NCBI GenBank assembly: GCA_028554795.2
Contig: CM068830.1
Span: forward strand, 108,823,214-108,887,213
DNA length: 64,000 nucleotides
Direction: 5' to 3'
From: Sinohyriopsis cumingii
Lineage: Eukaryota > Mollusca > Bivalvia > Unionida > Unionidae
In this document: positions 1 to 64,000 of the stretch, in pieces
Position numbering within the stretch: the first letter of the stretch is position 1
How the letters are laid out: each line of letters opens with the position of its first letter
Made by a program: the position numbers and the translations under genes
The notes under the pieces: model-generated
The model's database searches: none
The model's input: the letters and a program-made list of their open reading frames with translations, nothing else
Told to the model about the DNA's origin: nothing

Positions 1-895
1 TCACCGTGACTTTTCCTTTGGTGAATGGAATATTTTGTCCCAAATCTACTTTTATAGCAATGTTGACCGTGTCCAAATAAGACTTACTGACAGGCAAATA
101 GTGAGGATGTACAAATTCGCGGTGGACGTGATAAGTGTTTCCACCTTCCTCGTCAGCGCTCGTGGCAGAATCCACTATGAAAGGAATGACACGCAGTAAC
201 GGTACGGAGGTGTGTCCCACCACGTTGTACTCCACCACATCGGAGTACAAAAACATCAGATTCAGTCCTTGGTTCAGTTCTACCGGGGCACGAAATAACT
301 TGCTAAAAGACTCGTTGTCGTAAACGACTGGCAATTCGTTTTTCTTGAGCATGGCCATCCTCATGTTCATGTCTCCGCCCAACATGTCAAACAATTCAGG
401 ACAAAATAAAATGGACACGATTTTACTCCCGTCAAATTTCATCAAGAAGCGACGAGCTGCTTTGTTGTATTCCATGGCGACACCTTTTTTGACACCTTCC
501 AAAGCTTTCAGAAACACGACATTAAACCTAGAGGCTATGGTGCTCACCAAATGTTGACCACTAAAATAATAGATTGGGGGAATGAACAAGTGATAGGTGG
601 TGTACTTTTGATTTTTTGTGTCAGGGGTTTTCTTGTCATATTTGCCATGGGTATCCAAGTACTGTTGCAATTGTTCGTCATAAACTTCCACATCAAAAAA
701 GTTTTGATTGGGAAGGACATTGAGGACTTTGGTCGGGTGAATGATTTCTACTAAAGCCACTTCCCAATGGGCTTCGTGATCTAATGGGATGGCCTGAGGT
801 AATTTGGCCTTGTAACAGCACAACGTGTTGTTGGGAAACACCTCCATGGAACTGTCACTAGGTAAGGTTAAGTAAAATTGGTTTTGGTAACTCAT
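1..895 (-). CDS. Penton-like minor capsid protein, 3' end outside window
   Basis: The frame is open for 298 codons from ATG at 895 to the window edge, with no stop. Residues HWEVALVEI near positions 42-50 match the WEVAL-EI motif I recognise from Polinton minor capsid (penton-like jelly-roll) proteins, and the visible end (PFTKGKVTV) matches the strand that precedes their C-terminus, so only a few residues are probably missing. The start overlaps the stop of the upstream membrane-protein frame as ATGA. The role is inferred: a pentameric vertex protein of an icosahedral capsid. Copy 2 lacks this gene because its left end is truncated. The frame looks intact. Confidence 0.75.
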   Translation of the reverse strand, partial: MSYQNQFYLTLPSDSSMEVFPNNTLCCYKAKLPQAIPLDHEAHWEVALVEIIHPTKVLNVLPNQNFFDVEVYDEQLQQYLDTHGKYDKKTPDTKNQKYTTYHLFIPPIYYFSGQHLVSTIASRFNVVFLKALEGVKKGVAMEYNKAARRFLMKFDGSKIVSILFCPELFDMLGGDMNMRMAMLKKNELPVVYDNESFSKLFRAPVELNQGLNLMFLYSDVVEYNVVGHTSVPLLRVIPFIVDSATSADEEGGNTYHVHREFVHPHYLPVSKSYLDTVNIAIKVDLGQNIPFTKGKVTV

Positions 896-1294
896 AATTC
901 CAGAGTTCTGTGGCTGTCCGAGGGGTTACTGGACGTCAGAGGCGTGTCTCCGCCCAAAATGGGGTTCTGGTTGTGGTTGTTGTTGGAGTGGTGACTGGCA
1001 CTGGCACTGGACACAAGGTTCCCGTGGTTCCCGTTCGAGGAGAATTTCAGGGAGGGATTGGGAAGCAGGTAACCGATGCAACTGCTCAATAAAATGGTCC
1101 ACAATTGTTTGTCTCCTTGTTGCAAACTCAAATTGGCGATGGCTGCCCCGATGGCAGAAAAAGACGATTTGCGTTTTAGGCACACGTTCTCCGCACCACA
1201 CCCACAAAAGTTGTTTTTGTAAATCTTGCAGAGAAGAACTAGGTCAAGGAGTGGTCGACGTAGCTGCGTCTGTGTGAAAGGGCATGATGGTCAT
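892..1294 (-). pseudogene. Small two-segment membrane protein, broken
   Basis: Alignment with copy 2 (43,622-43,968) defines a gene of about 130 codons that starts with ATG at 1294 (overlapping the integrase stop as ATGA) and ends at 892 (overlapping the penton start as ATGA). It is interrupted by an in-frame TGA at 1244-1246 and by a 23-base deletion near 1,143-1,150 relative to copy 2. Copy 2 shows a first hydrophobic segment where copy 1 has the deletion; a second (LWTILLSSCIGYLL) remains, followed by a Ser/Asn/His-rich tail. I do not recognise the family; a membrane-active or virion accessory protein is a guess. The whole interval 896-1282 has no ATG on the coding strand. Confidence 0.5.
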
Positions 1295-2400
1295 TTCTTT
1301 TTATAGTCGATGACTTGCGAAGCGTCGATCCAAGAATCAAAACTGGGTGGATATCCTTTCCAACGTACTTTGACTTCTTTGACACGTCGTTTGCCCACTT
1401 TACGGGTTATGCGTTCGAGAATGCTTTCGATGTCGTACACGTCGTCTTCTTTTTTGGTGACACGTTGTAACTCGGGTAAGTAAAGCGTTCCTTTGAGCAC
1501 TTCTCCGTTCATGTCTTCCAATTTATACACGGTAGGATGACGGCCATGCACTCGTCCAGTGACACGAAACAATTCGGTCGTCCAGTTAGGTAAGTAACCT
1601 TTGTCGAAAGTGCGTTTGGTTTTGCCAATGCGTACCCAATCTCCTACGGCCAACACTCCACTTTTCTTGGGGACAGCTCTCGTCGGGGACATACCAAACA
1701 GGCGCTCAAACACCAACACTTCGTTGTCGGGAGTCACTTCTTGCGGGGCACGTCCAATGCTTCGATGGTAAGATTGGTTGTACGCTTGCACCAGGTGCGG
1801 TAAGATGTCGATGCACTTCAGAGTGTGGTGATGCGTAAAATATTTCCACATGCGTTCTTTCAAAGTGCGTTGAAAACGTTCCACGATGCTGGATTTGGTT
1901 TCGGGATTCTCGGTGGTAAAAAAATGAATGTCACGTTTCTTTAATTCTTTTTGGAAAGCTTGGTTCAGAAATTCGGTGCCTTTGTCCGTTTGCCATCGAA
2001 GAGGGTGACGACCGCTTTGTTTCAACACCCGTTGTAGGGCTCGCACTAACTCGCTGCTCGATTTGGAAGTCAAGGGTACGACCCAGGCAAATTTGGAAAA
2101 GACGTCGATGACACAAAACAAATATTTGTAGCCGCGATTGTAGCTGGCCAAATGAGAGACATCGGCTAAATCGGCTTGCCATTGATGATCGATGCCTTCC
2201 ACTCGGGTGCGACTTCTGGCAAACTTGCGTCGAATGGGTTTGTGTAAAGTGTAGGTAGCTTGTTCTTGTAACCATCGTTGCACTTGAGGTAAACGGAGAC
2301 TTTTCAGTCGCATTTTGTCAGCACGATACAATTTTTGAACTCCTGCGTAACCTGCAGGATGCGAGGGATCGTAGTAAATGCTGGCTAACACCTTCTCCAT
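1291..2400 (-). CDS. DDE integrase with C-terminal chromodomain
   Basis: Retroviral-type (rve) integrase that would insert the element's DNA into the host genome. Counting from an upstream GTG at 2430, the catalytic triad is D87 (QADLAD), D149 (WQTDKG) and E184 (IVERF), with the canonical D-35-E spacing. An N-terminal region (AGYAGVQKLYRA...YTLHKPIRRKF) typical of Polinton integrases precedes it. A chromodomain lies near residues 331-374 (YDIESILE, WKGYPPSFDSW) and could guide the protein to methylated histone. I prefer ATG at 2400, which gives 369 aa and lies 12 bases after the stop of the preceding gene; the 2430 start is GTG. The stop overlaps the next gene's ATG. The frame is intact, unlike the copy 2 homologue. 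Confidence 0.93.
   Translation of the reverse strand: MEKVLASIYYDPSHPAGYAGVQKLYRADKMRLKSLRLPQVQRWLQEQATYTLHKPIRRKFARSRTRVEGIDHQWQADLADVSHLASYNRGYKYLFCVIDVFSKFAWVVPLTSKSSSELVRALQRVLKQSGRHPLRWQTDKGTEFLNQAFQKELKKRDIHFFTTENPETKSSIVERFQRTLKERMWKYFTHHHTLKCIDILPHLVQAYNQSYHRSIGRAPQEVTPDNEVLVFERLFGMSPTRAVPKKSGVLAVGDWVRIGKTKRTFDKGYLPNWTTELFRVTGRVHGRHPTVYKLEDMNGEVLKGTLYLPELQRVTKKEDDVYDIESILERITRKVGKRRVKEVKVRWKGYPPSFDSWIDASQVIDYKKK
1298..1305 (-). promoter_or_regulatory. TATA box inside the integrase 3' end
   Basis: TATAAAAA on the minus strand, 3 bases upstream of the membrane-protein ATG and identical in copy 2 (43,972-43,979). A transcript starting about 30 bases downstream would miss that ATG, and its first AUG would be that of the penton gene at 895. 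It overlaps lysine codons of the integrase C-terminus, so its conservation might be coding. Confidence 0.4.
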
Positions 2401-2414
2401 CTTTTTTTGGTGTG

Positions 2415-3125
2415 TTAATATGTCACCCACTCTTCTGTGATGCTACATTGGGTGGGACGAAAGGGTGGTTTAGAGACGGATTTACGTGTCCGATGGGCTA
2501 CGGGAGTAGAAGTCGAAGGTAGTGGTGGTAGAGGTGGCAATGGAATGGCTTTGGTCTTCTTTTCTTTTTTCACTTCTGGTTTCCCTTCTTTCTTTTTCAC
2601 TTCTGTCGAAGGAGGAGTGGACATCATCTTTTTAACCCAAGCTTTCATTTCTTCTCGTTGGGGTGTGGGGGACGGGGTCAACAAGGATGCTGCAATCATA
2701 CTAGAAATGGGAGCGGCTGACGGTGTTTGAAACACTTCTCGCATCTCTTCTTGCTCAGGTCTTCGTTGGGTAGCATCTCTGGTGACCCCTGGGGATGGTA
2801 GTAGTGGTGGTGGTGGTGGTGGTGGTAGTGATGATGGTGCTGGACTTTTCATCAAGGTCTTAAAATCTTTCAGAGTGGGTAGAGCTGTTTCGTCTAAAGC
2901 TTTCTGGTGAAAGAGTTGCAGTCGTTGCAAGAGTTGACCGTACTTTTGCGATTTCTCAGTTTCGGACAAATCTTGGCGATCCATCAAGGACTGCAATTCG
3001 TGTTGTAACTGGGACATCTCGCTCAAATTGGGATTGGGAGGTAAATGCGGGGTGCGTTGTTCTTGCCAACGATGGTATTCCATCCATCGTTTGTAAGGCA
3101 CTAAAGCCAGTTTTCGTCCTTCCAT
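2415..3125 (-). CDS. Proline-rich, coiled-coil protein of unknown function
   Basis: 236 codons from ATG at 3125. The N-terminus (RKLALVPYKRWMEY) resembles a start shared by unnamed Polinton proteins. Residues about 35-75 are polar and heptad-like (QLQHELQSLMDRQDLSETEK), consistent with a short coiled coil. A poly-proline run follows near residue 104, and the C-terminal third is Lys/Pro-rich. A virion-core or scaffold role is only a guess. A TATA-like GATAAAAAGG lies at 3,170-3,179 on the same strand. Copy 2 has a broken homologue at 45,087-45,780. Confidence 0.6.
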   Translation of the reverse strand: MEGRKLALVPYKRWMEYHRWQEQRTPHLPPNPNLSEMSQLQHELQSLMDRQDLSETEKSQKYGQLLQRLQLFHQKALDETALPTLKDFKTLMKSPAPSSLPPPPPPPLLPSPGVTRDATQRRPEQEEMREVFQTPSAAPISSMIAASLLTPSPTPQREEMKAWVKKMMSTPPSTEVKKKEGKPEVKKEKKTKAIPLPPLPPLPSTSTPVAHRTRKSVSKPPFRPTQCSITEEWVTY

Positions 3126-3174
3126 GGGGTTGTCAGGGGTCGATTCTGAGATCTTGGGACTTCCGAGGGCCTTT

Positions 3175-3580
3175 TTATCTTGCTCCCACCAGTCCTCCCA
3201 ACATGGTTCCCAAGACTCCTTTCAGTAAGGGACCTAACAAGAGGGGTAAAATGCCTCCACGTTGGACCAACATCTTCTTCTTTTGACGAATGGGAATTTT
3301 CTTTTGATCCATTTGGCGAAGAACGTGACGATGTTTGCCTAAGCATTGTTTCTGGTGTTTGGACAAAGGGATCATGCCTTTCAAGACGTTCAAACAACAT
3401 TCGCACACGGTATCGATGACCTCTTTGTAGGCTGATTGAATGAGTTTTTTTTCGTAGAGGTGGAGAAGCTTTGGACAGGACAGATAACATGTCCCAATGT
3501 TTGACTAAACGAGGAGGCAGTCCTTTCCTTTTCTTTCCTTGGGGTTGTTTAGAAGAGGGATGTTTTCTGGAGGGTGACAT
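3175..3580 (-). pseudogene. Small conserved basic Polinton protein, frameshifted at a homopolymer
   Basis: The gene starts with ATG at 3580 (MSPSRK) and should run through LLSKASPPLRK-like and CECCLNVLKG motifs to a basic stretch and a hydrophobic Gly/Leu tail (ILPLLLGPLLKGVLG). These motifs match a small protein repeatedly found in animal Polintons whose role is unknown; its basic, membrane-like tail suggests a virion component. Here the coding strand has eight A where copy 2 has seven (3,449-3,456), which shifts the frame; everything downstream stays open in the other frame to the stop at 3175. This is either a recent inactivation or a slippage site. Confidence 0.65.
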
Positions 3581-3622
3581 CTTCAGGAGCACCAAAACAC
3601 TGAAACCATACTTGGTCACACA

Positions 3623-3633
3623 CCTTTTTTATA
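3623..3633 (-). promoter_or_regulatory. TATA box for the small basic protein
   Basis: TATAAAAAAGG on the minus strand, about 43 bases upstream of ATG 3580. The equivalent TATA in copy 2 lies next to position 46,530 and there precedes an additional protamine-like gene. Confidence 0.5.
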
Positions 3634-4573
3634 CTGGAACGCGTCGCCACTGATTGTCTTTACGTCGTATCAACTTCAGGACAGGCATGACACGTCGTGC
3701 AGGGGTACGTAACGGACTAAATCGAGCCAGTTCTTGCTTGGACAAATCCAGTAAACTTTGTAACATGCCCGATCTCTCTTGGACTTTGATTTTGGGAGAA
3801 GGTACTTTGTGAGCAGCGGCCACTGCCGCTAAATTGGAGGGACCTGCCACTGGAGACGTTCTTGGTGTCATCAACGGAGATGTTCTTGGTGTGATCAACG
3901 TCTCCAAGTGCTCTTCAGTTCTTGGTGTCATCAACGGGGAAGTGAATGAACGTGAGGCTGCCGGAGACGCGGTCACCGCCGTGGCAGGTCGTGGTTTGCG
4001 AGTGTAAAGTTGCGTCCTGGCCGAAGTGCCTCTCTTGCGACTAGTTTTCTTTTGTGGGCTTTTCTTTTTCTGGGGACTTTTTCTCTGTTTCTCTTTCTGG
4101 GGGCTTCTTTTCTTTTTCCGAGGTGGTGTCTGGTAAGAGGAGGGTCCCGCCACTGAAGAAGTTCTCCTTGGGGACCTGGTCTTTTTCTTCTTCTTGGAGC
4201 TTCGTTTGACTTTTTTCTTGGGGAGAACTTTGGGGGCATTAGGATCCCATCTTAAGAGAGAGCGAATGATGACTCCTCCTAGAGTACCGCTCCCTCCAGG
4301 TTTGAAAATGATTTGTTTTTTGGTTTGAGTGTCGATGCGGGGATCGGCCAGTTGGGTCAAAGCGGCTTCGTTTCGATCAAAAAAGCGTTTGGTTTGATGA
4401 GGAATCTGAATGACTCCTTGGAGTAATTGACGTGCCGTCACCGTGAACCATCGTAAGACTTCTTTGAGACTAGCTTCTAAGACACGAGCTCGTGTTTGTG
4501 GATTTTTTTCTCGACTGATGCCATACAAGGCACGAATCAATTTGACGGGAAGATGCGACTTAAGGGACGTCAT
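3629..4573 (-). CDS. Long Lys/Arg/Ser/Pro-rich protein, candidate DNA-condensing core protein
   Basis: 314 codons from ATG at 4573. The first 125 residues look folded and include a glycine-rich site (IIFKPGGSGTLGG). The centre (about 125-190) is almost pure Lys/Arg/Ser/Pro, followed by repeats of the kind TSPLMTPRT, then a short ordered C-terminal stretch. The composition resembles viral core or condensing proteins such as adenovirus pVII, but no specific homology is claimed. Gly-Gly sites are what an adenain-like protease would cut, so proteolytic maturation is possible. Copy 2 keeps the C-terminal two thirds in two frames (46,569-47,433). Confidence 0.6.
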   Translation of the reverse strand: MTSLKSHLPVKLIRALYGISREKNPQTRARVLEASLKEVLRWFTVTARQLLQGVIQIPHQTKRFFDRNEAALTQLADPRIDTQTKKQIIFKPGGSGTLGGVIIRSLLRWDPNAPKVLPKKKVKRSSKKKKKTRSPRRTSSVAGPSSYQTPPRKKKRSPQKEKQRKSPQKKKSPQKKTSRKRGTSARTQLYTRKPRPATAVTASPAASRSFTSPLMTPRTEEHLETLITPRTSPLMTPRTSPVAGPSNLAAVAAAHKVPSPKIKVQERSGMLQSLLDLSKQELARFSPLRTPARRVMPVLKLIRRKDNQWRRVPV

Positions 4574-4614
4574 GTTTAAAATGTGTGTGAGACAGACGAA
4601 AAGGGTCTGAGGTT

Positions 4615-4620
4615 TTTATA
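4615..4620 (-). promoter_or_regulatory. TATA box for the long basic protein
   Basis: TATAAA on the minus strand, 42 bases upstream of ATG 4573 and downstream of the ATPase stop at 4642. Confidence 0.5.
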
Positions 4621-4641
4621 GATTTTTTCTGCGGAGTGAAA

Positions 4642-5370
4642 TTAAGTCGAGGACGGAGACGTGTACAGGACAGGCCCTCCGTCTTGGCCCCAGTGGTGAA
4701 ACAAGTGGGTACGAAATCGCAAATCCTCGGGGGTCGTAGGTTTCAAATCGACGAGTAAATAGGCGTGTGGAGTTTGAGTGGTATCGTCGTACGCCTGAGT
4801 CAGCCAAGGCGTCCCTAACTGTTTGGCTAAGACTTGCACTTGCGATTTATCTCGAGGGCTTTTAAACAAGACCACGTAATGCGCATTGAGACTGATGGTG
4901 CGATGGGCTTTACTTTGTTGAAACAAATTTTGGGTGATGTAAACGACACTGGCATTACGGTGATGCCCTTTGCGCGTGAACCACAGTTTAATTTCTTCTT
5001 CGTCTTCTCCTAGCATGTCGTCAAAAATGACCAAATGGGTTTGACAGGAGTCAGAGACGATGCCGTCGTCTTCTTTAGGAATGCCTTCCACAAACACGAT
5101 GGAATCGTCTTGACTTTCTCGCAAGAGGCTGTACGCCGATTGCCACTCTTTGTAACACCACACGATCCGCTGAGGTGGTCGATCGATCAAATGATGTTTA
5201 TGTTCGATCAAACGTCTGACGAATTCGGTTTTGCCTGAAGCGCTAGGTCCAGCAATGAGCATGTTAAAGGGATGACGAAGATACAAAGCCTCCCAACTGG
5301 CACTATCTAAGTGTTCGTCGATGACTTTGACAGTGGAGGAAGAGGGAGCAGAGACAGCAGAGGTAGCCAT
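4642..5370 (-). CDS. FtsK/HerA-type genome-packaging ATPase
   Basis: 242 codons from ATG at 5370. Walker A is GPSASGKT at residues 41-48, Walker B is LVIFDD at 113-118, and a sensor-like ITQN is at 145-148. This layout is that of the A32/FtsK-HerA packaging ATPases of Polintons, adintoviruses and other double-jelly-roll viruses, which pump DNA into the capsid. The size agrees with the family, and the frame is intact. A TATA box sits 47 bases upstream of the ATG. Copy 2 has lost the gene in a deletion whose junction is near 47,433. Confidence 0.9.
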   Translation of the reverse strand: MATSAVSAPSSSTVKVIDEHLDSASWEALYLRHPFNMLIAGPSASGKTEFVRRLIEHKHHLIDRPPQRIVWCYKEWQSAYSLLRESQDDSIVFVEGIPKEDDGIVSDSCQTHLVIFDDMLGEDEEEIKLWFTRKGHHRNASVVYITQNLFQQSKAHRTISLNAHYVVLFKSPRDKSQVQVLAKQLGTPWLTQAYDDTTQTPHAYLLVDLKPTTPEDLRFRTHLFHHWGQDGGPVLYTSPSST

Positions 5371-5416
5371 AGTGTTAGGAATGTCACTTGTGACACAAAA
5401 ACAAACAAGACGAGAG

Positions 5417-5424
5417 TTTATATA
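5417..5424 (-). promoter_or_regulatory. TATA box for the packaging ATPase
   Basis: TATATAAA on the minus strand, 47 bases upstream of the ATPase ATG. Confidence 0.55.
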
Positions 5425-5431
5425 CTTTTTT

Positions 5432-5722
5432 TCAGAACACGTTTACTGAATGTTTTAAACATGAATACAAAATACAAAAAATACATAAAAGCCAAAGGCT
5501 TAAGTACAAGGATAAACGGCACATGATAACCATCAACGTGGAATAAACAGAAGTGTCTGTACAACATGTTTTGCGTAATGTTCTGACCAGTTCTATAGGG
5601 GGTAAGGTCACACAAGTGTCCTCCCGAAAGGGTCTTTCAGGCCTGTCCACGACAGTCCTGTCCTGGGTGACTGGTTCTTCTGGTACTGTCACTAACACAG
5701 GTTGAAAAGTTGCAAGGCTCAC
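5432..5722 (-). CDS. Hypothetical 96-aa protein with C-terminal hydrophobic segment
   Basis: An open frame overlaps the 3' part of the Cys-motif gene in a different phase. It ends in a hydrophobic stretch (CRLSLYLSLWLLCIFCILYS) that could span a membrane. I do not recognise it. Copy 2 has no match because this segment is deleted there, so there is no conservation to support it and it may be a chance frame. Confidence 0.25.
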   Translation of the reverse strand: MSLATFQPVLVTVPEEPVTQDRTVVDRPERPFREDTCVTLPPIELVRTLRKTCCTDTSVYSTLMVIMCRLSLYLSLWLLCIFCILYSCLKHSVNVF

Positions 5723-5801
5723 AATCGCATTTCACTTCAGAAGCCCCATGTTTGAATTGTGCCTGTCTAAACTTGTTTTCTGTTTTTCTGAAAGTATTCA
5801 T
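5637..5801 (-). CDS. Small protein with a CDCxPC motif
   Basis: 54 codons from ATG at 5801 (MNTFRKTENKFRQAQF...CDCEPC). The first 30 residues match the start of a 78-aa frame in copy 2 (47,392-47,628) with mostly conservative changes; after CDCxPC the two diverge, and copy 1 appears shortened by a deletion. The clustered cysteines suggest metal binding or disulfides, but I do not recognise the family. A TATA box lies about 53 bases upstream in both copies, which supports a real gene. Confidence 0.5.
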   Translation of the reverse strand: MNTFRKTENKFRQAQFKHGASEVKCDCEPCNFSTCVSDSTRRTSHPGQDCRGQA

Positions 5802-5833
5802 CTTGTTCGCTCGGTCTTGGTAGTCACAATGAA

Positions 5834-8800
5834 CTATCGATCTTGCCTAGGGTTCCTTTTTATATACAGACCAATACCGACGTGTCCATACGGTAAGGTA
5901 AAATGATTGGGAAGTCGCACTCGCTTCTGGTACACGATTTGATAGACTTTTTCCAAGGGTCGACTGACGATGTGGTGAGTGGGTAAACGTACAATCTTGT
6001 TCGGTTGATAGGTGGTCACTTTAAAGTATTCATCCTCTCCGGATTGCAAGGCTTCTTTCAATACCCCAAAGTTCACCACACGACTGGTACGATAATTCAG
6101 AGTCAATCCTTTCACTTTACACGTCGTGTGCACTTCTCCTTGTGTGTCCCGGTATTCGTAACCGTACTTTTTAGGACCGCCACTGGCGAAACTTAGAATC
6201 TTGTCGTCGGGATGCTCGTCTGTCCAGGCTCCTAAACGGTCTCCTTCGATGTCAGGGTGCTGTTGACTCGGGTGATGGATGTAAATGCAACTGTTCGTGT
6301 CAAAGTACAGGACACGTTCCCCTAACAGTTCTAAAGCTTCGTACAATTTTAAGCGAGCATGAGCTGTCACGTAAGCCGCAATGATGACATTAACAAAGGG
6401 GTCGGCTTCTACAAAGTCCAGATCTTCTTCGTAATTGACCAAGATCAAATCCTCGCGAACGACGTCCACGTGTTTCACGTATTTGGTTTTGTCGTGAATC
6501 ATCTGGAAGTAGCGGGAAGGTTCTGTCAAATATTCCGTCTTGGGTAAACACGGTCGTTGTGCCATATTACCCCACAAGCAATTTAACATCACTTTGATCG
6601 CCTGCGTTTGTTTTTCTCGATGTGGTCTAAAGAGATTCCTTCTTGTTCATAGCATTTCTCTTTGAATGTCTTTTCGTCTTCGGGAGTGTGACACCAGGAA
6701 GGATAGTCGCTGGCTTCTTGTTTCAGTTTCAAAAAGGCATCCACGTAGAATGCGAAAATGCCTTTCTGACTGGGGTCACCCTTATGGTATTGTTGTGTCT
6801 TGGGGAAAGTGGCAAATTTCGTACACTTCTAACAGTTGGTATCCCATGTCCAGAGATTTGAACAATTCTACGCTGACCCACGTCCCCGTCAAGGCCCGTT
6901 CTTCCTTGGTGTGCTGACAAGGTTGGTCTTGGTTGCACGTCTCGGCACAAGTACGGCACAAACGAAACATCAGTTTGCCTTGGCAATGGTGAGGTAAGAC
7001 GGGATGGTGCAAGTCCATGGGAGGCAAAACTTTACACTTGATCAAGCCTTCGTATTGTCGAATGTTTTTCAGGTCGACGTGTTCCGTCAGCAATTGTGGG
7101 TGCCCTGCAGGAAAGTGACAATATTTGCACACGTAGGGATACAGCGAGCACACGTCAAAGTTTTTGATTTCTTCTCCTTTTTCTTTGTCGGCTTGGTACA
7201 GCAAACAGGTGGCATTGGTCCTTCCTCCGTACAAACTATCCCTCGGGTTCAGGGGGTCCATGAACTGGTAACTTTCAAGGAGGCGTTTAAATTCGGGATC
7301 GGTTTTCAAACGGTGATCGTATTCGTGTTCCCACATTTCCACCACTTGGTATCCTTCCTGTTCCAACTTTAGGCGTCGCTGACAAGTGTCCTGGTACAAG
7401 TCTTCCATGGTTCGTTGTAAAAACTGATTTTTAGTGCCACGATCAGGGTAACAGACGGGACATCCGTGAAATAAGCAACCGTTAAACTCGTACACGATCT
7501 TGGGGTTTTCTAAGTCCCAGCCATCGACCGAATACGTTCCTATGGTCTTTTCACCCCCTCCGTTGCGGGCATGCTGAATCCACTTGTCTTCCTTGTCGCA
7601 CAAGTAATGTAACCAACGTAGGCTTTGACAGAGTATTGACGTTTGACAAAGTTAGTCGTTTGAGGACTGATGACAGCCACGGTGTTTTCAGGCATGAATC
7701 GTTGTCGATACACTAAGGAACACGCTTTGGCAATGGTGCAAGCTTCTTTCAAAGGATCGACCCCTCCGTGTTCCATGAACAGTTCTCGAAATTTTCCACA
7801 GCAACGTCGTAAAATGTCCACGTCGGAACGAAAATACTTTAACATTTCTTCCTGAAAGTCGAAAGGGTCCGAGGCGTGAGCCTGGTACCAAGCGTAGAAA
7901 GCTTCTCGTTGTTCGGTACGCATGTTGTCGGGGTCGTAATAGTGAGCCTCAGGCAAATGGGGTAGAACGGCGTGTTGATTGGCTTCCGTATTGAAAAAGT
8001 GTGGAAAGTACCCTTTAGCCATTTCTGTCATTCCAAACGTTTTAGGCATTCGACTCAAAGGCATGGCCAAATAGCTATTCGAATCTTTAAACTGCACTTG
8101 CCCCACTTGCATAAAAATGATTTTGGCTCCGTTCAAAGTGACTTTAGGACGTTCGGTGCCTTGTTCCGTATAGTATCTCAAAAGAAACTGTCCATCGTAT
8201 CCGGAGAAATTGTGAGCCACTGTGGCATGACGATGACAATCTCCGTAACGTTCGATGTCCTCTTGGCTCCACGTCTTGTCGATGGGGTGTAAGACCCATT
8301 GGGCAAAATCGGCTAACGTGTTCGGTCCTCGAAAGATTTTTTCACGCCCTCCGGGAATCTTACTGCAGTGAGGGCAATGACTGAAGATAGGTTCTTGAAT
8401 GCACTTCTCGCACGCTCGATGAGCCACGCAGAAATTAGGAATGTGAATGCCAGTCTCTTGCATGCATTCAAAATTGAAAAAGATGAAATTGCCTTTCTTC
8501 TTGTGACCGTCCTCTTTCTCTGGTGGGGGTTGGTATTTTTACACGTAGCATTCGTGTTCCAAGTCCACGATGTGGTGACAAATGTGACACATTTTTTTCC
8601 TGAACGTACGTGTGCCTTGGTATTATTGGTACGTAGGCCTTGTCCACACGTAGGGCACAATCTCAGGAGTTGACAAGCACATTTCTGCTGTGAACCTTGC
8701 GTCTTCAGATGTTGTTGGTAACAGGCAGGGCTGACAAACGTGCCCAGACAAGCAGGACAATGTACTCTTTCTTGTCCTTCGCTCAGACAGGGTGGAGAGG

Positions 8801-9890
8801 CCAAACATCCTGAGCATTTCAATCCACAATGTTTGTGTTGTTCTCGATTTTTATGGCCATAGTCACATTTCTCACAATAATAAACATATCCCAGGAATCC
8901 AGTGATACTGGTAATGGTATCGAAATGGTCATCGTGATGATAAAGGTGAATGTATTTTCCATCCTTAAAGTCTTTCCCTCGAAACAACAGAGGTCCACGC
9001 ATTTCTTGAGGGTGCACTTTCAAGGTATAGAATGGAGCTAAGACATCTTCCAATTTTTGCATCTCAGGAATGCCACAGGGTGTGTCTTTGGACAGTCCGG
9101 CTTGTTGTAACAGGAGTTCTGCTTCATTTCGTTGTTTGGCTCGGTCCGATTTTCGAATAGTCTCCCAGGCTCTTTTCCATTCTACCGTGTCGTTCTTTTT
9201 GGCATTGGTTCGTCCCACCACGATGGCTCGGGCTAAACATATCTGGTCTTGAGAATTGTGAATTCGGACGAGACTTGTTTTGGTGTTGCGAAGGTCGTTC
9301 ACCAATAAGACCTTTTTGCGTCCAGTCCCTTGAGGAGGAGAGACGTGGGTCATTTTCAGTGTGGCTTTACCATCGGTGATGTCAAACTGATCATTAGATT
9401 GTTGTACGTGTTGAATCTTGTCCATGACTTTGGAAGGGGTTAGTTCTGCGGGTCTGCTAAACTCGATCCAAACAGGGGATTTCAAGCTGTCGTGATCTAT
9501 GGATAGTGTCAAGCGATCGTCTTCTTTGGGTTGAGATTGTCGCTTGAGTGTGGTGAGCAAAGAATCCCACATCTCGGTGATAAACCCTTCTGCTTTCTCC
9601 AACGGTACGTCGGACTTGAAATCTTTAAACTTCACTGTGTAGGTGTAAGCCGTGGTTCTAAATTTTCTAGAGGAGCGCTTTTCCGTCTCTCGAATGGAAT
9701 AGTACTTTTCAGGGTTGACTAAGGGTGGTGAACTTTGTTTAGAGGGTTCGGATTCTGGTTCACTCATGTCCTCTTCAAAATCACTGGCATGAATTTGTGC
9801 CACGACTTCAGCTCTGGTACGAGGCGATAGATCACGTTTCTGCCTCTTACTTTCTTCTTCTTTCTTCTCGAATGAATAGGATCGTTCCAT
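5834..9890 (-). pseudogene. polB: Protein-primed family B DNA polymerase, multiply frameshifted
   Basis: This would replicate the element from its termini with a protein primer. The N-terminal ~480 residues hold a Cys/His-rich zinc-finger-like region, as in other animal Polinton polymerases. A DEDD-type exonuclease follows, then palm motifs: HGCP and GGRTNA (TPR1-type region), motif A DVCSLYP near 7,150, motif B NCLWG near 6,580 and motif C near 6,295. Frameshifts relative to copy 2 lie near 8,591 (poly-A run), 7,620 (one base lost), 6,802 (one base gained) and 6,604 (8-base deletion). Two catalytic Asp are also Asn: exonuclease motif I is NFE (codon 8,473-8,475) and motif C is DTN (codon 6,293-6,295). 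Start is ATG 9890, 49 bases below a TATA box. Confidence 0.92.
5855..5866 (-). promoter_or_regulatory. TATA box for the Cys-motif gene
   Basis: TATATAAAAAGG on the minus strand, inside the 3' end of polB. Copy 2 has a matching TATAAAAAGG near 47,680, upstream of its homologous ORF. Confidence 0.5.
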
Positions 9891-10024
9891 CTTGAGTGCA
9901 AAACGTCAAATGACTCAAGTTTAGACACCACAGACTAATTTATAGTCATGGCAAACCAGCGTATATAAAAGGGTGTGTGTCTTGTCCTATCACTATTCAT
10001 TTCACTCTCAAACCGAGCACAACG
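9891..10024. promoter_or_regulatory. Divergent promoter of polB and the zinc-knuckle gene
   Basis: Two TATA boxes face away from each other: TATAAA on the minus strand at 9,939-9,944 for polB, and TATAAA on the plus strand at 9,963-9,968 for the zinc-knuckle gene. A sequence TGACTCA (AP-1-like, read on the complement TGAGTCA) lies at 9,911-9,917. The same layout is kept in copy 2 (52,149-52,281). Confidence 0.6.
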
Positions 10025-10531
10025 ATGGAAGAGACTACCCAGATGGAACGTTTCATCAGAGCTTTGCGAGGGGTCATTAGAAAATTCTCTTCAGACCAAC
10101 CGACGGACTACTCTCCTTCCTTTCGAGATAAAAGTCAAGATACTTGCTATATCTGTCAGAAGAAAGGGCATTGGTCTTCAGAGTGTCCAGACCGTCAAAA
10201 AAAAAAAAAAACAGGGGCTAGAAAAGACAAAAGTCAAGATACCTGTTATTATTGTCAAGAAAAAGGACATTGGTCTCCAGATTGCCCAAAAAAGAAACAA
10301 GAGGAGTCAGAAAAAAAGAGGGATTCTTCAGAAGAAGAGAGAGATTCTTCAGAGGAAGAAAGCAGCCAGGTGAAGAAAAAGAAACAGGAGAAGAAAAGAA
10401 GAATGGAAGAAAGTGAGGAGGAAGAGGAGGAAAAGACTGTGACGGTGAAGAAATTAAAAAAAAAAGAGAGAGTAAAAAAAGAAACAGAAGAAGTGAATGT
10501 AATTTACAAAGTGCTCTGTTGTAAATTGTGA
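10025..10531 (+). CDS. Two-CCHC zinc-knuckle protein with charged tail
   Basis: 168 codons from ATG at 10025, about 57 bases below a TATA box. Two retroviral-nucleocapsid-type knuckles (C-x2-C-x4-H-x4-C) use C41, C44, H49, C54 and C74, C77, H82, C87 (CYICQKKGHWSSEC; CYYCQEKGHWSPDC). The tail alternates acidic Glu/Ser and Lys blocks. CCHC knuckles bind single-stranded RNA or DNA, so a nucleic-acid-binding or annealing role during replication is inferred. I do not know this gene in other Polintons. A run of 12 A (about 10,199-10,210) lies between the knuckles. Copy 2 has an early stop in this gene. No histone-type end is seen, unlike the next two genes. Confidence 0.8.
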   Translation: MEETTQMERFIRALRGVIRKFSSDQPTDYSPSFRDKSQDTCYICQKKGHWSSECPDRQKKKKTGARKDKSQDTCYYCQEKGHWSPDCPKKKQEESEKKRDSSEEERDSSEEESSQVKKKKQEKKRRMEESEEEEEEKTVTVKKLKKKERVKKETEEVNVIYKVLCCKL

Positions 10532-10698
10532 ATTGGATTGTAACTATGGAGAAAAGAATACATTAATTATATAAGGTAAGAGTCTTTGAGTTTTGATTTT
10601 AAATAAGAAGCTACACTCACGCACTCATACACAGACACGTACTATAAGGGTAAAATGTTTTTTTTGTTGATTTTTGAGTTATTGGCAAATTGAAAGTG

Positions 10699-10745
10699 TA
10701 TCTCTTTTCGAGAGACGTGCGTGGCCCTGAAAAGGGCCTTTTTTT
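10699..10745 (-). terminator. Histone-type 3' stem-loop and downstream element (minus-strand gene)
   Basis: On the minus strand, 22 bases after the stop of the 131-aa gene, stand an A-rich flank, stem GGCCCT, loop TTTC, stem AGGGCC (core 10,723-10,738) and ACGCA. A purine-rich CTCGAAAAGAGATA follows 8-10 bases later. The order and spacing are those of replication-dependent histone mRNA 3' ends (SLBP-bound stem-loop, then the U7-snRNA-paired histone downstream element). Copy 2 keeps it with a G-U wobble in the stem. Confidence 0.8.
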
Positions 10746-10760
10746 GGTGTAGGGGTGAGT

Positions 10761-11156
10761 TTAAGCAATCAACTTTAACTGCCTTAAGATTTTGCCACGG
10801 CCAAGGCCTACTTCTGATGATGATGATTGATGACCCTCTTGTTTCTTTGCCGCTACTTCTTCTTCTTGTTTTTTTTTTCTTACCTCTTCTTGTTGCTGTT
10901 GCTGTTGCTGTAGGAGAAAAGCTTGTTCCGCTTCCTTTTGTCGTTGCATAAATTTCTCCAATTCTTCATTCTGTCTCTGTCTAAAATTCCCCACTTGCGG
11001 TAATGAAGAATGAGACGAAGGTTCCGGAACAAATTCTTGCGAGGTAAGAAAATCCACAAAATCCCAATGTACCTCTTCTGAAAGTAAGTCCGGGTTCCCT
11101 TTCGCGGTCTCCACTGCTGGTGCACCCCAGTGAATCGTTTTCTGAGTTTCCGTCAT
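10761..11156 (-). CDS. 131-aa Gln/Glu-rich coiled-coil protein
   Basis: ATG at 11156, 47 bases downstream of a TATATAGA box. The N-terminus (GAPAVETA...DLLSEEVHWDFVDFL) is acidic and conserved in copy 2. The middle is a Gln/Glu/Lys-rich heptad stretch with a poly-Gln run, predicted to be helical. The end (EVGLGRGK...LRQLKLI) is also conserved. Copy 2 has about 55 more residues before that end, so copy 1 has an internal deletion. The function is unknown. It is the minus-strand partner of a divergent pair, and both members use a histone-type 3' end. Confidence 0.65.
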   Translation of the reverse strand: MTETQKTIHWGAPAVETAKGNPDLLSEEVHWDFVDFLTSQEFVPEPSSHSSLPQVGNFRQRQNEELEKFMQRQKEAEQAFLLQQQQQQQEEVRKKKQEEEVAAKKQEGHQSSSSEVGLGRGKILRQLKLIA

Positions 11157-11375
11157 GTTGAATCACTGTCGCATAGATTGACTGCACACAGGCGCTAGCG
11201 AATCTATATAGACCACGTGACGTCACAGACTGCTCTCTTCGGATTGGATGCGGGCTGACTGAATTTTGTCACGCGTGTTTGGATTGGTCAATGACCTCAA
11301 TCCGTTTCAATCCTTCCTCTCCCTTTAAATAAACTCAGTTCAGCGCAATCACTCACCTGGTCTCGGAGCCTCAAG
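11157..11375. promoter_or_regulatory. Divergent promoter with CRE, E-box, inverted CCAAT and TATA boxes
   Basis: Minus-strand TATATAGA is at 11,203-11,210. Overlapping CACGTG (11,214-11,219) and TGACGTCA (CRE, 11,218-11,225) follow. ACGCGT is at 11,271-11,276, ATTGG (inverted CCAAT) at 11,243 and 11,283, and a plus-strand TTTAAATAAA at 11,324-11,333. Copy 2 keeps the CRE, ACGCGT, the second ATTGG and the minus TATA. The arrangement resembles histone H2A-H2B divergent promoters. Confidence 0.6.
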
Positions 11376-11606
11376 ATGTGGACCGACGTTCAATCTTCCA
11401 CCCTTGTGTCAACAATGATGTTCAGGACGGACATACCCATGTATGTCCGGTCCAAGTGGACTGTTGTCGATAGGACAGATAGTAGTCTATGGATGAGAAG
11501 AGTTTACATAGAAAGACAAGGATGCCTCAAGAGGGTACTTGCGTATGGACCTGCAGTTAGAAGGAGTTTAAGAAGAAGAAGATGTGACAGATGCCGTCTA
11601 TGTTAA
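11376..11606 (+). CDS. 76-aa small basic protein, intact in both copies
   Basis: Starts MWTDVQSSTLVSTMMFR and ends in an Arg-rich stretch with three cysteines (RRRRCDRCRLC). Copy 2 encodes a protein of exactly 76 residues with compensating small indels and mostly conservative changes, so the frame has been preserved while nearly all other shared genes decayed. No domain is recognised; the basic Cys-containing tail could bind nucleic acid. The stop (11,604-11,606) is followed 18 bases later by a histone-type stem-loop. Confidence 0.7.
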   Translation: MWTDVQSSTLVSTMMFRTDIPMYVRSKWTVVDRTDSSLWMRRVYIERQGCLKRVLAYGPAVRRSLRRRRCDRCRLC

Positions 11607-11619
11607 TATTAACATACAA

Positions 11620-11666
11620 CCAAAGGCCCTTTTCAGGGCCACCCACATTTCTCGAAAAGAGATTGA
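11620..11666 (+). terminator. Histone-type 3' stem-loop and downstream element (plus-strand gene)
   Basis: CCAAAG flank, stem GGCCCT, loop TTTC, stem AGGGCC (core 11,625-11,640) and ACCCA, then nine bases later CTCGAAAAGAGATTGA. This is a near-perfect match to the metazoan histone mRNA 3' processing signal, including the ACCCA cleavage flank and a U7-type purine-rich element. It is an inverted duplicate of 10,699-10,745. Confidence 0.85.
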
Positions 11667-11716
11667 CTTTCCATTGCCTACCCCTTTTTAAAAAAAAAAA
11701 TTGTTTTTAAAAAAAT

Positions 11717-12100
11717 CCCATGTTCAATTCCCTTTGTCCCTATACAGGCCCAAACTCTATTCCCCATGCTCAATTCCCCGTGTCCCTAGACAAGCCCAAA
11801 CTCTATTCCCCATGTTCAATTCCCATTGTCCCTAGAGTGACCCAGCAATATCTCCCATGTTAAATTTCCATTGTTCGAATGCCTTTGTCCCTAGAATGTC
11901 CTTAGCATGGATATTTCCTTTCTCCAATGTTAAATTCCCTTGTCCCCAGAGTGACCCAGGGTATTTTACCCATGTTAAATTTCCATTGTCCCTAGAGTGA
12001 CCCAGGGTGGTTAATGTTAAATTTACATAGTCCCCAGAGTGACCCAAGGGTGTTTTTAATGGTAATTCCCATTGTCCCTAGGGTGACCCCTTTCACTACT
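11717..12100 (+). repeat. Subterminal tandem repeats and right terminus of copy 1
   Basis: About eight degenerate units of roughly 45 bases share the core CCCATGTTAAATTCCC followed by TTGTCCCTAGAGTGACCC. Copy 2 has related units (54,180-54,404). Both arrays end in TTCACTACT, which I take as the element's end; its complement would start AGTAGTGAA, in line with the AG...CT ends of Polintons. No gene is seen here. Confidence 0.6.
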
Positions 12101-12102
12101 AA

Positions 12103-12250
12103 TGGATGGCTGTTAAAGTGATATAATTAATGTTCACCATAATGGTTGTTGAAGTGGTATAATTAATTTTCCCAAGATGTATAATGGTTGTTCAAGTGGT
12201 ATAATTAATTTTCCCCAGATCTATAGTGACTGTTGAAGTGGTATAATGCA
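12103..12250 (+). repeat. Short 42-bp tandem repeat beside the insertion
   Basis: Three to four imperfect units containing GTTGAAGTGGTATAATTAAT. Absent from the flank of copy 2, so probably host sequence. Confidence 0.55.
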
Positions 12251-12738
12251 TAACCTCCGAGTCTGCACCAGAAGCCAACGACATGCTGCTTGAAAACCTG
12301 CTATGTTATAGACTCCCCAAACCTTCCTTTATCTTCAAAACGCTGTTCGTTCAAGGAAATAAGGGCAAATTATTATCCATCAAATTTTGTAATTGTTTAG
12401 CTTTTCTGACTTTGTTCATCCTAAGGACATGATCTTCGATCAAACAGACAAAATATAAAAACCATTATAAAAACCCGCTGTTTGCTCATGATGAATGATT
12501 TCTTCTGTGCATTATAACATTTCAAAAACTTTTCCCTTTGGGATCTAAGATTCTACTGTACGTACTTGTTACTTCCTTTTTAGCAATATAGAGTGGAATC
12601 CTATCTAAACAAGATTTATAAATGTACTAACTCTATCTACTTTCGTGCTTAGAAGTCTGTCTGCAAAAGTACCATAGAAATACACATTCCTATTTGACTC
12701 TTTAAAACCTATTGTAAGCATAATACAATCCGTTATTC
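12251..12738. other. AT-rich non-coding stretch
   Basis: No open frame, repeat or RNA gene that I can support. Confidence 0.5.
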
Positions 12739-12978
12739 ACAGACGAGTATGGGCAGTATATACCTGTCCTGGCACAGATGAGTATAGACGGAATATGCCT
12801 GACCGGGCAAAGATGGGAATAGAAGGCATGTGCCTGACCAGGCACATATGTGTATGGACAGCATATGTCAATCCACGCACAGATGACTATGGACAGCATA
12901 TGCCTGTCTGGGCACAGATGATTTTGGACGGCATATGGCCTGAGCGGGAACAGATGAATATAGGCGGCATAGCTTGAC
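12739..12978 (+). repeat. 35-bp tandem repeat, about seven units
   Basis: Imperfect units built on CACAGATGACTATGGACAGCATATGCCTG. Frames over it are shadows of the repeat. Confidence 0.7.
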
Positions 12979-14508
12979 TAGTTATCTCCCATTTCTATCC
13001 AGAACAAGCATGAGAAATAATATGTGTTAATAATTACGATACATTATTTCTTTTCTTAAGTGGTATTGCTGTTGATCAGTCTACATGTACTGCAAATTGA
13101 CGAATATTTTCGCTTAGTGTTTGAAGTTAACTCTCTTCATTTAAATGTATAACTTATAACATATATCACTCATTTATTTTTGTCCTAAGCATGGTTGCCT
13201 TTATTAAAACCTCGTAAAAAAATGGACTGTTCGATCACCAATCCTTTTTATTTTCAATTGATTTCGAAGAATGCTTCTGTCTTTTCTAAAATTCTTGTGC
13301 AAACTTGTTAATTTGTTTGCACGTAACGATGACATGTTGTATGTACACGTTATGTACATAAAAGTAACGCTACATATTTATTCACAGCATAAAATCTCTC
13401 AATGTTCCATTGCTCTTGACGAGATCTGTACCGTTTGACTAGCTTGAGGTGGTCTTTACGTATATTTGGGTAGTGTTGGTCCGTAAGTGACAACCCGCCT
13501 TTCTTAATAGCATCCTGTATCTGAACAAACATAGCCAGCATTCGTTCTGGTCAATTTCAGCTTCATCTAAAATAATATAAAAAGTCCATTCATTCTATAT
13601 ATGTCCTAAGTAGTTTATTAAATCAATTCTTGACGAATAGTGAGATGTCACAGAAATATTTTTGTAATACATGCACAACTCCATCACTTCAAAACTTAAT
13701 AATTTTTGCTTTGTCTTACACATTCCTGTTAATCCTATGTTCCACTGATACACTTTCATCGAGCGGTCCATCTCTTTCAAAACTATTCCTACAAACTGAT
13801 AAAGGCATCTTAATGCTGTTTTATTTTATTTTACTGCACACAATCTCGAGAAATTAATGTTACTACTTTCATATAACCAGTATGAAGAATGATATTGTAA
13901 TTTTTTCAACATACTCCTTCCGTTTGAGCAAAATATAATAAAAAAACTCTTTGTGTTAAAAATATATGAATTCCGTTAAGAGTGTCTTACATTAAACATT
14001 TTCTCAACTTTAAAAAGTATCAAAAAGGAGTAACTTTATTCTGTACGCCAATGTAATTACAATGATGGAACAATGTCACCGCGACATGTACAATTACTGC
14101 ATCTTGTAAATAAATATGTACTTGTTACATAAGGTATAGGTATGATGATCATTTCACTTCCCGATAAATGAGAAAGATAATGATCAAATGAAATGAATGT
14201 AGAAAGCTCATGTATTGAACTTTGTTAGCATATTTTCTTGAAATGTTTTGGACTTTACCCTTTAATAGTTCTCTCTCAGAATTCTTTTGGCTCTAGCTCT
14301 TTAACAGTTCTCTGAATCCTTGTGAGGGAATAAGTGCCATTAAAGTGTGTTTGAAAGATGGGTGCCGAGAGTACATCAAAAGAGTGAACATGGTAATAAC
14401 GGTGTATATAAAACAATCACTCGTCTGCAAATTTGAAAGGATGGTGCTTAATGGAGACCTAAATATAAATACCTCTACGTCCAATGCTCCTGTTTTCCTT
14501 TGCCTTTT
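12979..14508. other. AT-rich non-coding stretch, one doubtful frame
   Basis: Mostly featureless. A 63-codon minus frame at 13,350-13,541 (QDAIKKGGLSLTDQHYPNIR) has protein-like composition and could be an exon of the gene to its right, but no clear splice sites support this. A roughly 45-base imperfect duplication lies near 14,225-14,310. Confidence 0.4.
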
Positions 14509-15471
14509 TCATGTAACACCTAGCAAGATGGTAACGAATAAAGGTAATACTTGGATGTTCCGTGTCGTGTACGTATTGCTGAAGTTTAAGTACTTTTTGG
14601 CGTCAGTTACGGCTTCCGGAAAACGTTTCAACCTCAGATAAATATCGGAACGGAACCTAAGTTGGTCAGCATGGCAGGGATCTGCAGTTCGCTTGTAATG
14701 CAAGCCCTGTTCTATGCATTCATCATACTTTTCCAACGCTTTTCCTAAATGATCAGTTGTTTCTTCCTTGTTTCTATTCCAGACCTTTAATGCAATTGCA
14801 TGATATATACTGCAAATATCGTGCAAGTAAATTGATTTGTGTTCGTGAAAACTGCCTCCAGTTTGTCTGTCTATGAAGTCATTCGATGTTTGATGACATT
14901 TAAAAGCACTGGAGAAATCCTCTAATTTGAAATGGACGTTGCCTTTGACATTAGTGGTCGCAGCATGATAAACTGTAAAAGCCTCATCAGATTCGCAGGT
15001 GTTATACAGTTCTAAAGATCTGTCGAACTCTCTGAGAGCTTGGATGTACTGTTTCTTTTTGTTGAAAAGCATTCCATGCATATAGTGGAATTCTGCAGAT
15101 GTAAAGAATCTATACACATCAACTTTACCGTCTTCTTTACAATATTCTTTAAGAGACAGTCCACGCAGGTCGATGACCTGAACACGGTGGAAATAATGAT
15201 CACGTATCTGACGGTTCGCGCACGCAAGCAAAACGCGGCTAGAAAACGATGCGGTCAAGATCTTAGAAGAATACGAGCATCGTCGGGCCACGTCAACGGG
15301 CATTGCCAATACGGTTAGTAAACAATACGTCGACGCTGTGGTCGTAAGGGTCTCTAAGTGCAGAGAGGCATTACTGGTCATTTTGAACATGACTAGATTG
15401 TAAATGTGGTAGAGCCTGTCAGGAACAAATACGCGGCAAGCAAATAAGTTTACGGGGTACAGCGTCCGCAT
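14509..15471 (-). CDS. TPR-repeat protein, single exon or exon fragment
   Basis: 320 codons; start ATG 15471 or the internal ATG at 15381. TPR-like helix pairs are visible near residues 123-156 (AEFHYMHGMLF...ALREFDRSLELY), weakly near 170-200, and at 262-300 (ADQLRFRSDIYLRLKRFPEAV). TPR domains act as protein-protein interaction scaffolds; the specific family is not recognised. At the 3' end the frame stops at 14,509, but the +1 frame continues a typical TPR helix (LARCYMKKA) just beyond it, so a one-base frameshift near 14,520 or an exon boundary is likely. This is a host gene unrelated to the flanking elements, and it may be a pseudogene. Confidence 0.55.
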   Translation of the reverse strand: MRTLYPVNLFACRVFVPDRLYHIYNLVMFKMTSNASLHLETLTTTASTYCLLTVLAMPVDVARRCSYSSKILTASFSSRVLLACANRQIRDHYFHRVQVIDLRGLSLKEYCKEDGKVDVYRFFTSAEFHYMHGMLFNKKKQYIQALREFDRSLELYNTCESDEAFTVYHAATTNVKGNVHFKLEDFSSAFKCHQTSNDFIDRQTGGSFHEHKSIYLHDICSIYHAIALKVWNRNKEETTDHLGKALEKYDECIEQGLHYKRTADPCHADQLRFRSDIYLRLKRFPEAVTDAKKYLNFSNTYTTRNIQVLPLFVTILLGVT

Positions 15472-17638
15472 TAGAAGAATGTATATGTTGTGTGAAGCCT
15501 CTCGCGGTTAAATATAGCACTGAGTTGGCTCCGTGTCTGTATAAAGATATATACACTTGGTATGGGTTACGATGATTTTTCTTGAAATCTGCATGAATTG
15601 TCGACGAGATTGAAGGTGAGACTTGTTTCTGGGGTGTATTGCTAGAGCCATTAAAAATATGGAAATTTGTTTCATGTGAGCAGAGATACTCATCGTTGCA
15701 GAACACATTATAAACAGGCTGAAGTCCAAGATTATGACTCTCCAGTCGTACCGTTCAACACCCCACTGATGGCATGTACGCGGTATCAATGATATACCAC
15801 CAGATGTATAAATGTTTCATTAAAAGGAAACGATACTTGATAAATTGAATGGAATTGAAATAGGTCATGAAAAACGAACAATACCAATTGTTTTTAAGTG
15901 GTAGGAACAACAGCAATAATAACAACTATATCAATATCAGCATGAACCTTTGTTCTCATTTCACAAGAGGAATATTGGAATGTAAGGATAAGCATCCTCA
16001 CTTATCTCTCTCCGTTTTCTCGGACCAAGTGTGAAGTATGTTTTATTTCACCTCAGTTCCTAAAGCCAGTCTTTTCACCATTCAGCAATATCCAGCATTC
16101 TCCCACCAGCCGTCAAAGAGTCAACATCGTACACGAATTTTCGATGATGTGGAGGTGAGAGGATTGCCTTTGGTCACATGATTAAGTCGTGCCGTCAACC
16201 TATCACACCATCAGGCTGACGCAGGTGAGGATTATAAGGGCCAACTGGCACAGATCACAATCAATCTATTCTACCATCATAGCCAGATGATTGAGGCATC
16301 AAGGAAAAAATCAGTTAGCTTCAAATAGGGGCAACGTTTAAAGGGTTGGAGAACGAGAAGAAAACCCGCTGACGGAACCTGGACGGTGGAGGTGAAGACC
16401 GTTTTCGTTCCACCCGAAACAGATTGCAAAGAGAAGTAATCACCATGGACCAGCTGCTTCCAAACATTGGCTGAATGTATGAGCCCTCTATTTGGCTTTG
16501 TAAACCCCTTTTAATCACTACTCTGTAAAATTATAAATTTGTCTTTTTGACCCATCAGCTAAATACTAAACTATAATTTCAGCATAAGCTAAATAAGTAA
16601 GATGACTAGATAATTAAATTGAACTGATATCCTGTATTGATTAATGCTTTTTTAAACATTAGTTACTCACTAAATTATAAATTTGAATAAAATGAGTAAA
16701 TTGTAAATATACATAATCATTAGAATTAAAATATGTTGCTAACCCATAATTGTCTGATATGGACATCCTTGCTTAGATAACCGGGCATTATATGACTTAG
16801 ATAGCATATCTAGCGTTTCAATTCATGAGTCACATGCTGATTGGTCTTGCAGGACACGCCCTTTCTCAAGCTATCATCATACAGAATTAATTAAATGGTG
16901 CATCTTGTGCACATTGTTAACAAATCATTCATGGCCGAACACGTTATAATACTACTCAATATCAACAGTCTTGTCACCCATCGTGAACCAGACATTTGTG
17001 TCGGAATACTGAGACAAGTTAAGCGAAGGACTATTTCAATTAGTGTGTACGAAACACCTCCTGAAAGGGATTGAAAAAAATGGAATGACTTTTCAACAAG
17101 AGTCCATCGAGAGACATATATTGCCATTCAAGTTTTCGAATCAGCTGGTAGGAAAAGTCTTAGATAAATAAGTAGAACAGCAGAAGAGGGAATTTAAAAT
17201 TAGAGGAGACAAGAAGGAGCAATACCAACCGTTTCTTAGAACAACAACAACGATAACAACAACAATATCAATTAGAGCAGCAGCCATAATCCTCATTTCA
17301 CAACGGTAAGACTTAGGATGTCAGTATAACCAGCTTCACTTATCTCTCTCCGTGTCCATTAACCCTTGGTGTGTTGATAGATGGAGCCGGATATATGCGG
17401 CATGAGAAGCCAGGTCTAATAAGTGTAGCTATCCTGAATGTCACTAAGGTCTTCGATCCAGGACAAAAACCAATGACCACGTTGACATCCACAGATCTCG
17501 CGAAACAGGATACTACTCAACCATTCTTAAGATTTTTCTTCATGTGTCGTGTTTGTGTGCATTTTGTCTCTGCATATCTTTTCACTTCCACCACTAAATG
17601 TTACACTCGTCTACCATTGTTCCTTTTCGTGTGCGTTG

Positions 17639-17640
<2 letters not shown>
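15472..17640. other. Non-coding host sequence with dispersed repeat pieces
   Basis: A half-copy of the MITE arm found at 57,052 lies at 15,757-15,830. Two related segments, 15,868-16,022 and 17,218-17,352, share CAA-rich sequence followed by CTCATTTCACAA and end in CACTTATCTCTCTCCGT; they are probably copies of one short interspersed repeat. No gene is supported. Confidence 0.5.
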
Positions 17641-17641
<1 letters not shown>

Positions 17642-17711
<70 letters not shown>

Positions 17712-17726
17712 GTGTGTGTGTGTGTA
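17642..17726. repeat. (TA)n then (GT)n microsatellite
   Basis: About 33 TA units, then a short GT run. Frames across it are artefacts. Confidence 0.95.
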
Positions 17727-18065
17727 AATAAGTCATGCTATATTTTGTGACAATGAGAGCACTTCTCCCTTTCTACATTCTTCCCATCTTTGCACAGGTG
17801 TGAGTGAGTGATATACCATTGTTTGTGTGAATGTGTTAAAGTTCCCCCACTTTTCTCTCCTAAGCCCACGTAAAATGCCATTAGAGGTAACAGGCAATTT
17901 AGTTATTTACAAGAGGATTATTTCTTCTTTCACCCCCTTTATTTTGTAGTGAGCCCTCTGTACGAGCTGATGTACCTGTTATTCTGTAGGTAGGTGTGCA
18001 GGTCAGTAGTTGTGAATTTTAGCCTATATATATAAATGCGGATGTTGATGCTGGTCGGGTTGAAA

Positions 18066-18114
18066 ATGACACTTCGGTCTCATGATATTTAAATTGTTTT
18101 GAGACCAAAGCGTC
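18066..18114. repeat. Short imperfect palindrome
   Basis: TGACACTTCGGTCTCA and its near-complement TGAGACCAAAGCGTCA flank a 17-base loop; possibly a MITE relic. Confidence 0.5.
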
Positions 18115-18664
18115 ATATTTGAGGCTATAGTGAAAGGAAACTGTATGGCATCATAATGCTATTTTTCGTTGGGACCATACTGTCTGTTTGGGGCCATAGT
18201 GTGCACCATACTACTATTAATGTGCATAAAACTCTGCAACAGTCCTCCTAACACTTACGAAGGAACCGAACACCGGAGTCATTCTAATTCGACACATATA
18301 TTGTGATTAAGTCCTAGCATTGCACGATTACAGCAATGGATGTGTGGGTTTAAAAAAGCAATTTGAGATCTCAAGTTATTTTTCAAACCTATTTTGAACG
18401 CATATATCTGTATCACCACGTGGTTCTCTTTGGTATACTAGTGTAAGGTGTAGAAAAAGCAGCAGTAGTCGTCGATTTAGATGCCGCATGGCTGTACTAT
18501 TTCTCTTTTTCCGTATATTTACAATTACATCCTTTATACTGCAGTACTTCATATTTAAATTTATTTTGACTCATTTATTTCCATAATCTTTTAGGTGAAA
18601 TTCTTAATATTTACAATTTTGGAACTTTTACTTATAAAGCCACTATTGTTCCGACGTGCCGTTT

Positions 18665-18669
<5 letters not shown>

Positions 18670-18742
<73 letters not shown>
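18670..18742. repeat. (TA)n microsatellite
   Basis: About 36 uninterrupted TA units. Confidence 0.95.
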
Positions 18743-18747
<5 letters not shown>

Positions 18748-19047
18748 TGCTATTTCATAGATAATTTGTTATTGCCCATAGAAGGACCACCTCATTCGAT
18801 GAAGTCAATGATTTTGTCATATCTGCAAGGTTCACCATAGTTTTGATACCAAAATTCAATTCCTTGCTTTCCTAACAATATTTCTTAAGCACATAATACG
18901 ATGAATACTTCACAATTATGTTTTGCACTTCATTTTTCATAGAAAATATCACATTAAACTACTTAGAGTAAAATCTGTACTTTTGAGCAGTTAAATAGCA
19001 TTAGCGGCGACAAATATAAAATCCACGTAACAAGTCTACAAACTACG

Positions 19048-19219
19048 GAGAGAGAGAGAGAGAGAGAGAGAGATACGCGACGGGGTGGGTTATTAGCTCT
19101 GATGGCGGTGATGTCCTTATCGTTTTTTCCTTGATCATATTACAGTACTGGGTTCCAATAACAATATTTAGAAAGACAAAACGTTGGACGAGACACTGCA
19201 ATATAAACATGTGCACATG

Positions 19220-19264
<45 letters not shown>
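19048..19264. repeat. (GA)n and (GT)n microsatellites
   Basis: GA run at 19,048-19,072 and GT run at 19,224-19,264, separated by unique sequence. Confidence 0.9.
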
Positions 19265-19266
<2 letters not shown>

Positions 19267-19768
19267 TCAGGGTGATTATTAGTACTTAGTATGTACTGCC
19301 TTTGCAGCCTTCGGTGATTAATCGGGAAGTTAAAGTCGAAATATGTAAAACTAAAGTGAATCAGCATATTAACAATCATACGACGTCTGTATCTAAGTTA
19401 CAATGCGTTTAGTCTCTCTTTTTAGTTTCACTCATTGAACATGTGAGAGGAAGTTTGAAAGAGATGGTGATAAAGCAACAGGAAACAGGTCGATTGTCGT
19501 GGCTTAGATACAAGGCAAATAAGTACGTACAAGGTAAAATTTATTTTCTAGACAATACAGAGGACTGAGCAAAATGTAATTGTTTGAAGGACAAGACACG
19601 TATAGCTATTAGAATAATGAATATGAGTAACTGAAAAGGAAACCTAGAAAAGTGGATCGGTATCACATAGTGCTTACGTTGAGTTGTAATCTCTTCTTTA
19701 TAATTAAGGTCCGTAGCAGCAGATTGATTAGGGTAGCAAATAAAGTGCTGATGTTCTTTTGTACTATC

Positions 19769-19770
<2 letters not shown>

Positions 19771-19836
<66 letters not shown>
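19771..19836. repeat. (TA)n microsatellite
   Basis: About 33 TA units. Confidence 0.95.
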
Positions 19837-19839
<3 letters not shown>

Positions 19840-20526
19840 GCAAGGGATCTCTCTACCAAGCGAAACAAGCATTTACGTGAGTTTGGCTAGCAGTTCCCCT
19901 ATTTCCATGTACTTCAAAACAACATCATGCTGTCATCTGGAAGGTTCCATAACGCTCAGCCAACAAACAATTCTGCTCTAATCAATCTATCATCACAAAT
20001 ACACAATTATAACTTTACACTTGCTTGAGTTTTCCTTGTGTCACATTCGTATGGCTTCTACCTGTTAATATTTGCATGGATTCTCCACTAAGCGAAATGC
20101 CAAGAATTAATACCTCTGGTGCCATCCGAACGTCAGTCAAAAGCATGGCGTCGCACCGCATCACACAAAACATTCCATAGCAGAAATATCGGTCTCCGTT
20201 ATGAATTCCTCAGACGGTAAGGTACAGTCGAACCTAACCTCTCAATTAAGATTAAACCATTGGTCCATACCAACAGGTAAGTATTTTACCTGCTCTCACC
20301 TCCATCTCAATCACCTAAACACCTGTAATATTTTACGAAACTAATCTATGCCAACATAAGGTATAGCGAATATTGTACAGTATGACGCTAGCTTCTAGAA
20401 CAATGTCTAAATACTCGGGTTGAGAAGAATTTCCCCAATACCAACTTCTCGTAATCAGACAACCAATCATTAAAATCTAGCTAACCTATAGGCACGGAAC
20501 GTAAATACAAATGTCACATACTCCAG

Positions 20527-20563
<37 letters not shown>

Positions 20564-20909
20564 AGCTATATTCTAGATAGCTTGATATACCAACAGTTTT
20601 GATATGTCATAATACTTTAATCCAGAATGTCTTTGAATAATTCCTCAATAATTCCAAGGAAACGTTTTAAGTTCGAAAAGTTAATGAGCACTTTGGAACT
20701 CCAAATAATAATTTAAATAAATAATAAATCTCAAAATACGCGTGAACACAACTATATGTGATTGCACTTGACCAAAATTAAAATAGGAATAAACACTTTG
20801 TTGACAAATCATCTTTTATACACATCTATACTGGACCTATGTCTCAATAGTAGTTTAGCAATAAAGTAGACCATAGCTACTATACTGTAAATTACGGACA
20901 AAGGTCAAG
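19837..20909. other. Non-coding stretch with (AC)n and a dispersed repeat copy
   Basis: AC run at 20,530-20,561. The segment 20,580-20,850 (TAATCCAGAATGTCTTTGAAT, then AATGAGCACTTTGGAACTCC) belongs to a dispersed family also seen near 37.2, 56.4, 59.2 and 59.7 kb. No gene is supported. Confidence 0.5.
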
Positions 20910-20924
20910 CACACACACACACAC

Positions 20925-20999
<75 letters not shown>
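20910..20999. repeat. (AC)n-(TA)n compound microsatellite
   Basis: Short AC run followed by about 36 TA units. Confidence 0.95.
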
Positions 21000-21002
<3 letters not shown>

Positions 21003-21476
21003 CAGAAAACACACACATACATTTATTCAACGCAAATATGACAGCAGATTGGCGTTATTGGCATGAACTGCACTTTATTCAAATTACAAGTGATGTAAGC
21101 TTCCCTGCACCTAATACCTAAAGGGATATCAGTCACAACCGCTTGATTATCCTCCGGTGCTTTTGTTTCGTTTAAGGACTCCAATGACAACAATGTCAAG
21201 TAAGTAATCGAAGCAACTGAAACTGCCAACAAACCAAAGGAATATTCCTTTTGAGGTACAAGGAGAACCACAAACTTTGCTCACAAATATCAATCAAACA
21301 GGAAAAGTGAAGAGAACAGACTCGTCTGAATAAAGTGACCGGTTAATCGTCTAACAGATGTACATATTGCACAAGGAAGATAGAAAGTGATTTACCTTGA
21401 GACGGGTCTATGTTAGGTACGCTGATGTTTTCCACTGATGTAGCTGACATGCAAAAGTGTCCAATATAAAACAGTA

Positions 21477-21514
<38 letters not shown>

Positions 21515-21952
21515 AATCTGTTGAAATGTGCCTCGTCTTTGAAAGCAAAATTATAAAATGATGACGACACATAAAATGTTTTTAGCGACATTGTTAACGA
21601 TTGAAAACCAGAAAAAAATACAGTTTGATGAAGGAAACAACTATTTCCAAGACAATAAAGGCAGCCACAAGTTACGAAATAGAGAAAATAACTTTGTATT
21701 GCAAGAGATTAGCTACATATGCAACAAAGGGTTTGATAAATAAAACAATAGCTTAATAATTTCCTATAAATTTGCAATATTCGAACAAAGATAAATAGAC
21801 TCAATGTAATATTGCTGTTAATGTGTATCAAGTCCCAAACACATTTATAAGACCAATTAGAATGGCAAAGAGAAATGGCAAAGAAAAATGGACATATATG
21901 TGCTAATGATATTTGGTATCAACAAATATTGTAGAAATATATTTCTTCCGCA

Positions 21953-21956
<4 letters not shown>
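21000..21956. other. Non-coding stretch with an (AC)n run
   Basis: AC run at 21,478-21,511. A minus frame at 21,023-21,271 has one hydrophobic segment but no other support. Confidence 0.4.

Positions 21957-22016
<60 letters not shown>
21957..22016. repeat. (TA)n microsatellite
   Basis: About 29 TA units. Confidence 0.95.
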
Positions 22017-22019
<3 letters not shown>

Positions 22020-22261
22020 TTGTATCCTCAAATTCAATTATTTTAACATAAGAATAAGCAAAATGCTAGAAGACTGTTCTGTGGTAAATTTTAAATCTAC
22101 CTACATTACCTGCAATTTAGTTTTGTTAAAAATTTTGATTCTGAAAGTAAAATTAAGTAAATAAGTAATTGTAAAGAAACCATACAAATATAACGAACAA
22201 CAAAATAGCAAAATATGCACCAGCGGGAGTTTGCCTTTTTCTTAACTCTGTACACTCAAAA

Positions 22262-22433
22262 TAAAATACGCACATTGGTCAGTACTCGTGTACTTCACAT
22301 CACAAAAGACAGCAAACGTAAACATTAGAACAGACAATAGGTGAACTAAATACAACTCGCTGAAGTGTAATTTGGTGAAGTTTGGCATCCACCAATAACA
22401 ATGTGGTAAATAACGAAGGACCTGGGTCACATA
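22262..22433 (-). repeat. Putative 3' LTR of the Gypsy element
   Basis: Direct-repeat partner of 25,171-25,333, with many point differences and small indels, so the insertion is old. True LTR ends were not resolved. Confidence 0.5.
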
Positions 22434-23356
22434 CTCCCTCCCTATGTACAAATGTCTACTAACATTAAGTAAATTTATGCTCGCTGCATAAAAAGTACAC
22501 GAAAAAATAAACAACCCCTTACTCTCCTTCATGTCTTTTGAAATTAAAAAAGTTAATCAACCTGTTAATTAATACAACAATAAGGCAGAAAATATATAAA
22601 CCTACTGAAATTGAAACTAAAATTAATTATTTGAGATAATAATAATTGAATTGTCCTCCTGAAATAAATTTATTGTTTTAAATTGACATTAATTGCTCTA
22701 TCATCCATCACTCCAACTGTCTACCGCAAAACATCACTTCTGAAAACTACAGAAAAGTCTCAGTAGCTAACACGTAGCAAAACTCGTTTGCGAATAAACC
22801 AATTGGCCAAACCGGGTTGGGGGTAGGGTGGTTTTCGGTCCCTGGTTGAACGCCTTACCTGTTGCCGGCCTAAGTCTTCCTGATGGTGCCGGCGGGCTTT
22901 GGACTAATCTCCTAGATTGATTATCCAGGTCTCCATCTAATACGGTTGGGCTTCTAACTGACCTTTCGGTAGAATCTCTGGGGAACTGAACAGAGTGATC
23001 TCATGCGAGACATGAGAGAGTTAAAAAAATGACTTTTCGGTTCATTTAAACTACTTTAATATTGCCTGGACCAACTAGATTGAAGGTGTATGCTTTCAAG
23101 AGGAGATGGTGATCAACTATTAAGGGCAGTTAGTATATAGTGTTTGGATTTTAGACCTGTTTATCGTATTGAACCGATTGGAGCCGGTCTTTCAGTTTTT
23201 CGCATATATGTGACGCTTTCCAGTAGCCTCGCAGCAATCTAGTGTAATACTCAGAGAGGGGTCAAACGAATGCCGGGGGTGCCACCCAAATATAACGAAC
23301 GGGGGCGATCATTCAGCGGAATCATTCTTATTACCATAATATGCAATGTCATACAT

Positions 23357-25060
23357 CTAATCTTGTTTTTGCTCTTCCTCCAGCGTTCCTGGCATTTTCA
23401 AGAGCATTCCAATGAAGCTTTTGCAAGCAGCATTACCATCTGGGAGAAACGGGGAGGAGGGAGACATCTGTATGTTCTCTAATTCGCATAGCTCCTTTAT
23501 AACCATGCTCTCGAAATTACGTCCCTGATCATTGCGATGCCTTTCTGAGAAACTGTAATCGCGAAAGAAGTGCTCATAAGGGCCTTTAGCGGGAGTCTGA
23601 GCCATCTGGTTGCGGAATGGAACAGCTTGAGCATATCTGGTGAAATGATGAGTTATCACTAAGATATTCTTAAACCATCCCTTAAACCGAGACATAGATA
23701 AAACATCTACGCAGACGAGCTAGATCGAGCGAGTGGTGTGAATTGGTGTTAATTCAGCCATTGCCCTTACCGGGTTCTTTCTGTGTTCACATCGTTCGCA
23801 ACACTCAACCTTGCGATTCACGTCCTTCTCCAGACCAGGCCAATACAACATTTGCCCAGCTAACCAGAGTGTATTCATCTTGCCTTGACACATATCACTG
23901 TGGATAGTTTTCAAGGCTAGGCTCCGGTATGACTCTGGGATCACAAGCTGTCTGATTGACCATCAAAAGAAGCGGTTATGTAGAGAAAGCCATTTTCAAC
24001 TACAAAGCGGTTCCATTCACGGAGAAATTTCTGCACCGACGCATTTCCTCTCCGACGATCCTTCTCTCTGGGTCGAGAATCCTTACGTTTGAGGACAATA
24101 CTATTTGCTAGTGTTTAATCGGTCAACTGTTCCCTGTCCCACTTAATGTTATTACAATGTTCAGATGAAAACACGTCCCATCGGTCGTATGAGACGCCAA
24201 AATCATCTGAAACACTTTCAATCAAGGTACATATTGTTGCTACATGGCAAATGATTTCTAATACTTCTGGGAACGTTTGTGGTGAACACAAGAGACCGTC
24301 GGCATTAACGTTATATTTGTCAGCTCTATACCTATTGAAAATAATTGCTAGTGTTGCAAACCATATTTGTCCCGTAGCGTCAAGTTTTGCAGTCGAAAGT
24401 ACGTATGTCAACGGGTTGGTGTCCGTGATCACCTCGAAGGAGAAACCTAAAACATAGAAAGGGAATGTATCTTTCAAAACCCATTTCAGCTCCAAAAGCT
24501 CGAACCTGTGAGCTGGATAGCACCATTCGCTGGGTCTCAATCCACGATTCGCATAGGGAATGACTCTTTCCACACCTTTAGACTCTTGATATACGACTGT
24601 ACCTAGACCACAGCCACTAGCATCCTTATGAACGATAAATGGTTTAATATAGCCGGTCAATGATAAGCTGGGGGTGGAGGTCAACTTGTCCATTAGAGCT
24701 GCAATGGTGCTTTCTTGAGCAGCTGCCCAGGTTAAACGAGCTACTTACTTGTTTTGGACTTATTCTCTCGAGAGGCTTCGATCATGCCCTGACCTTTTAA
24801 TAGGGCGTTTAATGGTTGCTATCTGCGATGATTTCTCGACAACGCGGCGTTAGTACTTACCGAACCCTAAAAACTGACGTAGCTCATCAATGTTTTTGGG
24901 CTTTTGCCATATCCTAATCGCAGATATTTTCTTTGGGTCAGTCTTTATACCTTACTCGCATATAAAGTGACCCTGATAAACGACTATTGCTGGCTTTCAC
25001 TGGCGTGAATGACAATCGATCTTCATATGTAAGAGTGGAATGACTCAAGGTGCTTTCTGT
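23357..25060 (-). pseudogene. pol: Gypsy pol remnant: RT end, RNase H, integrase
   Basis: Reading from right to left on the minus strand, the C-terminal part of reverse transcriptase (motif NIDELRQFLGF near 24,880) is followed by RNase H with FIVHKDASGCGLGTVVYQ near 24,620 and ITDTNPL near 24,430. The integrase zinc-binding HHCC region is at 23,720-23,944 (CCERCEH). Part of the catalytic core is at 23,357-23,695 (ITHHFTRYAQAVPFRNQ, NDQGRNFES). Several frameshifts and stops separate the pieces, so it is inactive. The H2C2-rve order after RNase H is diagnostic for Ty3/Gypsy. Confidence 0.88.
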
Positions 25061-25170
25061 CTAAAGTCGAGTGGACATATTCGAGAAGCTTTGGTTAGTT
25101 TGGCGGGAAATCTATGTTAGTGCCCCATCATGCATGGCATCTTTCGCTCGCTCTAACACTCACTCATACT

Positions 25171-25333
25171 AAAACACGTACATTGGTGTACTTCTTGTCA
25201 CGAATGATAGAAAACGTAAACATTAGAACAGACTATAGGTGAATTAAATATAGCTCGCACAAGTATAATTTAGTGAAGGGTTGCATCCACCAACAGTAAA
25301 CTGGTACATAACTCATGACCTGAGTCACATGTG
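25171..25333 (-). repeat. Putative 5' LTR of the Gypsy element
   Basis: Direct-repeat partner of 22,262-22,433. It lies only about 110 bases right of the RT remnant, so most of the 5' internal region is gone. Confidence 0.5.
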
Positions 25334-25372
25334 TGTGCGCATATGTATGTACTAGCGCTTTTACCCACTCAT

Positions 25373-25439
25373 AACTATGTATGTATGTATGTATGTATGT
25401 ATGTATGTATGTATGTATGAATGTATGTATGTATTTATG
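25373..25439. repeat. (TATG)n microsatellite
   Basis: About 16 tetranucleotide units with one or two substitutions. Confidence 0.9.
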
Positions 25440-26035
25440 TCTATTTTTTTAATTTTTACCCACAATTTCTTTGTTTCGTTGTTTTTCTTCTGACGAATTG
25501 TTACAAAACTGTTTTTCGGCTAATTGTATCATATTTTTACCACATCATCATTTATAGCAGTGTATGTTCTTATTGTAACTTTGACAACATTTATGAAGGA
25601 TTGTTGTAATCAAAAATACTTTATTTTCATCACCATATCTAATGTTTACATTTGCAACCATCCACATTGCAAATCCGACATACTAATCTGAATAAATTTC
25701 TGAAATCTGGTGGGAATGTTTGATCTGAGTCGTATTCTTGCTCACCCAAAATAAACTTTTAAACAGCGTCGTCAGCAGGGATAGGTTATATCGCAGCGCG
25801 CGCGTGTGTGTGTGATTTGGATTTTTAACGTAGCTTTAACGTGTGTTCAGTTATAACGCTACAATGTCAGCAGTGTGGCAGTTTATAGTGATATCTAGCA
25901 CTGGGCATCATGTCGCAGACACGTAGCATGATACCCAACTCAGTCACATTATCCAGACAACAAACCCACCAGTCCTAACACTAACATTTTAATGCTGAGG
26001 CAGCTGTTGGCACTATTTTTATTAGTTTTAAGTAT
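25440..26035. other. AT-rich non-coding stretch
   Basis: Nothing supported apart from a short (CG)/(GT) run near 25,798-25,814. Confidence 0.4.
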
Positions 26036-26105
26036 GAATCGGCCGGGGTTCGAACCAACTGCGACCTTCCGCATCAGAGGCGGACGCTCTAACCACTAGG
26101 CCATA
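26036..26105 (-). repeat. tRNA-derived SINE head (degenerate)
   Basis: On the minus strand there is an A-box-like TGGCCTAGTGGTTAGAGCG, an anticodon arm TCCGC-CTCTGAT-GCGGA (anticodon CTG in the loop) and a B-box GGTTCGAACCC, in tRNA order and spacing. The acceptor and T stems do not pair well, so it is a SINE or tRNA pseudogene and not a working tRNA. Confidence 0.7.
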
Positions 26106-26132
26106 AAGTCTTATAAAGTAGCTTTTCTTTTT

Positions 26133-26252
26133 AATTTGTACATCTGAAATACATACTAGTAAAATGATTATTTACAACTTTATGTTATCAGGAATTTGTA
26201 CATCTGAAATACATACTAGTAAAATGATTATTTACAACTTTATGTTATCAGG
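26133..26252 (+). repeat. Perfect 60-bp tandem duplication
   Basis: Two identical adjacent 60-base units (26,133-26,192 and 26,193-26,252). Perfect identity implies a recent duplication or an assembly artefact. Confidence 0.95.
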
Positions 26253-27286
26253 AATTGATTTTAAAACTCGAACTTCTGTCGTGTGAAATAATTTGAAATT
26301 TTCATAAAAGCATTTCATTATACATTTATCTTCTGTTTATATATTCATGTGTGTAGCTTTTGAACTTTAAAATAAATTGACCTTAATGCTACTGTTTCTT
26401 TAATAAACCTCTATGCTGTCTCTAATGTTTGTAATAAGGTGAATTAATATGTTTAGATTTTTCTAAGGTTTAATCAGCATAGATAAGATTTCGCCGTCGA
26501 TTTTAACCTTCGACATATTGGAACTACCTCCATGTATTTTAAGTGCACTTCAAATTCACATGGTGTACAATATGAAGATGTCGTAGATAAATTTGGCATT
26601 TATCGCGTGATTTAATCTCAAAACGCATGGTCAGGTTCCTCAGTTATACTTTTCATTCTTAAATAACTTAAATTTTAATCGGCACCATGTAGCCAGTTTA
26701 TGCTAAACTGTCATTGAACCATATACATAAATATTGTACTACTTGCCAATTATACCCACCCCCCAGAGAAAAACCAACAAAAAAAAAACAACAACAAAAC
26801 AATAAAACAAAACAAACATATAAAAATAAAAATTTATACACCGAGTGGTTACTAAATCTCAGACGTTTCAGTTAGAGTTTGCCACTTGTGATTTTGCGTT
26901 CCAACAATTTGACCACTGGTTCACGGAGTCCTGGTTATTAACACTGTAAAGTTAATATTTTTCCCGTACGCTTAAACAAATTACATTTGGTATTTTAGCA
27001 AGTTACAACAGACTAAGGGTACATTAAAGTGATGTTTTAAAGAAAGTTGATATACCAAAATGTGATCCGCCTATTGCGCATTAAAACGCATATATAAATA
27101 TTGTTTCAAAATTAGTTTATATTTCAAAAGTATGCTATCGCTTCTATATTTCTAAACATGTGATGAATTTCCGTGATTAATCATTATTGTAATAAAATAA
27201 CGATAAAGATAATACTAACATATCTGTCTTCTAAATGAATTAAACTTGGTGCAGAATTTCATCGATATCCTCTCTGCATTCCCTTT

Positions 27287-27324
<38 letters not shown>

Positions 27325-27709
27325 GCAATGGAGAGTACGGGGAAGTATGTGGGGTGAGATACAAAAATAAACTGAATTTGCACCAAGTAACCTACAAAAA
27401 TCAAGAAGTAGCACTTCGCAAACGTTAAGTGTACAAGCTCCATGGGATTAAGACTTGTATGGTAGATTAATTACTTTTTAATACATTCTTTGTTTTTGTT
27501 TCTTTCTTCATGTTTTACAAAAGCTATTAATAGGGGTATAAATACATATTATTTAATAGTAAAGTTTTTGAAGGCCGCCCTACCCTCCGTCAAAATTTAT
27601 TTATCACTGTGCGAGTTTGTAAGGCAGCAGACTGCAGACCAAAAAAGAAACATAGGAATAGGTAATAAATAAAGACTTTATGGTAAGTCTCCCCTACCCC
27701 ACCGGCATA

Positions 27710-27762
<53 letters not shown>

Positions 27763-29655
27763 GAACCTTCCTAGAAGGAAACTGGCGAAAATAAGAGCGT
27801 ATCATGTTTTCGCCCGAGTCATGTGACGATGTCTCTGGAACTACGAGCGATGTAAAATTGTAGTCACATGAAGCAACGGAAGGCGAAAGTTGGAAATATA
27901 GGGTAGAAAGAATTGTCTGGTTGGCGGCAATGTTAAATAAATCATAATAATTACTTAGATGAAATGTAAATACATTTAAATGTTTGGACTACCTCTTGCC
28001 TGATCCTCATTTCGCTTAGTTTATATTTCTATTATGACATAATGTTTTTAGTACAAGTAATAAGATTGAAATTTTCTTTAAATTGTATCATAAGTAATTT
28101 TTGATTATATTATATTGAAAGTAATTTTCTATTAAAATCTATTTATTTCGGTATTATGATTGTGTCTTATTTAGCAAAGATTGCGTTCTTATGATGAAGT
28201 ACGAATCGACTTATACATACTTTGCCCTGTATCTCAGAGTCAGCAAAAAGTACATTCGCTAGGTTAATTAAATAGATGAACTAGATAGATTCCAAAGATT
28301 TCTCAAGAGAATCAAATGCCCTGATCTTGCAAGAAGTACCTACGTAATAATGTAATTAGACCCAAACGATATACTGTAGAGACTACGAAGCCATATTTTG
28401 AGATTCTGGCCAACGCAAAAGAAATAGGCTCACGCCCATATTTGGCTTTGTCTTACGAAACTGATATTTAAGACCCCAACCCTATGGCACGTCAGTTTGC
28501 TAGCCAGAAAACTTAAACAGCTTCTGTCTTTACAGGCAAATAATAAATTGCCACTGTGTGCATGAAAAATTTGATGCGAACAATAATTGGTAGTGTCAGC
28601 ATACAAGCAGTTTGCAGTCATATTTTTTCCTGAAATACTTTAGAATGACATGACATTACACTATATTTAGTCTCGTCAGACAGACTGTGCGATTGGTCAG
28701 TCGATCAAGGCATAATATCGCGTTTCATAAGCTTGTGTCATACACTCGCCGTTTTATTAACAAACCGATTGTGTTCATTTGTCTTGCGCTGGGACTTTTA
28801 AGGAGTTTGTTACTAGACGTACATTCGAATTTTGAAATAATTCATGTTGGAATACTATTTTCAGTTTGATAATTCACATTTTTCCGTGCATATTGGATTT
28901 CAATTAATTCAACAATATCAGCTGCACCAACACGAATAGTTATGTGAACCTGAAGGTGACATTAAAACAAGGCACATCGTATTTCATCAGGTAATATTAA
29001 CACGTATAAACTGTCAAATATACCTGTACTTTATGTACACACAGCACTATCACCTTTTACAGTGTTAAGCTCAATAACAGTAACCAATCATGCCTTTCTG
29101 CCCGAGGGAAAGGGCTACTTGTAATAAATTAAAGGGATATCAGCATAAAGCAATTACTTTGAAAAGGCAACGGAGTAATAAATAGAAAATGAATTTAACA
29201 AATTATCCTAACCGTGATGTATGTATTGAAAATACAATATTTGTAAAATTTCTCTCATAATTCCTGAAGATAATAGCAAAATCTGAGGCAAGATAAACAT
29301 TACGGAAGTCGCAACAGTTATAAACCATAGACACATCACAATGCAATCTACGTTTGATACAATTTATTGATGTACACAATTACAAATAAAATAAATATAA
29401 AGTATACGGTTTCGACGGGGAAAACTATTATTGCAATCAAAGGCCCTTTGCTGTTTCTGACAGTCCCAACTTGTATGAATGGGACCTAATTAACACCGGT
29501 CATCGTTGAGGTTTTACAAGCACAAATCAAAATTATTCGTTGACCAGTGATACCCCTCAAGAAAGTGTGTAACTCTCTGTGTGTGTGTGTGTGTGTAATA
29601 TTTTGCTTAACAATAAACATTCGCAGGCTTTTAAGTACTCATTGTGAACACTTTT
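26253..29655. other. AT-rich non-coding stretch with (CT)n runs
   Basis: CT runs at 27,290-27,322 and 27,717-27,760, a GT run at 29,577-29,597 and an A/C-rich low-complexity patch at 26,770-26,835. The sequence CTGAATTTGCACCAAGTAAC near 27,370 recurs inverted near 58,085, so it is a transposon relic. No gene is supported. Confidence 0.5.
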
Positions 29656-30257
29656 ATATTGTCTTGGGGTGTTACTAAGTGATCTGATTTCACATTGTCT
29701 TGGGATGTTACTAAGGTATCCGATTTCACATTGTCTTGGGGTGTTACTAAGGGATCTGATTTCACATTGTCTTGGGGTGTTACTAAGGGATCTGATTTCA
29801 CATTGTCTTGTAGTGTTACTAATACTAAGGGAACTGATGTCACATTGTCTTGGGGTGTTACTAAGGGATCTGATTTCACATTGTCTTGAAATGTTACTAA
29901 TACTAAGGGAACTGATTTCACATTCTCTTGGGGTGTTACTAAGGGATCTGATTTGACATTATCTTGGGGTGTTACTAATACTAAGGGATCTGATTTCACA
30001 TTGTCTTGGGATGTTACTAAGGTATCCGATTTCACATTGTCTTGGGGTGTTTCTAAGGGATCTGATTTCACATTGTCTTGGGGTGTTACTAAGGGATCTG
30101 ATTTCACATTGTCTTGGGGTGTTACTAAGGGATCTGATTTCACATTGTCTTGGTGTGTTACTAATACTAAGGGATCTGATTTCACATTGTCTTGGGATGT
30201 TACTAAGGGATCTGATTTCACATTGTCTTGGGGTGTTACTAAGGGATGTGATTTCAC
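29656..30257. repeat. 36/42-bp minisatellite, 16 units, open on both strands
   Basis: Sixteen units of 36 bases (TTGTCTTGGGGTGTTACTAA core), four of them with a 6-base TACTAA insertion. All unit lengths are multiples of three. The minus strand has a 208-codon frame (repeat DNVKSDPLVTPQ) from ATG 30,257, and plus-strand frames are also open (repeat LSWGVTKGSDFT). This may be a repetitive secreted protein exon or simply a minisatellite; no splice or promoter signal decides. Confidence 0.85.
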
Positions 30258-30829
30258 ATTTTACTCCTGCTGCTGGTGGTACAACATGGTCTACGTTTCA
30301 AAGAGACATAGAAACTATATTGGGAAAGAGAGGTCTTGATTCGTGTCCAGTGCGAGACCAACTAGGTACTAAAATTATCCACAAAAAACCCCACGAAGAA
30401 AATAATACTCTTACGCATAAATGACGATTGATATTACAAACTACTAGCATTCTTTTAAAAACAGACTCATGCCAGTACATTGTAATGAAGCAGAAGATAT
30501 GACATAACTAGTCTATCTAGGAACATACAGCATCTCAAAGTTTATCATACTAGAGAAAATAACAAAAAGCAGTTGACATTATATGATTAGCAGAAAACAG
30601 AACATGGCATTTCGTTAGACAGTAGCAGTGTAACGTGTCATGCTGTTTAAACTGAAGCTGATTAGTATAGACCTAATGATGTACCTGATGTACACGGGGC
30701 TGCAAAGAGCATTTGGGACAATATAGGGAATAAAGAACATGCATATTATATCAAAGATCCCATTTCATTTACTGCTGCTTCCTTTGGTAGGAGAAGCATC
30801 AATATACAATTTATGTAAGCTTCTCTCGA

Positions 30830-31060
30830 ATAAACGACAGACTTGACACAACAAAGAAAAACTTTCCTTAATTCTCTATTCTCATACGGAATACCCTACC
30901 CGAACACGTCAAAACGGAGAACGATTTCATCAAACTTTAAACATACAATACCCCACAAGGCAACAGCGTTCCTGTTATCTGCTTTGTGATTATTCATACT
31001 CGGATCAGACTGTAAAATGCAGGATTGTAGTTTATGAAGGTGCGTTGCATACTAAATGCA
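30830..31060 (+). pseudogene. Possible non-LTR retrotransposon 3' remnant
   Basis: A plus-strand frame reads RNTLPEHVKTENDFIKL, like the WNxLPxxV...SxxxFKxxL end of many LINE reverse transcriptases, with stops before and after. Short and weak. Confidence 0.3.
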
Positions 31061-34000
31061 TTTTTTTCTGAAGTTTGGAAACATCGTTGTTTACTTGTTT
31101 TTCATATATATCTATATCTATCTAACTTTTTTCTGAACCATTGTCATTTAGTTATCAGCATATCTTATTTGTGGCTTTTTTAAGTAGTGCTTGTCATGTT
31201 TGATTAATTTGTACCACTATGTTTGCATTTGGAAGGGTTTATCTAATGCGATGATAGCTTGCAGCAAGACCCAGTTAAGTTAATATAGTAAATAAGAAAT
31301 GTTTAAATAAAACAAGCTACTATGAGTAATATATATGATCAAACGACATTTGTTTTTTTTTAAGGAAATTTTGAGGGGATACCAATTGAGAGTTCTACAG
31401 CAACAGAAAGTTGAAAATGTTTAAAGAAGATTTCAGGTATGTTTATTACACCTTTCTTAGTTCCAAATATGTGATTTGGATTCAACAATATTTTGAATAA
31501 GGGCGTAAGGACATATGCAATGAATCAGGTACCATAGTAAATTTAAATTTCATGTATCTGTTCATATATGTAGTCATAAGCTAGATACAGATGTAGCTAA
31601 CCTACCCATTTCAGAATCAGTAACCAGGTACGTCTTAATTATTAACATAATCATGTACTCCAAATCTAATATAATGTCATATTATGGCATTTAGAATGCA
31701 TTTCCTATTGAAGCGCAAGAATTAAGTAATGCGGCTAATTGAGTGGATGTTCAGACATTCTGGTGTAAAAAGTCATTCCTCCCCCACCCCTACTCACTTG
31801 AGCACATTTCATAACATGATCAACGAATTAAGTTACAATTGTTTTGTGCGTTAATTTCTGTGCATGCTTGTTTGGAATCTATGAATTGATACTAGCCGAG
31901 CCCTTAAAAGACTACTAAATTAAGTCTTATTAACCCTGGTATAGACCGTCTGATAAAGATGTCAACAACACTTTTACACAAAATGAGCTCGAGCAGATAT
32001 TTATGACATAGTAGTATCAGTCACTTAACAGCTTGTCAGCAACACGGTACCAGACAAAGTTAAATGCCAATCTCCTGTCAGGAACGTATGGTGTCCAGAT
32101 CATTTTGAAGACCATTGACCATACCTATTGCTCTAAAGGTATAACATTGATATCAAAGTATTTTGGAACAAATGGGACTCATGTGCAGCGTTAAGACTTA
32201 TTTTTACGTATTTTGTGCAGTCTATAGTTTTCATAATCTCTTAAATCTGATATTAATGTGACAAGAAAAGATGTAGGGTAGTTTCAAATTAATGTTGTTT
32301 TAGCCTGTTCCACGACATTTCAGTCGCGTTTCAAAAATCGTCTGTCTAAAACATTCGTAGTTTGGGACAAATAAATTTGTGAAAGCTTTCGAAAAATGTC
32401 ATTTCGCATTTCGCTTTGTAATGTTCAATTTTTATTCTTTATATACGTTTATATACTGATTTAGTACACATTAATGCTTTTGGTTGGTATTTAGGTATGT
32501 TTTATTAAAAGCGATCTGTCTTAAACTCCTTTCTAACTCTTTGACTGTCGTGCAAATGACACAAGAACTTGTGATAAAGATGCATGCATTTCGAATCACT
32601 TCACATCCGTTTTGGAAGGTGATATTTCAGCACAAAACGCAGAAGCTGATGATCTATTTAATGCAATAATAAAAATGCCTTATACACAAAACTGCATACG
32701 TGTTTTGCTCTGATTCGGCGGAAAGAACGAGTTTAATATGGCTTGCAGATACGTTGAGGCCGCCAGGCTGAAACGTATTCACATGCCATAAAAAAAATGA
32801 GTTCTTCTCCCCGACTCAGTAAAAAACGCGAATGCTTTTTTTTATTTATTACATACTCCCTTTTTACGCATTCTAAATATTTAGCTTTACTGTTTGAATG
32901 CAATTTATAAAGATCTTGGATTTATAAAAGTTCGATTGATTGCCTCTAAAATATATATAAGCTTGGACGTCAAAAAAGGCTACTAAGTAGTCCGAATATG
33001 GGCGTGTGATACGGAACTATGGATTCAACAGCTGTATCGAACGCTCTATCGAGAATGTAAGAATAAACGAGTATGTCGTACTCATATAATTTCCGTTATG
33101 CTCGATCGATAAGCGACAATATTTGTTAATATCAGCAAGACACCGTGTCAATCAATGAAAGCAAAGAGATTTTTTTATGTTTATAAATGTGGGGTTGTAC
33201 TTCTGAAAATTTGTATTGTCATGAAAAAAAAAATAAATACCAAACTTATTGCTACAAGTTGCAAGTTTCTCGGTATTCCCTTAACTGTGGATGCCTGAAG
33301 GCTGTGACAACCAGTCGGAAAAGGTCACGTGAATCTCTTGTTTGCCCAATTATCATTTAAGCTCGAGACGAAGTTGATGAACATATGAATCACGGCATTC
33401 AACGCCCACCATAAAATTAGTCTCATTGTTATCTTATAATAAATGTTTTATTATTTATTGTTTTATGTGCAGATTGCAGCGTTACACGTTCTCAGCAAAA
33501 TTTGGTAATTTGATTATGTGTTGTTAAAATGGAAGAAATGAGGTAGATCTAAGATTGTTCTTTGGATGATAAATCTTTACTATAGAAATCGTAACTCACG
33601 CATTTGTCTGAAAAACACACGTATTATATATTTGTTGTAAGTTATGGTTGGCTAACCAACGTCTATTAGCGGCTGTCTATTTTACGCTAGGTCTATGTTT
33701 AAAAATAAATTATGGAATCTTTACAGCAATTCATTTTGGGAAAATCAGACCATAATTTATAATAGGAGGTAAATTCTTCAAGCGAGACCAGTTGCCCACG
33801 TTTGTGACCTTGTTTTTATTAAAACATATGCACAGGTTCTCGCAAAACCTTTATTGAAAGACATGGGTCACTGGTCGCCAAATGTTTCTTAAAAACACTT
33901 TGGGGCATCCATCGTCTAGCTTTCTTGTTAAGCCACTGGTCTTCTAAATTGTCCACCCCTTTGTCCATTCGTCTTGAACACCCACTGGTCCAGGTCACAC

Positions 34001-37000
34001 ATATTTTATATAAATGGGTCACGCAACATACCACAAACAAAGTCAGCGCCTATCACGAACGTTTATATACAACATTATTAATTATGAATACATTTCAAAT
34101 TTGTAATACCCGCCTTAATGCCTGAAGCTTCTTCCTGTGATAGACAGCGGCAGGAAATAAATTCCCCACAGGGTAACTGCGTCTCTGTTACAGGTCTTGT
34201 TTCCTAATACCCACTATCGCAATGCTGTGCTCCTGTTTTGCGTATTCGAAATTCTATGTTTTGCTCATCATATTTTAGCAGTATGCATTTAAGCCTTTTT
34301 CATTGTATGGATATCTGTTTATTTTTTGTTATATTTGAAACAAGAGATTTGTGTCAATATAATCATATGCTTGCAGTATGGCTTTGATCTTTTTGTTTGG
34401 AGCCTTTTTATTTGTGAGTTTTATGCGGCTAACTTTATACAGTACGGAGTAATCAATTATATTCGCGAAAAATATGTTAGGTAGAAACTGGGCATACGAG
34501 GACTGAATACGCGTCTTGAGATAAGTAGTTTCCTCATTAATAATATCCATAGATTTTGAAACAAAAATTTTCATATTTTGCGTTATCGCTGAGAGATAAA
34601 AGGCCATCGTCGTACATTTATTCTTATTCGTCAGATATAACTGAAGAACTGAGCGCGTGGCACGTGTATTATCATTGTATATTTTCCTCATACACACTAC
34701 ATCAACACAATCTGATTCACCAATAGATTCTGGAACAATTAAATCGTATTATTCACTTTCAAAGTACGTTGGTCGTCAACGATACCATTTATTTATTACC
34801 CAATCAACGGCTAGGGCGCTCGTGATATATCCATGACTTCCGTTAAAAAAAGTGTCAAATACTTGACAAACATAGTTGTGGATTAAAGTTATAGAATTTA
34901 AAATATAAATGTCATAAACCCAGATGATTTAATTAAAACTTATATTATAAATTGAATAACTGATATAGATACTACATATATCGATAACACACGGAAGAAA
35001 AGTAATTTTAGGACACTCCGTAAAATAAATTAAAAGATTTAAAGCGTAGGACTATTGGGGGACTATTTTAGGAAGGTTTGTTATTTTATAAGACAAATTA
35101 GATCGTTCAAAACAGTGTTGTAGATATATAAATCAAACCAATTATCTGTAAAAGATGTTGTCATATAAGGTCTATTGATGAAATAAAATTTTGAAATACT
35201 CAATACACTTCGTAAGGACGGTGCATATTATACTTGAGGAGTTAATTCAATTAGAGAATGCAACCAGAGTACCTTTGATTATGCGCAGTCTATAAAAGAT
35301 TTTCAATGTCCTATCATAAGACTGTAGACTTCAAGCCAATTCGATAAATGGAAACTGCCCCTTCAAGCTACAAAGCCAACATAATTCGCAGAAATTCGAT
35401 TGAAAGAAAAAGTATGACGTAAATAACAAATTTTTCTTCGTACATACAGATATTACTACATCTGACAGAATGAAATTCGTCTTCCAACTGGAAGAGAACG
35501 AAAGAGATTGTGAATAAAAATATAGTATTGTCATAGAAGAGTTGCTAGATTCGATTAGAAACCAATACAATATTGGATTGAATACAAATGAAGTATTTAG
35601 GTTCAAGATTTAATTAATCAAATCGTAAAGATGGTAACATATATAAAGATGGAGTAAAATAACATCTTTATGTTGATTGGCATCATAAAACACAAGCGAA
35701 AAGCATAATGTACATCTAAAGAATTGAAAGGAGTAATGTTTGATATTATATTTGTTAAATTTGATAAGTAGAGAAAGGTAAAACATGAGTGGCTTTGTAA
35801 TAAGATCAAGTAAGTAACTTTACGTGCTGATACATTTAGGTCAACAGCATGAAAGTATACAAAGATTTTCTACATTGGGTCAAAAATACACATTCATGTC
35901 TTTATGTACATAAATAGGGCAATATATGTTTTTTATCATTTTCTTTTATCCAGTAGAGTCTAATTTAAAAAATTTAAATTATATTTTAAATATTTATCAG
36001 TTAGCTCAAGCACATTAATCATGTGCACCATGACTTGTCCACAATGATAGTTTGAAAATAAATAACAGGAATGTAGAATTGCAAATCAAATATGATATGT
36101 TCTAGTGGTTCGATCTGGAATTAGCTATGGGATAACTATGACACCTAACAGATATGCTAAAGCACATTGTAATTGCAATGACGAAGAATACGATACGTCA
36201 CGGTCAAGGTCATTTATAATTTACCAAACCATGACAGTTATTATGGCTGAGCCATGTACCAAGCAATATATGTGAGAAACTTGAAATGGGCAAGTAAACA
36301 AAGAATAAAAGTAGTGAAAAAATTAATAATTTCTTGGGGTCATAATAATTTATTGGGTGTAATTTAAAGTGCATTTAGAGGTAAAACGAGATTTGGGCGG
36401 AAAGTTTTAAGAGTATCCTTTGCCTGCAGAAACAAAACTAATTCACCTTGTAGGGTTGATTCACCTACACTAGAAAAGAAGGCAGAAAAAAGGGTAAAAA
36501 ACTTCAGAAGCTAAGTAATCGTGTTTGGAAAAAGGAGGATATGTTATTGATAGTCGAAAGTAATAATTGCATCTATTAGATCAAGAAATATGGCTACATT
36601 CATGCAAAGAGCTAGTATTGTCACATTAGGGATTTACATTTTGGAAGCTAGAGATATATCAACACCCTCTATGCTCTATGGCTATATTAATGTTACCCCA
36701 TTTTCACACGCGAATACATGCACTATGGAGCAATAACAAATAATTCATATCGAAAGGTGAAAGATTTTGCGTAGAAAAATCGGCTAGCGTAAAACTATAT
36801 AACTGTTAAAATATTGTAAATGCAATTATATGTTTTAGAACATACAATTACTACATTAACGGTGACACTGTCCTAACGCTGGCAACGTACATGCCCACAA
36901 TTCCGTCTTCTTTTATGTGGTGTGTTACGATTCTTTGATCTTAAACAATATATCAGAAAAGAGCGAAAACCAAAGAGTTTCGTAACATTCAACAAATAAA

Positions 37001-38464
37001 TTATTTTTTTAGAAAAAAAAATGGAAATTAAAAAAAAATACTTATAATATTATGGATAGATCGCAATAAGTCCTAAACGTTTTATTCCAATTTCAGATGT
37101 ATAAAATTCATATTGAATTCCGGAAGAAATCCAAAAAAATTACAATACTGAATGTGTTGATATGCCTGTTTTTTCCAATGTGTTTATGTGCCAATTTCCT
37201 GGCATGTAGTGAAGTGTTAACAATCTGTTGCTATGTTACAATAATATAATATAAAATGCCATTAACTCAATGCACTACAATTCCAAAGTAATGAACTAGT
37301 GCAACAAGTATTAATGAGCACTTTGTAATTCCAGTGAGTAATTTAAGTAATTAGCTCAAATAAAAACTGAGCACAATAATACGAGTGTTTCCGATTCGTA
37401 TGTTAGGGTTGGAATTAGAAATTGTTCAAATAAACAACATTGATGTAAAAACTTTTAGCACACAATAACAGAGCCAGGACGGAGACCAGCCTGCTCTCTA
37501 GAACATTCAAAGTTGTCAACAAGTTTAGGAATTAAATAAACATTACAGATGTTATAGTAGTTGCCGTTTATATTTCTAAAAATATGCTCTTCGCAAGTGC
37601 ATCGTATACTATCCACTTGCGTGGACGAATTTAGAGGAACAAAAGTCTGCTAACGAACATGATCTAAATCACTGGTTACGTAAACGATTTTGATTAGCAA
37701 TTTAGTATTTGCGCGTGCTAATGCAATGATCCAAGCTGACTTCGTGTTGGTATATGCGCATCATGGTGGTCACAATTGCTGATTGATAATATATCAATAT
37801 ATGTCTAGGTGCGTTGATACCATGATTGGTAGTTATTTGCCATGATGACTGCTGATCGATGCCTTCATACAATTATGTGGTGAATGTGTGAAACGAAATT
37901 AGTGAAGTACTTCTATAACTCATAAGCGACAAGAAAACGCGTTTCTAGAGTCATTGAATGCATTATCACAGGTTTCCCTTATGCTATTTCCGACAACAAA
38001 ACTTTACCATGAGCAACACCATCAGTACTCCAAATTGTATCATTGTCGTTAGGTTTACCGCATAATGTGTCTGTGTATTTGGCCCAGAAAATAACCTTGC
38101 AAAAATCTCTGTAAAAAAAGAGAAATTGCGCACGCAAATGATAATGAGGGTTCAAGACGCTGTCTTCGACGCTGTGCAAATTCCATATGTTGTAATTGGG
38201 ATTATAAAACATTAAATATGCATGGTTATCAGGAAGGGATGTAATGATGATTAGGTTGTCGCATTATATATTGTACATGCACGGCATGTTACTTTGCGTA
38301 CTTGTTAAATACCATAACTGAGCTAACAGACTTTGAATAGTCATCATTTATTCTAGCTAGTCGGAACATCAAATGCTGGTTTCGTAGATGAGCTTGTTTT
38401 CATTGAAATTATCGGAGTTGTATTTAAAACAACATGCCGCGACCGGGAATTCATACAAAACACG
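31061..38464. other. AT-rich non-coding stretch
   Basis: No convincing gene. A small imperfect hairpin lies at 32,712-32,820 (CTGATTCGGCGGAAAGAACG against its near-complement). A diverged member of the dispersed repeat family lies at about 36,920-37,520. Four CACTGGTC motifs cluster at 33,867-33,990. Minus frames at 34,329-34,697 and 35,331-35,809 lack support. Confidence 0.4.
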
Positions 38465-40620
38465 AAATGGTTCAGTAGAAAGTCAGTCAGAAATCAGCAT
38501 CGTTGTCGTTAAATGCAAATGAGATATCTTGAATCAGTTCGTACACTAACAAAACGATAAGTCGCCGGATCCATGGTGTCAATGGTGAGGGACAGCAGAA
38601 AATTTGATGCGGTTTCGTTAATGACTTCTGGTGCGTTGTTATCCGCGCACCCTGACCACACTAGAGATTCCAACTAGTTTTATGGCTTGATAAAGGATCA
38701 CAAGTTTCTTAAACTCAGACCACATGAAATCGTTACTGCTTATTATTTTATGTTCAACCCGATACTTGTATACCTATGCGGACCGGTATTCCTTGACGTG
38801 AGCGTAGCGCCTATTCGCTGGTAGTTTATGCTCCTGATTGTACTCTCTTTGTTGCTCTTCAGTTGATATTTCAGCGGCAAACCTTATATTATTGTCAAAG
38901 ATTTGCTGCTCTGTTGATTATTTTCATCTTAGAAATTTTAGTTTAAACTTTGATATGGACTGTGGTTGTTCTTGTTGATCAAGCGCAAGTGTCTCTCGGA
39001 CATCATCTTTAACGCTCTTATCATTACTTCAATTTATGGTAATTGTTATGGAGCAAGCCTGATCGGACCAAGTTGTAATTTATTTCCAATTATTGGAGCA
39101 ATGGTGCTCGCATCCTTGTTCTCTTGCTGCGCAGCTTCCTCGTACTTAGATACAACGTTTTTGGGATGGAGGGGGTGGTCAGAGGCGTAAACATTTGTTC
39201 AAAGCCCTCTTGGAGGACTTCACGTGCATATTGTAACATACAGCATATCTTGAAAACGTTTTCGAGCACCAAACTGTACTCGAAAAGATGTTCCATTTGA
39301 TCGCTCATGGCGTTGCTAACGTCAGTCAGCCTTCTTTGCTCTGGTATCCTGGAGGATTTCGGCTTTGTTTACGTTTATTACAGCTGCTAAATTTCGTTAT
39401 CTGATTCTTGCGCACAAACGAGCTCATTATTGTCTCACGGAGGCCGGTCCAATAGTCACATCAACTGTGTGAAACCAATACGGGTCCTTTGTTAGATCTA
39501 CGAACATATTAAAAAAAGCATGCGGCAACACAACAAATCCAACGAATGTTTGCGAGACCATGAGAGCCAATGCCCGGATACATCTTTAACACGTTGCAGT
39601 TGTCTCGAATAACTTTAGATGCGTGTGCGCGTTATCTGTGTTTTCGTATCGACTTTGGGAAAATATTCTCAATTGATTGCCCTGGTGTTCAAGCGTCAAA
39701 TCATCGTACAGGACACGATTATCCTTACAATGATCAATGGCCTCATTAATATGAGTGTACAGACTGTAAAATAAATCAGTGGTGGACGGTTTGCTTCTTG
39801 GTGAGCACATCTTATCAGGGCTGAAAACCTAGAGACAGTTTTACCGATCTCATGTTAAGCATCTCGTGATTAGATTCAACAACATTCGGTTTTCCCGGAT
39901 CAGTTAAGGCCAATGATTAACGCGCCAAGTGAGTCTGGAACTATGTCCCCATGCTTGGGTAATCTGGTGTTGTCTGCGCGGAGAAGTCAATGCCAGTAAA
40001 AGCAGTCTTTTCTCTTTCGTGATGCAATGCCGAGCGTCACTGGTTGTAAAACCCAATCATGCCTTTATATTTTATGCGATGCCGCATGACAGTATGTGCT
40101 GCTAATCAATGGCGGGTTCAAACACGTAATGGTAGAACTGCGATCACTAGATTGGTGTGGAGCAAAGAAGTTCCCCTTTATAAAAAAATGCCGCCAGATG
40201 GATGTCATTGCTTCATTAACAAAGCTAACCGAGACACGTTGGAGCAAAATATTCTGGCAAAAAGCACATCCTCGGACACAATTACTCTGGACCAAGCTCT
40301 CTGCTGGAAATACGACTTAATTCGAAGAATCAAAGTCCGGGGAGCAAGCATACATCGAATTGATGCTTCTTATTGCCGACATGATTTCATGTTCCGAGCG
40401 TTAGGTTGTATCCTTGCGGGCCAAGGTACTGATACAGATGTTTTGAATTGAATGTGATCAGTCCTAAACTCGGAGAAATAATTGCCAGATGGATCATCAA
40501 AGGAGGTACCAAGACTAAAATTTCGCTTGGAGGTGGACAAAGTCCGCTTACTGGAGGTAAGACATATTGATAATAAAAATAAACAAATATGAATAAGCAG
40601 AGCATAGCATCTGACCGAAT
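38465..40620 (-). pseudogene. Decayed coding block, protein not recognised
   Basis: GC content is visibly higher than around it, and several broken minus-strand frames have protein-like composition. Examples are HIQFKTSVSVPWPARIQPN (about 40,430), LFYSLYTHINEAIDHCKDNR (about 39,760), ADVSNAMSDQMEHLFEYSLV (about 39,310), EEQQREYNQEHKLPANRRY (about 38,840) and LLSLTIDTMDPATYRFVSV (about 38,580). They follow each other with frameshifts and stops, as in an old insertion. I cannot name the protein. A plus frame at 40,059-40,451 also reads well, so orientation in that part is uncertain. The integrase remnant just to the right suggests one mobile or viral element. Confidence 0.4.
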
Positions 40621-40689
40621 TAGTACACAATATACTACAATCTCTGCGGATATTGGAATGTATAAGCTGTCGTCGAAAGGTTAACGAAC

Positions 40690-41001
40690 GTGGGAACGCT
40701 CATCCACGTGGCTGCTCGAACATGGTTGGCCAAATAAGCATTTTGACAAACTTACCCGTAACAAGCAAGATTCCCGTAAATGGTTTGACGTGAAAACACC
40801 CAACGACGTTCATGAGGTTGATATTTTATTTCTTCGGCACAAATGAAGTATATGGACGACAAGGTCGTCTGCACACGTACACGTACGCTTTAACAATCGT
40901 AGAAATTACCAACATATACAAGAATGTGGAGCCGTTGACGTGTAATGACTCAGTAAGTGTCGCAGATGCTATTAAACATATTTACGCACGTTCAATATGT
41001 T
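40690..41001 (+). pseudogene. rve-integrase remnant of a different element family
   Basis: The plus strand reads KWFDVKTPNDVHEVDILFLR, then a one-base shift near 40,840 and TYTYALTIVEITNIYKNVEP. This is the first catalytic Asp region of an integrase of the kind (Q/E)VDLLFLPHD...YKYALTVVDVASRYKEAEPL found in invertebrate elements. It is clearly different from the integrases of the two Polinton copies. Only the first third of the core remains. Confidence 0.6.
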
Positions 41002-41435
41002 AGGCGACTAGTGAAACAGATTTTTGAGTAAAGTGTTTATGAAACCACTATATCACTAACATTCAGACTTTTAGTTAAATAGTTAAATATTAAACACTAC
41101 ATATCAGAAATTGGAGGAAAATTGATTTAAAGTTTATTTGTTTTCCTTTACTTACTAAAAACTCAGTTAATGTGGAAAACAGGATAAACCTTTAATATGT
41201 TAGGGCAGAATTGAAGTCGATAAATCTTGAAAACAGTTTCAAGGCCAGTGTTTTAAAAACGTCGACACAGGAATGTAAAAAACCCGGGTCAACACATTAA
41301 TTGTAGACCTATTACATTCTTTTTTGTTTTCTTTTCTTTCTTTTTATAGAACATGTGTTGTTATGATTATAATGTTCCCCATCATCACAACCCAAGCAGG
41401 TGTATGAGGTATTGCCGTAAATTTATTTTCGGCAT
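41002..41435. other. Non-coding stretch
   Basis: No feature supported. Confidence 0.4.
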
Positions 41436-41573
41436 CCCGACAAAGGAGCGGAAGACAAAATAGCGTCGACAACAGAGCTCCGACATAAGGGCGCCAACAA
41501 AAGAGCGCCCTTTAATTGCCGACAAAAGAGCGCCAAATTACCCGACAAAATAGCGCCAGACACAATAGCGCAG
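41436..41573 (-). repeat. Short subterminal repeats (CGACAAAAGAGCGCCA)
   Basis: Seven or so imperfect units of about 16-20 bases built on GACAAAATAGCGCCA. They lie about 110 bases beyond the stop of the MULE remnant and are probably that element's 3' subterminal region. Confidence 0.6.
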
Positions 41574-41681
41574 GTTATACAAATAACATATTATTAAAAC
41601 TTTCTAAATAATTTAGATGAAGTGTAAACATTTTGAAGATTAGAAATCACTTAAATAACGTATAAATACTTTGATTTATAG

Positions 41682-42080
41682 TTAAATTTCTAAATTGTGG
41701 GCCATGTCTCGTAGATAATCCATCACGTTATCGTTAGCATATGTTAGAAGAAGCGCTTGTAACTTTCTGTTGAGCTGGACATATTTGTTCTTAGAAGCTT
41801 GTGACTGAATCACTCCAGATTGATGACGTTCCATTTCTATTTCGACATGATGTTGCTCCAACCAGAAATGGTTGATCATTATGAAAATCGATGGATGATT
41901 GCAATCAACAGTTTGTTGGAATGCCCGATGCTAGGTTTCAACTGAGTTATTTGCACGTGGAAGATTTTTATTAGCGCGATCATGCATATTCCACATATTC
42001 ACAGCGAAGCGAGGATTAGCTCTGTGGTTTCTTCTTCGCCTTCCTATGTACGTATCCTCCCAATAATCTGCAAGTGGCAT
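41682..42080 (-). pseudogene. MULE (Mutator-like) transposase C-terminal remnant
   Basis: The minus strand reads DYWEDTYIGRRRRNHRANPR, FAVNMWNMHDRANKNLPRAN and then NSVET, as in animal MULE transposases (EDTYIGR...MWN...R(T/A)NNSVEGWH). The Trp expected after NSVE(G/T) is a TAG stop at 41,931-41,933. The C-terminal part continues open to 41,682 (ALLLTYANDNVMDYLRDMAH). A further frameshift lies just upstream of 42,080. Dead copy. Confidence 0.7.
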
Positions 42081-42257
42081 AATTTTATTCACCACTAGCC
42101 TCCACCAAATCGTCTAATGAAGCAACGACATTAACTTCCACTCAAAGCTTTGAAAAGAAACTACACTTTACTGCGCTTAATTGTCCGCGCTCTTTCGTAG
42201 TGCGGTTTTGTTGTCGAGTCATCCTAAAATGTGCTTGTGTCTCTTTACTTTGACACG

Positions 42258-42292
<35 letters not shown>

Positions 42293-43621
42293 TTCACACA
42301 CAGACGGATACACTCACAAATATTGTACAAAAAGAACCACCCATTTACAAACCCCAAAGGTGTTTTACATTGCATGTTTCTTTCTTTGATGTCAAAAGTA
42401 AAAAAAAAACATCATATCTAAAGTTGACAAAAGGGTCCACTTTTCCTTAAGTTAGTCACTTTCGTTATTCACTTTTGCAAAATATGTTTCTAGCCTTGTC
42501 CATTCTAAAACACAATTGTTATAATAGAGTATATTTGGGAAGTTTTGATGCACAATGTGATCAGTATATAACATTTTGCAAGCAAAATCAGGAAGCTGAT
42601 AAGATCATCATAGTTTTTATTTCTTATAAACAGATCTTTCCGTGCAGTTTTACAATTTAGGGTCTTAAGCTTGGATCCATTCCATACATAACTTCCAATA
42701 ATGTTCAGTAACTGAACAGTCATAGAATAAGTCATAGGATAAGTAAAAACATAAGTCTGTTCTGTTCTGTACCTATTACTTTCATTCAGTTTTACTTTAT
42801 CAAACTAATATCAACGGATCATAGACTACCTCGTTCCCAATGGTACGCTATGATGATATGGTACTGGCTTTAATTGTTCTTTGCACAGTGGTAATTATAT
42901 TAGTTCTTTAGTATATTCGACGAAAGATGAATAAAAGGTACCGAAATAAACTGTATTGCAACAGCTGATTGTTCTTATGCCGGAATCTTAAAAACAAATG
43001 ATAAAACCTACTTCACTACAAGTCTACATGCCAGATAGGGACCTTCCTCAATTTCAAATTTTGATTTGATTTGGTGAGTACTAAATGACCGATTTATATG
43101 AACCTAACTCTTTAATATGAATTTGCTTTGTTGGCAAAAGAAACATACTACTAAATAGTTAAGAAATAACAGAATCGCACAATTATTAAATTCAAATGTG
43201 AGTTAATCTTTAATTTTGATATCTGTCTCATCGAAAACTATCCCAATCTTGACTACATTGTTAAAACGTGATCGTTTGTACATCGGCATTCCTAACTTCA
43301 ATTTGCAGGTGTTGTCCGTGCCTTTGTCCGTGTTTATCTCAGTGAATGAGCGAGCTTTGCTTAAGATGTACGAAATGGTTACGCAGTAGATATACCATGT
43401 AGGTTTTAATGTACTTCACGTACGTACAATATTTCCGTATGCATGATGAATCACAAATGCTGGAAGTACTGTCGATGGAAAAATAATGAAACAAAAAATT
43501 CCTTCCTTACTCTGAATAAATTTAAACGTAACAGTTGTCATCAATGTAGATAATACGTGCACTCATGGTGACAATTGTACCACCCGTTGACTGTCAGTAG
43601 CAAAAGATGGAAATGATTCAA
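42081..43621. other. Non-coding stretch with (AC)n
   Basis: AC microsatellite at 42,258-42,293. Nothing else supported up to the truncated left end of copy 2. Confidence 0.5.
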
Positions 43622-43968
43622 ATGTTGTTGTTATTGGAGTGGTGACTGACACTGTCACCGGATACAAGGTTCCCGTTGTTCCCGTTCGAGGTGAATTTCA
43701 GGAAGGGATTGGGAAGCAGGTAACGGATGCAACTGCTTAATAAAATGGTCCACAATTGTTTGTCTCCTTATTGCAAACTCAAATTGGCAATGGCGGCACC
43801 GATGACACAATACACCACGACGATTTGGCAGAAAAAGACGATTTGTGTTTTAGGCACACGTTCTCCACACCACACCCACAAGGGTTGTTTCTCTAAACCT
43901 TGCAGAGAAGAACTGGGTGAAGGAGTGGTCGCAGATGCTGAATCTGTGTGAAAGAGCATGATGGTCAC
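43622..43968 (-). pseudogene. Small membrane protein, copy 2, 3' truncated
   Basis: Homologue of 892-1294. The 23 bases missing from copy 1 are present and encode most of a hydrophobic segment (QIVVVYCVIGAAIANLSL). The ATG corresponding to 1294 is GTG here, an in-frame TAA follows the first hydrophobic segment, and the 3' end is cut by the element's truncation. The interval has no ATG downstream of 43,957, as in copy 1. Confidence 0.5.
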
Positions 43969-45075
43969 TTCTTTTTATAGTCGATGACTTGCGAAGCGTC
44001 GATCCAAGAATCAAAACTGGGTGGATATCCTTTCCAACGTACTTTGACTTCTTTGGCACGTCGTTTACCTACTTTACGGGTTCTGCGTTCGAGAATGCTT
44101 TCGATGTCGTACACGTCGTCTTCTTTTTTGGTGACATGTTGTAACTCGGGCAAATAAAACGTTCCTTTTAACACTTCTCCGTTCATGTCTTCCAATTTAT
44201 AGACGACAGGATGACGGCCATGCACTCGTTCAGTGACACGAAACAATTTGGTGGTCCAGTTAGGTAAGTAACCTTTGTCAAAAGTGCGTTTGGTTTAGCC
44301 AATGCGCAGCCAATCTCCTACGGCCAACACTTCACTTTTCTTGGGGACAGTCCTCGTCGAAGACGTACCAAACAGGCGATCAGACACCAGCACTTCGTTA
44401 TCGGGAGTCGTCTCTAGTGAGGCACGTCCTATGCTTCGATGGTAAGATTGGTTGTACATTTGCACCAGGTGCGGTAAGATGTCGATGTACTTCAGAGTGT
44501 GGTGATGCGTAAAATATTTCCACATGCGTTCTTTCAAAGTGCGTTGAAAACGTTCCACGATGCTAGCTTTGGTTTCAGAATTCTCTGTGGTGAAAAAAAT
44601 GAATGTCACGTTTCTTTAATTATTTTTGGAAAGCTTGGTTCAGAAATTCGGTGCCTTTGTCCGTTTGCCATCGAAGAGGGTGACGACCAGTTTCTTTCAA
44701 TACCCGTTGCAGGGCTTGCGCTAACTCGTGGCTCGATTTGGAAGTCAAGGGCACGACCCAGACAAATTTGGAAAAGACGTCGATGACACAAAACAAATAT
44801 TTGTAGCCACAATTGTAGGTGGCCAAATGAGAGACATCGGCTAAATCGGCTTGCCATTGATGAACAATGCCTTCCACTCGGGTGCGACTTCTGGAAAACT
44901 TGCGTCGAATGGGTTTGTGTAAGGTGTAAGTAGCTTGTTCTTGTAACCATCGTTGCACTTGAGGTAAACGGAGACTTTTCAGTCGAGTTTTGGCAGCACG
45001 ATACAATTTTTGAACTCCTGCGTAACCTGCAGCATGGGATGGATCGTAGTAAATGACGGCTAACACCTTCTACAT
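43965..45075 (-). pseudogene. Integrase with chromodomain, copy 2, broken
   Basis: Homologue of 1291-2400. The ATG at 45,073-45,075 is followed directly by TAG (GAG in copy 1). A frameshift lies near 44,610, in the core between the second Asp and the Glu, and a TAA lies near 44,295 (lysine in copy 1). The Asp, Asp and Glu positions and the chromodomain remain readable in pieces. Confidence 0.88.
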
Positions 45076-45086
45076 TTTTTTGTTTC

Positions 45087-45780
45087 TTAATAAGGCACCC
45101 ACTCTTCGAGGATGCTACTTTGGGCGGGACGAAAGGGTGGTTTGGAAACGGATTTATGTGTCCGATGGGCTACGTGAGTAGAAATCGAAGGAAGTGGTGG
45201 AGGTGGTAATGGAATGACTTTGGTCTTCTTTTCTTTTTTCACTTCTGGTTTCCCTTCTTTCTTTTTCACTTCTTTCGAAGGAGGAGTGGACATCATCTTT
45301 TTAACCCAAGCTTTGATTTCTTCTCGTTGGGATGTGGGGGACGGGGTCATCAAGAAAACTGCAAATCTTACTAGACATGGGAGCTGATGACGGTGTTTGA
45401 AACACTTCTCGTATCTCTTCTTCCTCAGGTCTTCGTGGGGTAGCATCTCTGGTGACCCCTGGGGATGGTAGTAGTGGTGGTGGTAGTGTGGTGGATGGAC
45501 TTTACATCAAGGTCATACAATCTTTCAGAGTGGGAAGAGCTGTTTCGTCTAAAGCTTTCTGGTGAAAGAGTTGCAGTCGTTGCAAGAGTTGACCGTACGT
45601 TTGCGATTTTTCTGTTTCGGACAAATCTTGGCGATCCATCAAGGACTGCAATTCGTGTTGTAGCTGGGACATCTCTCTCAAATTGGGATTGGGAGGTAAA
45701 TGCGGGGTGCATTGTTCTTGCCAACGATGGTATCCCATCCATCGTTTGTAAGGCACTAAATCTAGTTTTCGTCCTTCCAT
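45087..45780 (-). pseudogene. Proline-rich coiled-coil protein, copy 2, broken
   Basis: Homologue of 2415-3125, starting at ATG 45,780 (RKLDLVPYKRWMGY). A stop interrupts near 45,502, the poly-Pro run is shorter, and the frame shifts near 45,440 and 45,360 before the Lys-rich C-terminus ends at 45,087. Confidence 0.6.
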
Positions 45781-45828
45781 GGGATGTCAGGGGTCGATTC
45801 TGAGATCTTGGGACTCCAGAGGGCCTTT

Positions 45829-46211
45829 TTATCTTGCTCCCACCAGTCCTCCCAACACGGTTCCCAAGACTCCTTTCAGTAATGGGCCTAACAAGAGGGG
45901 TAAAATTCCTCCATGTTGGACCAACATCTTCTTCTTTTGTCTGATGGGAATTTTCTTTTGAACCATTTGGCGAAGAAGCATTGTTTCTGGTGATTAGACA
46001 AAGGGATGGTGCCTTTCAAAACGTTCAAACAACATTCGCACACGGTATCGATGACCTCTTTGGAGGCTGTTTGAATGAGTTTTTTTCGCAGGGGCGGAGA
46101 AGCTTTGGACAGGAGAGATAACATGTCCCCAGGTTTGACTAAAGGTGGAGGCAGTCCTTTCCTTTTCTTTCCTTGTGGTTCAGAAGAGGAATGTTTTCTG
46201 GAGGGTGACAT
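45829..46211 (-). pseudogene. Small conserved basic protein, copy 2, broken differently
   Basis: Starts at ATG 46,211 (MSPSRKHSSS) and stays in frame through LLSKASPPLRKK and CECCLNVLKG. It is then disrupted by a 19-base deletion near 45,979 relative to copy 1. The A-run that is expanded in copy 1 has the in-frame length here. Confidence 0.65.
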
Positions 46212-46249
46212 TTTTGCTTGTGGGTTCCGGGACATTCAACAAACATACA

Positions 46250-46549
46250 CTAACGTCGATGACTTAACACGCTCCCTTTCATCTTTTCTTGGACTATCGC
46301 TTTGTCATAAAGGTGACAATGTTTTCTTCCAAAATCGCAAGGAATCCTCTTTTTCTTTGAACGACTGTATCTTTTCTTAGGGTAACGTCGATGCTTGGGT
46401 AAGCGCTTTGTCGGATGACGAGTCTGGCTTAGTCTCTTTCTTTTTGGACGATAGTGACGGTGTTCACTTCTTTGAGGTGAAATCTTTTGGAAGTTCACTG
46501 ATACCCCTACTTGGTCGCAGGCCTTTTTTATACTGGAACGCGTCGCCAC
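46250..46549 (-). CDS. Protamine-like Arg/Lys/Tyr-rich protein, copy 2 only
   Basis: Up to 99 codons; the first codon is GTG and no ATG is present, so the true start has been lost or mutated. The centre is strongly basic with Tyr, His and Pro (RHYRPKRKRLSQTRHP, RRYPKKRYSRSKKKR), like viral DNA-condensing peptides (adenovirus mu, protamines). A TATA box near 46,530 is shared with copy 1, where this gene is deleted and the TATA sits next to the small basic protein instead. Role in genome packing is inferred from composition only. Confidence 0.45.
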   Translation of the reverse strand: MATRSSIKKACDQVGVSVNFQKISPQRSEHRHYRPKRKRLSQTRHPTKRLPKHRRYPKKRYSRSKKKRIPCDFGRKHCHLYDKAIVQEKMKGSVLSHRR

Positions 46550-46568
46550 TGATTGTATTTACGTCGTA

Positions 46569-47489
46569 TCAACTTGACGACAGGTATGACACGTCGTGCA
46601 GGGGTACGTAGCGGACTAATCGAGCCAGTTCTTGCTTGGACAAATCCAGTAAACTCTGTAACATACCAGATCTTTCTTGAACTTTGATTCTGAGAGAAGG
46701 TACTTTGTGAGCAGCGGCCACTGCCACTAAATTTGAGGGTTGTGCCACTGGAGAAGTTCTTGGGGTCATCAACGGAGAAGTTCTTGGTGTGATCAACGTC
46801 TCCAAGTACTTCTTAGTTCTTGGTGTCATCAACGGAGAAGTGGATGAACCTGATGCTTCCGGAGACGCGGTCATCGCCGTTGCAGGTCATGGTTTGCGAG
46901 TGTAAGGTTGCGTCCTGGCCGAAGTTCCTCTCTTGCGACTAGGTTTCTGTGGGCTTTTCTTTTTCTGGGGACTTTTTCTCTGATTCTTTTTCTGAGGGCT
47001 TTTCTTTTTCCGGGGTGGTGACCGGAAAGAGGAGGGTCCCGCCACTGGAGAAGTTCTTGGAGACACGGGTCTCCTTGGGGACCTGGTCTTGCCACCGTGG
47101 CTCTTTTTTTTCTTCTTGGAGCTTCGTTGGACTTTTTTCTTGGGGAGAACTTTGGGAGCATTAGGATCCGATCTTAAGAGGGAGCGAATGATAGCACCTC
47201 CTAGAGTACCGCTCCCTCCAGGTTTCAAAATGATTTGTTTGTTGGTCTTTGTGTCGATGCGGGGATCGGCCAGTTGGGTCAAAGCGACTTTGTTTCGATC
47301 AAAAAAGCGTTTGGTTTGATGAGGAATCTGAATGATCCCATGCAGTAATTGACGTGCTGTCACCGTGAACCATCGTAAGACTTGTTTGAGACTAGCTTCT
47401 AAGACACGAGCCCGTATTTGTGGATTTTTCAGGTTTGAAACGCACAGCATCACTTTCCATGATAGGGGTAGTGACACTAAAGTTCCCAT
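46569..47489 (-). pseudogene. Long basic core-like protein, copy 2, broken
   Basis: Homologue of 3629-4573. Its first ~25 codons are replaced by unrelated sequence at a deletion junction near 47,433 (the deletion also removed the ATPase). The Lys/Ser/Pro-rich centre is in frame to 46,887, then a shift near 46,880 moves the MTPRT repeats and C-terminus to another frame ending at 46,569. Confidence 0.6.
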
Positions 47490-47628
47490 GATGCTTTACG
47501 GCATCGCTAAGGTCACAGCGTACAGCATTGTTCCCATCACAAGGCTTGCAATCGCATTCCACTTCAGAGGCCCTAGACTTGAATTGTGCCTGTCTGAACT
47601 TGTTTTGTGTTTCTCTGAAAGTATTCAT
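47392..47628 (-). CDS. Small protein with CDCxPC motif, copy 2
   Basis: 78 codons from ATG 47,628. Residues 1-30 match the 54-aa ORF of copy 1 (MNTFRETQNKFRQAQ...CDCKPC), and further Cys residues follow. The last ~14 codons read across the deletion junction into the basic-protein gene, so the natural C-terminus is unknown. A TATA box lies about 53 bases upstream. Confidence 0.45.
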   Translation of the reverse strand: MNTFRETQNKFRQAQFKSRASEVECDCKPCDGNNAVRCDLSDAVKHHGNFSVTTPIMESDAVRFKPEKSTNTGSCLRS

Positions 47629-47698
47629 CTTGTTCGCATGGTCTTGGTAGTCACAATGAACTATTGATCTTGCCTGGTGTTCCTTTTTATACTAGTCG

Positions 47699-48135
47699 CT
47701 ATGAAGTCTCAAGCTTGTACATCGTTCCTTTTTTATGTCTTGTTTTGGAAGGTACCGTCTCTAAGGTGTCGTCATAATTGTACCGTAGTGTAATGGGTGG
47801 AAAGGCCATAGAAAGGTAATGACAGTGCGGAGACCATCGCGTATGTTCCAGAATAGCTGAATCTTTATAGTTACATAAATCCATTCGTAACTTCAGGCCA
47901 CAACTGAAACACTGTACTTCGTATCCCAATCCAGTCTCAGGTCCCAAGTAGACAAATCCTGTTCCAGCTAAACATGCGAAGTAGGTAATGCTTCCCTATC
48001 CGTGGGCTATTTTTGAAACGTGTCCAATCGACGGGTACAATCACAATAGTCAGGCAAGAAGTCCGGAAAATGGTGGGGTTTGAACTTGGAGTTCTTATTG
48101 GACTTCTCACACGATTCTTGTTGTGGCGAAGTCAT
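47699..48135 (-). pseudogene. Single-BIR IAP-like protein, copy 2 only, broken
   Basis: ATG at 48,135 opens a frame in which a BIR start (RLDTF) is followed by TAG at 48,007-48,009, where BIR domains have Trp. A one-base shift between about 48,003 and 47,975 then leads to the zinc core: CFSCG, and EHTRWSPHC eighteen residues on, giving C-x2-C...H-x6-C. The domain is followed by about 40 residues and no RING finger. BIR proteins of the inhibitor-of-apoptosis family bind caspases or their activators, and viruses use them to keep infected cells alive. In copy 1 only 33 bases separate polB from the next gene, so it is absent there. Confidence 0.75.
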
Positions 48136-48172
48136 CCTTCTGGTGAGTAGCTATCCACTTACAACCAATGTT

Positions 48173-51100
48173 TTATACCAAAGTGTCCATATTGCAACGT
48201 ACAGTGATTGGGAAGTCGCACTCGCTTCTGGTACACGATTTGATAGACTTTTTTTCCAAGGGTCGACTGATGATGTGGTGAGTGGGTAAACGTACAATCC
48301 TGTTTGGTTGATAGGTGGTAACTTTAAAGTGTTCATCGTTTCCAGACTGCAAAGCTTCTTTCAATACGCCAAGGTTCACCACTCGACTGGTACGATAATT
48401 TAGAGTCAATCCTTTCACTTTATACTTCGTGTGCACTTCTCTTTGTTTGTCCCAGGTATTCGTAGCCGTAAGTTTTAGGACCGCCACTTGCGAAACTTAC
48501 AATTTTCTCGTCGGGGTGTTCTTCTGTCCAGGCTCCTAAACGGTCTCCTTCGATGTCAGGGTGCTGTTGCCTCAGGTGATCGATGTAAATGCAACTGTCC
48601 GTGTCAAAGTACAGGACGCGTTCCCCTAACAGTTCTAAAGCTTCGTACAATTTTAAGTGAGCATGAGCCGTCACGTAAGCCGCAATGATGACATTTCCAA
48701 ATTCGTCGACTTCTACAAAGTCCAGATCATGAATTGGTTTTGTCGTGAATCATCTGGAAGTAGCGAGAAGGTTCTGTCAAATACTCCGTCTTGGGTAAAC
48801 ACGGTCGTTGTGCCATTTTACCCCACAAGCAATTTAACATCACTTTGGCAAACGATCGCCTACCTTCGTTTTTCTCGATGTGGTCTAAAGTAATGCCTTC
48901 TTGTGCCCAGTATTTCTCTTTGAATGTCTTTTGGTCTTCGGGAGTATGACACCAGGAACGATAGCCACTGGCTTCTTGTTTCAGTTTCAAATAAGCATCC
49001 ACGTAGTCGGCGAAAATGCCTTTCTGACTGGGGTCACCCTTGTGGTATTGATGTGTCTTGGGAAAGTGACACATTTCTTACACTTCTAACAGTTGGTATC
49101 CCATGTCCAGAGCTTTGAACAATTCTACGCTGACCCACGTCCCCGTCAAGGCACGTTCTTCCTTGGTGTGATGACAAGGCTGGTCTTGGTTGCGCGTTTC
49201 GGCACAAGTACGGCACAAAGGAAACATGAGTTTGTCTTGACAATGGTGAGGTAACACGGGATGGTACAGGTCGGTGGGAGGCAAATCTTTACATTTGATC
49301 AAGCCTTCGTATTGTCGAATGTTTTTCAGGTCGATGTGTTCCGTTAACAATTGCGGGTGCCCTGCAGAAAAGTGACAATATTTGCAAACGTAGGGATACA
49401 GCTAACACACGTCGAAGTATTTGATTTCTTCCCCTTTCTCTTCGTCGGCTTGGTACAGCAAACAGGTGGCATTGGTTCTTCCTCCGTACAAACTATCCCT
49501 CGGGTGCAGGGGGTCCATGAACTGGTAGCTTTCCATGATGCGTTTAAACTCGGGATCGATTTTCAAACGGTGATCGTACTCGTGTTCCCACATTTCCACC
49601 ACTTTGTATCCTTCCTGTTCTAACTTTAGGCGTCGCTGACAAGTGGCCTGGTACAAGTCTTCCATGGTTCGATGTAAAAACTGATTTTTAGTGATACGAT
49701 CAGTGTAACAGACAGGACATCCGTGAAATAAGCAACCGTAATAACTCGTACACGATCTTGGGGTTTTCTAAGTCCAAGCCATCGACCGAATGCGTTCCGA
49801 TGGTCTTTTCGCCCCCTCCGTTGCGGACATGCTGAATCCATTTGTCTTTCTTGTCACACAAGTAATATAACCAGCGCAGGGCTTTGAATGAGTATTGACG
49901 TTTGACATAGTTGGTCGTTTGAGGACTGATGACAGCCACGGTGTTTTCAGGCATGAATCTTTGCCGGTATACTAAGGAACACGCTTTGGCAATGGTGCAA
50001 GTTTCTTTCAAAGGATCGACCCCTCCGTGTTCCATGAACAGTTCTCGAAATTTTCCACAGCAACGCCGTAAAATGTCCACGTCGGAACGACAATACTTTA
50101 GCATTTCTTCCGAAAAGTCAAACGGGTCCGAGGGGTGAACCTGGTACCAAGCGTAGAAAGCTTCTCGTTGTTCGGTACGCATGTTGTCGGGGTCGTAATA
50201 GTGAGCCTCAGGCAAATGGGGTAGAACGGCATGTTGATTAGCTTCGGTATCGAAAAAGTGTGGAAAGTACTCTTTAGCCATTTCTGTCATTTCAAACGTT
50301 TAAGGCATTCGACTCAAAGGCATGGAAATAGCTCATCGAATCTTTAAACTGTACTTGTCGCACTTGCATGAAAATGATTTTGGTTCCGTTCAAAGTGACT
50401 TTAGGACGCTCGGTACCATGTTCGTTTAGTATCTCAAAAGAAACTGTCCATCGTATGCGGAGAAAATGTGAGCCATCACCGTGGCATGACGATGACAGTC
50501 TCCGTAACGTTCGATGTCCTCTTGGCTCCACGTCTTGTCGATGGGGTCTAAGATCCATTGAGCGAAATCGGCTAGCGTGTTCGGTCCCCGAAACAAATTT
50601 TCACGTCCTTCAGGAATCTTACTGCAGTGAGGGCAATGACTGAAGATAGGTTCTTGAATGCACTTCTCACACGCTCGATAACCACACAGAAATTAGGAAT
50701 GTGAATGCCGGTCTCGTGCATGCATTCGAAATCGAAAAAGATGAAATTGCCTTTCTTCTTGTGACCATCCTTTTTCTCTTGTTGGGGTTGGTATTTTTGC
50801 ATCTAGCATTGATGTTCCAAGTCCACGATGTGATGACAAATGTGACAATTTTTCTTTCCTCGACATACGTGTGTCTTGGCATTATTGGTAAGTATGCCTT
50901 GTACACGGGTAGGGCACAATCTGAAGAGTTGACAAGCACATTTCTTCTGTGAACCTAGTGTCTTCAAATGTTGTTGGTAACAGGCAGGACTGACAAACGT
51001 GCGCAGACAAGCAGGACAATGCACTCGTTCTTGTCCTTGGTCCAGACAAGGTTGAGAAGCCAAACATCCTGAGCATTTCGATCCACAATGCTTGTGTTGC

Positions 51101-52148
51101 TCTCGATTGTTATAGCCATAGTCACAATTTTTACAATAATAACCATATCTCAGGGATCCAGGGACACTGGTAATGGTATCGTAATGTTCATCGTGATGAT
51201 AGAGGTGAATGTATTTTCCTTCCTTAAAGTCTTTCCATCGAAACAAGAGAGGCCCGCGCACTTCTTGAGGGTACACTTTCAAGGTGTAGCGTGGAGCTAA
51301 GATATCTTGCATTTTTTTGCAATCTGGAATGCCTCAGGGTGTGTCTTTGGACAGCCCGGCTTGTTTTAACAGGAGTTCTGCTTCATTTCGTTGTTTGGCT
51401 CGGTCAGATTGTTGAATAGTTTTCCAGGTTCTTTTCCATTCTACCGTGTCGTTCTTGTTGGCATACGTGCGTCCCACCACGATGGCACGGGCTAAACACA
51501 TCTGGTCTTGAGGGTTCTTAATTCGAACGAGACTTGTTTTGGTGCTGCGAAGGTCGTTCCCCAATAAGACCTTTTTGCGATGTCCGGTCACTTGAGGAGG
51601 AGAGACGTTGGTCATGTCCAATATGGCTTTTCCATCGGAGATGTCAAACTGGTCATTGGATTGTTGCATGTGTTGAATCTTGTCCATGACTTTGGAAGCG
51701 GTCTATTCTGCAGGGCTGCTAAACTCGATCGTAACGGGATTTCAAGTCGTCGTTTTGTATGGAAAGTCTCAAGCGATCGTATTCTTTGGGTTGACATTGT
51801 CGCTTGAGTGTGGTGAGCAAAGAATCCCACATCTCGGTGATGAACCCTTCTGCTTTCTCTAACGGTACTTCGGACTTGAAATCTTTAAACTTCACCGTGC
51901 ATTTGTAAGCTGTGCTTCTAAATTTTCTAGAGGGACGCTTTTCCGTCTCTCGAATGGCATAGTACTTTTCAGGGCTGACTAAGGGTGGTGAACTTTGTTT
52001 AGAGGAAAACTCTCTGGGTTTGGATTCTGGTTCACTCATGTCCTCTTCAAAATAACTAGCATGAATCTGTGCCAAGACTTAAGCGATGGTACGAGGCGAT
52101 AGATCACTTACTTTCTTCTTTCTTCTCGAATGAATTGGATCGTTTCAT
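48173..52148 (-). pseudogene. polB: Protein-primed DNA polymerase B, copy 2, heavily broken
   Basis: Homologue of 5834-9890, starting at ATG 52,148. The exonuclease motif I keeps DFE (near 50,735) and palm motif C keeps DTD (near 48,600), both of which are changed in copy 1. Damage includes stops near 52,080, 51,702, 51,335, 50,803, 49,400 and 49,078, several frameshifts (near 51,735, 50,690, 50,300, 49,740 and 48,455) and a deletion of about 50 bases near 48,728. It carries more lesions than copy 1. Confidence 0.9.
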
Positions 52149-52281
52149 CTTGACTGCAAAATGTCAAATGACTCAAGTTTAAACACCATGGGTTACTTTA
52201 TAGCCATGACAGACTAGGGTATATAATAGGTGTGTGTCTTGCCCTTCCATTATTCATTTCACTCTCAAACTGAGCAGAACG
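52149..52281. promoter_or_regulatory. Divergent polB / zinc-knuckle promoter, copy 2
   Basis: Minus-strand TATAAA at 52,197-52,202 and plus-strand TATATAA at 52,220-52,226, in the same arrangement as copy 1. The TGACTCA motif at 52,169-52,175 is also kept. Confidence 0.55.
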
Positions 52282-52725
52282 ATGGAAGAGACTAGACAGA
52301 TCGAACTTTTCATCAGAGCTTTGCGAGGGGTCATCAGAAAATTCTCTTCAGACCAGTCGATGGACTACTCACCCTCCTTTTGAGATATAAGTCAAGATAC
52401 TTGCCCTATCTGTCAGAAGAAAGGACATTGGTCTTCAGAGTGTCCAGCCCGTCAAAAAAAACCCCAACAAAACAGGGGTTAGAAGGGACAAAAGTCAAGA
52501 TACCTGTTATCATTGTCAAGAAAAAGACATTGGTCTCCAGATTGCCATTGGAAACAAAAGGAGCAAGAAGAAGAGGGAAGTGATGAAGAGGAAGAAGAGG
52601 AAGAAAGTAAAGAGGTGAAGAAACAGAAACAGGAGAAAAAAAGAAGAGAAGAAAGTGAGGATGAAGAGGAGGAAAAAGCTGTGAAAGTGAAGACATTCAA
52701 AAAAAGAGAGAGTGAAGACAGATAA
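52282..52725 (+). pseudogene. CCHC zinc-knuckle protein, copy 2, broken
   Basis: ATG at 52,282. A TGA at 52,381-52,383 replaces an Arg codon before the first knuckle, and frameshifts follow around the A-rich linker and in the second knuckle (one base lost in the KGHW region). The charged tail remains open to 52,725. Confidence 0.75.
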
Positions 52726-52850
52726 AAGAAGAAGTTTATGGACTTTTGAAAGTGCTATGTTGTGTTGTGAATTGAATTGTAAAATTTGTACAAGAATAGA
52801 AAGTCTATAAAAAGTAAGTGCCTCTTGGTTGTAATTTTTAGAATAGGAAT

Positions 52851-52851
<1 letters not shown>

Positions 52852-52889
<38 letters not shown>
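52852..52889. repeat. (AC)n expansion inside copy 2
   Basis: About 19 AC units where copy 1 has a short irregular CA-rich segment, showing expansion after insertion. Confidence 0.9.
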
Positions 52890-52892
<3 letters not shown>

Positions 52893-52962
52893 ATTCACGC
52901 GTACTATAGGGGTAAATAAGGTTATTTATTTAGTTGTAATTGATGTTGGCAAATTGAAATAC

Positions 52963-53008
52963 TATCTCTTTTCGAGAGACACGTGTGGCCCTGAAAAGGA
53001 CCTTTGGG
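52963..53008 (-). terminator. Histone-type 3' stem-loop, minus-strand gene, copy 2
   Basis: Minus-strand stem GGTCCT, loop TTTC, stem AGGGCC (core 52,987-53,002). The single change from copy 1 makes a G-U pair and keeps the stem. CTCTCGAAAAGAGATAG follows as the downstream element. It lies about 18 bases after the stop of the 131-aa gene homologue. Confidence 0.8.
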
Positions 53009-53020
53009 GTATTTGTTGGT

Positions 53021-53586
53021 TTAAATTAACTTTAACTGCCTTAAGCCTTTGCCACGACCAAGGCCTACTTCTGGAATGCGTACTGTCGATGATGATGATG
53101 ACTTGGTATAAATAATTAAGGGTGGTACGGTAGGTGTTGTCACTGGGTTGGGTTGTTTAGCTCTTGAAGGTCTTTTTCTCTTCGGTCGTAATAAAGAAGT
53201 CTGATACATTTGTTTCAGACTTCTTAACTCCGCTAAAATGTCCAACAGTATCGTGACCGTTTGACTTACACCCTCTTGTTTCTTTGGTCTGCTTTTTCTT
53301 GTTGTTTCTTTCTTACCTCTTCTTCTTGCTGCTGTTGCTGTAGGCGAAAAGCTTGTTCCGCTTCCTTTTTATGTTGTATAAATTTCTCCAATTCTTCTTT
53401 CTGTCTTTGTTTAAAATTCTCCACATGCGGTAATGAAGGAGAAGGTGGCGAAGGTTCCAGAACAAATTCTTGCGAAAGAAAATCCACAAAATCCCAATTT
53501 ACCTCTTCTGAAAGTAGGTCCGGGTTCACTTGGGTAATCTCCACGACTGGTGCACCCCAATTCACTGTCTTCTAAGTTTGCGCCAT
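53021..53586 (-). pseudogene. Gln/Glu-rich coiled-coil protein, copy 2, broken
   Basis: Homologue of 10,761-11,156. ATG 53,586 is followed by TAG at codon 5 (53,572-53,574). The coiled-coil part is open to 53,266; a shift then leads to a 75-codon frame (53,021-53,245) that includes a Lys/Pro-rich stretch missing from copy 1 and the shared EVGLGRGK end. Confidence 0.6.
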
Positions 53587-53806
53587 GTTTATTCTCACTG
53601 TATCGCATGGATTGACTGCGCACAAACGCTAGTGCCTCTATATAGGACATGTGACGTCACGGACTGCTTTCTTAAGATTGACAAAGGGTGACTAAATTTT
53701 GTAACGCGTGTTTGGATTGGTCAATGAACTGAATCGGTTTCAATCCTTCCTCTCCCTACAAATAACCGCCGTTTGCTGCATTCCTTCACCTGTTCTCGTC
53801 ACCAAC
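53587..53806. promoter_or_regulatory. Divergent promoter with CRE, copy 2
   Basis: Minus TATATAG is at 53,638-53,645, CRE TGACGTCA at 53,652-53,659, ACGCGT at 53,704-53,709 and inverted CCAAT (ATTGG) at 53,716-53,720. All correspond to copy 1. The E-box CACGTG of copy 1 reads CATGTG here. Confidence 0.6.
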
Positions 53807-54037
53807 ATGTGGACCGACGTGGAGTCAACTCTTGTCTCTTCCATGATGTTTAGAATGGACTTACCCATGTACTTCCGATCCACCTGGACTATTGTTAGAA
53901 TGAGAGAAACCTGTGCGTGGAAAAGAAGAATCCAAGTGGAGAGGCAAGAATGTTTAAAGAGGGTTCTCATTTATGGCCCTGAAGTAAGACAGAGTTTGAG
54001 GACAAGAAGAAGACTAATACGATGCCCTCTATGTTAA
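53807..54037 (+). CDS. 76-aa small basic protein, copy 2, intact
   Basis: ATG 53,807 to stop 54,035-54,037. It begins MWTDVESTLVSSMMFRMDLP and ends in a basic stretch with two Cys (IRCPLC). Same length as the copy 1 product, with conservative substitutions and offsetting indels. It is the only gene complete in both copies. Function unknown. Confidence 0.7.
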   Translation: MWTDVESTLVSSMMFRMDLPMYFRSTWTIVRMRETCAWKRRIQVERQECLKRVLIYGPEVRQSLRTRRRLIRCPLC

Positions 54038-54060
54038 CAGCATGGTATGTTAACATAAAA

Positions 54061-54105
54061 CCAAAGGCCCTTTTCAGGGCCACTCCCATATCTCGAAAAG
54101 ATATT
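54061..54105 (+). terminator. Histone-type 3' stem-loop, plus-strand gene, copy 2
   Basis: CCAAA flank, GGCCCT-TTTC-AGGGCC (core 54,066-54,081), ACTCCCA and then TCTCGAAAAGATATT. It starts 28 bases after the stop codon. Stem and loop are identical to copy 1. Confidence 0.85.
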
Positions 54106-54179
54106 CACTTTCATGCCTACCTTTTTTAAAACAAATGTCTATTATCTATTGTGTGTGTGTCTGTGTGTGTGTCTTATAT

Positions 54180-54404
54180 CCATCTCCCCTGTTAATTTTT
54201 CCTTTGGCGCTAGACAGTCCCACCATGTCCAATTTCCCTTGACGCTATACAGTCCCACCATGTTCTATTCCCATGTTAAATTCCCCTTGACGCCAGGTTA
54301 AAAACTCTGTGCTCCCCATGTTAAATTCCCCTTGACGCCAGGTTACAAACTCCCTATTTTAACATTAAAGTCCCCTTGACGCTAGATCGTCCCACTTCAC
54401 TACT
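54180..54404 (+). repeat. Subterminal repeats and right terminus of copy 2
   Basis: Four to five degenerate units around CCATGTTAAATTCCCCTTGA ending in TTCACTACT, the same terminal string as copy 1. Confidence 0.6.
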
Positions 54405-54802
54405 TAAAATGGACACGTCGGGCTTTCTAATTTACAAATGAAGTTGTATGGAAGTCTTTGGAAAGTCGGGGTAAGCTTATGACTTCTAGCAAGAATCGCG
54501 CCAGGGTTTGACACCGCTCGGTCAAGTAAATACCTGTGTGCGTGTAACAGTATAAATAAGATACCTATAGAAGTGTTTCCTAAAGTTTTAAGGTATTATC
54601 ATGTTGCCACTATGTTCATAAATGTATTTAATTCGCCTTTAGCAATTGTTATTAGGCTTTTCAAAACATCCCACAATGATCCCTGAGTGTATTGCATCTA
54701 ATGCTGATACAAAACATTGACCATGTTAGTTGCTACTAGTGATTATATCTCTCTATACTCAGTTTTCAAAAGCCTAATTTATGCTACATTTCTGTTTTTC
54801 AG
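54405..54802. other. Host intron or upstream sequence
   Basis: Unique AT-rich sequence that ends in a pyrimidine-rich tract and AG (TTTCTGTTTTTCAG), the acceptor of the next exon. Confidence 0.5.
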
Positions 54803-54879
54803 ACCACCACAGAAAACGTGGATAGTTTCCTTGTGGCTGGAAACTGCCTTATTTTTCACAGTGATACAAGTTACAGCAG
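54803..54879 (+). CDS. Signal-peptide exon of a host Ig-domain gene
   Basis: 77-base exon with acceptor TTTCTGTTTTTCAG and donor GTAAAC. Read in phase 2-1 it encodes a short basic lead (PPQKTW) and a hydrophobic core (IVSLWLETALFFTVIQ) followed by VTA: a signal peptide whose start Met must lie in an upstream exon, possibly beyond the Polinton insertion. It joins in phase 1 to the Ig exon at 60,882. The product would be secreted or a type I membrane receptor. Confidence 0.65.
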
Positions 54880-54983
54880 GTAAACAAAAAAGTTAACCTA
54901 AATTCACATAGTTGCAGAGATTTATGTATTCTTCTTTTATGCTAAAAGTGTCAAATCGTAAATGAAGATAATCTCTCTCTTTC

Positions 54984-54985
<2 letters not shown>

Positions 54986-55055
<70 letters not shown>

Positions 55056-55066
55056 TATATATATTA
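54986..55066. repeat. (TA)n microsatellite
   Basis: About 40 TA units with one interruption (TAGA). Confidence 0.95.
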
Positions 55067-55280
55067 TAAAGAATACAAATCATATGACGAATAACAATCC
55101 TTTCAAGTGCACTGGATCCAGCAAGGGATCACGTTGTGTGTCAGGGATTGATTAAGATAAATGCAATAAGCTGACAACGAACAGTGCAAAACTAGTATCT
55201 AACTAGTCTGAGTGCAATCGACTCTTAATGCATTTTTTTCAAAGGCCAGTACAAAACATATACAAAACAAACAAAAAAAA

Positions 55281-55872
55281 CCCCGCACAAAACCGTTGTT
55301 TGCAAAACTTTACATGGCTGTTTTTACAGGAATTAAACCTTTAAATCCACTATGTTTCAACTAGCCTTTTTTCAACCCGTTGCGGATGCTTGTAAACACT
55401 CTTATTGACATAGAAATCAATGAGCCATAACGACATCTGTTCTTTTATGTAAATTTATGCTAGTGCAAATTATATCCTGGATATTTCATTGTTATATTAA
55501 CAATTATAAGCTATTAAGCAAATGTAGAGAATTATTTAAAAGATAATGTGTCTGCTGCAAAAGATAATTGCATTTATGCATGGCTGTCTTTTCCTAGTCT
55601 TCTTGGTTTAAACCGCTTGGTTTCAATGTTTTAAGGCGGCGTATCCAGTAAGGTTCTTTTTCTTTCCTGGTTTCGGAATAATTTGCGTTTGCATAAATTT
55701 ACATAAAACAACAGATATCGTTATGGCTCATCGATTTCTAGGTCAATAAGAGTGTTTTCTAGCATCCGAAACGGATTGAAATAGGCCAGTTGAAACATAG
55801 TGGATTTTAAGTTTTAATTCCTTTAGAAACAGCCTTGTAAAGGTTTGCAAACACAACGGTTTTTGTGCGGGA
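55281..55872. mobile_element. Foldback element with ~195-bp inverted arms
   Basis: The left arm (55,281-55,480) and the complement of the right arm (55,680-55,872) match along their length: CCGCACAAAA outer end, AATCCACTATGTTTCAACT, CACTCTTATTGAC and TTATGTAAATTTATGC. About 200 unrelated bases lie between. There is no coding capacity, so it is non-autonomous. Confidence 0.85.
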
Positions 55873-55992
55873 TTTTAGTTGTTGTTGTTTGTCTTGCCGA
55901 TGTTTTGTACTTGTCTTTGAGCAAGACTCCTTAAGAATCGAAAGCGCTCAGGAAAGTTATTTACTTTTTTGCACTGTTCGTTGTCCGTTTAT

Positions 55993-55996
<4 letters not shown>

Positions 55997-56057
<61 letters not shown>
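55997..56057. repeat. (TA)n microsatellite
   Basis: About 30 TA units. Confidence 0.95.
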
Positions 56058-56060
<3 letters not shown>

Positions 56061-56159
56061 GGCATTGACTGTTTAGTATATTACTTTATACCATTCTTAA
56101 AGGCGTAGGCAAAAACAAAATAACTATATCCAAAAATTTTACCCTTTTCCCCTGACTTT

Positions 56160-56560
56160 AGCATAGTGTTACAACTCTATAAACTATGTAACAGAAAGAA
56201 GAAAAGCCAAACAGATTTGTAACACGTAACAAATAATCTAGTTACATTTTGTGAATTCAATAACAAAACAACCGTAACAGTTTTATCAAGAATCCAATAG
56301 AATAGTCTTCCGAATGAATTCCAGGCTTTGACTGTGCTTATGTACCAATATCCTTTAATGTGCTGAAACGAAAATTGGTCTTGATGTATCACAATGGCAC
56401 TGTTCAAAACGTCTTTGAATGAATTCACAATACTCCCAAAACATTATTTAATCCAAACAGTCATTTGAGTACTTTGTATTTCAAATAAATAATTTCAATT
56501 AACGATTCCTCTCAGATTAGGTCTAAACATAACATTAAGAACTTCTGCAAACTGAAAATA
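56160..56560. repeat. Dispersed repeat family member
   Basis: Shares CTTGATGTATCACAATGGCA, CTTTGAATGAATTCACAATA and GAGTACTTTGTA-TTC with segments near 20.6, 37.2, 59.2 and 59.7 kb. Non-coding; probably an old non-autonomous transposon. Confidence 0.6.
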
Positions 56561-56910
56561 AAATAAGTACGGTAATATGAATATGAATGAATAATGGTTT
56601 ACTTTTTTGTCCTTCTATAAATCCCCACAACTCTATGTCGCAATATATGGTTATCAGATCTATTTCATCTATTATTCAATACAACGTCACCTGATCAATG
56701 TCGTATTACTCAGTGATACCAAACTGTAAAACGGTTCATTATTTGTAACACTAATTCAAGTAAAGAACCTATTTATGGCTCTGTAGCTATTTATAGCTTA
56801 CAAATGGCCATTATCCTAAAATATAATCTATGATCATCGACAAAAAGTAGCTGCGTAATACGTTGTTCACAAATTATCATTACAATGTACTACCATGGAC
56901 AAAAATTAAA

Positions 56911-57051
<141 letters not shown>

Positions 57052-57176
57052 GTACGCTGTACCAATAATATACCACAAGATGTATACATTTTTCATTAAA
57101 AGGAAACGAGGCTTGTCCGAGTTCCCTTTTAATGAAACATTGTTACAACCAGTGGTATATCGGTGATACAGCGTAC
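57052..57176. mobile_element. 125-bp palindromic MITE
   Basis: Starts GTACGCTGTACCAATAATAT and ends with its near-complement (GGTATATCGGTGATACAGCGTAC region); the arms meet at GAGGCTTGTCCGAG. A single arm of the same family is at 15,757-15,830. No coding capacity. Confidence 0.85.
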
Positions 57177-57640
57177 ATACCATACATATATTTTATTTAT
57201 ATCACATACAAATACACAATATTTGCACTTTGAATTATTGACCGAGTGAATGAACTCACATTCCCGCGAGTGTGTCCTCTACAAAATGTAGTTATACTAT
57301 TTTTATTCTTGTTCACAATCACATATACAAATTGATAAGTTAATTGTTTTCTTTTTCAGTTTCTATTTTTATTCACATTTATTAAATCAACATAAGACAC
57401 ACTCATGATTTAAACATGCAATATGGTTTTTACGAAGAAAGTAGTGCACTACAAACACGGTTAGCTTCATGTACACTAAACCTTTGCTGTCAGGCATTCA
57501 CGTACTGGCGTATGGAAATTAGCTTGGAATAGAAACTAAGTAAAATGACGAATCAGCAAGAGGTAATTAAGATATTTTAATATATTGACAGTTCATCTCA
57601 GTCAGTATTCTGCTTTAATTAACATTTCTAAAGACTACAC

Positions 57641-57642
<2 letters not shown>

Positions 57643-57691
<49 letters not shown>

Positions 57692-57834
57692 TTTGACGGA
57701 TTGACTAATTTTACCACCATTCATAGATCCAGAGACATTGTCGTATTCATAAGCGAAAATCTCCAACGCTCGTTTTTTTTTTTTATGGATTTTCGTCCGC
57801 ATTTTGCTACGATAATCCAGAGAGAGAGAGAGAG
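57643..57834. repeat. (CT)n and (GA)n runs
   Basis: CT run at 57,643-57,688 and a GA run at 57,820-57,834, which could pair as a hairpin about 190 bases long. Confidence 0.85.
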
Positions 57835-58389
57835 GCGAGGGCAACAATTTGGACATTTTTATATTTAATAATTAATAATCGATTTTTAGAAAAGTATGAT
57901 AGGTTTAAGAAACAACAGCAAAGGATTAAAAAAGTACATTATATGTGCCTCGTAACCGACAAATTGAACATATAGGCCTAGTGTCACTGGCTATTGCAAC
58001 TAGGTATATTTGATAATATGGACACTGTAGATATATCCAAAGGAAAGCGTAAACATAAAGGTTACGACAAACCTGATTAATGTAGGTTACTTGGTACAAG
58101 TTCAGTTTTAATGTTTTCATCCAACGCAATATATTTATCTCTCTCACTCCAGATTTGTGCTTATTTTGTAATTTACGCACGATAGGGGAATATAAAAAAA
58201 GAAAAGATTCCGAAGAAATTGTATACCATTTTAATATCATTCAGAAAACAGGGACTATTAATATTTTTTTACCGTTATTTTCATGTCATTTGTGATTAAT
58301 GAATGAGTAGAAATTCATCATTGATGTACAGGCCGGCGGTTGAAAGAATGCTGATATATTCGTATTATTGCACCACAGGCGGATCACAA

Positions 58390-58420
58390 TTTGATATACC
58401 AATTGTATTGGTATATCAAT
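58390..58420. repeat. Short perfect palindrome
   Basis: TTGATATACCAAT, three bases, then its exact complement. Confidence 0.8.
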
Positions 58421-58465
58421 TTGCTTTATACCAACACTTTAAATGTCATGTTATTTTTAATGTTG

Positions 58466-58469
<4 letters not shown>

Positions 58470-58533
<64 letters not shown>
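58470..58533. repeat. (TA)n microsatellite
   Basis: About 32 TA units. Confidence 0.95.
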
Positions 58534-58537
<4 letters not shown>

Positions 58538-58999
58538 TAACAATAAATACGAAGCCAAGAAAGAAAACAAATAAGCAAATGCCATCGCTGTTTGGATGTT
58601 TATGCCACTCTAATTATTTAATATTTCCTCATAAGCTATGAATACGTTTTTCCCTTTAATTAAAAAAGAATAATCAAGATTGAATTTTTAAAATATAGAA
58701 CAAAGATTAGAAATACAAATTTTAAATAATACATCCCCACATTTGAAAATAGCTCGTCAGTTAGTTGTAACTCATTACAAAATGTCCTAAAATTTGTTTA
58801 CAGTTTAATTAGATTAATTCTCCTTAAACTAAAACGTCAGTTCATAACAGTCGTAAATCATTGATGTCGTAATCGCAAAATGCAAGAATAGGGAACACCA
58901 TGCTGTTATCCCACTATGTCTAAAAATCTGTATTAGAAAGAATGTTAAACTAACCACTTCAGTAAAATCAACAAACAATATATTTGTCTACAATACAAG

Positions 59000-59800
59000 G
59001 TGAAAATTCAAGCGATACAGTTATTGTGTATTAAATACCAAATATCCGGAAATATCCTATCACTAGTCCATAAGTATAGAGAATGTTCCTAACGAATTCC
59101 AATATTTGTGAATGTCCTCATATCACACAATGATACAATCCAGAATGTGTTTAAATGAGTTCACAATATTTCAAAATATGGTGTAATCCAAAAGTGAATG
59201 AGTACTTTAATAATTCTAATGAATATTTTATATAAGTATTTCCTCTCGCATTATATCTGAACACAACTGTAAGTTCTGATCTCTGCTTCAGTTCCACATT
59301 CCAACCCAACACAGGAATTAATACCTTATCAAATCCTATTGATACACATCTTCATTTAACCTAAATTTGAACCATTCCTACGGAAAATCCCACATGTACT
59401 GCTGGAATTCCCAACAGCTGTATAATCATCTGAAGTAAAAACACTAACATATAATCACCATAGTGTCATTTAAGTAATTGTGTTACGATTCGATTGTCTT
59501 AAACTAAGTAACCAACAAGCTTTTCAAACTTAATAAATAATTTAATTTCTCTAAATTGTAAAATGAAATGTTGTGAGCAACTTACAGTACTGGGAACTAA
59601 TGTTCAAAATACTCCTAAACGTTCTATCACAAGTCCAAAAGAATAGAGTGTTACGAATGAATTTCCGGTCTCGCATGTGTTATAGTGCCAACAGTCTTGA
59701 TGTATCACAATGGTATTGTCCATGCGCTCTTTGAATAAATCACAATATTCCCAGAAACCCATACGTCCTCAAGTTTGCTGTAATCTAAAATGCAAATAGG
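59000..59800. repeat. Two tandem or adjacent dispersed repeat copies
   Basis: Two diverged copies of the family at 56,160, around 59,000-59,280 and 59,470-59,780 (GAATGTGTTTAAATGAGTTC; GTTACGAATGAATTTCCGGT). Confidence 0.5.
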
Positions 59801-60694
59801 GCGAGATATCCACCAGAAGTTGTGTCTTGCTATTAACTGACATAAATTTATACCGTAATATTTATTCCCGTAGGTGGCCAAACTGGCCCACAATTTGATT
59901 TTCTCTGAAATTCCCATATTTTACCATACTGATCCTAATTGTTTTGCTGTAAACTTAGTTACCATATGGCCTATACGTCTACCGTAATCTTATTACCCGT
60001 AGAAGGCCATACGATACCAAATTTGTGACGTAATGATAATTCCCATAGGTGACTATTTACAACTTATAAAAATCTGAAACAATTGGAGTTTTATTGAATT
60101 TACCAAGATGAAATAGGAATATGGTGAAAGTTGCTGCATATCCTGATCATCAATAAAGTCGTAAATACTTAGAAAGAAGGTAAAAGGAGAAATAAAAACA
60201 TTTTGATCTGTATTTCTTTTCCAATTTGTGTCCTTCTAATAATGATTTCTCAACAAACCTTATCATAGAATACATTATGCACATTAATATATCCTTTCTC
60301 TTGCAAGATAATCATTTCAAATGACGAAAAAATCGAAGGCGTGGTTATCATTTTGCGAATGACACCATTATCAGCATCACAGTCCGTGTCATTATTTACA
60401 CACAGTTCCACTTATATTCTTTCGTTTGCATAATCCTAGCACGTTCCGTATTAAAGTACTAATGATGAGGGGCGCAAGTCATTGCTACTAACATCATGTG
60501 GAAGGAAATTACGTTTTATGGTACATATGCTTTATACTAAATTTCGATTTCAATCCGTAAACTATTTTGCCAGATCAGCAGAAATCAAATTGTAAATGTA
60601 TTCATGACACTTCATGCGTGCATTTAGCACCCACCCCCACCACCATCAAAAAGGGATACATGAGCTACGTCGTATCGCCCAACAGGTACGCCAG

Positions 60695-60695
60695 G

Positions 60696-60736
<41 letters not shown>
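60695..60736. repeat. (ATT)n microsatellite
   Basis: About 14 ATT units. Confidence 0.9.
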
Positions 60737-60737
<1 letters not shown>

Positions 60738-60881
60738 TGGGGTTTTTTTTTGTATATTAGAAGAAGGGAAGACATAGCATTTTCTTTTATATCTTGTTTA
60801 ATTTTAATGTCACTTGCATTAATTTGAACATTTAGTTACAACTATAACGATATTCAATCATTGAACTGGTTTTAATTACAG

Positions 60882-61169
60882 GCAGAGTAATTCTAACTGT
60901 GAATCCAACTTTACCCGAGGAGAAACAGATGGCTACAATATCATGTTCTTCGTCAAATGGACATTACACAATTCAGCTTAATCACACTGTCATGACATCT
61001 TGTACCACCGAGAATTGTTTACCTACAGCGAACAAGGACAATAGCCATACATACAGTGTAAATAATCATGGAGCAAAAGTAACCATATTATCCCTTGACA
61101 GAGGCAGAGACCAAGGAACATGGAAATGTTCGTCAGCAGAGGAGGTCACCATTGAATTATTAGTTTATA
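60882..61169 (+). CDS. Immunoglobulin-like domain exon of a host gene
   Basis: 288-base phase 1-1 exon with acceptor TTTTAATTACAG and likely donor GTCAGT at 61,170. The translation has an Ig core: ATISCSS (first Cys), a run with two extra Cys (TSCTTENC), then VTILSLDRGRDQGTWKCSS, where D-x-G-x-W-x-C is the F-strand pattern. The usual Trp after the first Cys is not obvious, so the domain is atypical. With the signal-peptide exon at 54,803 it encodes the N-terminus of a secreted or membrane Ig protein; further exons must lie beyond 64,000. Similar single-Ig exons are common in expanded mollusc receptor families, but this is not a firm assignment. Confidence 0.7.
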
Positions 61170-61198
61170 GTCAGTACCACTTTGTGCAAATTGGATTT

Positions 61199-61249
<51 letters not shown>

Positions 61250-61545
61250 GTATGTACACACATACCAATGTATTGACAAGTGTGCCATGACGAGTCCACG
61301 TGTAGTGTGAATTGTGACTCTCTACTCTTTGTCATGCAGTTAAAGTAGAAAAGGTTAAATCAATAAATAAGACAAAATTAGCTCTATTGCTTACGCCTGA
61401 AATAACAGAAAATGGAGGACTGTAAATCTCCTAAAAGACTATTTTTAATTGATCATTAAATGGAAAATTGTAGACTATCGAAATTATACGCATAACATAT
61501 AGTTAGTGTTCATATTTGACAATGTTGTAACTATTCAATCACATA

Positions 61546-61744
61546 GACAAACAGTATAGAGAAAGCTAACCTGAAGCTTTCGTCCTCACTCTGAGGACTT
61601 CATTAGCAGACTGGTTCAATGTTAACATCGCTCACCATTCCATTGGGTGATGTTAACAGACAGTGGAGATTAAATTGATCTGCTGATGAATTACTTAGCT
61701 TGAGGACAAACGCTTCAGGTTATCTTTCTCATTGCCGTTGGTAT
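61546..61744. mobile_element. ~200-bp hairpin MITE
   Basis: Left arm AGAGAAAGCTAACCTGAAGC...GATGTTAAC-like and right arm complementary (GCTTCAGGTTATCTTTCTC); the arms are imperfect, with a short centre around 61,640. Non-coding. Confidence 0.7.
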
Positions 61745-62895
61745 GTGTGATTAACAGTTAAAACATTGTGAAATATGAATAATAATACTACACAGTTTTC
61801 GCTAAAATATAGCTAGTGTCATTTTAATCAATGACCTAATTCTCAAACGTTTTTAACACCAACCATTATTGGGGAATGTGATTACTTAATTACCTTTGAA
61901 TTTATATCTTGGTTTGTTTTAGAATTAATTGTGTCAGTTTCAACTGGCGTCATGACTACCATGTAAACATTATGACAGGAAGCTCTTAGATAATCGGATG
62001 TAACTGATCAATATGGGCAAAGACCAGTACAACACAATAGTGTATACTTTATATACCAGTTATAGCAGAAAAAGGTTTGACCAAGTTCACTCTTAGCTGC
62101 TAGAAGTATATGTGCATAGAAAGGTAACACTATCTAATTCAAAATGTAATATTTGACGCGTACTCGGCCTCCAAAAAGTAACTAATAAAACTAGAACGAG
62201 GAAAAACGATACGGAGCTTTGGAAAAGTGATGACAAAAGGATGATTTTATAATAAACCAAAATATCAGTAGAAAGGCAGCAAATTGAGATCGAAATGTAA
62301 TATGTACAGCTTTAGAGTGTTATTTATGTAGTTCGAGATTGTTAAGCCAGCCACTAAGTGTCTTTTTTGTGGCAAAGCCCAAATCAGACTGTTGTTTAAA
62401 ATTAGTGTTGCTTAGATATTGACTTTTATTTTACAAACCCTTGGTTTATATTCATAATACTAATTGATTTACTTATGTACGCCATAAATATTTGCATAAT
62501 TTCACTTACGTGAGCCAAAAATAGTTGTACAGCATGTAAAAGTGATGCATCCTCACTGACGTTCATATCACAAATATATATATTATATTAAACATTCCTT
62601 CCCTTGTGCGTGGACAAATATCAACAGGAGATGAGGTGCGAAGTTTAAAATAATATTTTCCTTAAAATTTTTCGTCAAGTCATTGCACACGTAAGATTCA
62701 GATTGAAAGCTCTTGTTAAAACAGCTGTAAATACAGCATTACAATTTTTCACTAAGCTTGGGATTCTGGATAAATTATTGTTCTGCATGCTTGATAATAA
62801 TTACAAGTGAATGTGTTTTATTTGTTGCGTGTGTTTGTCTTAATTCGAGAATGTAATATAACAAAAATGGCGAACAAACAAAATTATCATTTTGT

Positions 62896-62897
<2 letters not shown>

Positions 62898-62979
<82 letters not shown>
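62898..62979. repeat. (TA)n microsatellite
   Basis: About 40 TA units. Confidence 0.95.
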
Positions 62980-62982
<3 letters not shown>

Positions 62983-63382
62983 AAAACGATATATAGAAAG
63001 AGTGAGATATATAGAGAGAAACAGAAAGGTATATAAACATCTTGGTAAGGTTGTCAATCACAAAGAATATTCTGGATTATTTTTTTTTTATTTTATTTTT
63101 TTTTTTTTGGGGGGGGGGGAGATGGCTTTTGTTTGTCAGTGTCCACATTTGCAGAACGCTTTAGATCGTACAGAGTTTTCCCCTATTCACAGGTATTTGT
63201 TAGATAATAACGCTAATTTGTTTTGAAGGAAAGAATACTTTTAATCGGTGTATGCTTACTGTAATTGTCATCAGTTTTCACACCAAATAAAAAGATCACA
63301 GATTACAAAGACACTAGTTATGTAGTGCAAACATTTCATGAAGTGTAAGGTTTTGTCACATTGAGAGTCCGTAAATTGGAAC

Positions 63383-63815
63383 GTTTTGGAACTACTTTAT
63401 ACGACAGTTATTTTGTAACTACTTTATACGACTGTTATTTTGTAACTGCTTCATACGACAGTTATTTTGTAACTACTTCATACGATTGTTATTTTGTAAC
63501 TAATTTAGATACGACAGTTGTTTTGGAACTACTTTAGATACGACAGTTATTTTGTAACTACTTTATAGGACAGTTATTTTGTAACTACTTTATAGGACAG
63601 TTATTTTGTAACTACTTTATACGACATTTATTTTGTAACTACTTTAGATACGACAGTTATTTTGTAACTACTTTATACGACAGTTATTTTGTAACTACTT
63701 TATACGAGAGTTATTTTGTAACTAATTTATACGACAGTTATTTTGTAACTACTTTATACGAAAGTTATTTTGTAACTACTTTATACGATAGTTAATTTGT
63801 AACTAATTTATATGA
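63383..63815 (+). repeat. 27-bp minisatellite, about 16 units
   Basis: Unit TTTTGTAACTACTTTATACGACAGTTA-like; several units carry a 2-3-base insertion (TTTAGATACGA). Confidence 0.9.
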
Positions 63816-64000
63816 GCGTCATTAACAATGCAAATGCTTAGCATATTCTCAATGAATAAACACATTCGTATAATCGTTAATTATGTTAGAAGTGTCGACT
63901 GACAGTATCATTATTTATTCAAAGCCTTTCCAAGCAGCTTGTCTTTGACTTACGGAGGGGACACAGACGTAGACCTTGCCAGATCCAGTGTTACCCTGCA

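Follow-up and report, generated by a model that had tools for sequence, protein, structure and literature searches.

A Polinton in the genome of Sinohyriopsis cumingii very likely mimics the histone genes of its host, with processing of the SLBP/U7 type and expression linked to S phase as the predicted outcome for a set of its small genes. This reading is based on the observed presence, orientation and spacing of histone-type 3′ signals, on a paired change within their stem, on their identity with the signals of the host and on their copy number. The DNA under study is a stretch of 64,000 nucleotides (the window), and the genome-wide searches covered the 2.9-Gb host assembly. A preliminary description had interpreted a divergent pair of genes in the window as viral genes with mRNA ends of the histone type. 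That interpretation is supported, and the finding has become wider: five genes carry the signal instead of two, the signal is written in the host's own letters, and a histone promoter box is present at the other end of the element.

A Polinton with a divergent gene pair at its outer end

Two copies of the element lie inside the window, at 972-11697 (copy 1) and 43623-54135 (copy 2). Their aligned pieces are 78-90% identical, and copy 2 is more broken than copy 1. The element was identified as a Polinton, a self-synthesising transposon of virus-like character, from the genes of copy 1, namely those for an integrase with rve core and chromodomain, a packaging ATPase of the A32 type, a DNA polymerase B of viral type (PolB) and a CCHC protein; the combination of retroviral-like integrase, PolB and A32-type ATPase by which Polintons/Mavericks are defined is thus found in the window element. 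These genes of copy 1 are as follows.

1291..2400, minus strand: Polinton integrase, rve core and chromodomain (Pfam PF00665, 1.8e-14; PF00385, 1.6e-06)
4642..5370, minus strand: A32-type packaging ATPase (Pfam PF04665, 2.4e-06; 407 relatives at E <= 0.001)
5834..9890, minus strand: viral-type DNA polymerase B, split among several frames (PF03175, 8.1e-14, on the 7540-8463 frame)
10025..10531, plus strand: CCHC zinc-knuckle protein (PF00098, 7e-14; no stem-loop or AATAAA within 300 nt)

The PolB frames 5834-6589 and 8313-9890 had no Pfam match and were assigned from their position. The outer end of copy 1 consists of a divergent pair of small genes, minusQ on the minus strand and plusR on the plus strand. 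The features of this pair and of its counterpart in copy 2 are listed below.

10703..10709, minus strand: GAAAAGA purine element of minusQ, copy 1 (pattern match and comparison with host spacing)
10723..10738, minus strand: stem-loop of minusQ, copy 1, GGCCCTTTTCAGGGCC, 22 nt past the stop (Histone3, 33.0 bits over 10699-10743)
10761..11156, minus strand: minusQ, minus gene of the pair, copy 1 (open reading frame, 131 aa)
11157..11375, no strand: promoter region that both genes of the pair share, lacking the histone box of the element's other end
11376..11606, plus strand: plusR, plus gene of the pair, copy 1 (open reading frame, 76 aa, arginine-rich C-terminal end)
11625..11640, plus strand: stem-loop of plusR, copy 1, GGCCCTTTTCAGGGCC, 18 nt past the stop (Histone3, 41.8 bits over 11620-11665)
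11654..11660, plus strand: GAAAAGA purine element of plusR, copy 1, resembling a histone downstream element and a U7 target, 13 nt past the stem
52967..52973, minus strand: GAAAAGA element of the minus gene, copy 2 (pattern match)
52987..53002, minus strand: stem-loop of the minus gene, copy 2, GGTCCTTTTCAGGGCC, with one G-U pair (Histone3, 26.4 bits over 52962-53007)
53807..54037, plus strand: plus gene, copy 2 (open reading frame, 76 aa)
54066..54081, plus strand: stem-loop of the plus gene, copy 2, GGCCCTTTTCAGGGCC, 28 nt past the stop (Histone3, 37.2 bits over 54061-54105)
54095..54101, plus strand: GAAAAGA element of the plus gene, copy 2 (pattern match)

The stem-loops and purine elements were thus located in both copies where the preliminary description had placed them. 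The degenerate stem GGYYCTTTTNAGRRCC matches four times in the 64 kb, each time at one of the four gene ends, against a mean of 0.01 in 100 shuffles. The purine pattern CTCGAAAAGAGATNNNCTTTC, with <= 3 mismatches allowed, also matches four times (10692-10712 and 52956-52976 on the minus strand, 11651-11671 and 54092-54112 on the plus strand), against a mean of 0.06 in shuffles. Chance palindromes were rejected on the basis of these shuffles and of the reversed controls in the genome, which gave 0 matches. The spacing of 18-28 bases between stop and stem that had been described was confirmed, with 18 (plus) and 22 (minus) in copy 1 and 28 (plus) in copy 2, and the stem change of copy 2 does keep the pairing, as one G-U pair in 52987-53002.

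Membership in the Rfam family Histone3 (RF00032, gathering cut-off of 34 bits) had been proposed as a check. A cmscan of the whole window against 4,227 families at curated cut-offs returned only two hits, both to Histone3 and both at plus-strand ends (41.8 and 37.2 bits), and these two ends are members of the family. The two minus-strand ends, seen at a lowered threshold, score below the cut-off (33.0 and 26.4 bits), and each is the best match of its strand in a 2.6-kb piece. The description of a viral gene pair holds in so far as the ends are present in both copies, but the minus gene of copy 2 has only four codons open from its start and no long frame, and minusQ in copy 1 is a shortened form (131 aa, compared with 184-188 aa in 15 of 30 copies read at other loci). 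The plusR protein matches no Pfam family. A Pfam histone match was not found for the plus and minus genes of the window, RR3 of locus L004, RR1, RR2 or another minus-gene copy, and the possibility that the element genes are degenerate histones was rejected for this reason. By eye only, the acidic-aromatic stretch WDFVDFL of the minusQ protein (L003:2019-2591; window 10761-11156) resembles a transactivation domain; a charged stretch follows it.

The element carries the host's version of the signal

Host histone genes form tandem arrays with a repeat length of about 8.3 kb (662 first-look candidates, from which 150 matches were scored). One repeat unit contains H3, H4, H2B, H2A and H1, and each of these genes has a stem-loop of the GGCCC kind (GGTCC...GGACC in H1). 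The stems read GGCCCTTTT[TCA]AGGGCC in H3, H4, H2B and H2A and GGTCCTTTTCAGGACC in H1, and the ends score 35.0-39.4 bits with Histone3. The distance from the stem to GAAAAG is 13 nt in H3, H4 and H2B and 14 nt in H2A and H1. Measured to AAAAG, it is 14 nt in H3, H4 and H2B and 15 nt in H2A and H1; of 11 element ends included in the comparison, 10 have the shorter distance and one has the longer. Since kind of stem, spacing and purine element are those of the host histones, the signal of the element is the version that the host itself uses, and the order and spacing of histone mRNA ends that had been claimed for the pair stand up to comparison with the host genes. A CAATTTTGCC-like or ATTTGCC motif was seen past the purine element both in the host locus L044 (H2A and H2B) and at element 3′ ends.

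The other end of the element

The alignment of the two window copies to each other stops just past the integrase (at 972 and 43623), and genes of a capsid half were not seen there; both copies therefore seem to be without a capsid half. In two other loci, L048 and L049, a capsid half lies next to an integrase that is 79% and 95% identical to that of the window. A family of right ends was considered as a separate element, and this was rejected because the flanks in L048 and L049 share the integrase and its neighbouring genes; the family represents the opposite end of this Polinton. The gene order at that end is integrase, then capsid-type genes, a protease and the small genes RR1, RR2 and RR3. 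The protease of these flanks has a weak adenain match (Pfam E 0.02). The AlphaFold2 model of the L048 capsid protein (pLDDT 86.8) matches the capsid proteins of iridovirus, Sputnik, PBCV-1, mavirus and adomavirus. As judged from the modelled fold, members of the family encode a double-jelly-roll major capsid protein, which is found in L048/L049 and not in the window copies. Of 491 relatives of the capsid protein, 120 were listed, and those with a name belong to Mercenaria, Crassostrea, Ostrea, Saccostrea and Littorina, which points to a probable molluscan host; Polinton capsid proteins in other mollusc genomes are 43-52% identical. Scans of viral contigs and genome contigs with the ATPase and the capsid protein confirmed no relatives. 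In L046/L047, frames that look by eye like those of a retrotransposon (reverse transcriptase and endonuclease) flank one copy of the element end.

RR1, RR2 and RR3 each have a stem-loop and a purine element. Their stems are mostly AGCCC...GGGCT in RR1 and RR2, where both sides of the first base pair have changed together, from G-C to A-U. The exceptions are RR1 of L048, which is altered, RR2 of L004, with one pair broken, and RR2 of L001, in which the first pair is broken. A survey of the 300 nt past 17 gene ends (nine in window copy 1 and eight in other loci) located a stem-loop after five (minusQ, plusR, RR1, RR2 and RR3) and none after the other 12, replication and capsid genes included. 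In the sense of the gene, the distances from stop to stem are 18, 21, 22, 25 and 29 nt (one example for each of the five genes). Both genes that had been described as having histone-type ends therefore do so, but they are not the whole set, as three more are found at the other end.

The AATAAA hexamer follows two of the 17 gene ends, the protease of L048 (at 114 nt) and RR3 of L004 (at 123 nt, past the stem-loop), and ATTAAA is located 209 nt after RR1 of L049. Within the 10.7 kb of 972-11697, AATAAA occurs 0 times on the minus strand, which codes for the replication genes, and four times on the plus strand. In the capsid half, the coding strand has two such hexamers in L048 and a single one in L049, located in either locus close to the end and past the protease. 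This distribution fits one long array of genes that would be read together and a separate class of terminal genes.

The location of the stem-loops bears on whether they could be features of the DNA. The terminal region was seen to begin at the stem-loop when window positions 11607-12100 were compared with the right ends of L004 and L005. Besides the stem-loop and the purine element, the two ends of the element have in common a TTGCC motif and subterminal repeats, among them CCCATGTTCAA, and their best pieces agree at 69% of 454 columns and at 74% of 272. This shared region has the stem-loops of plusR and RR3 at its inner border, so these two are not independent, and their position speaks for hairpins that are terminal-repeat features serving as replication, packaging or integration signals. 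The other three of the five, those of minusQ, RR1 and RR2, lie inside the element. Moreover, the stems at the five ends are oriented like their genes, start 18-29 nt past the stop and are followed by the purine element at the host spacing. The same explanation could take the hairpins to be chance palindromes that resemble the histone stem, but 0.01 are expected per window and the reversed pattern is found 0 times in the genome. Hairpins of either origin are, in our judgement, quite improbable, and the histone-type signal remains the preferred reading.

A histone promoter box upstream of RR1, RR2 and RR3

The three genes at the other end also have an upstream box like GATGTTTTCC(A/T)TCACGTCCGCGC. 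In two copies, the box of RR3 is identical to that of host H2B over 24/24 bp, and near-identical boxes are present in RR1 of L049 (23/24) and RR2 of L005 (21/22). The box of RR1 of L048 fits H1 best (24/26), RR2 matches a stretch of H4 over 18/18, and H2A has a reversed near copy of the box. When five RR promoters were compared with the five histone promoters, none of 300 random 300-bp window stretches scored as high, and none of seven control promoters of other element genes stood out against the histone promoters. That the promoter of the divergent pair had been copied from a histone promoter was also considered and rejected, because a score as high was reached by 39 of 300 random stretches of host DNA; the 64-kb window does not contain the 23-bp box even when <= 3 mismatches are allowed. 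Genome-wide, the 23-bp box has 30,300 exact copies and its reversed control 0. The first 100 boxes listed are often grouped about 0.7-0.9 kb apart, as expected of RR1-RR2-RR3. The presence of histone signals on five genes and of the promoter element on three suggests that the expression of these genes is timed to host DNA replication.

Abundance, covariation and conservation of the signal

The pattern of stem plus purine element has 17,527 exact copies in the host genome, compared with 0 for the reversed control. Histone repeats explain only a small share of the copies of box and signal, since they gave 662 first-look candidates. A genome-wide Histone3 search scored 75 matches of 589,472 first-look candidates. 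The 28 that were read are all element genes (13 plusR, 6 minusQ and 9 RR3) and include no histone; their purine element is GAAAAG in 21 and AAAAAG in 6 and is lost in that of L002, so that AAAAG is present in 27/28. The plusR protein search scored 150 matches of 18,076 first-look candidates, and 146 of the 150 are free of internal stops. The presence of the same ends in homologous copies, which had been proposed as a check, was borne out by the 30 best plusR protein matches (the window's own copy included), with a perfect stem in 26/30 and the AAAAGAGA element in 30/30. A strict pattern for the minus-gene stem was found in 20 of 30 copies read for that gene; eight had no strict match, and in two the gene start was not located.

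Covariation was analyzed over 23 stem-loops (18 from the element and five from the host), leaving out RR1 of L048 and the L002 and L007 ends. At the first stem position, 16 have a G-C pair, 6 have an A-U pair and 1 has no pair, and 98.6% of all cells are paired, compared with <= 65.2% for slid structures. None of 500 shuffles reached the observed covariation score, share of paired cells or count of cells with a change on both sides, although these figures are not probabilities because the sequences are related and were selected with patterns or with the Histone3 model, a model that favours paired stems. Two measures were unremarkable: the number of pairs with changes on both sides was reached by 36/500 shuffles and the number of pair types by 462/500.

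Conservation was compared among 30 young plusR copies. The stem and purine core has 6/690 variable cells and the flanks have 54/1,710, a difference that is not significant when taken site by site (p = 0.13 against the flanks and p = 0.63 against third codon positions). This lack of significant extra conservation would agree with a relic, that is, captured ends of a host histone gene that were copied along with the element and whose signals are now unused; the copies are young and abundant, and hitch-hiking would keep such a signal. A relic would not account so readily for the paired G-C to A-U change that distinguishes most RR1 and RR2 stems from the rest, for a signal that is present on five genes and absent from the 12 others examined, or for the histone promoter box that RR1-RR3 also have upstream. 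The plusR protein is, in addition, constrained, as variation is lower at codon positions 1 and 2 (0.0013) than at position 3 (0.011) over the 30 copies. We therefore regard a relic as unlikely and retain the reading of the signals as functional mimicry.

Proposed mechanism and relation to known systems

According to the mechanism that we propose, five small accessory genes at the two ends of this very abundant element bear the 3′ signals of host histone genes (a 6-bp stem, a 4-nt loop and GAAAAG(A) 13-14 nt later), which the host stem-loop binding protein (SLBP) and U7 snRNP most likely recognise. The transcripts would be cut between the stem-loop and the purine element, leaving them with no poly(A) tail, and would be made and be stable mainly in S phase. 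The three small genes opposite the window's pair additionally possess the host histone promoter box, and the replication and capsid genes examined are without histone-type ends. Processing, the absence of poly(A), S-phase timing and a benefit to the element are what we infer from the arrangement of the signals.

With somewhat less assurance, we favour a broader reading in which the element probably mimics whole histone genes, with box and 3′ end on one side and the 3′ end alone on the other. It would then separate an S-phase, poly(A)-free class of small terminal accessory genes from a long one-strand array with the genes for replication and capsid. As a virus-like element that uses the histone mRNA pathway for part of its expression it would be the first known, and it would have spread box and terminator by the tens of thousands.

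Roles of SLBP extend beyond cleavage. The stem-loop might accordingly act through this protein in stability, export or translation with no 3′ cleavage, or the copies might be decoys for SLBP and U7, for which 17,527 exact signals in the genome would be a fitting number. Such roles would not need a purine element at the host spacing, and we give this explanation little likelihood compared with processing of the histone type. In the search for the machinery, the best Rfam U7 match in the host had 29.3 bits (E 0.27), which is below the cut-off, and by eye it is without the expected complement. A loose U7 pattern matched 305 places compared with 544 for the reversed control, and none of the five inspected was convincing. 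The SLBP domain family search gave no match, and its controls gave none either.

The ends resemble those of metazoan replication-dependent histone mRNAs (RF00032) in the 6-bp stem, the UUUC-type loop, the purine element 13-14 nt on and the near-host letters. They differ in that the genes of the element are non-histone, small and terminal and belong to a capsid-encoding mobile element. The likeness to Polintons/Mavericks, with adintoviruses, consists of the rve-chromodomain integrase, the A32-type ATPase, PolB, the weak adenain-type protease and the double-jelly-roll capsid protein, whereas the histone-type mRNA ends and promoters set this element apart. That no Polinton had been described with histone-style processing was also our finding, as the literature searched, in which subscription papers are thinly covered, contained no earlier report of histone-type mRNA ends or promoters in these elements. 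Histone-encoding viruses (bracovirus H4, giant-virus histones) are comparable as virus-like elements that exploit the histone system, but there the protein was taken, while in this element the regulatory signals alone were taken. The available portion of a review of histone-encoding viruses (PMC9145170) has no mention of stem-loop, polyadenyl or SLBP. Viral contigs of IMG/VR were considered as a further source of such ends and rejected; five contigs match GGCYCTTTTNAGRGCCAC, and 0/5 have an Rfam match at E <= 0.01.

According to PMC12775136, the mRNAs of replication-dependent histones form the sole class of poly(A)-less animal mRNAs. If the proposed mechanism is correct, a capsid-encoding mobile element with non-histone mRNAs that lack poly(A) would break this rule, and such transcripts would escape poly(A)-selected RNA-seq. 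It would also explain how a Polinton could time its accessory genes to host DNA replication, and it leads one to ask how the host manages when SLBP/U7 target sites are increased by thousands and histone promoter boxes by tens of thousands. As a hint only, protein P0002 from another data set extends past the usual stop with residues that could be encoded by the stem-loop and purine element.
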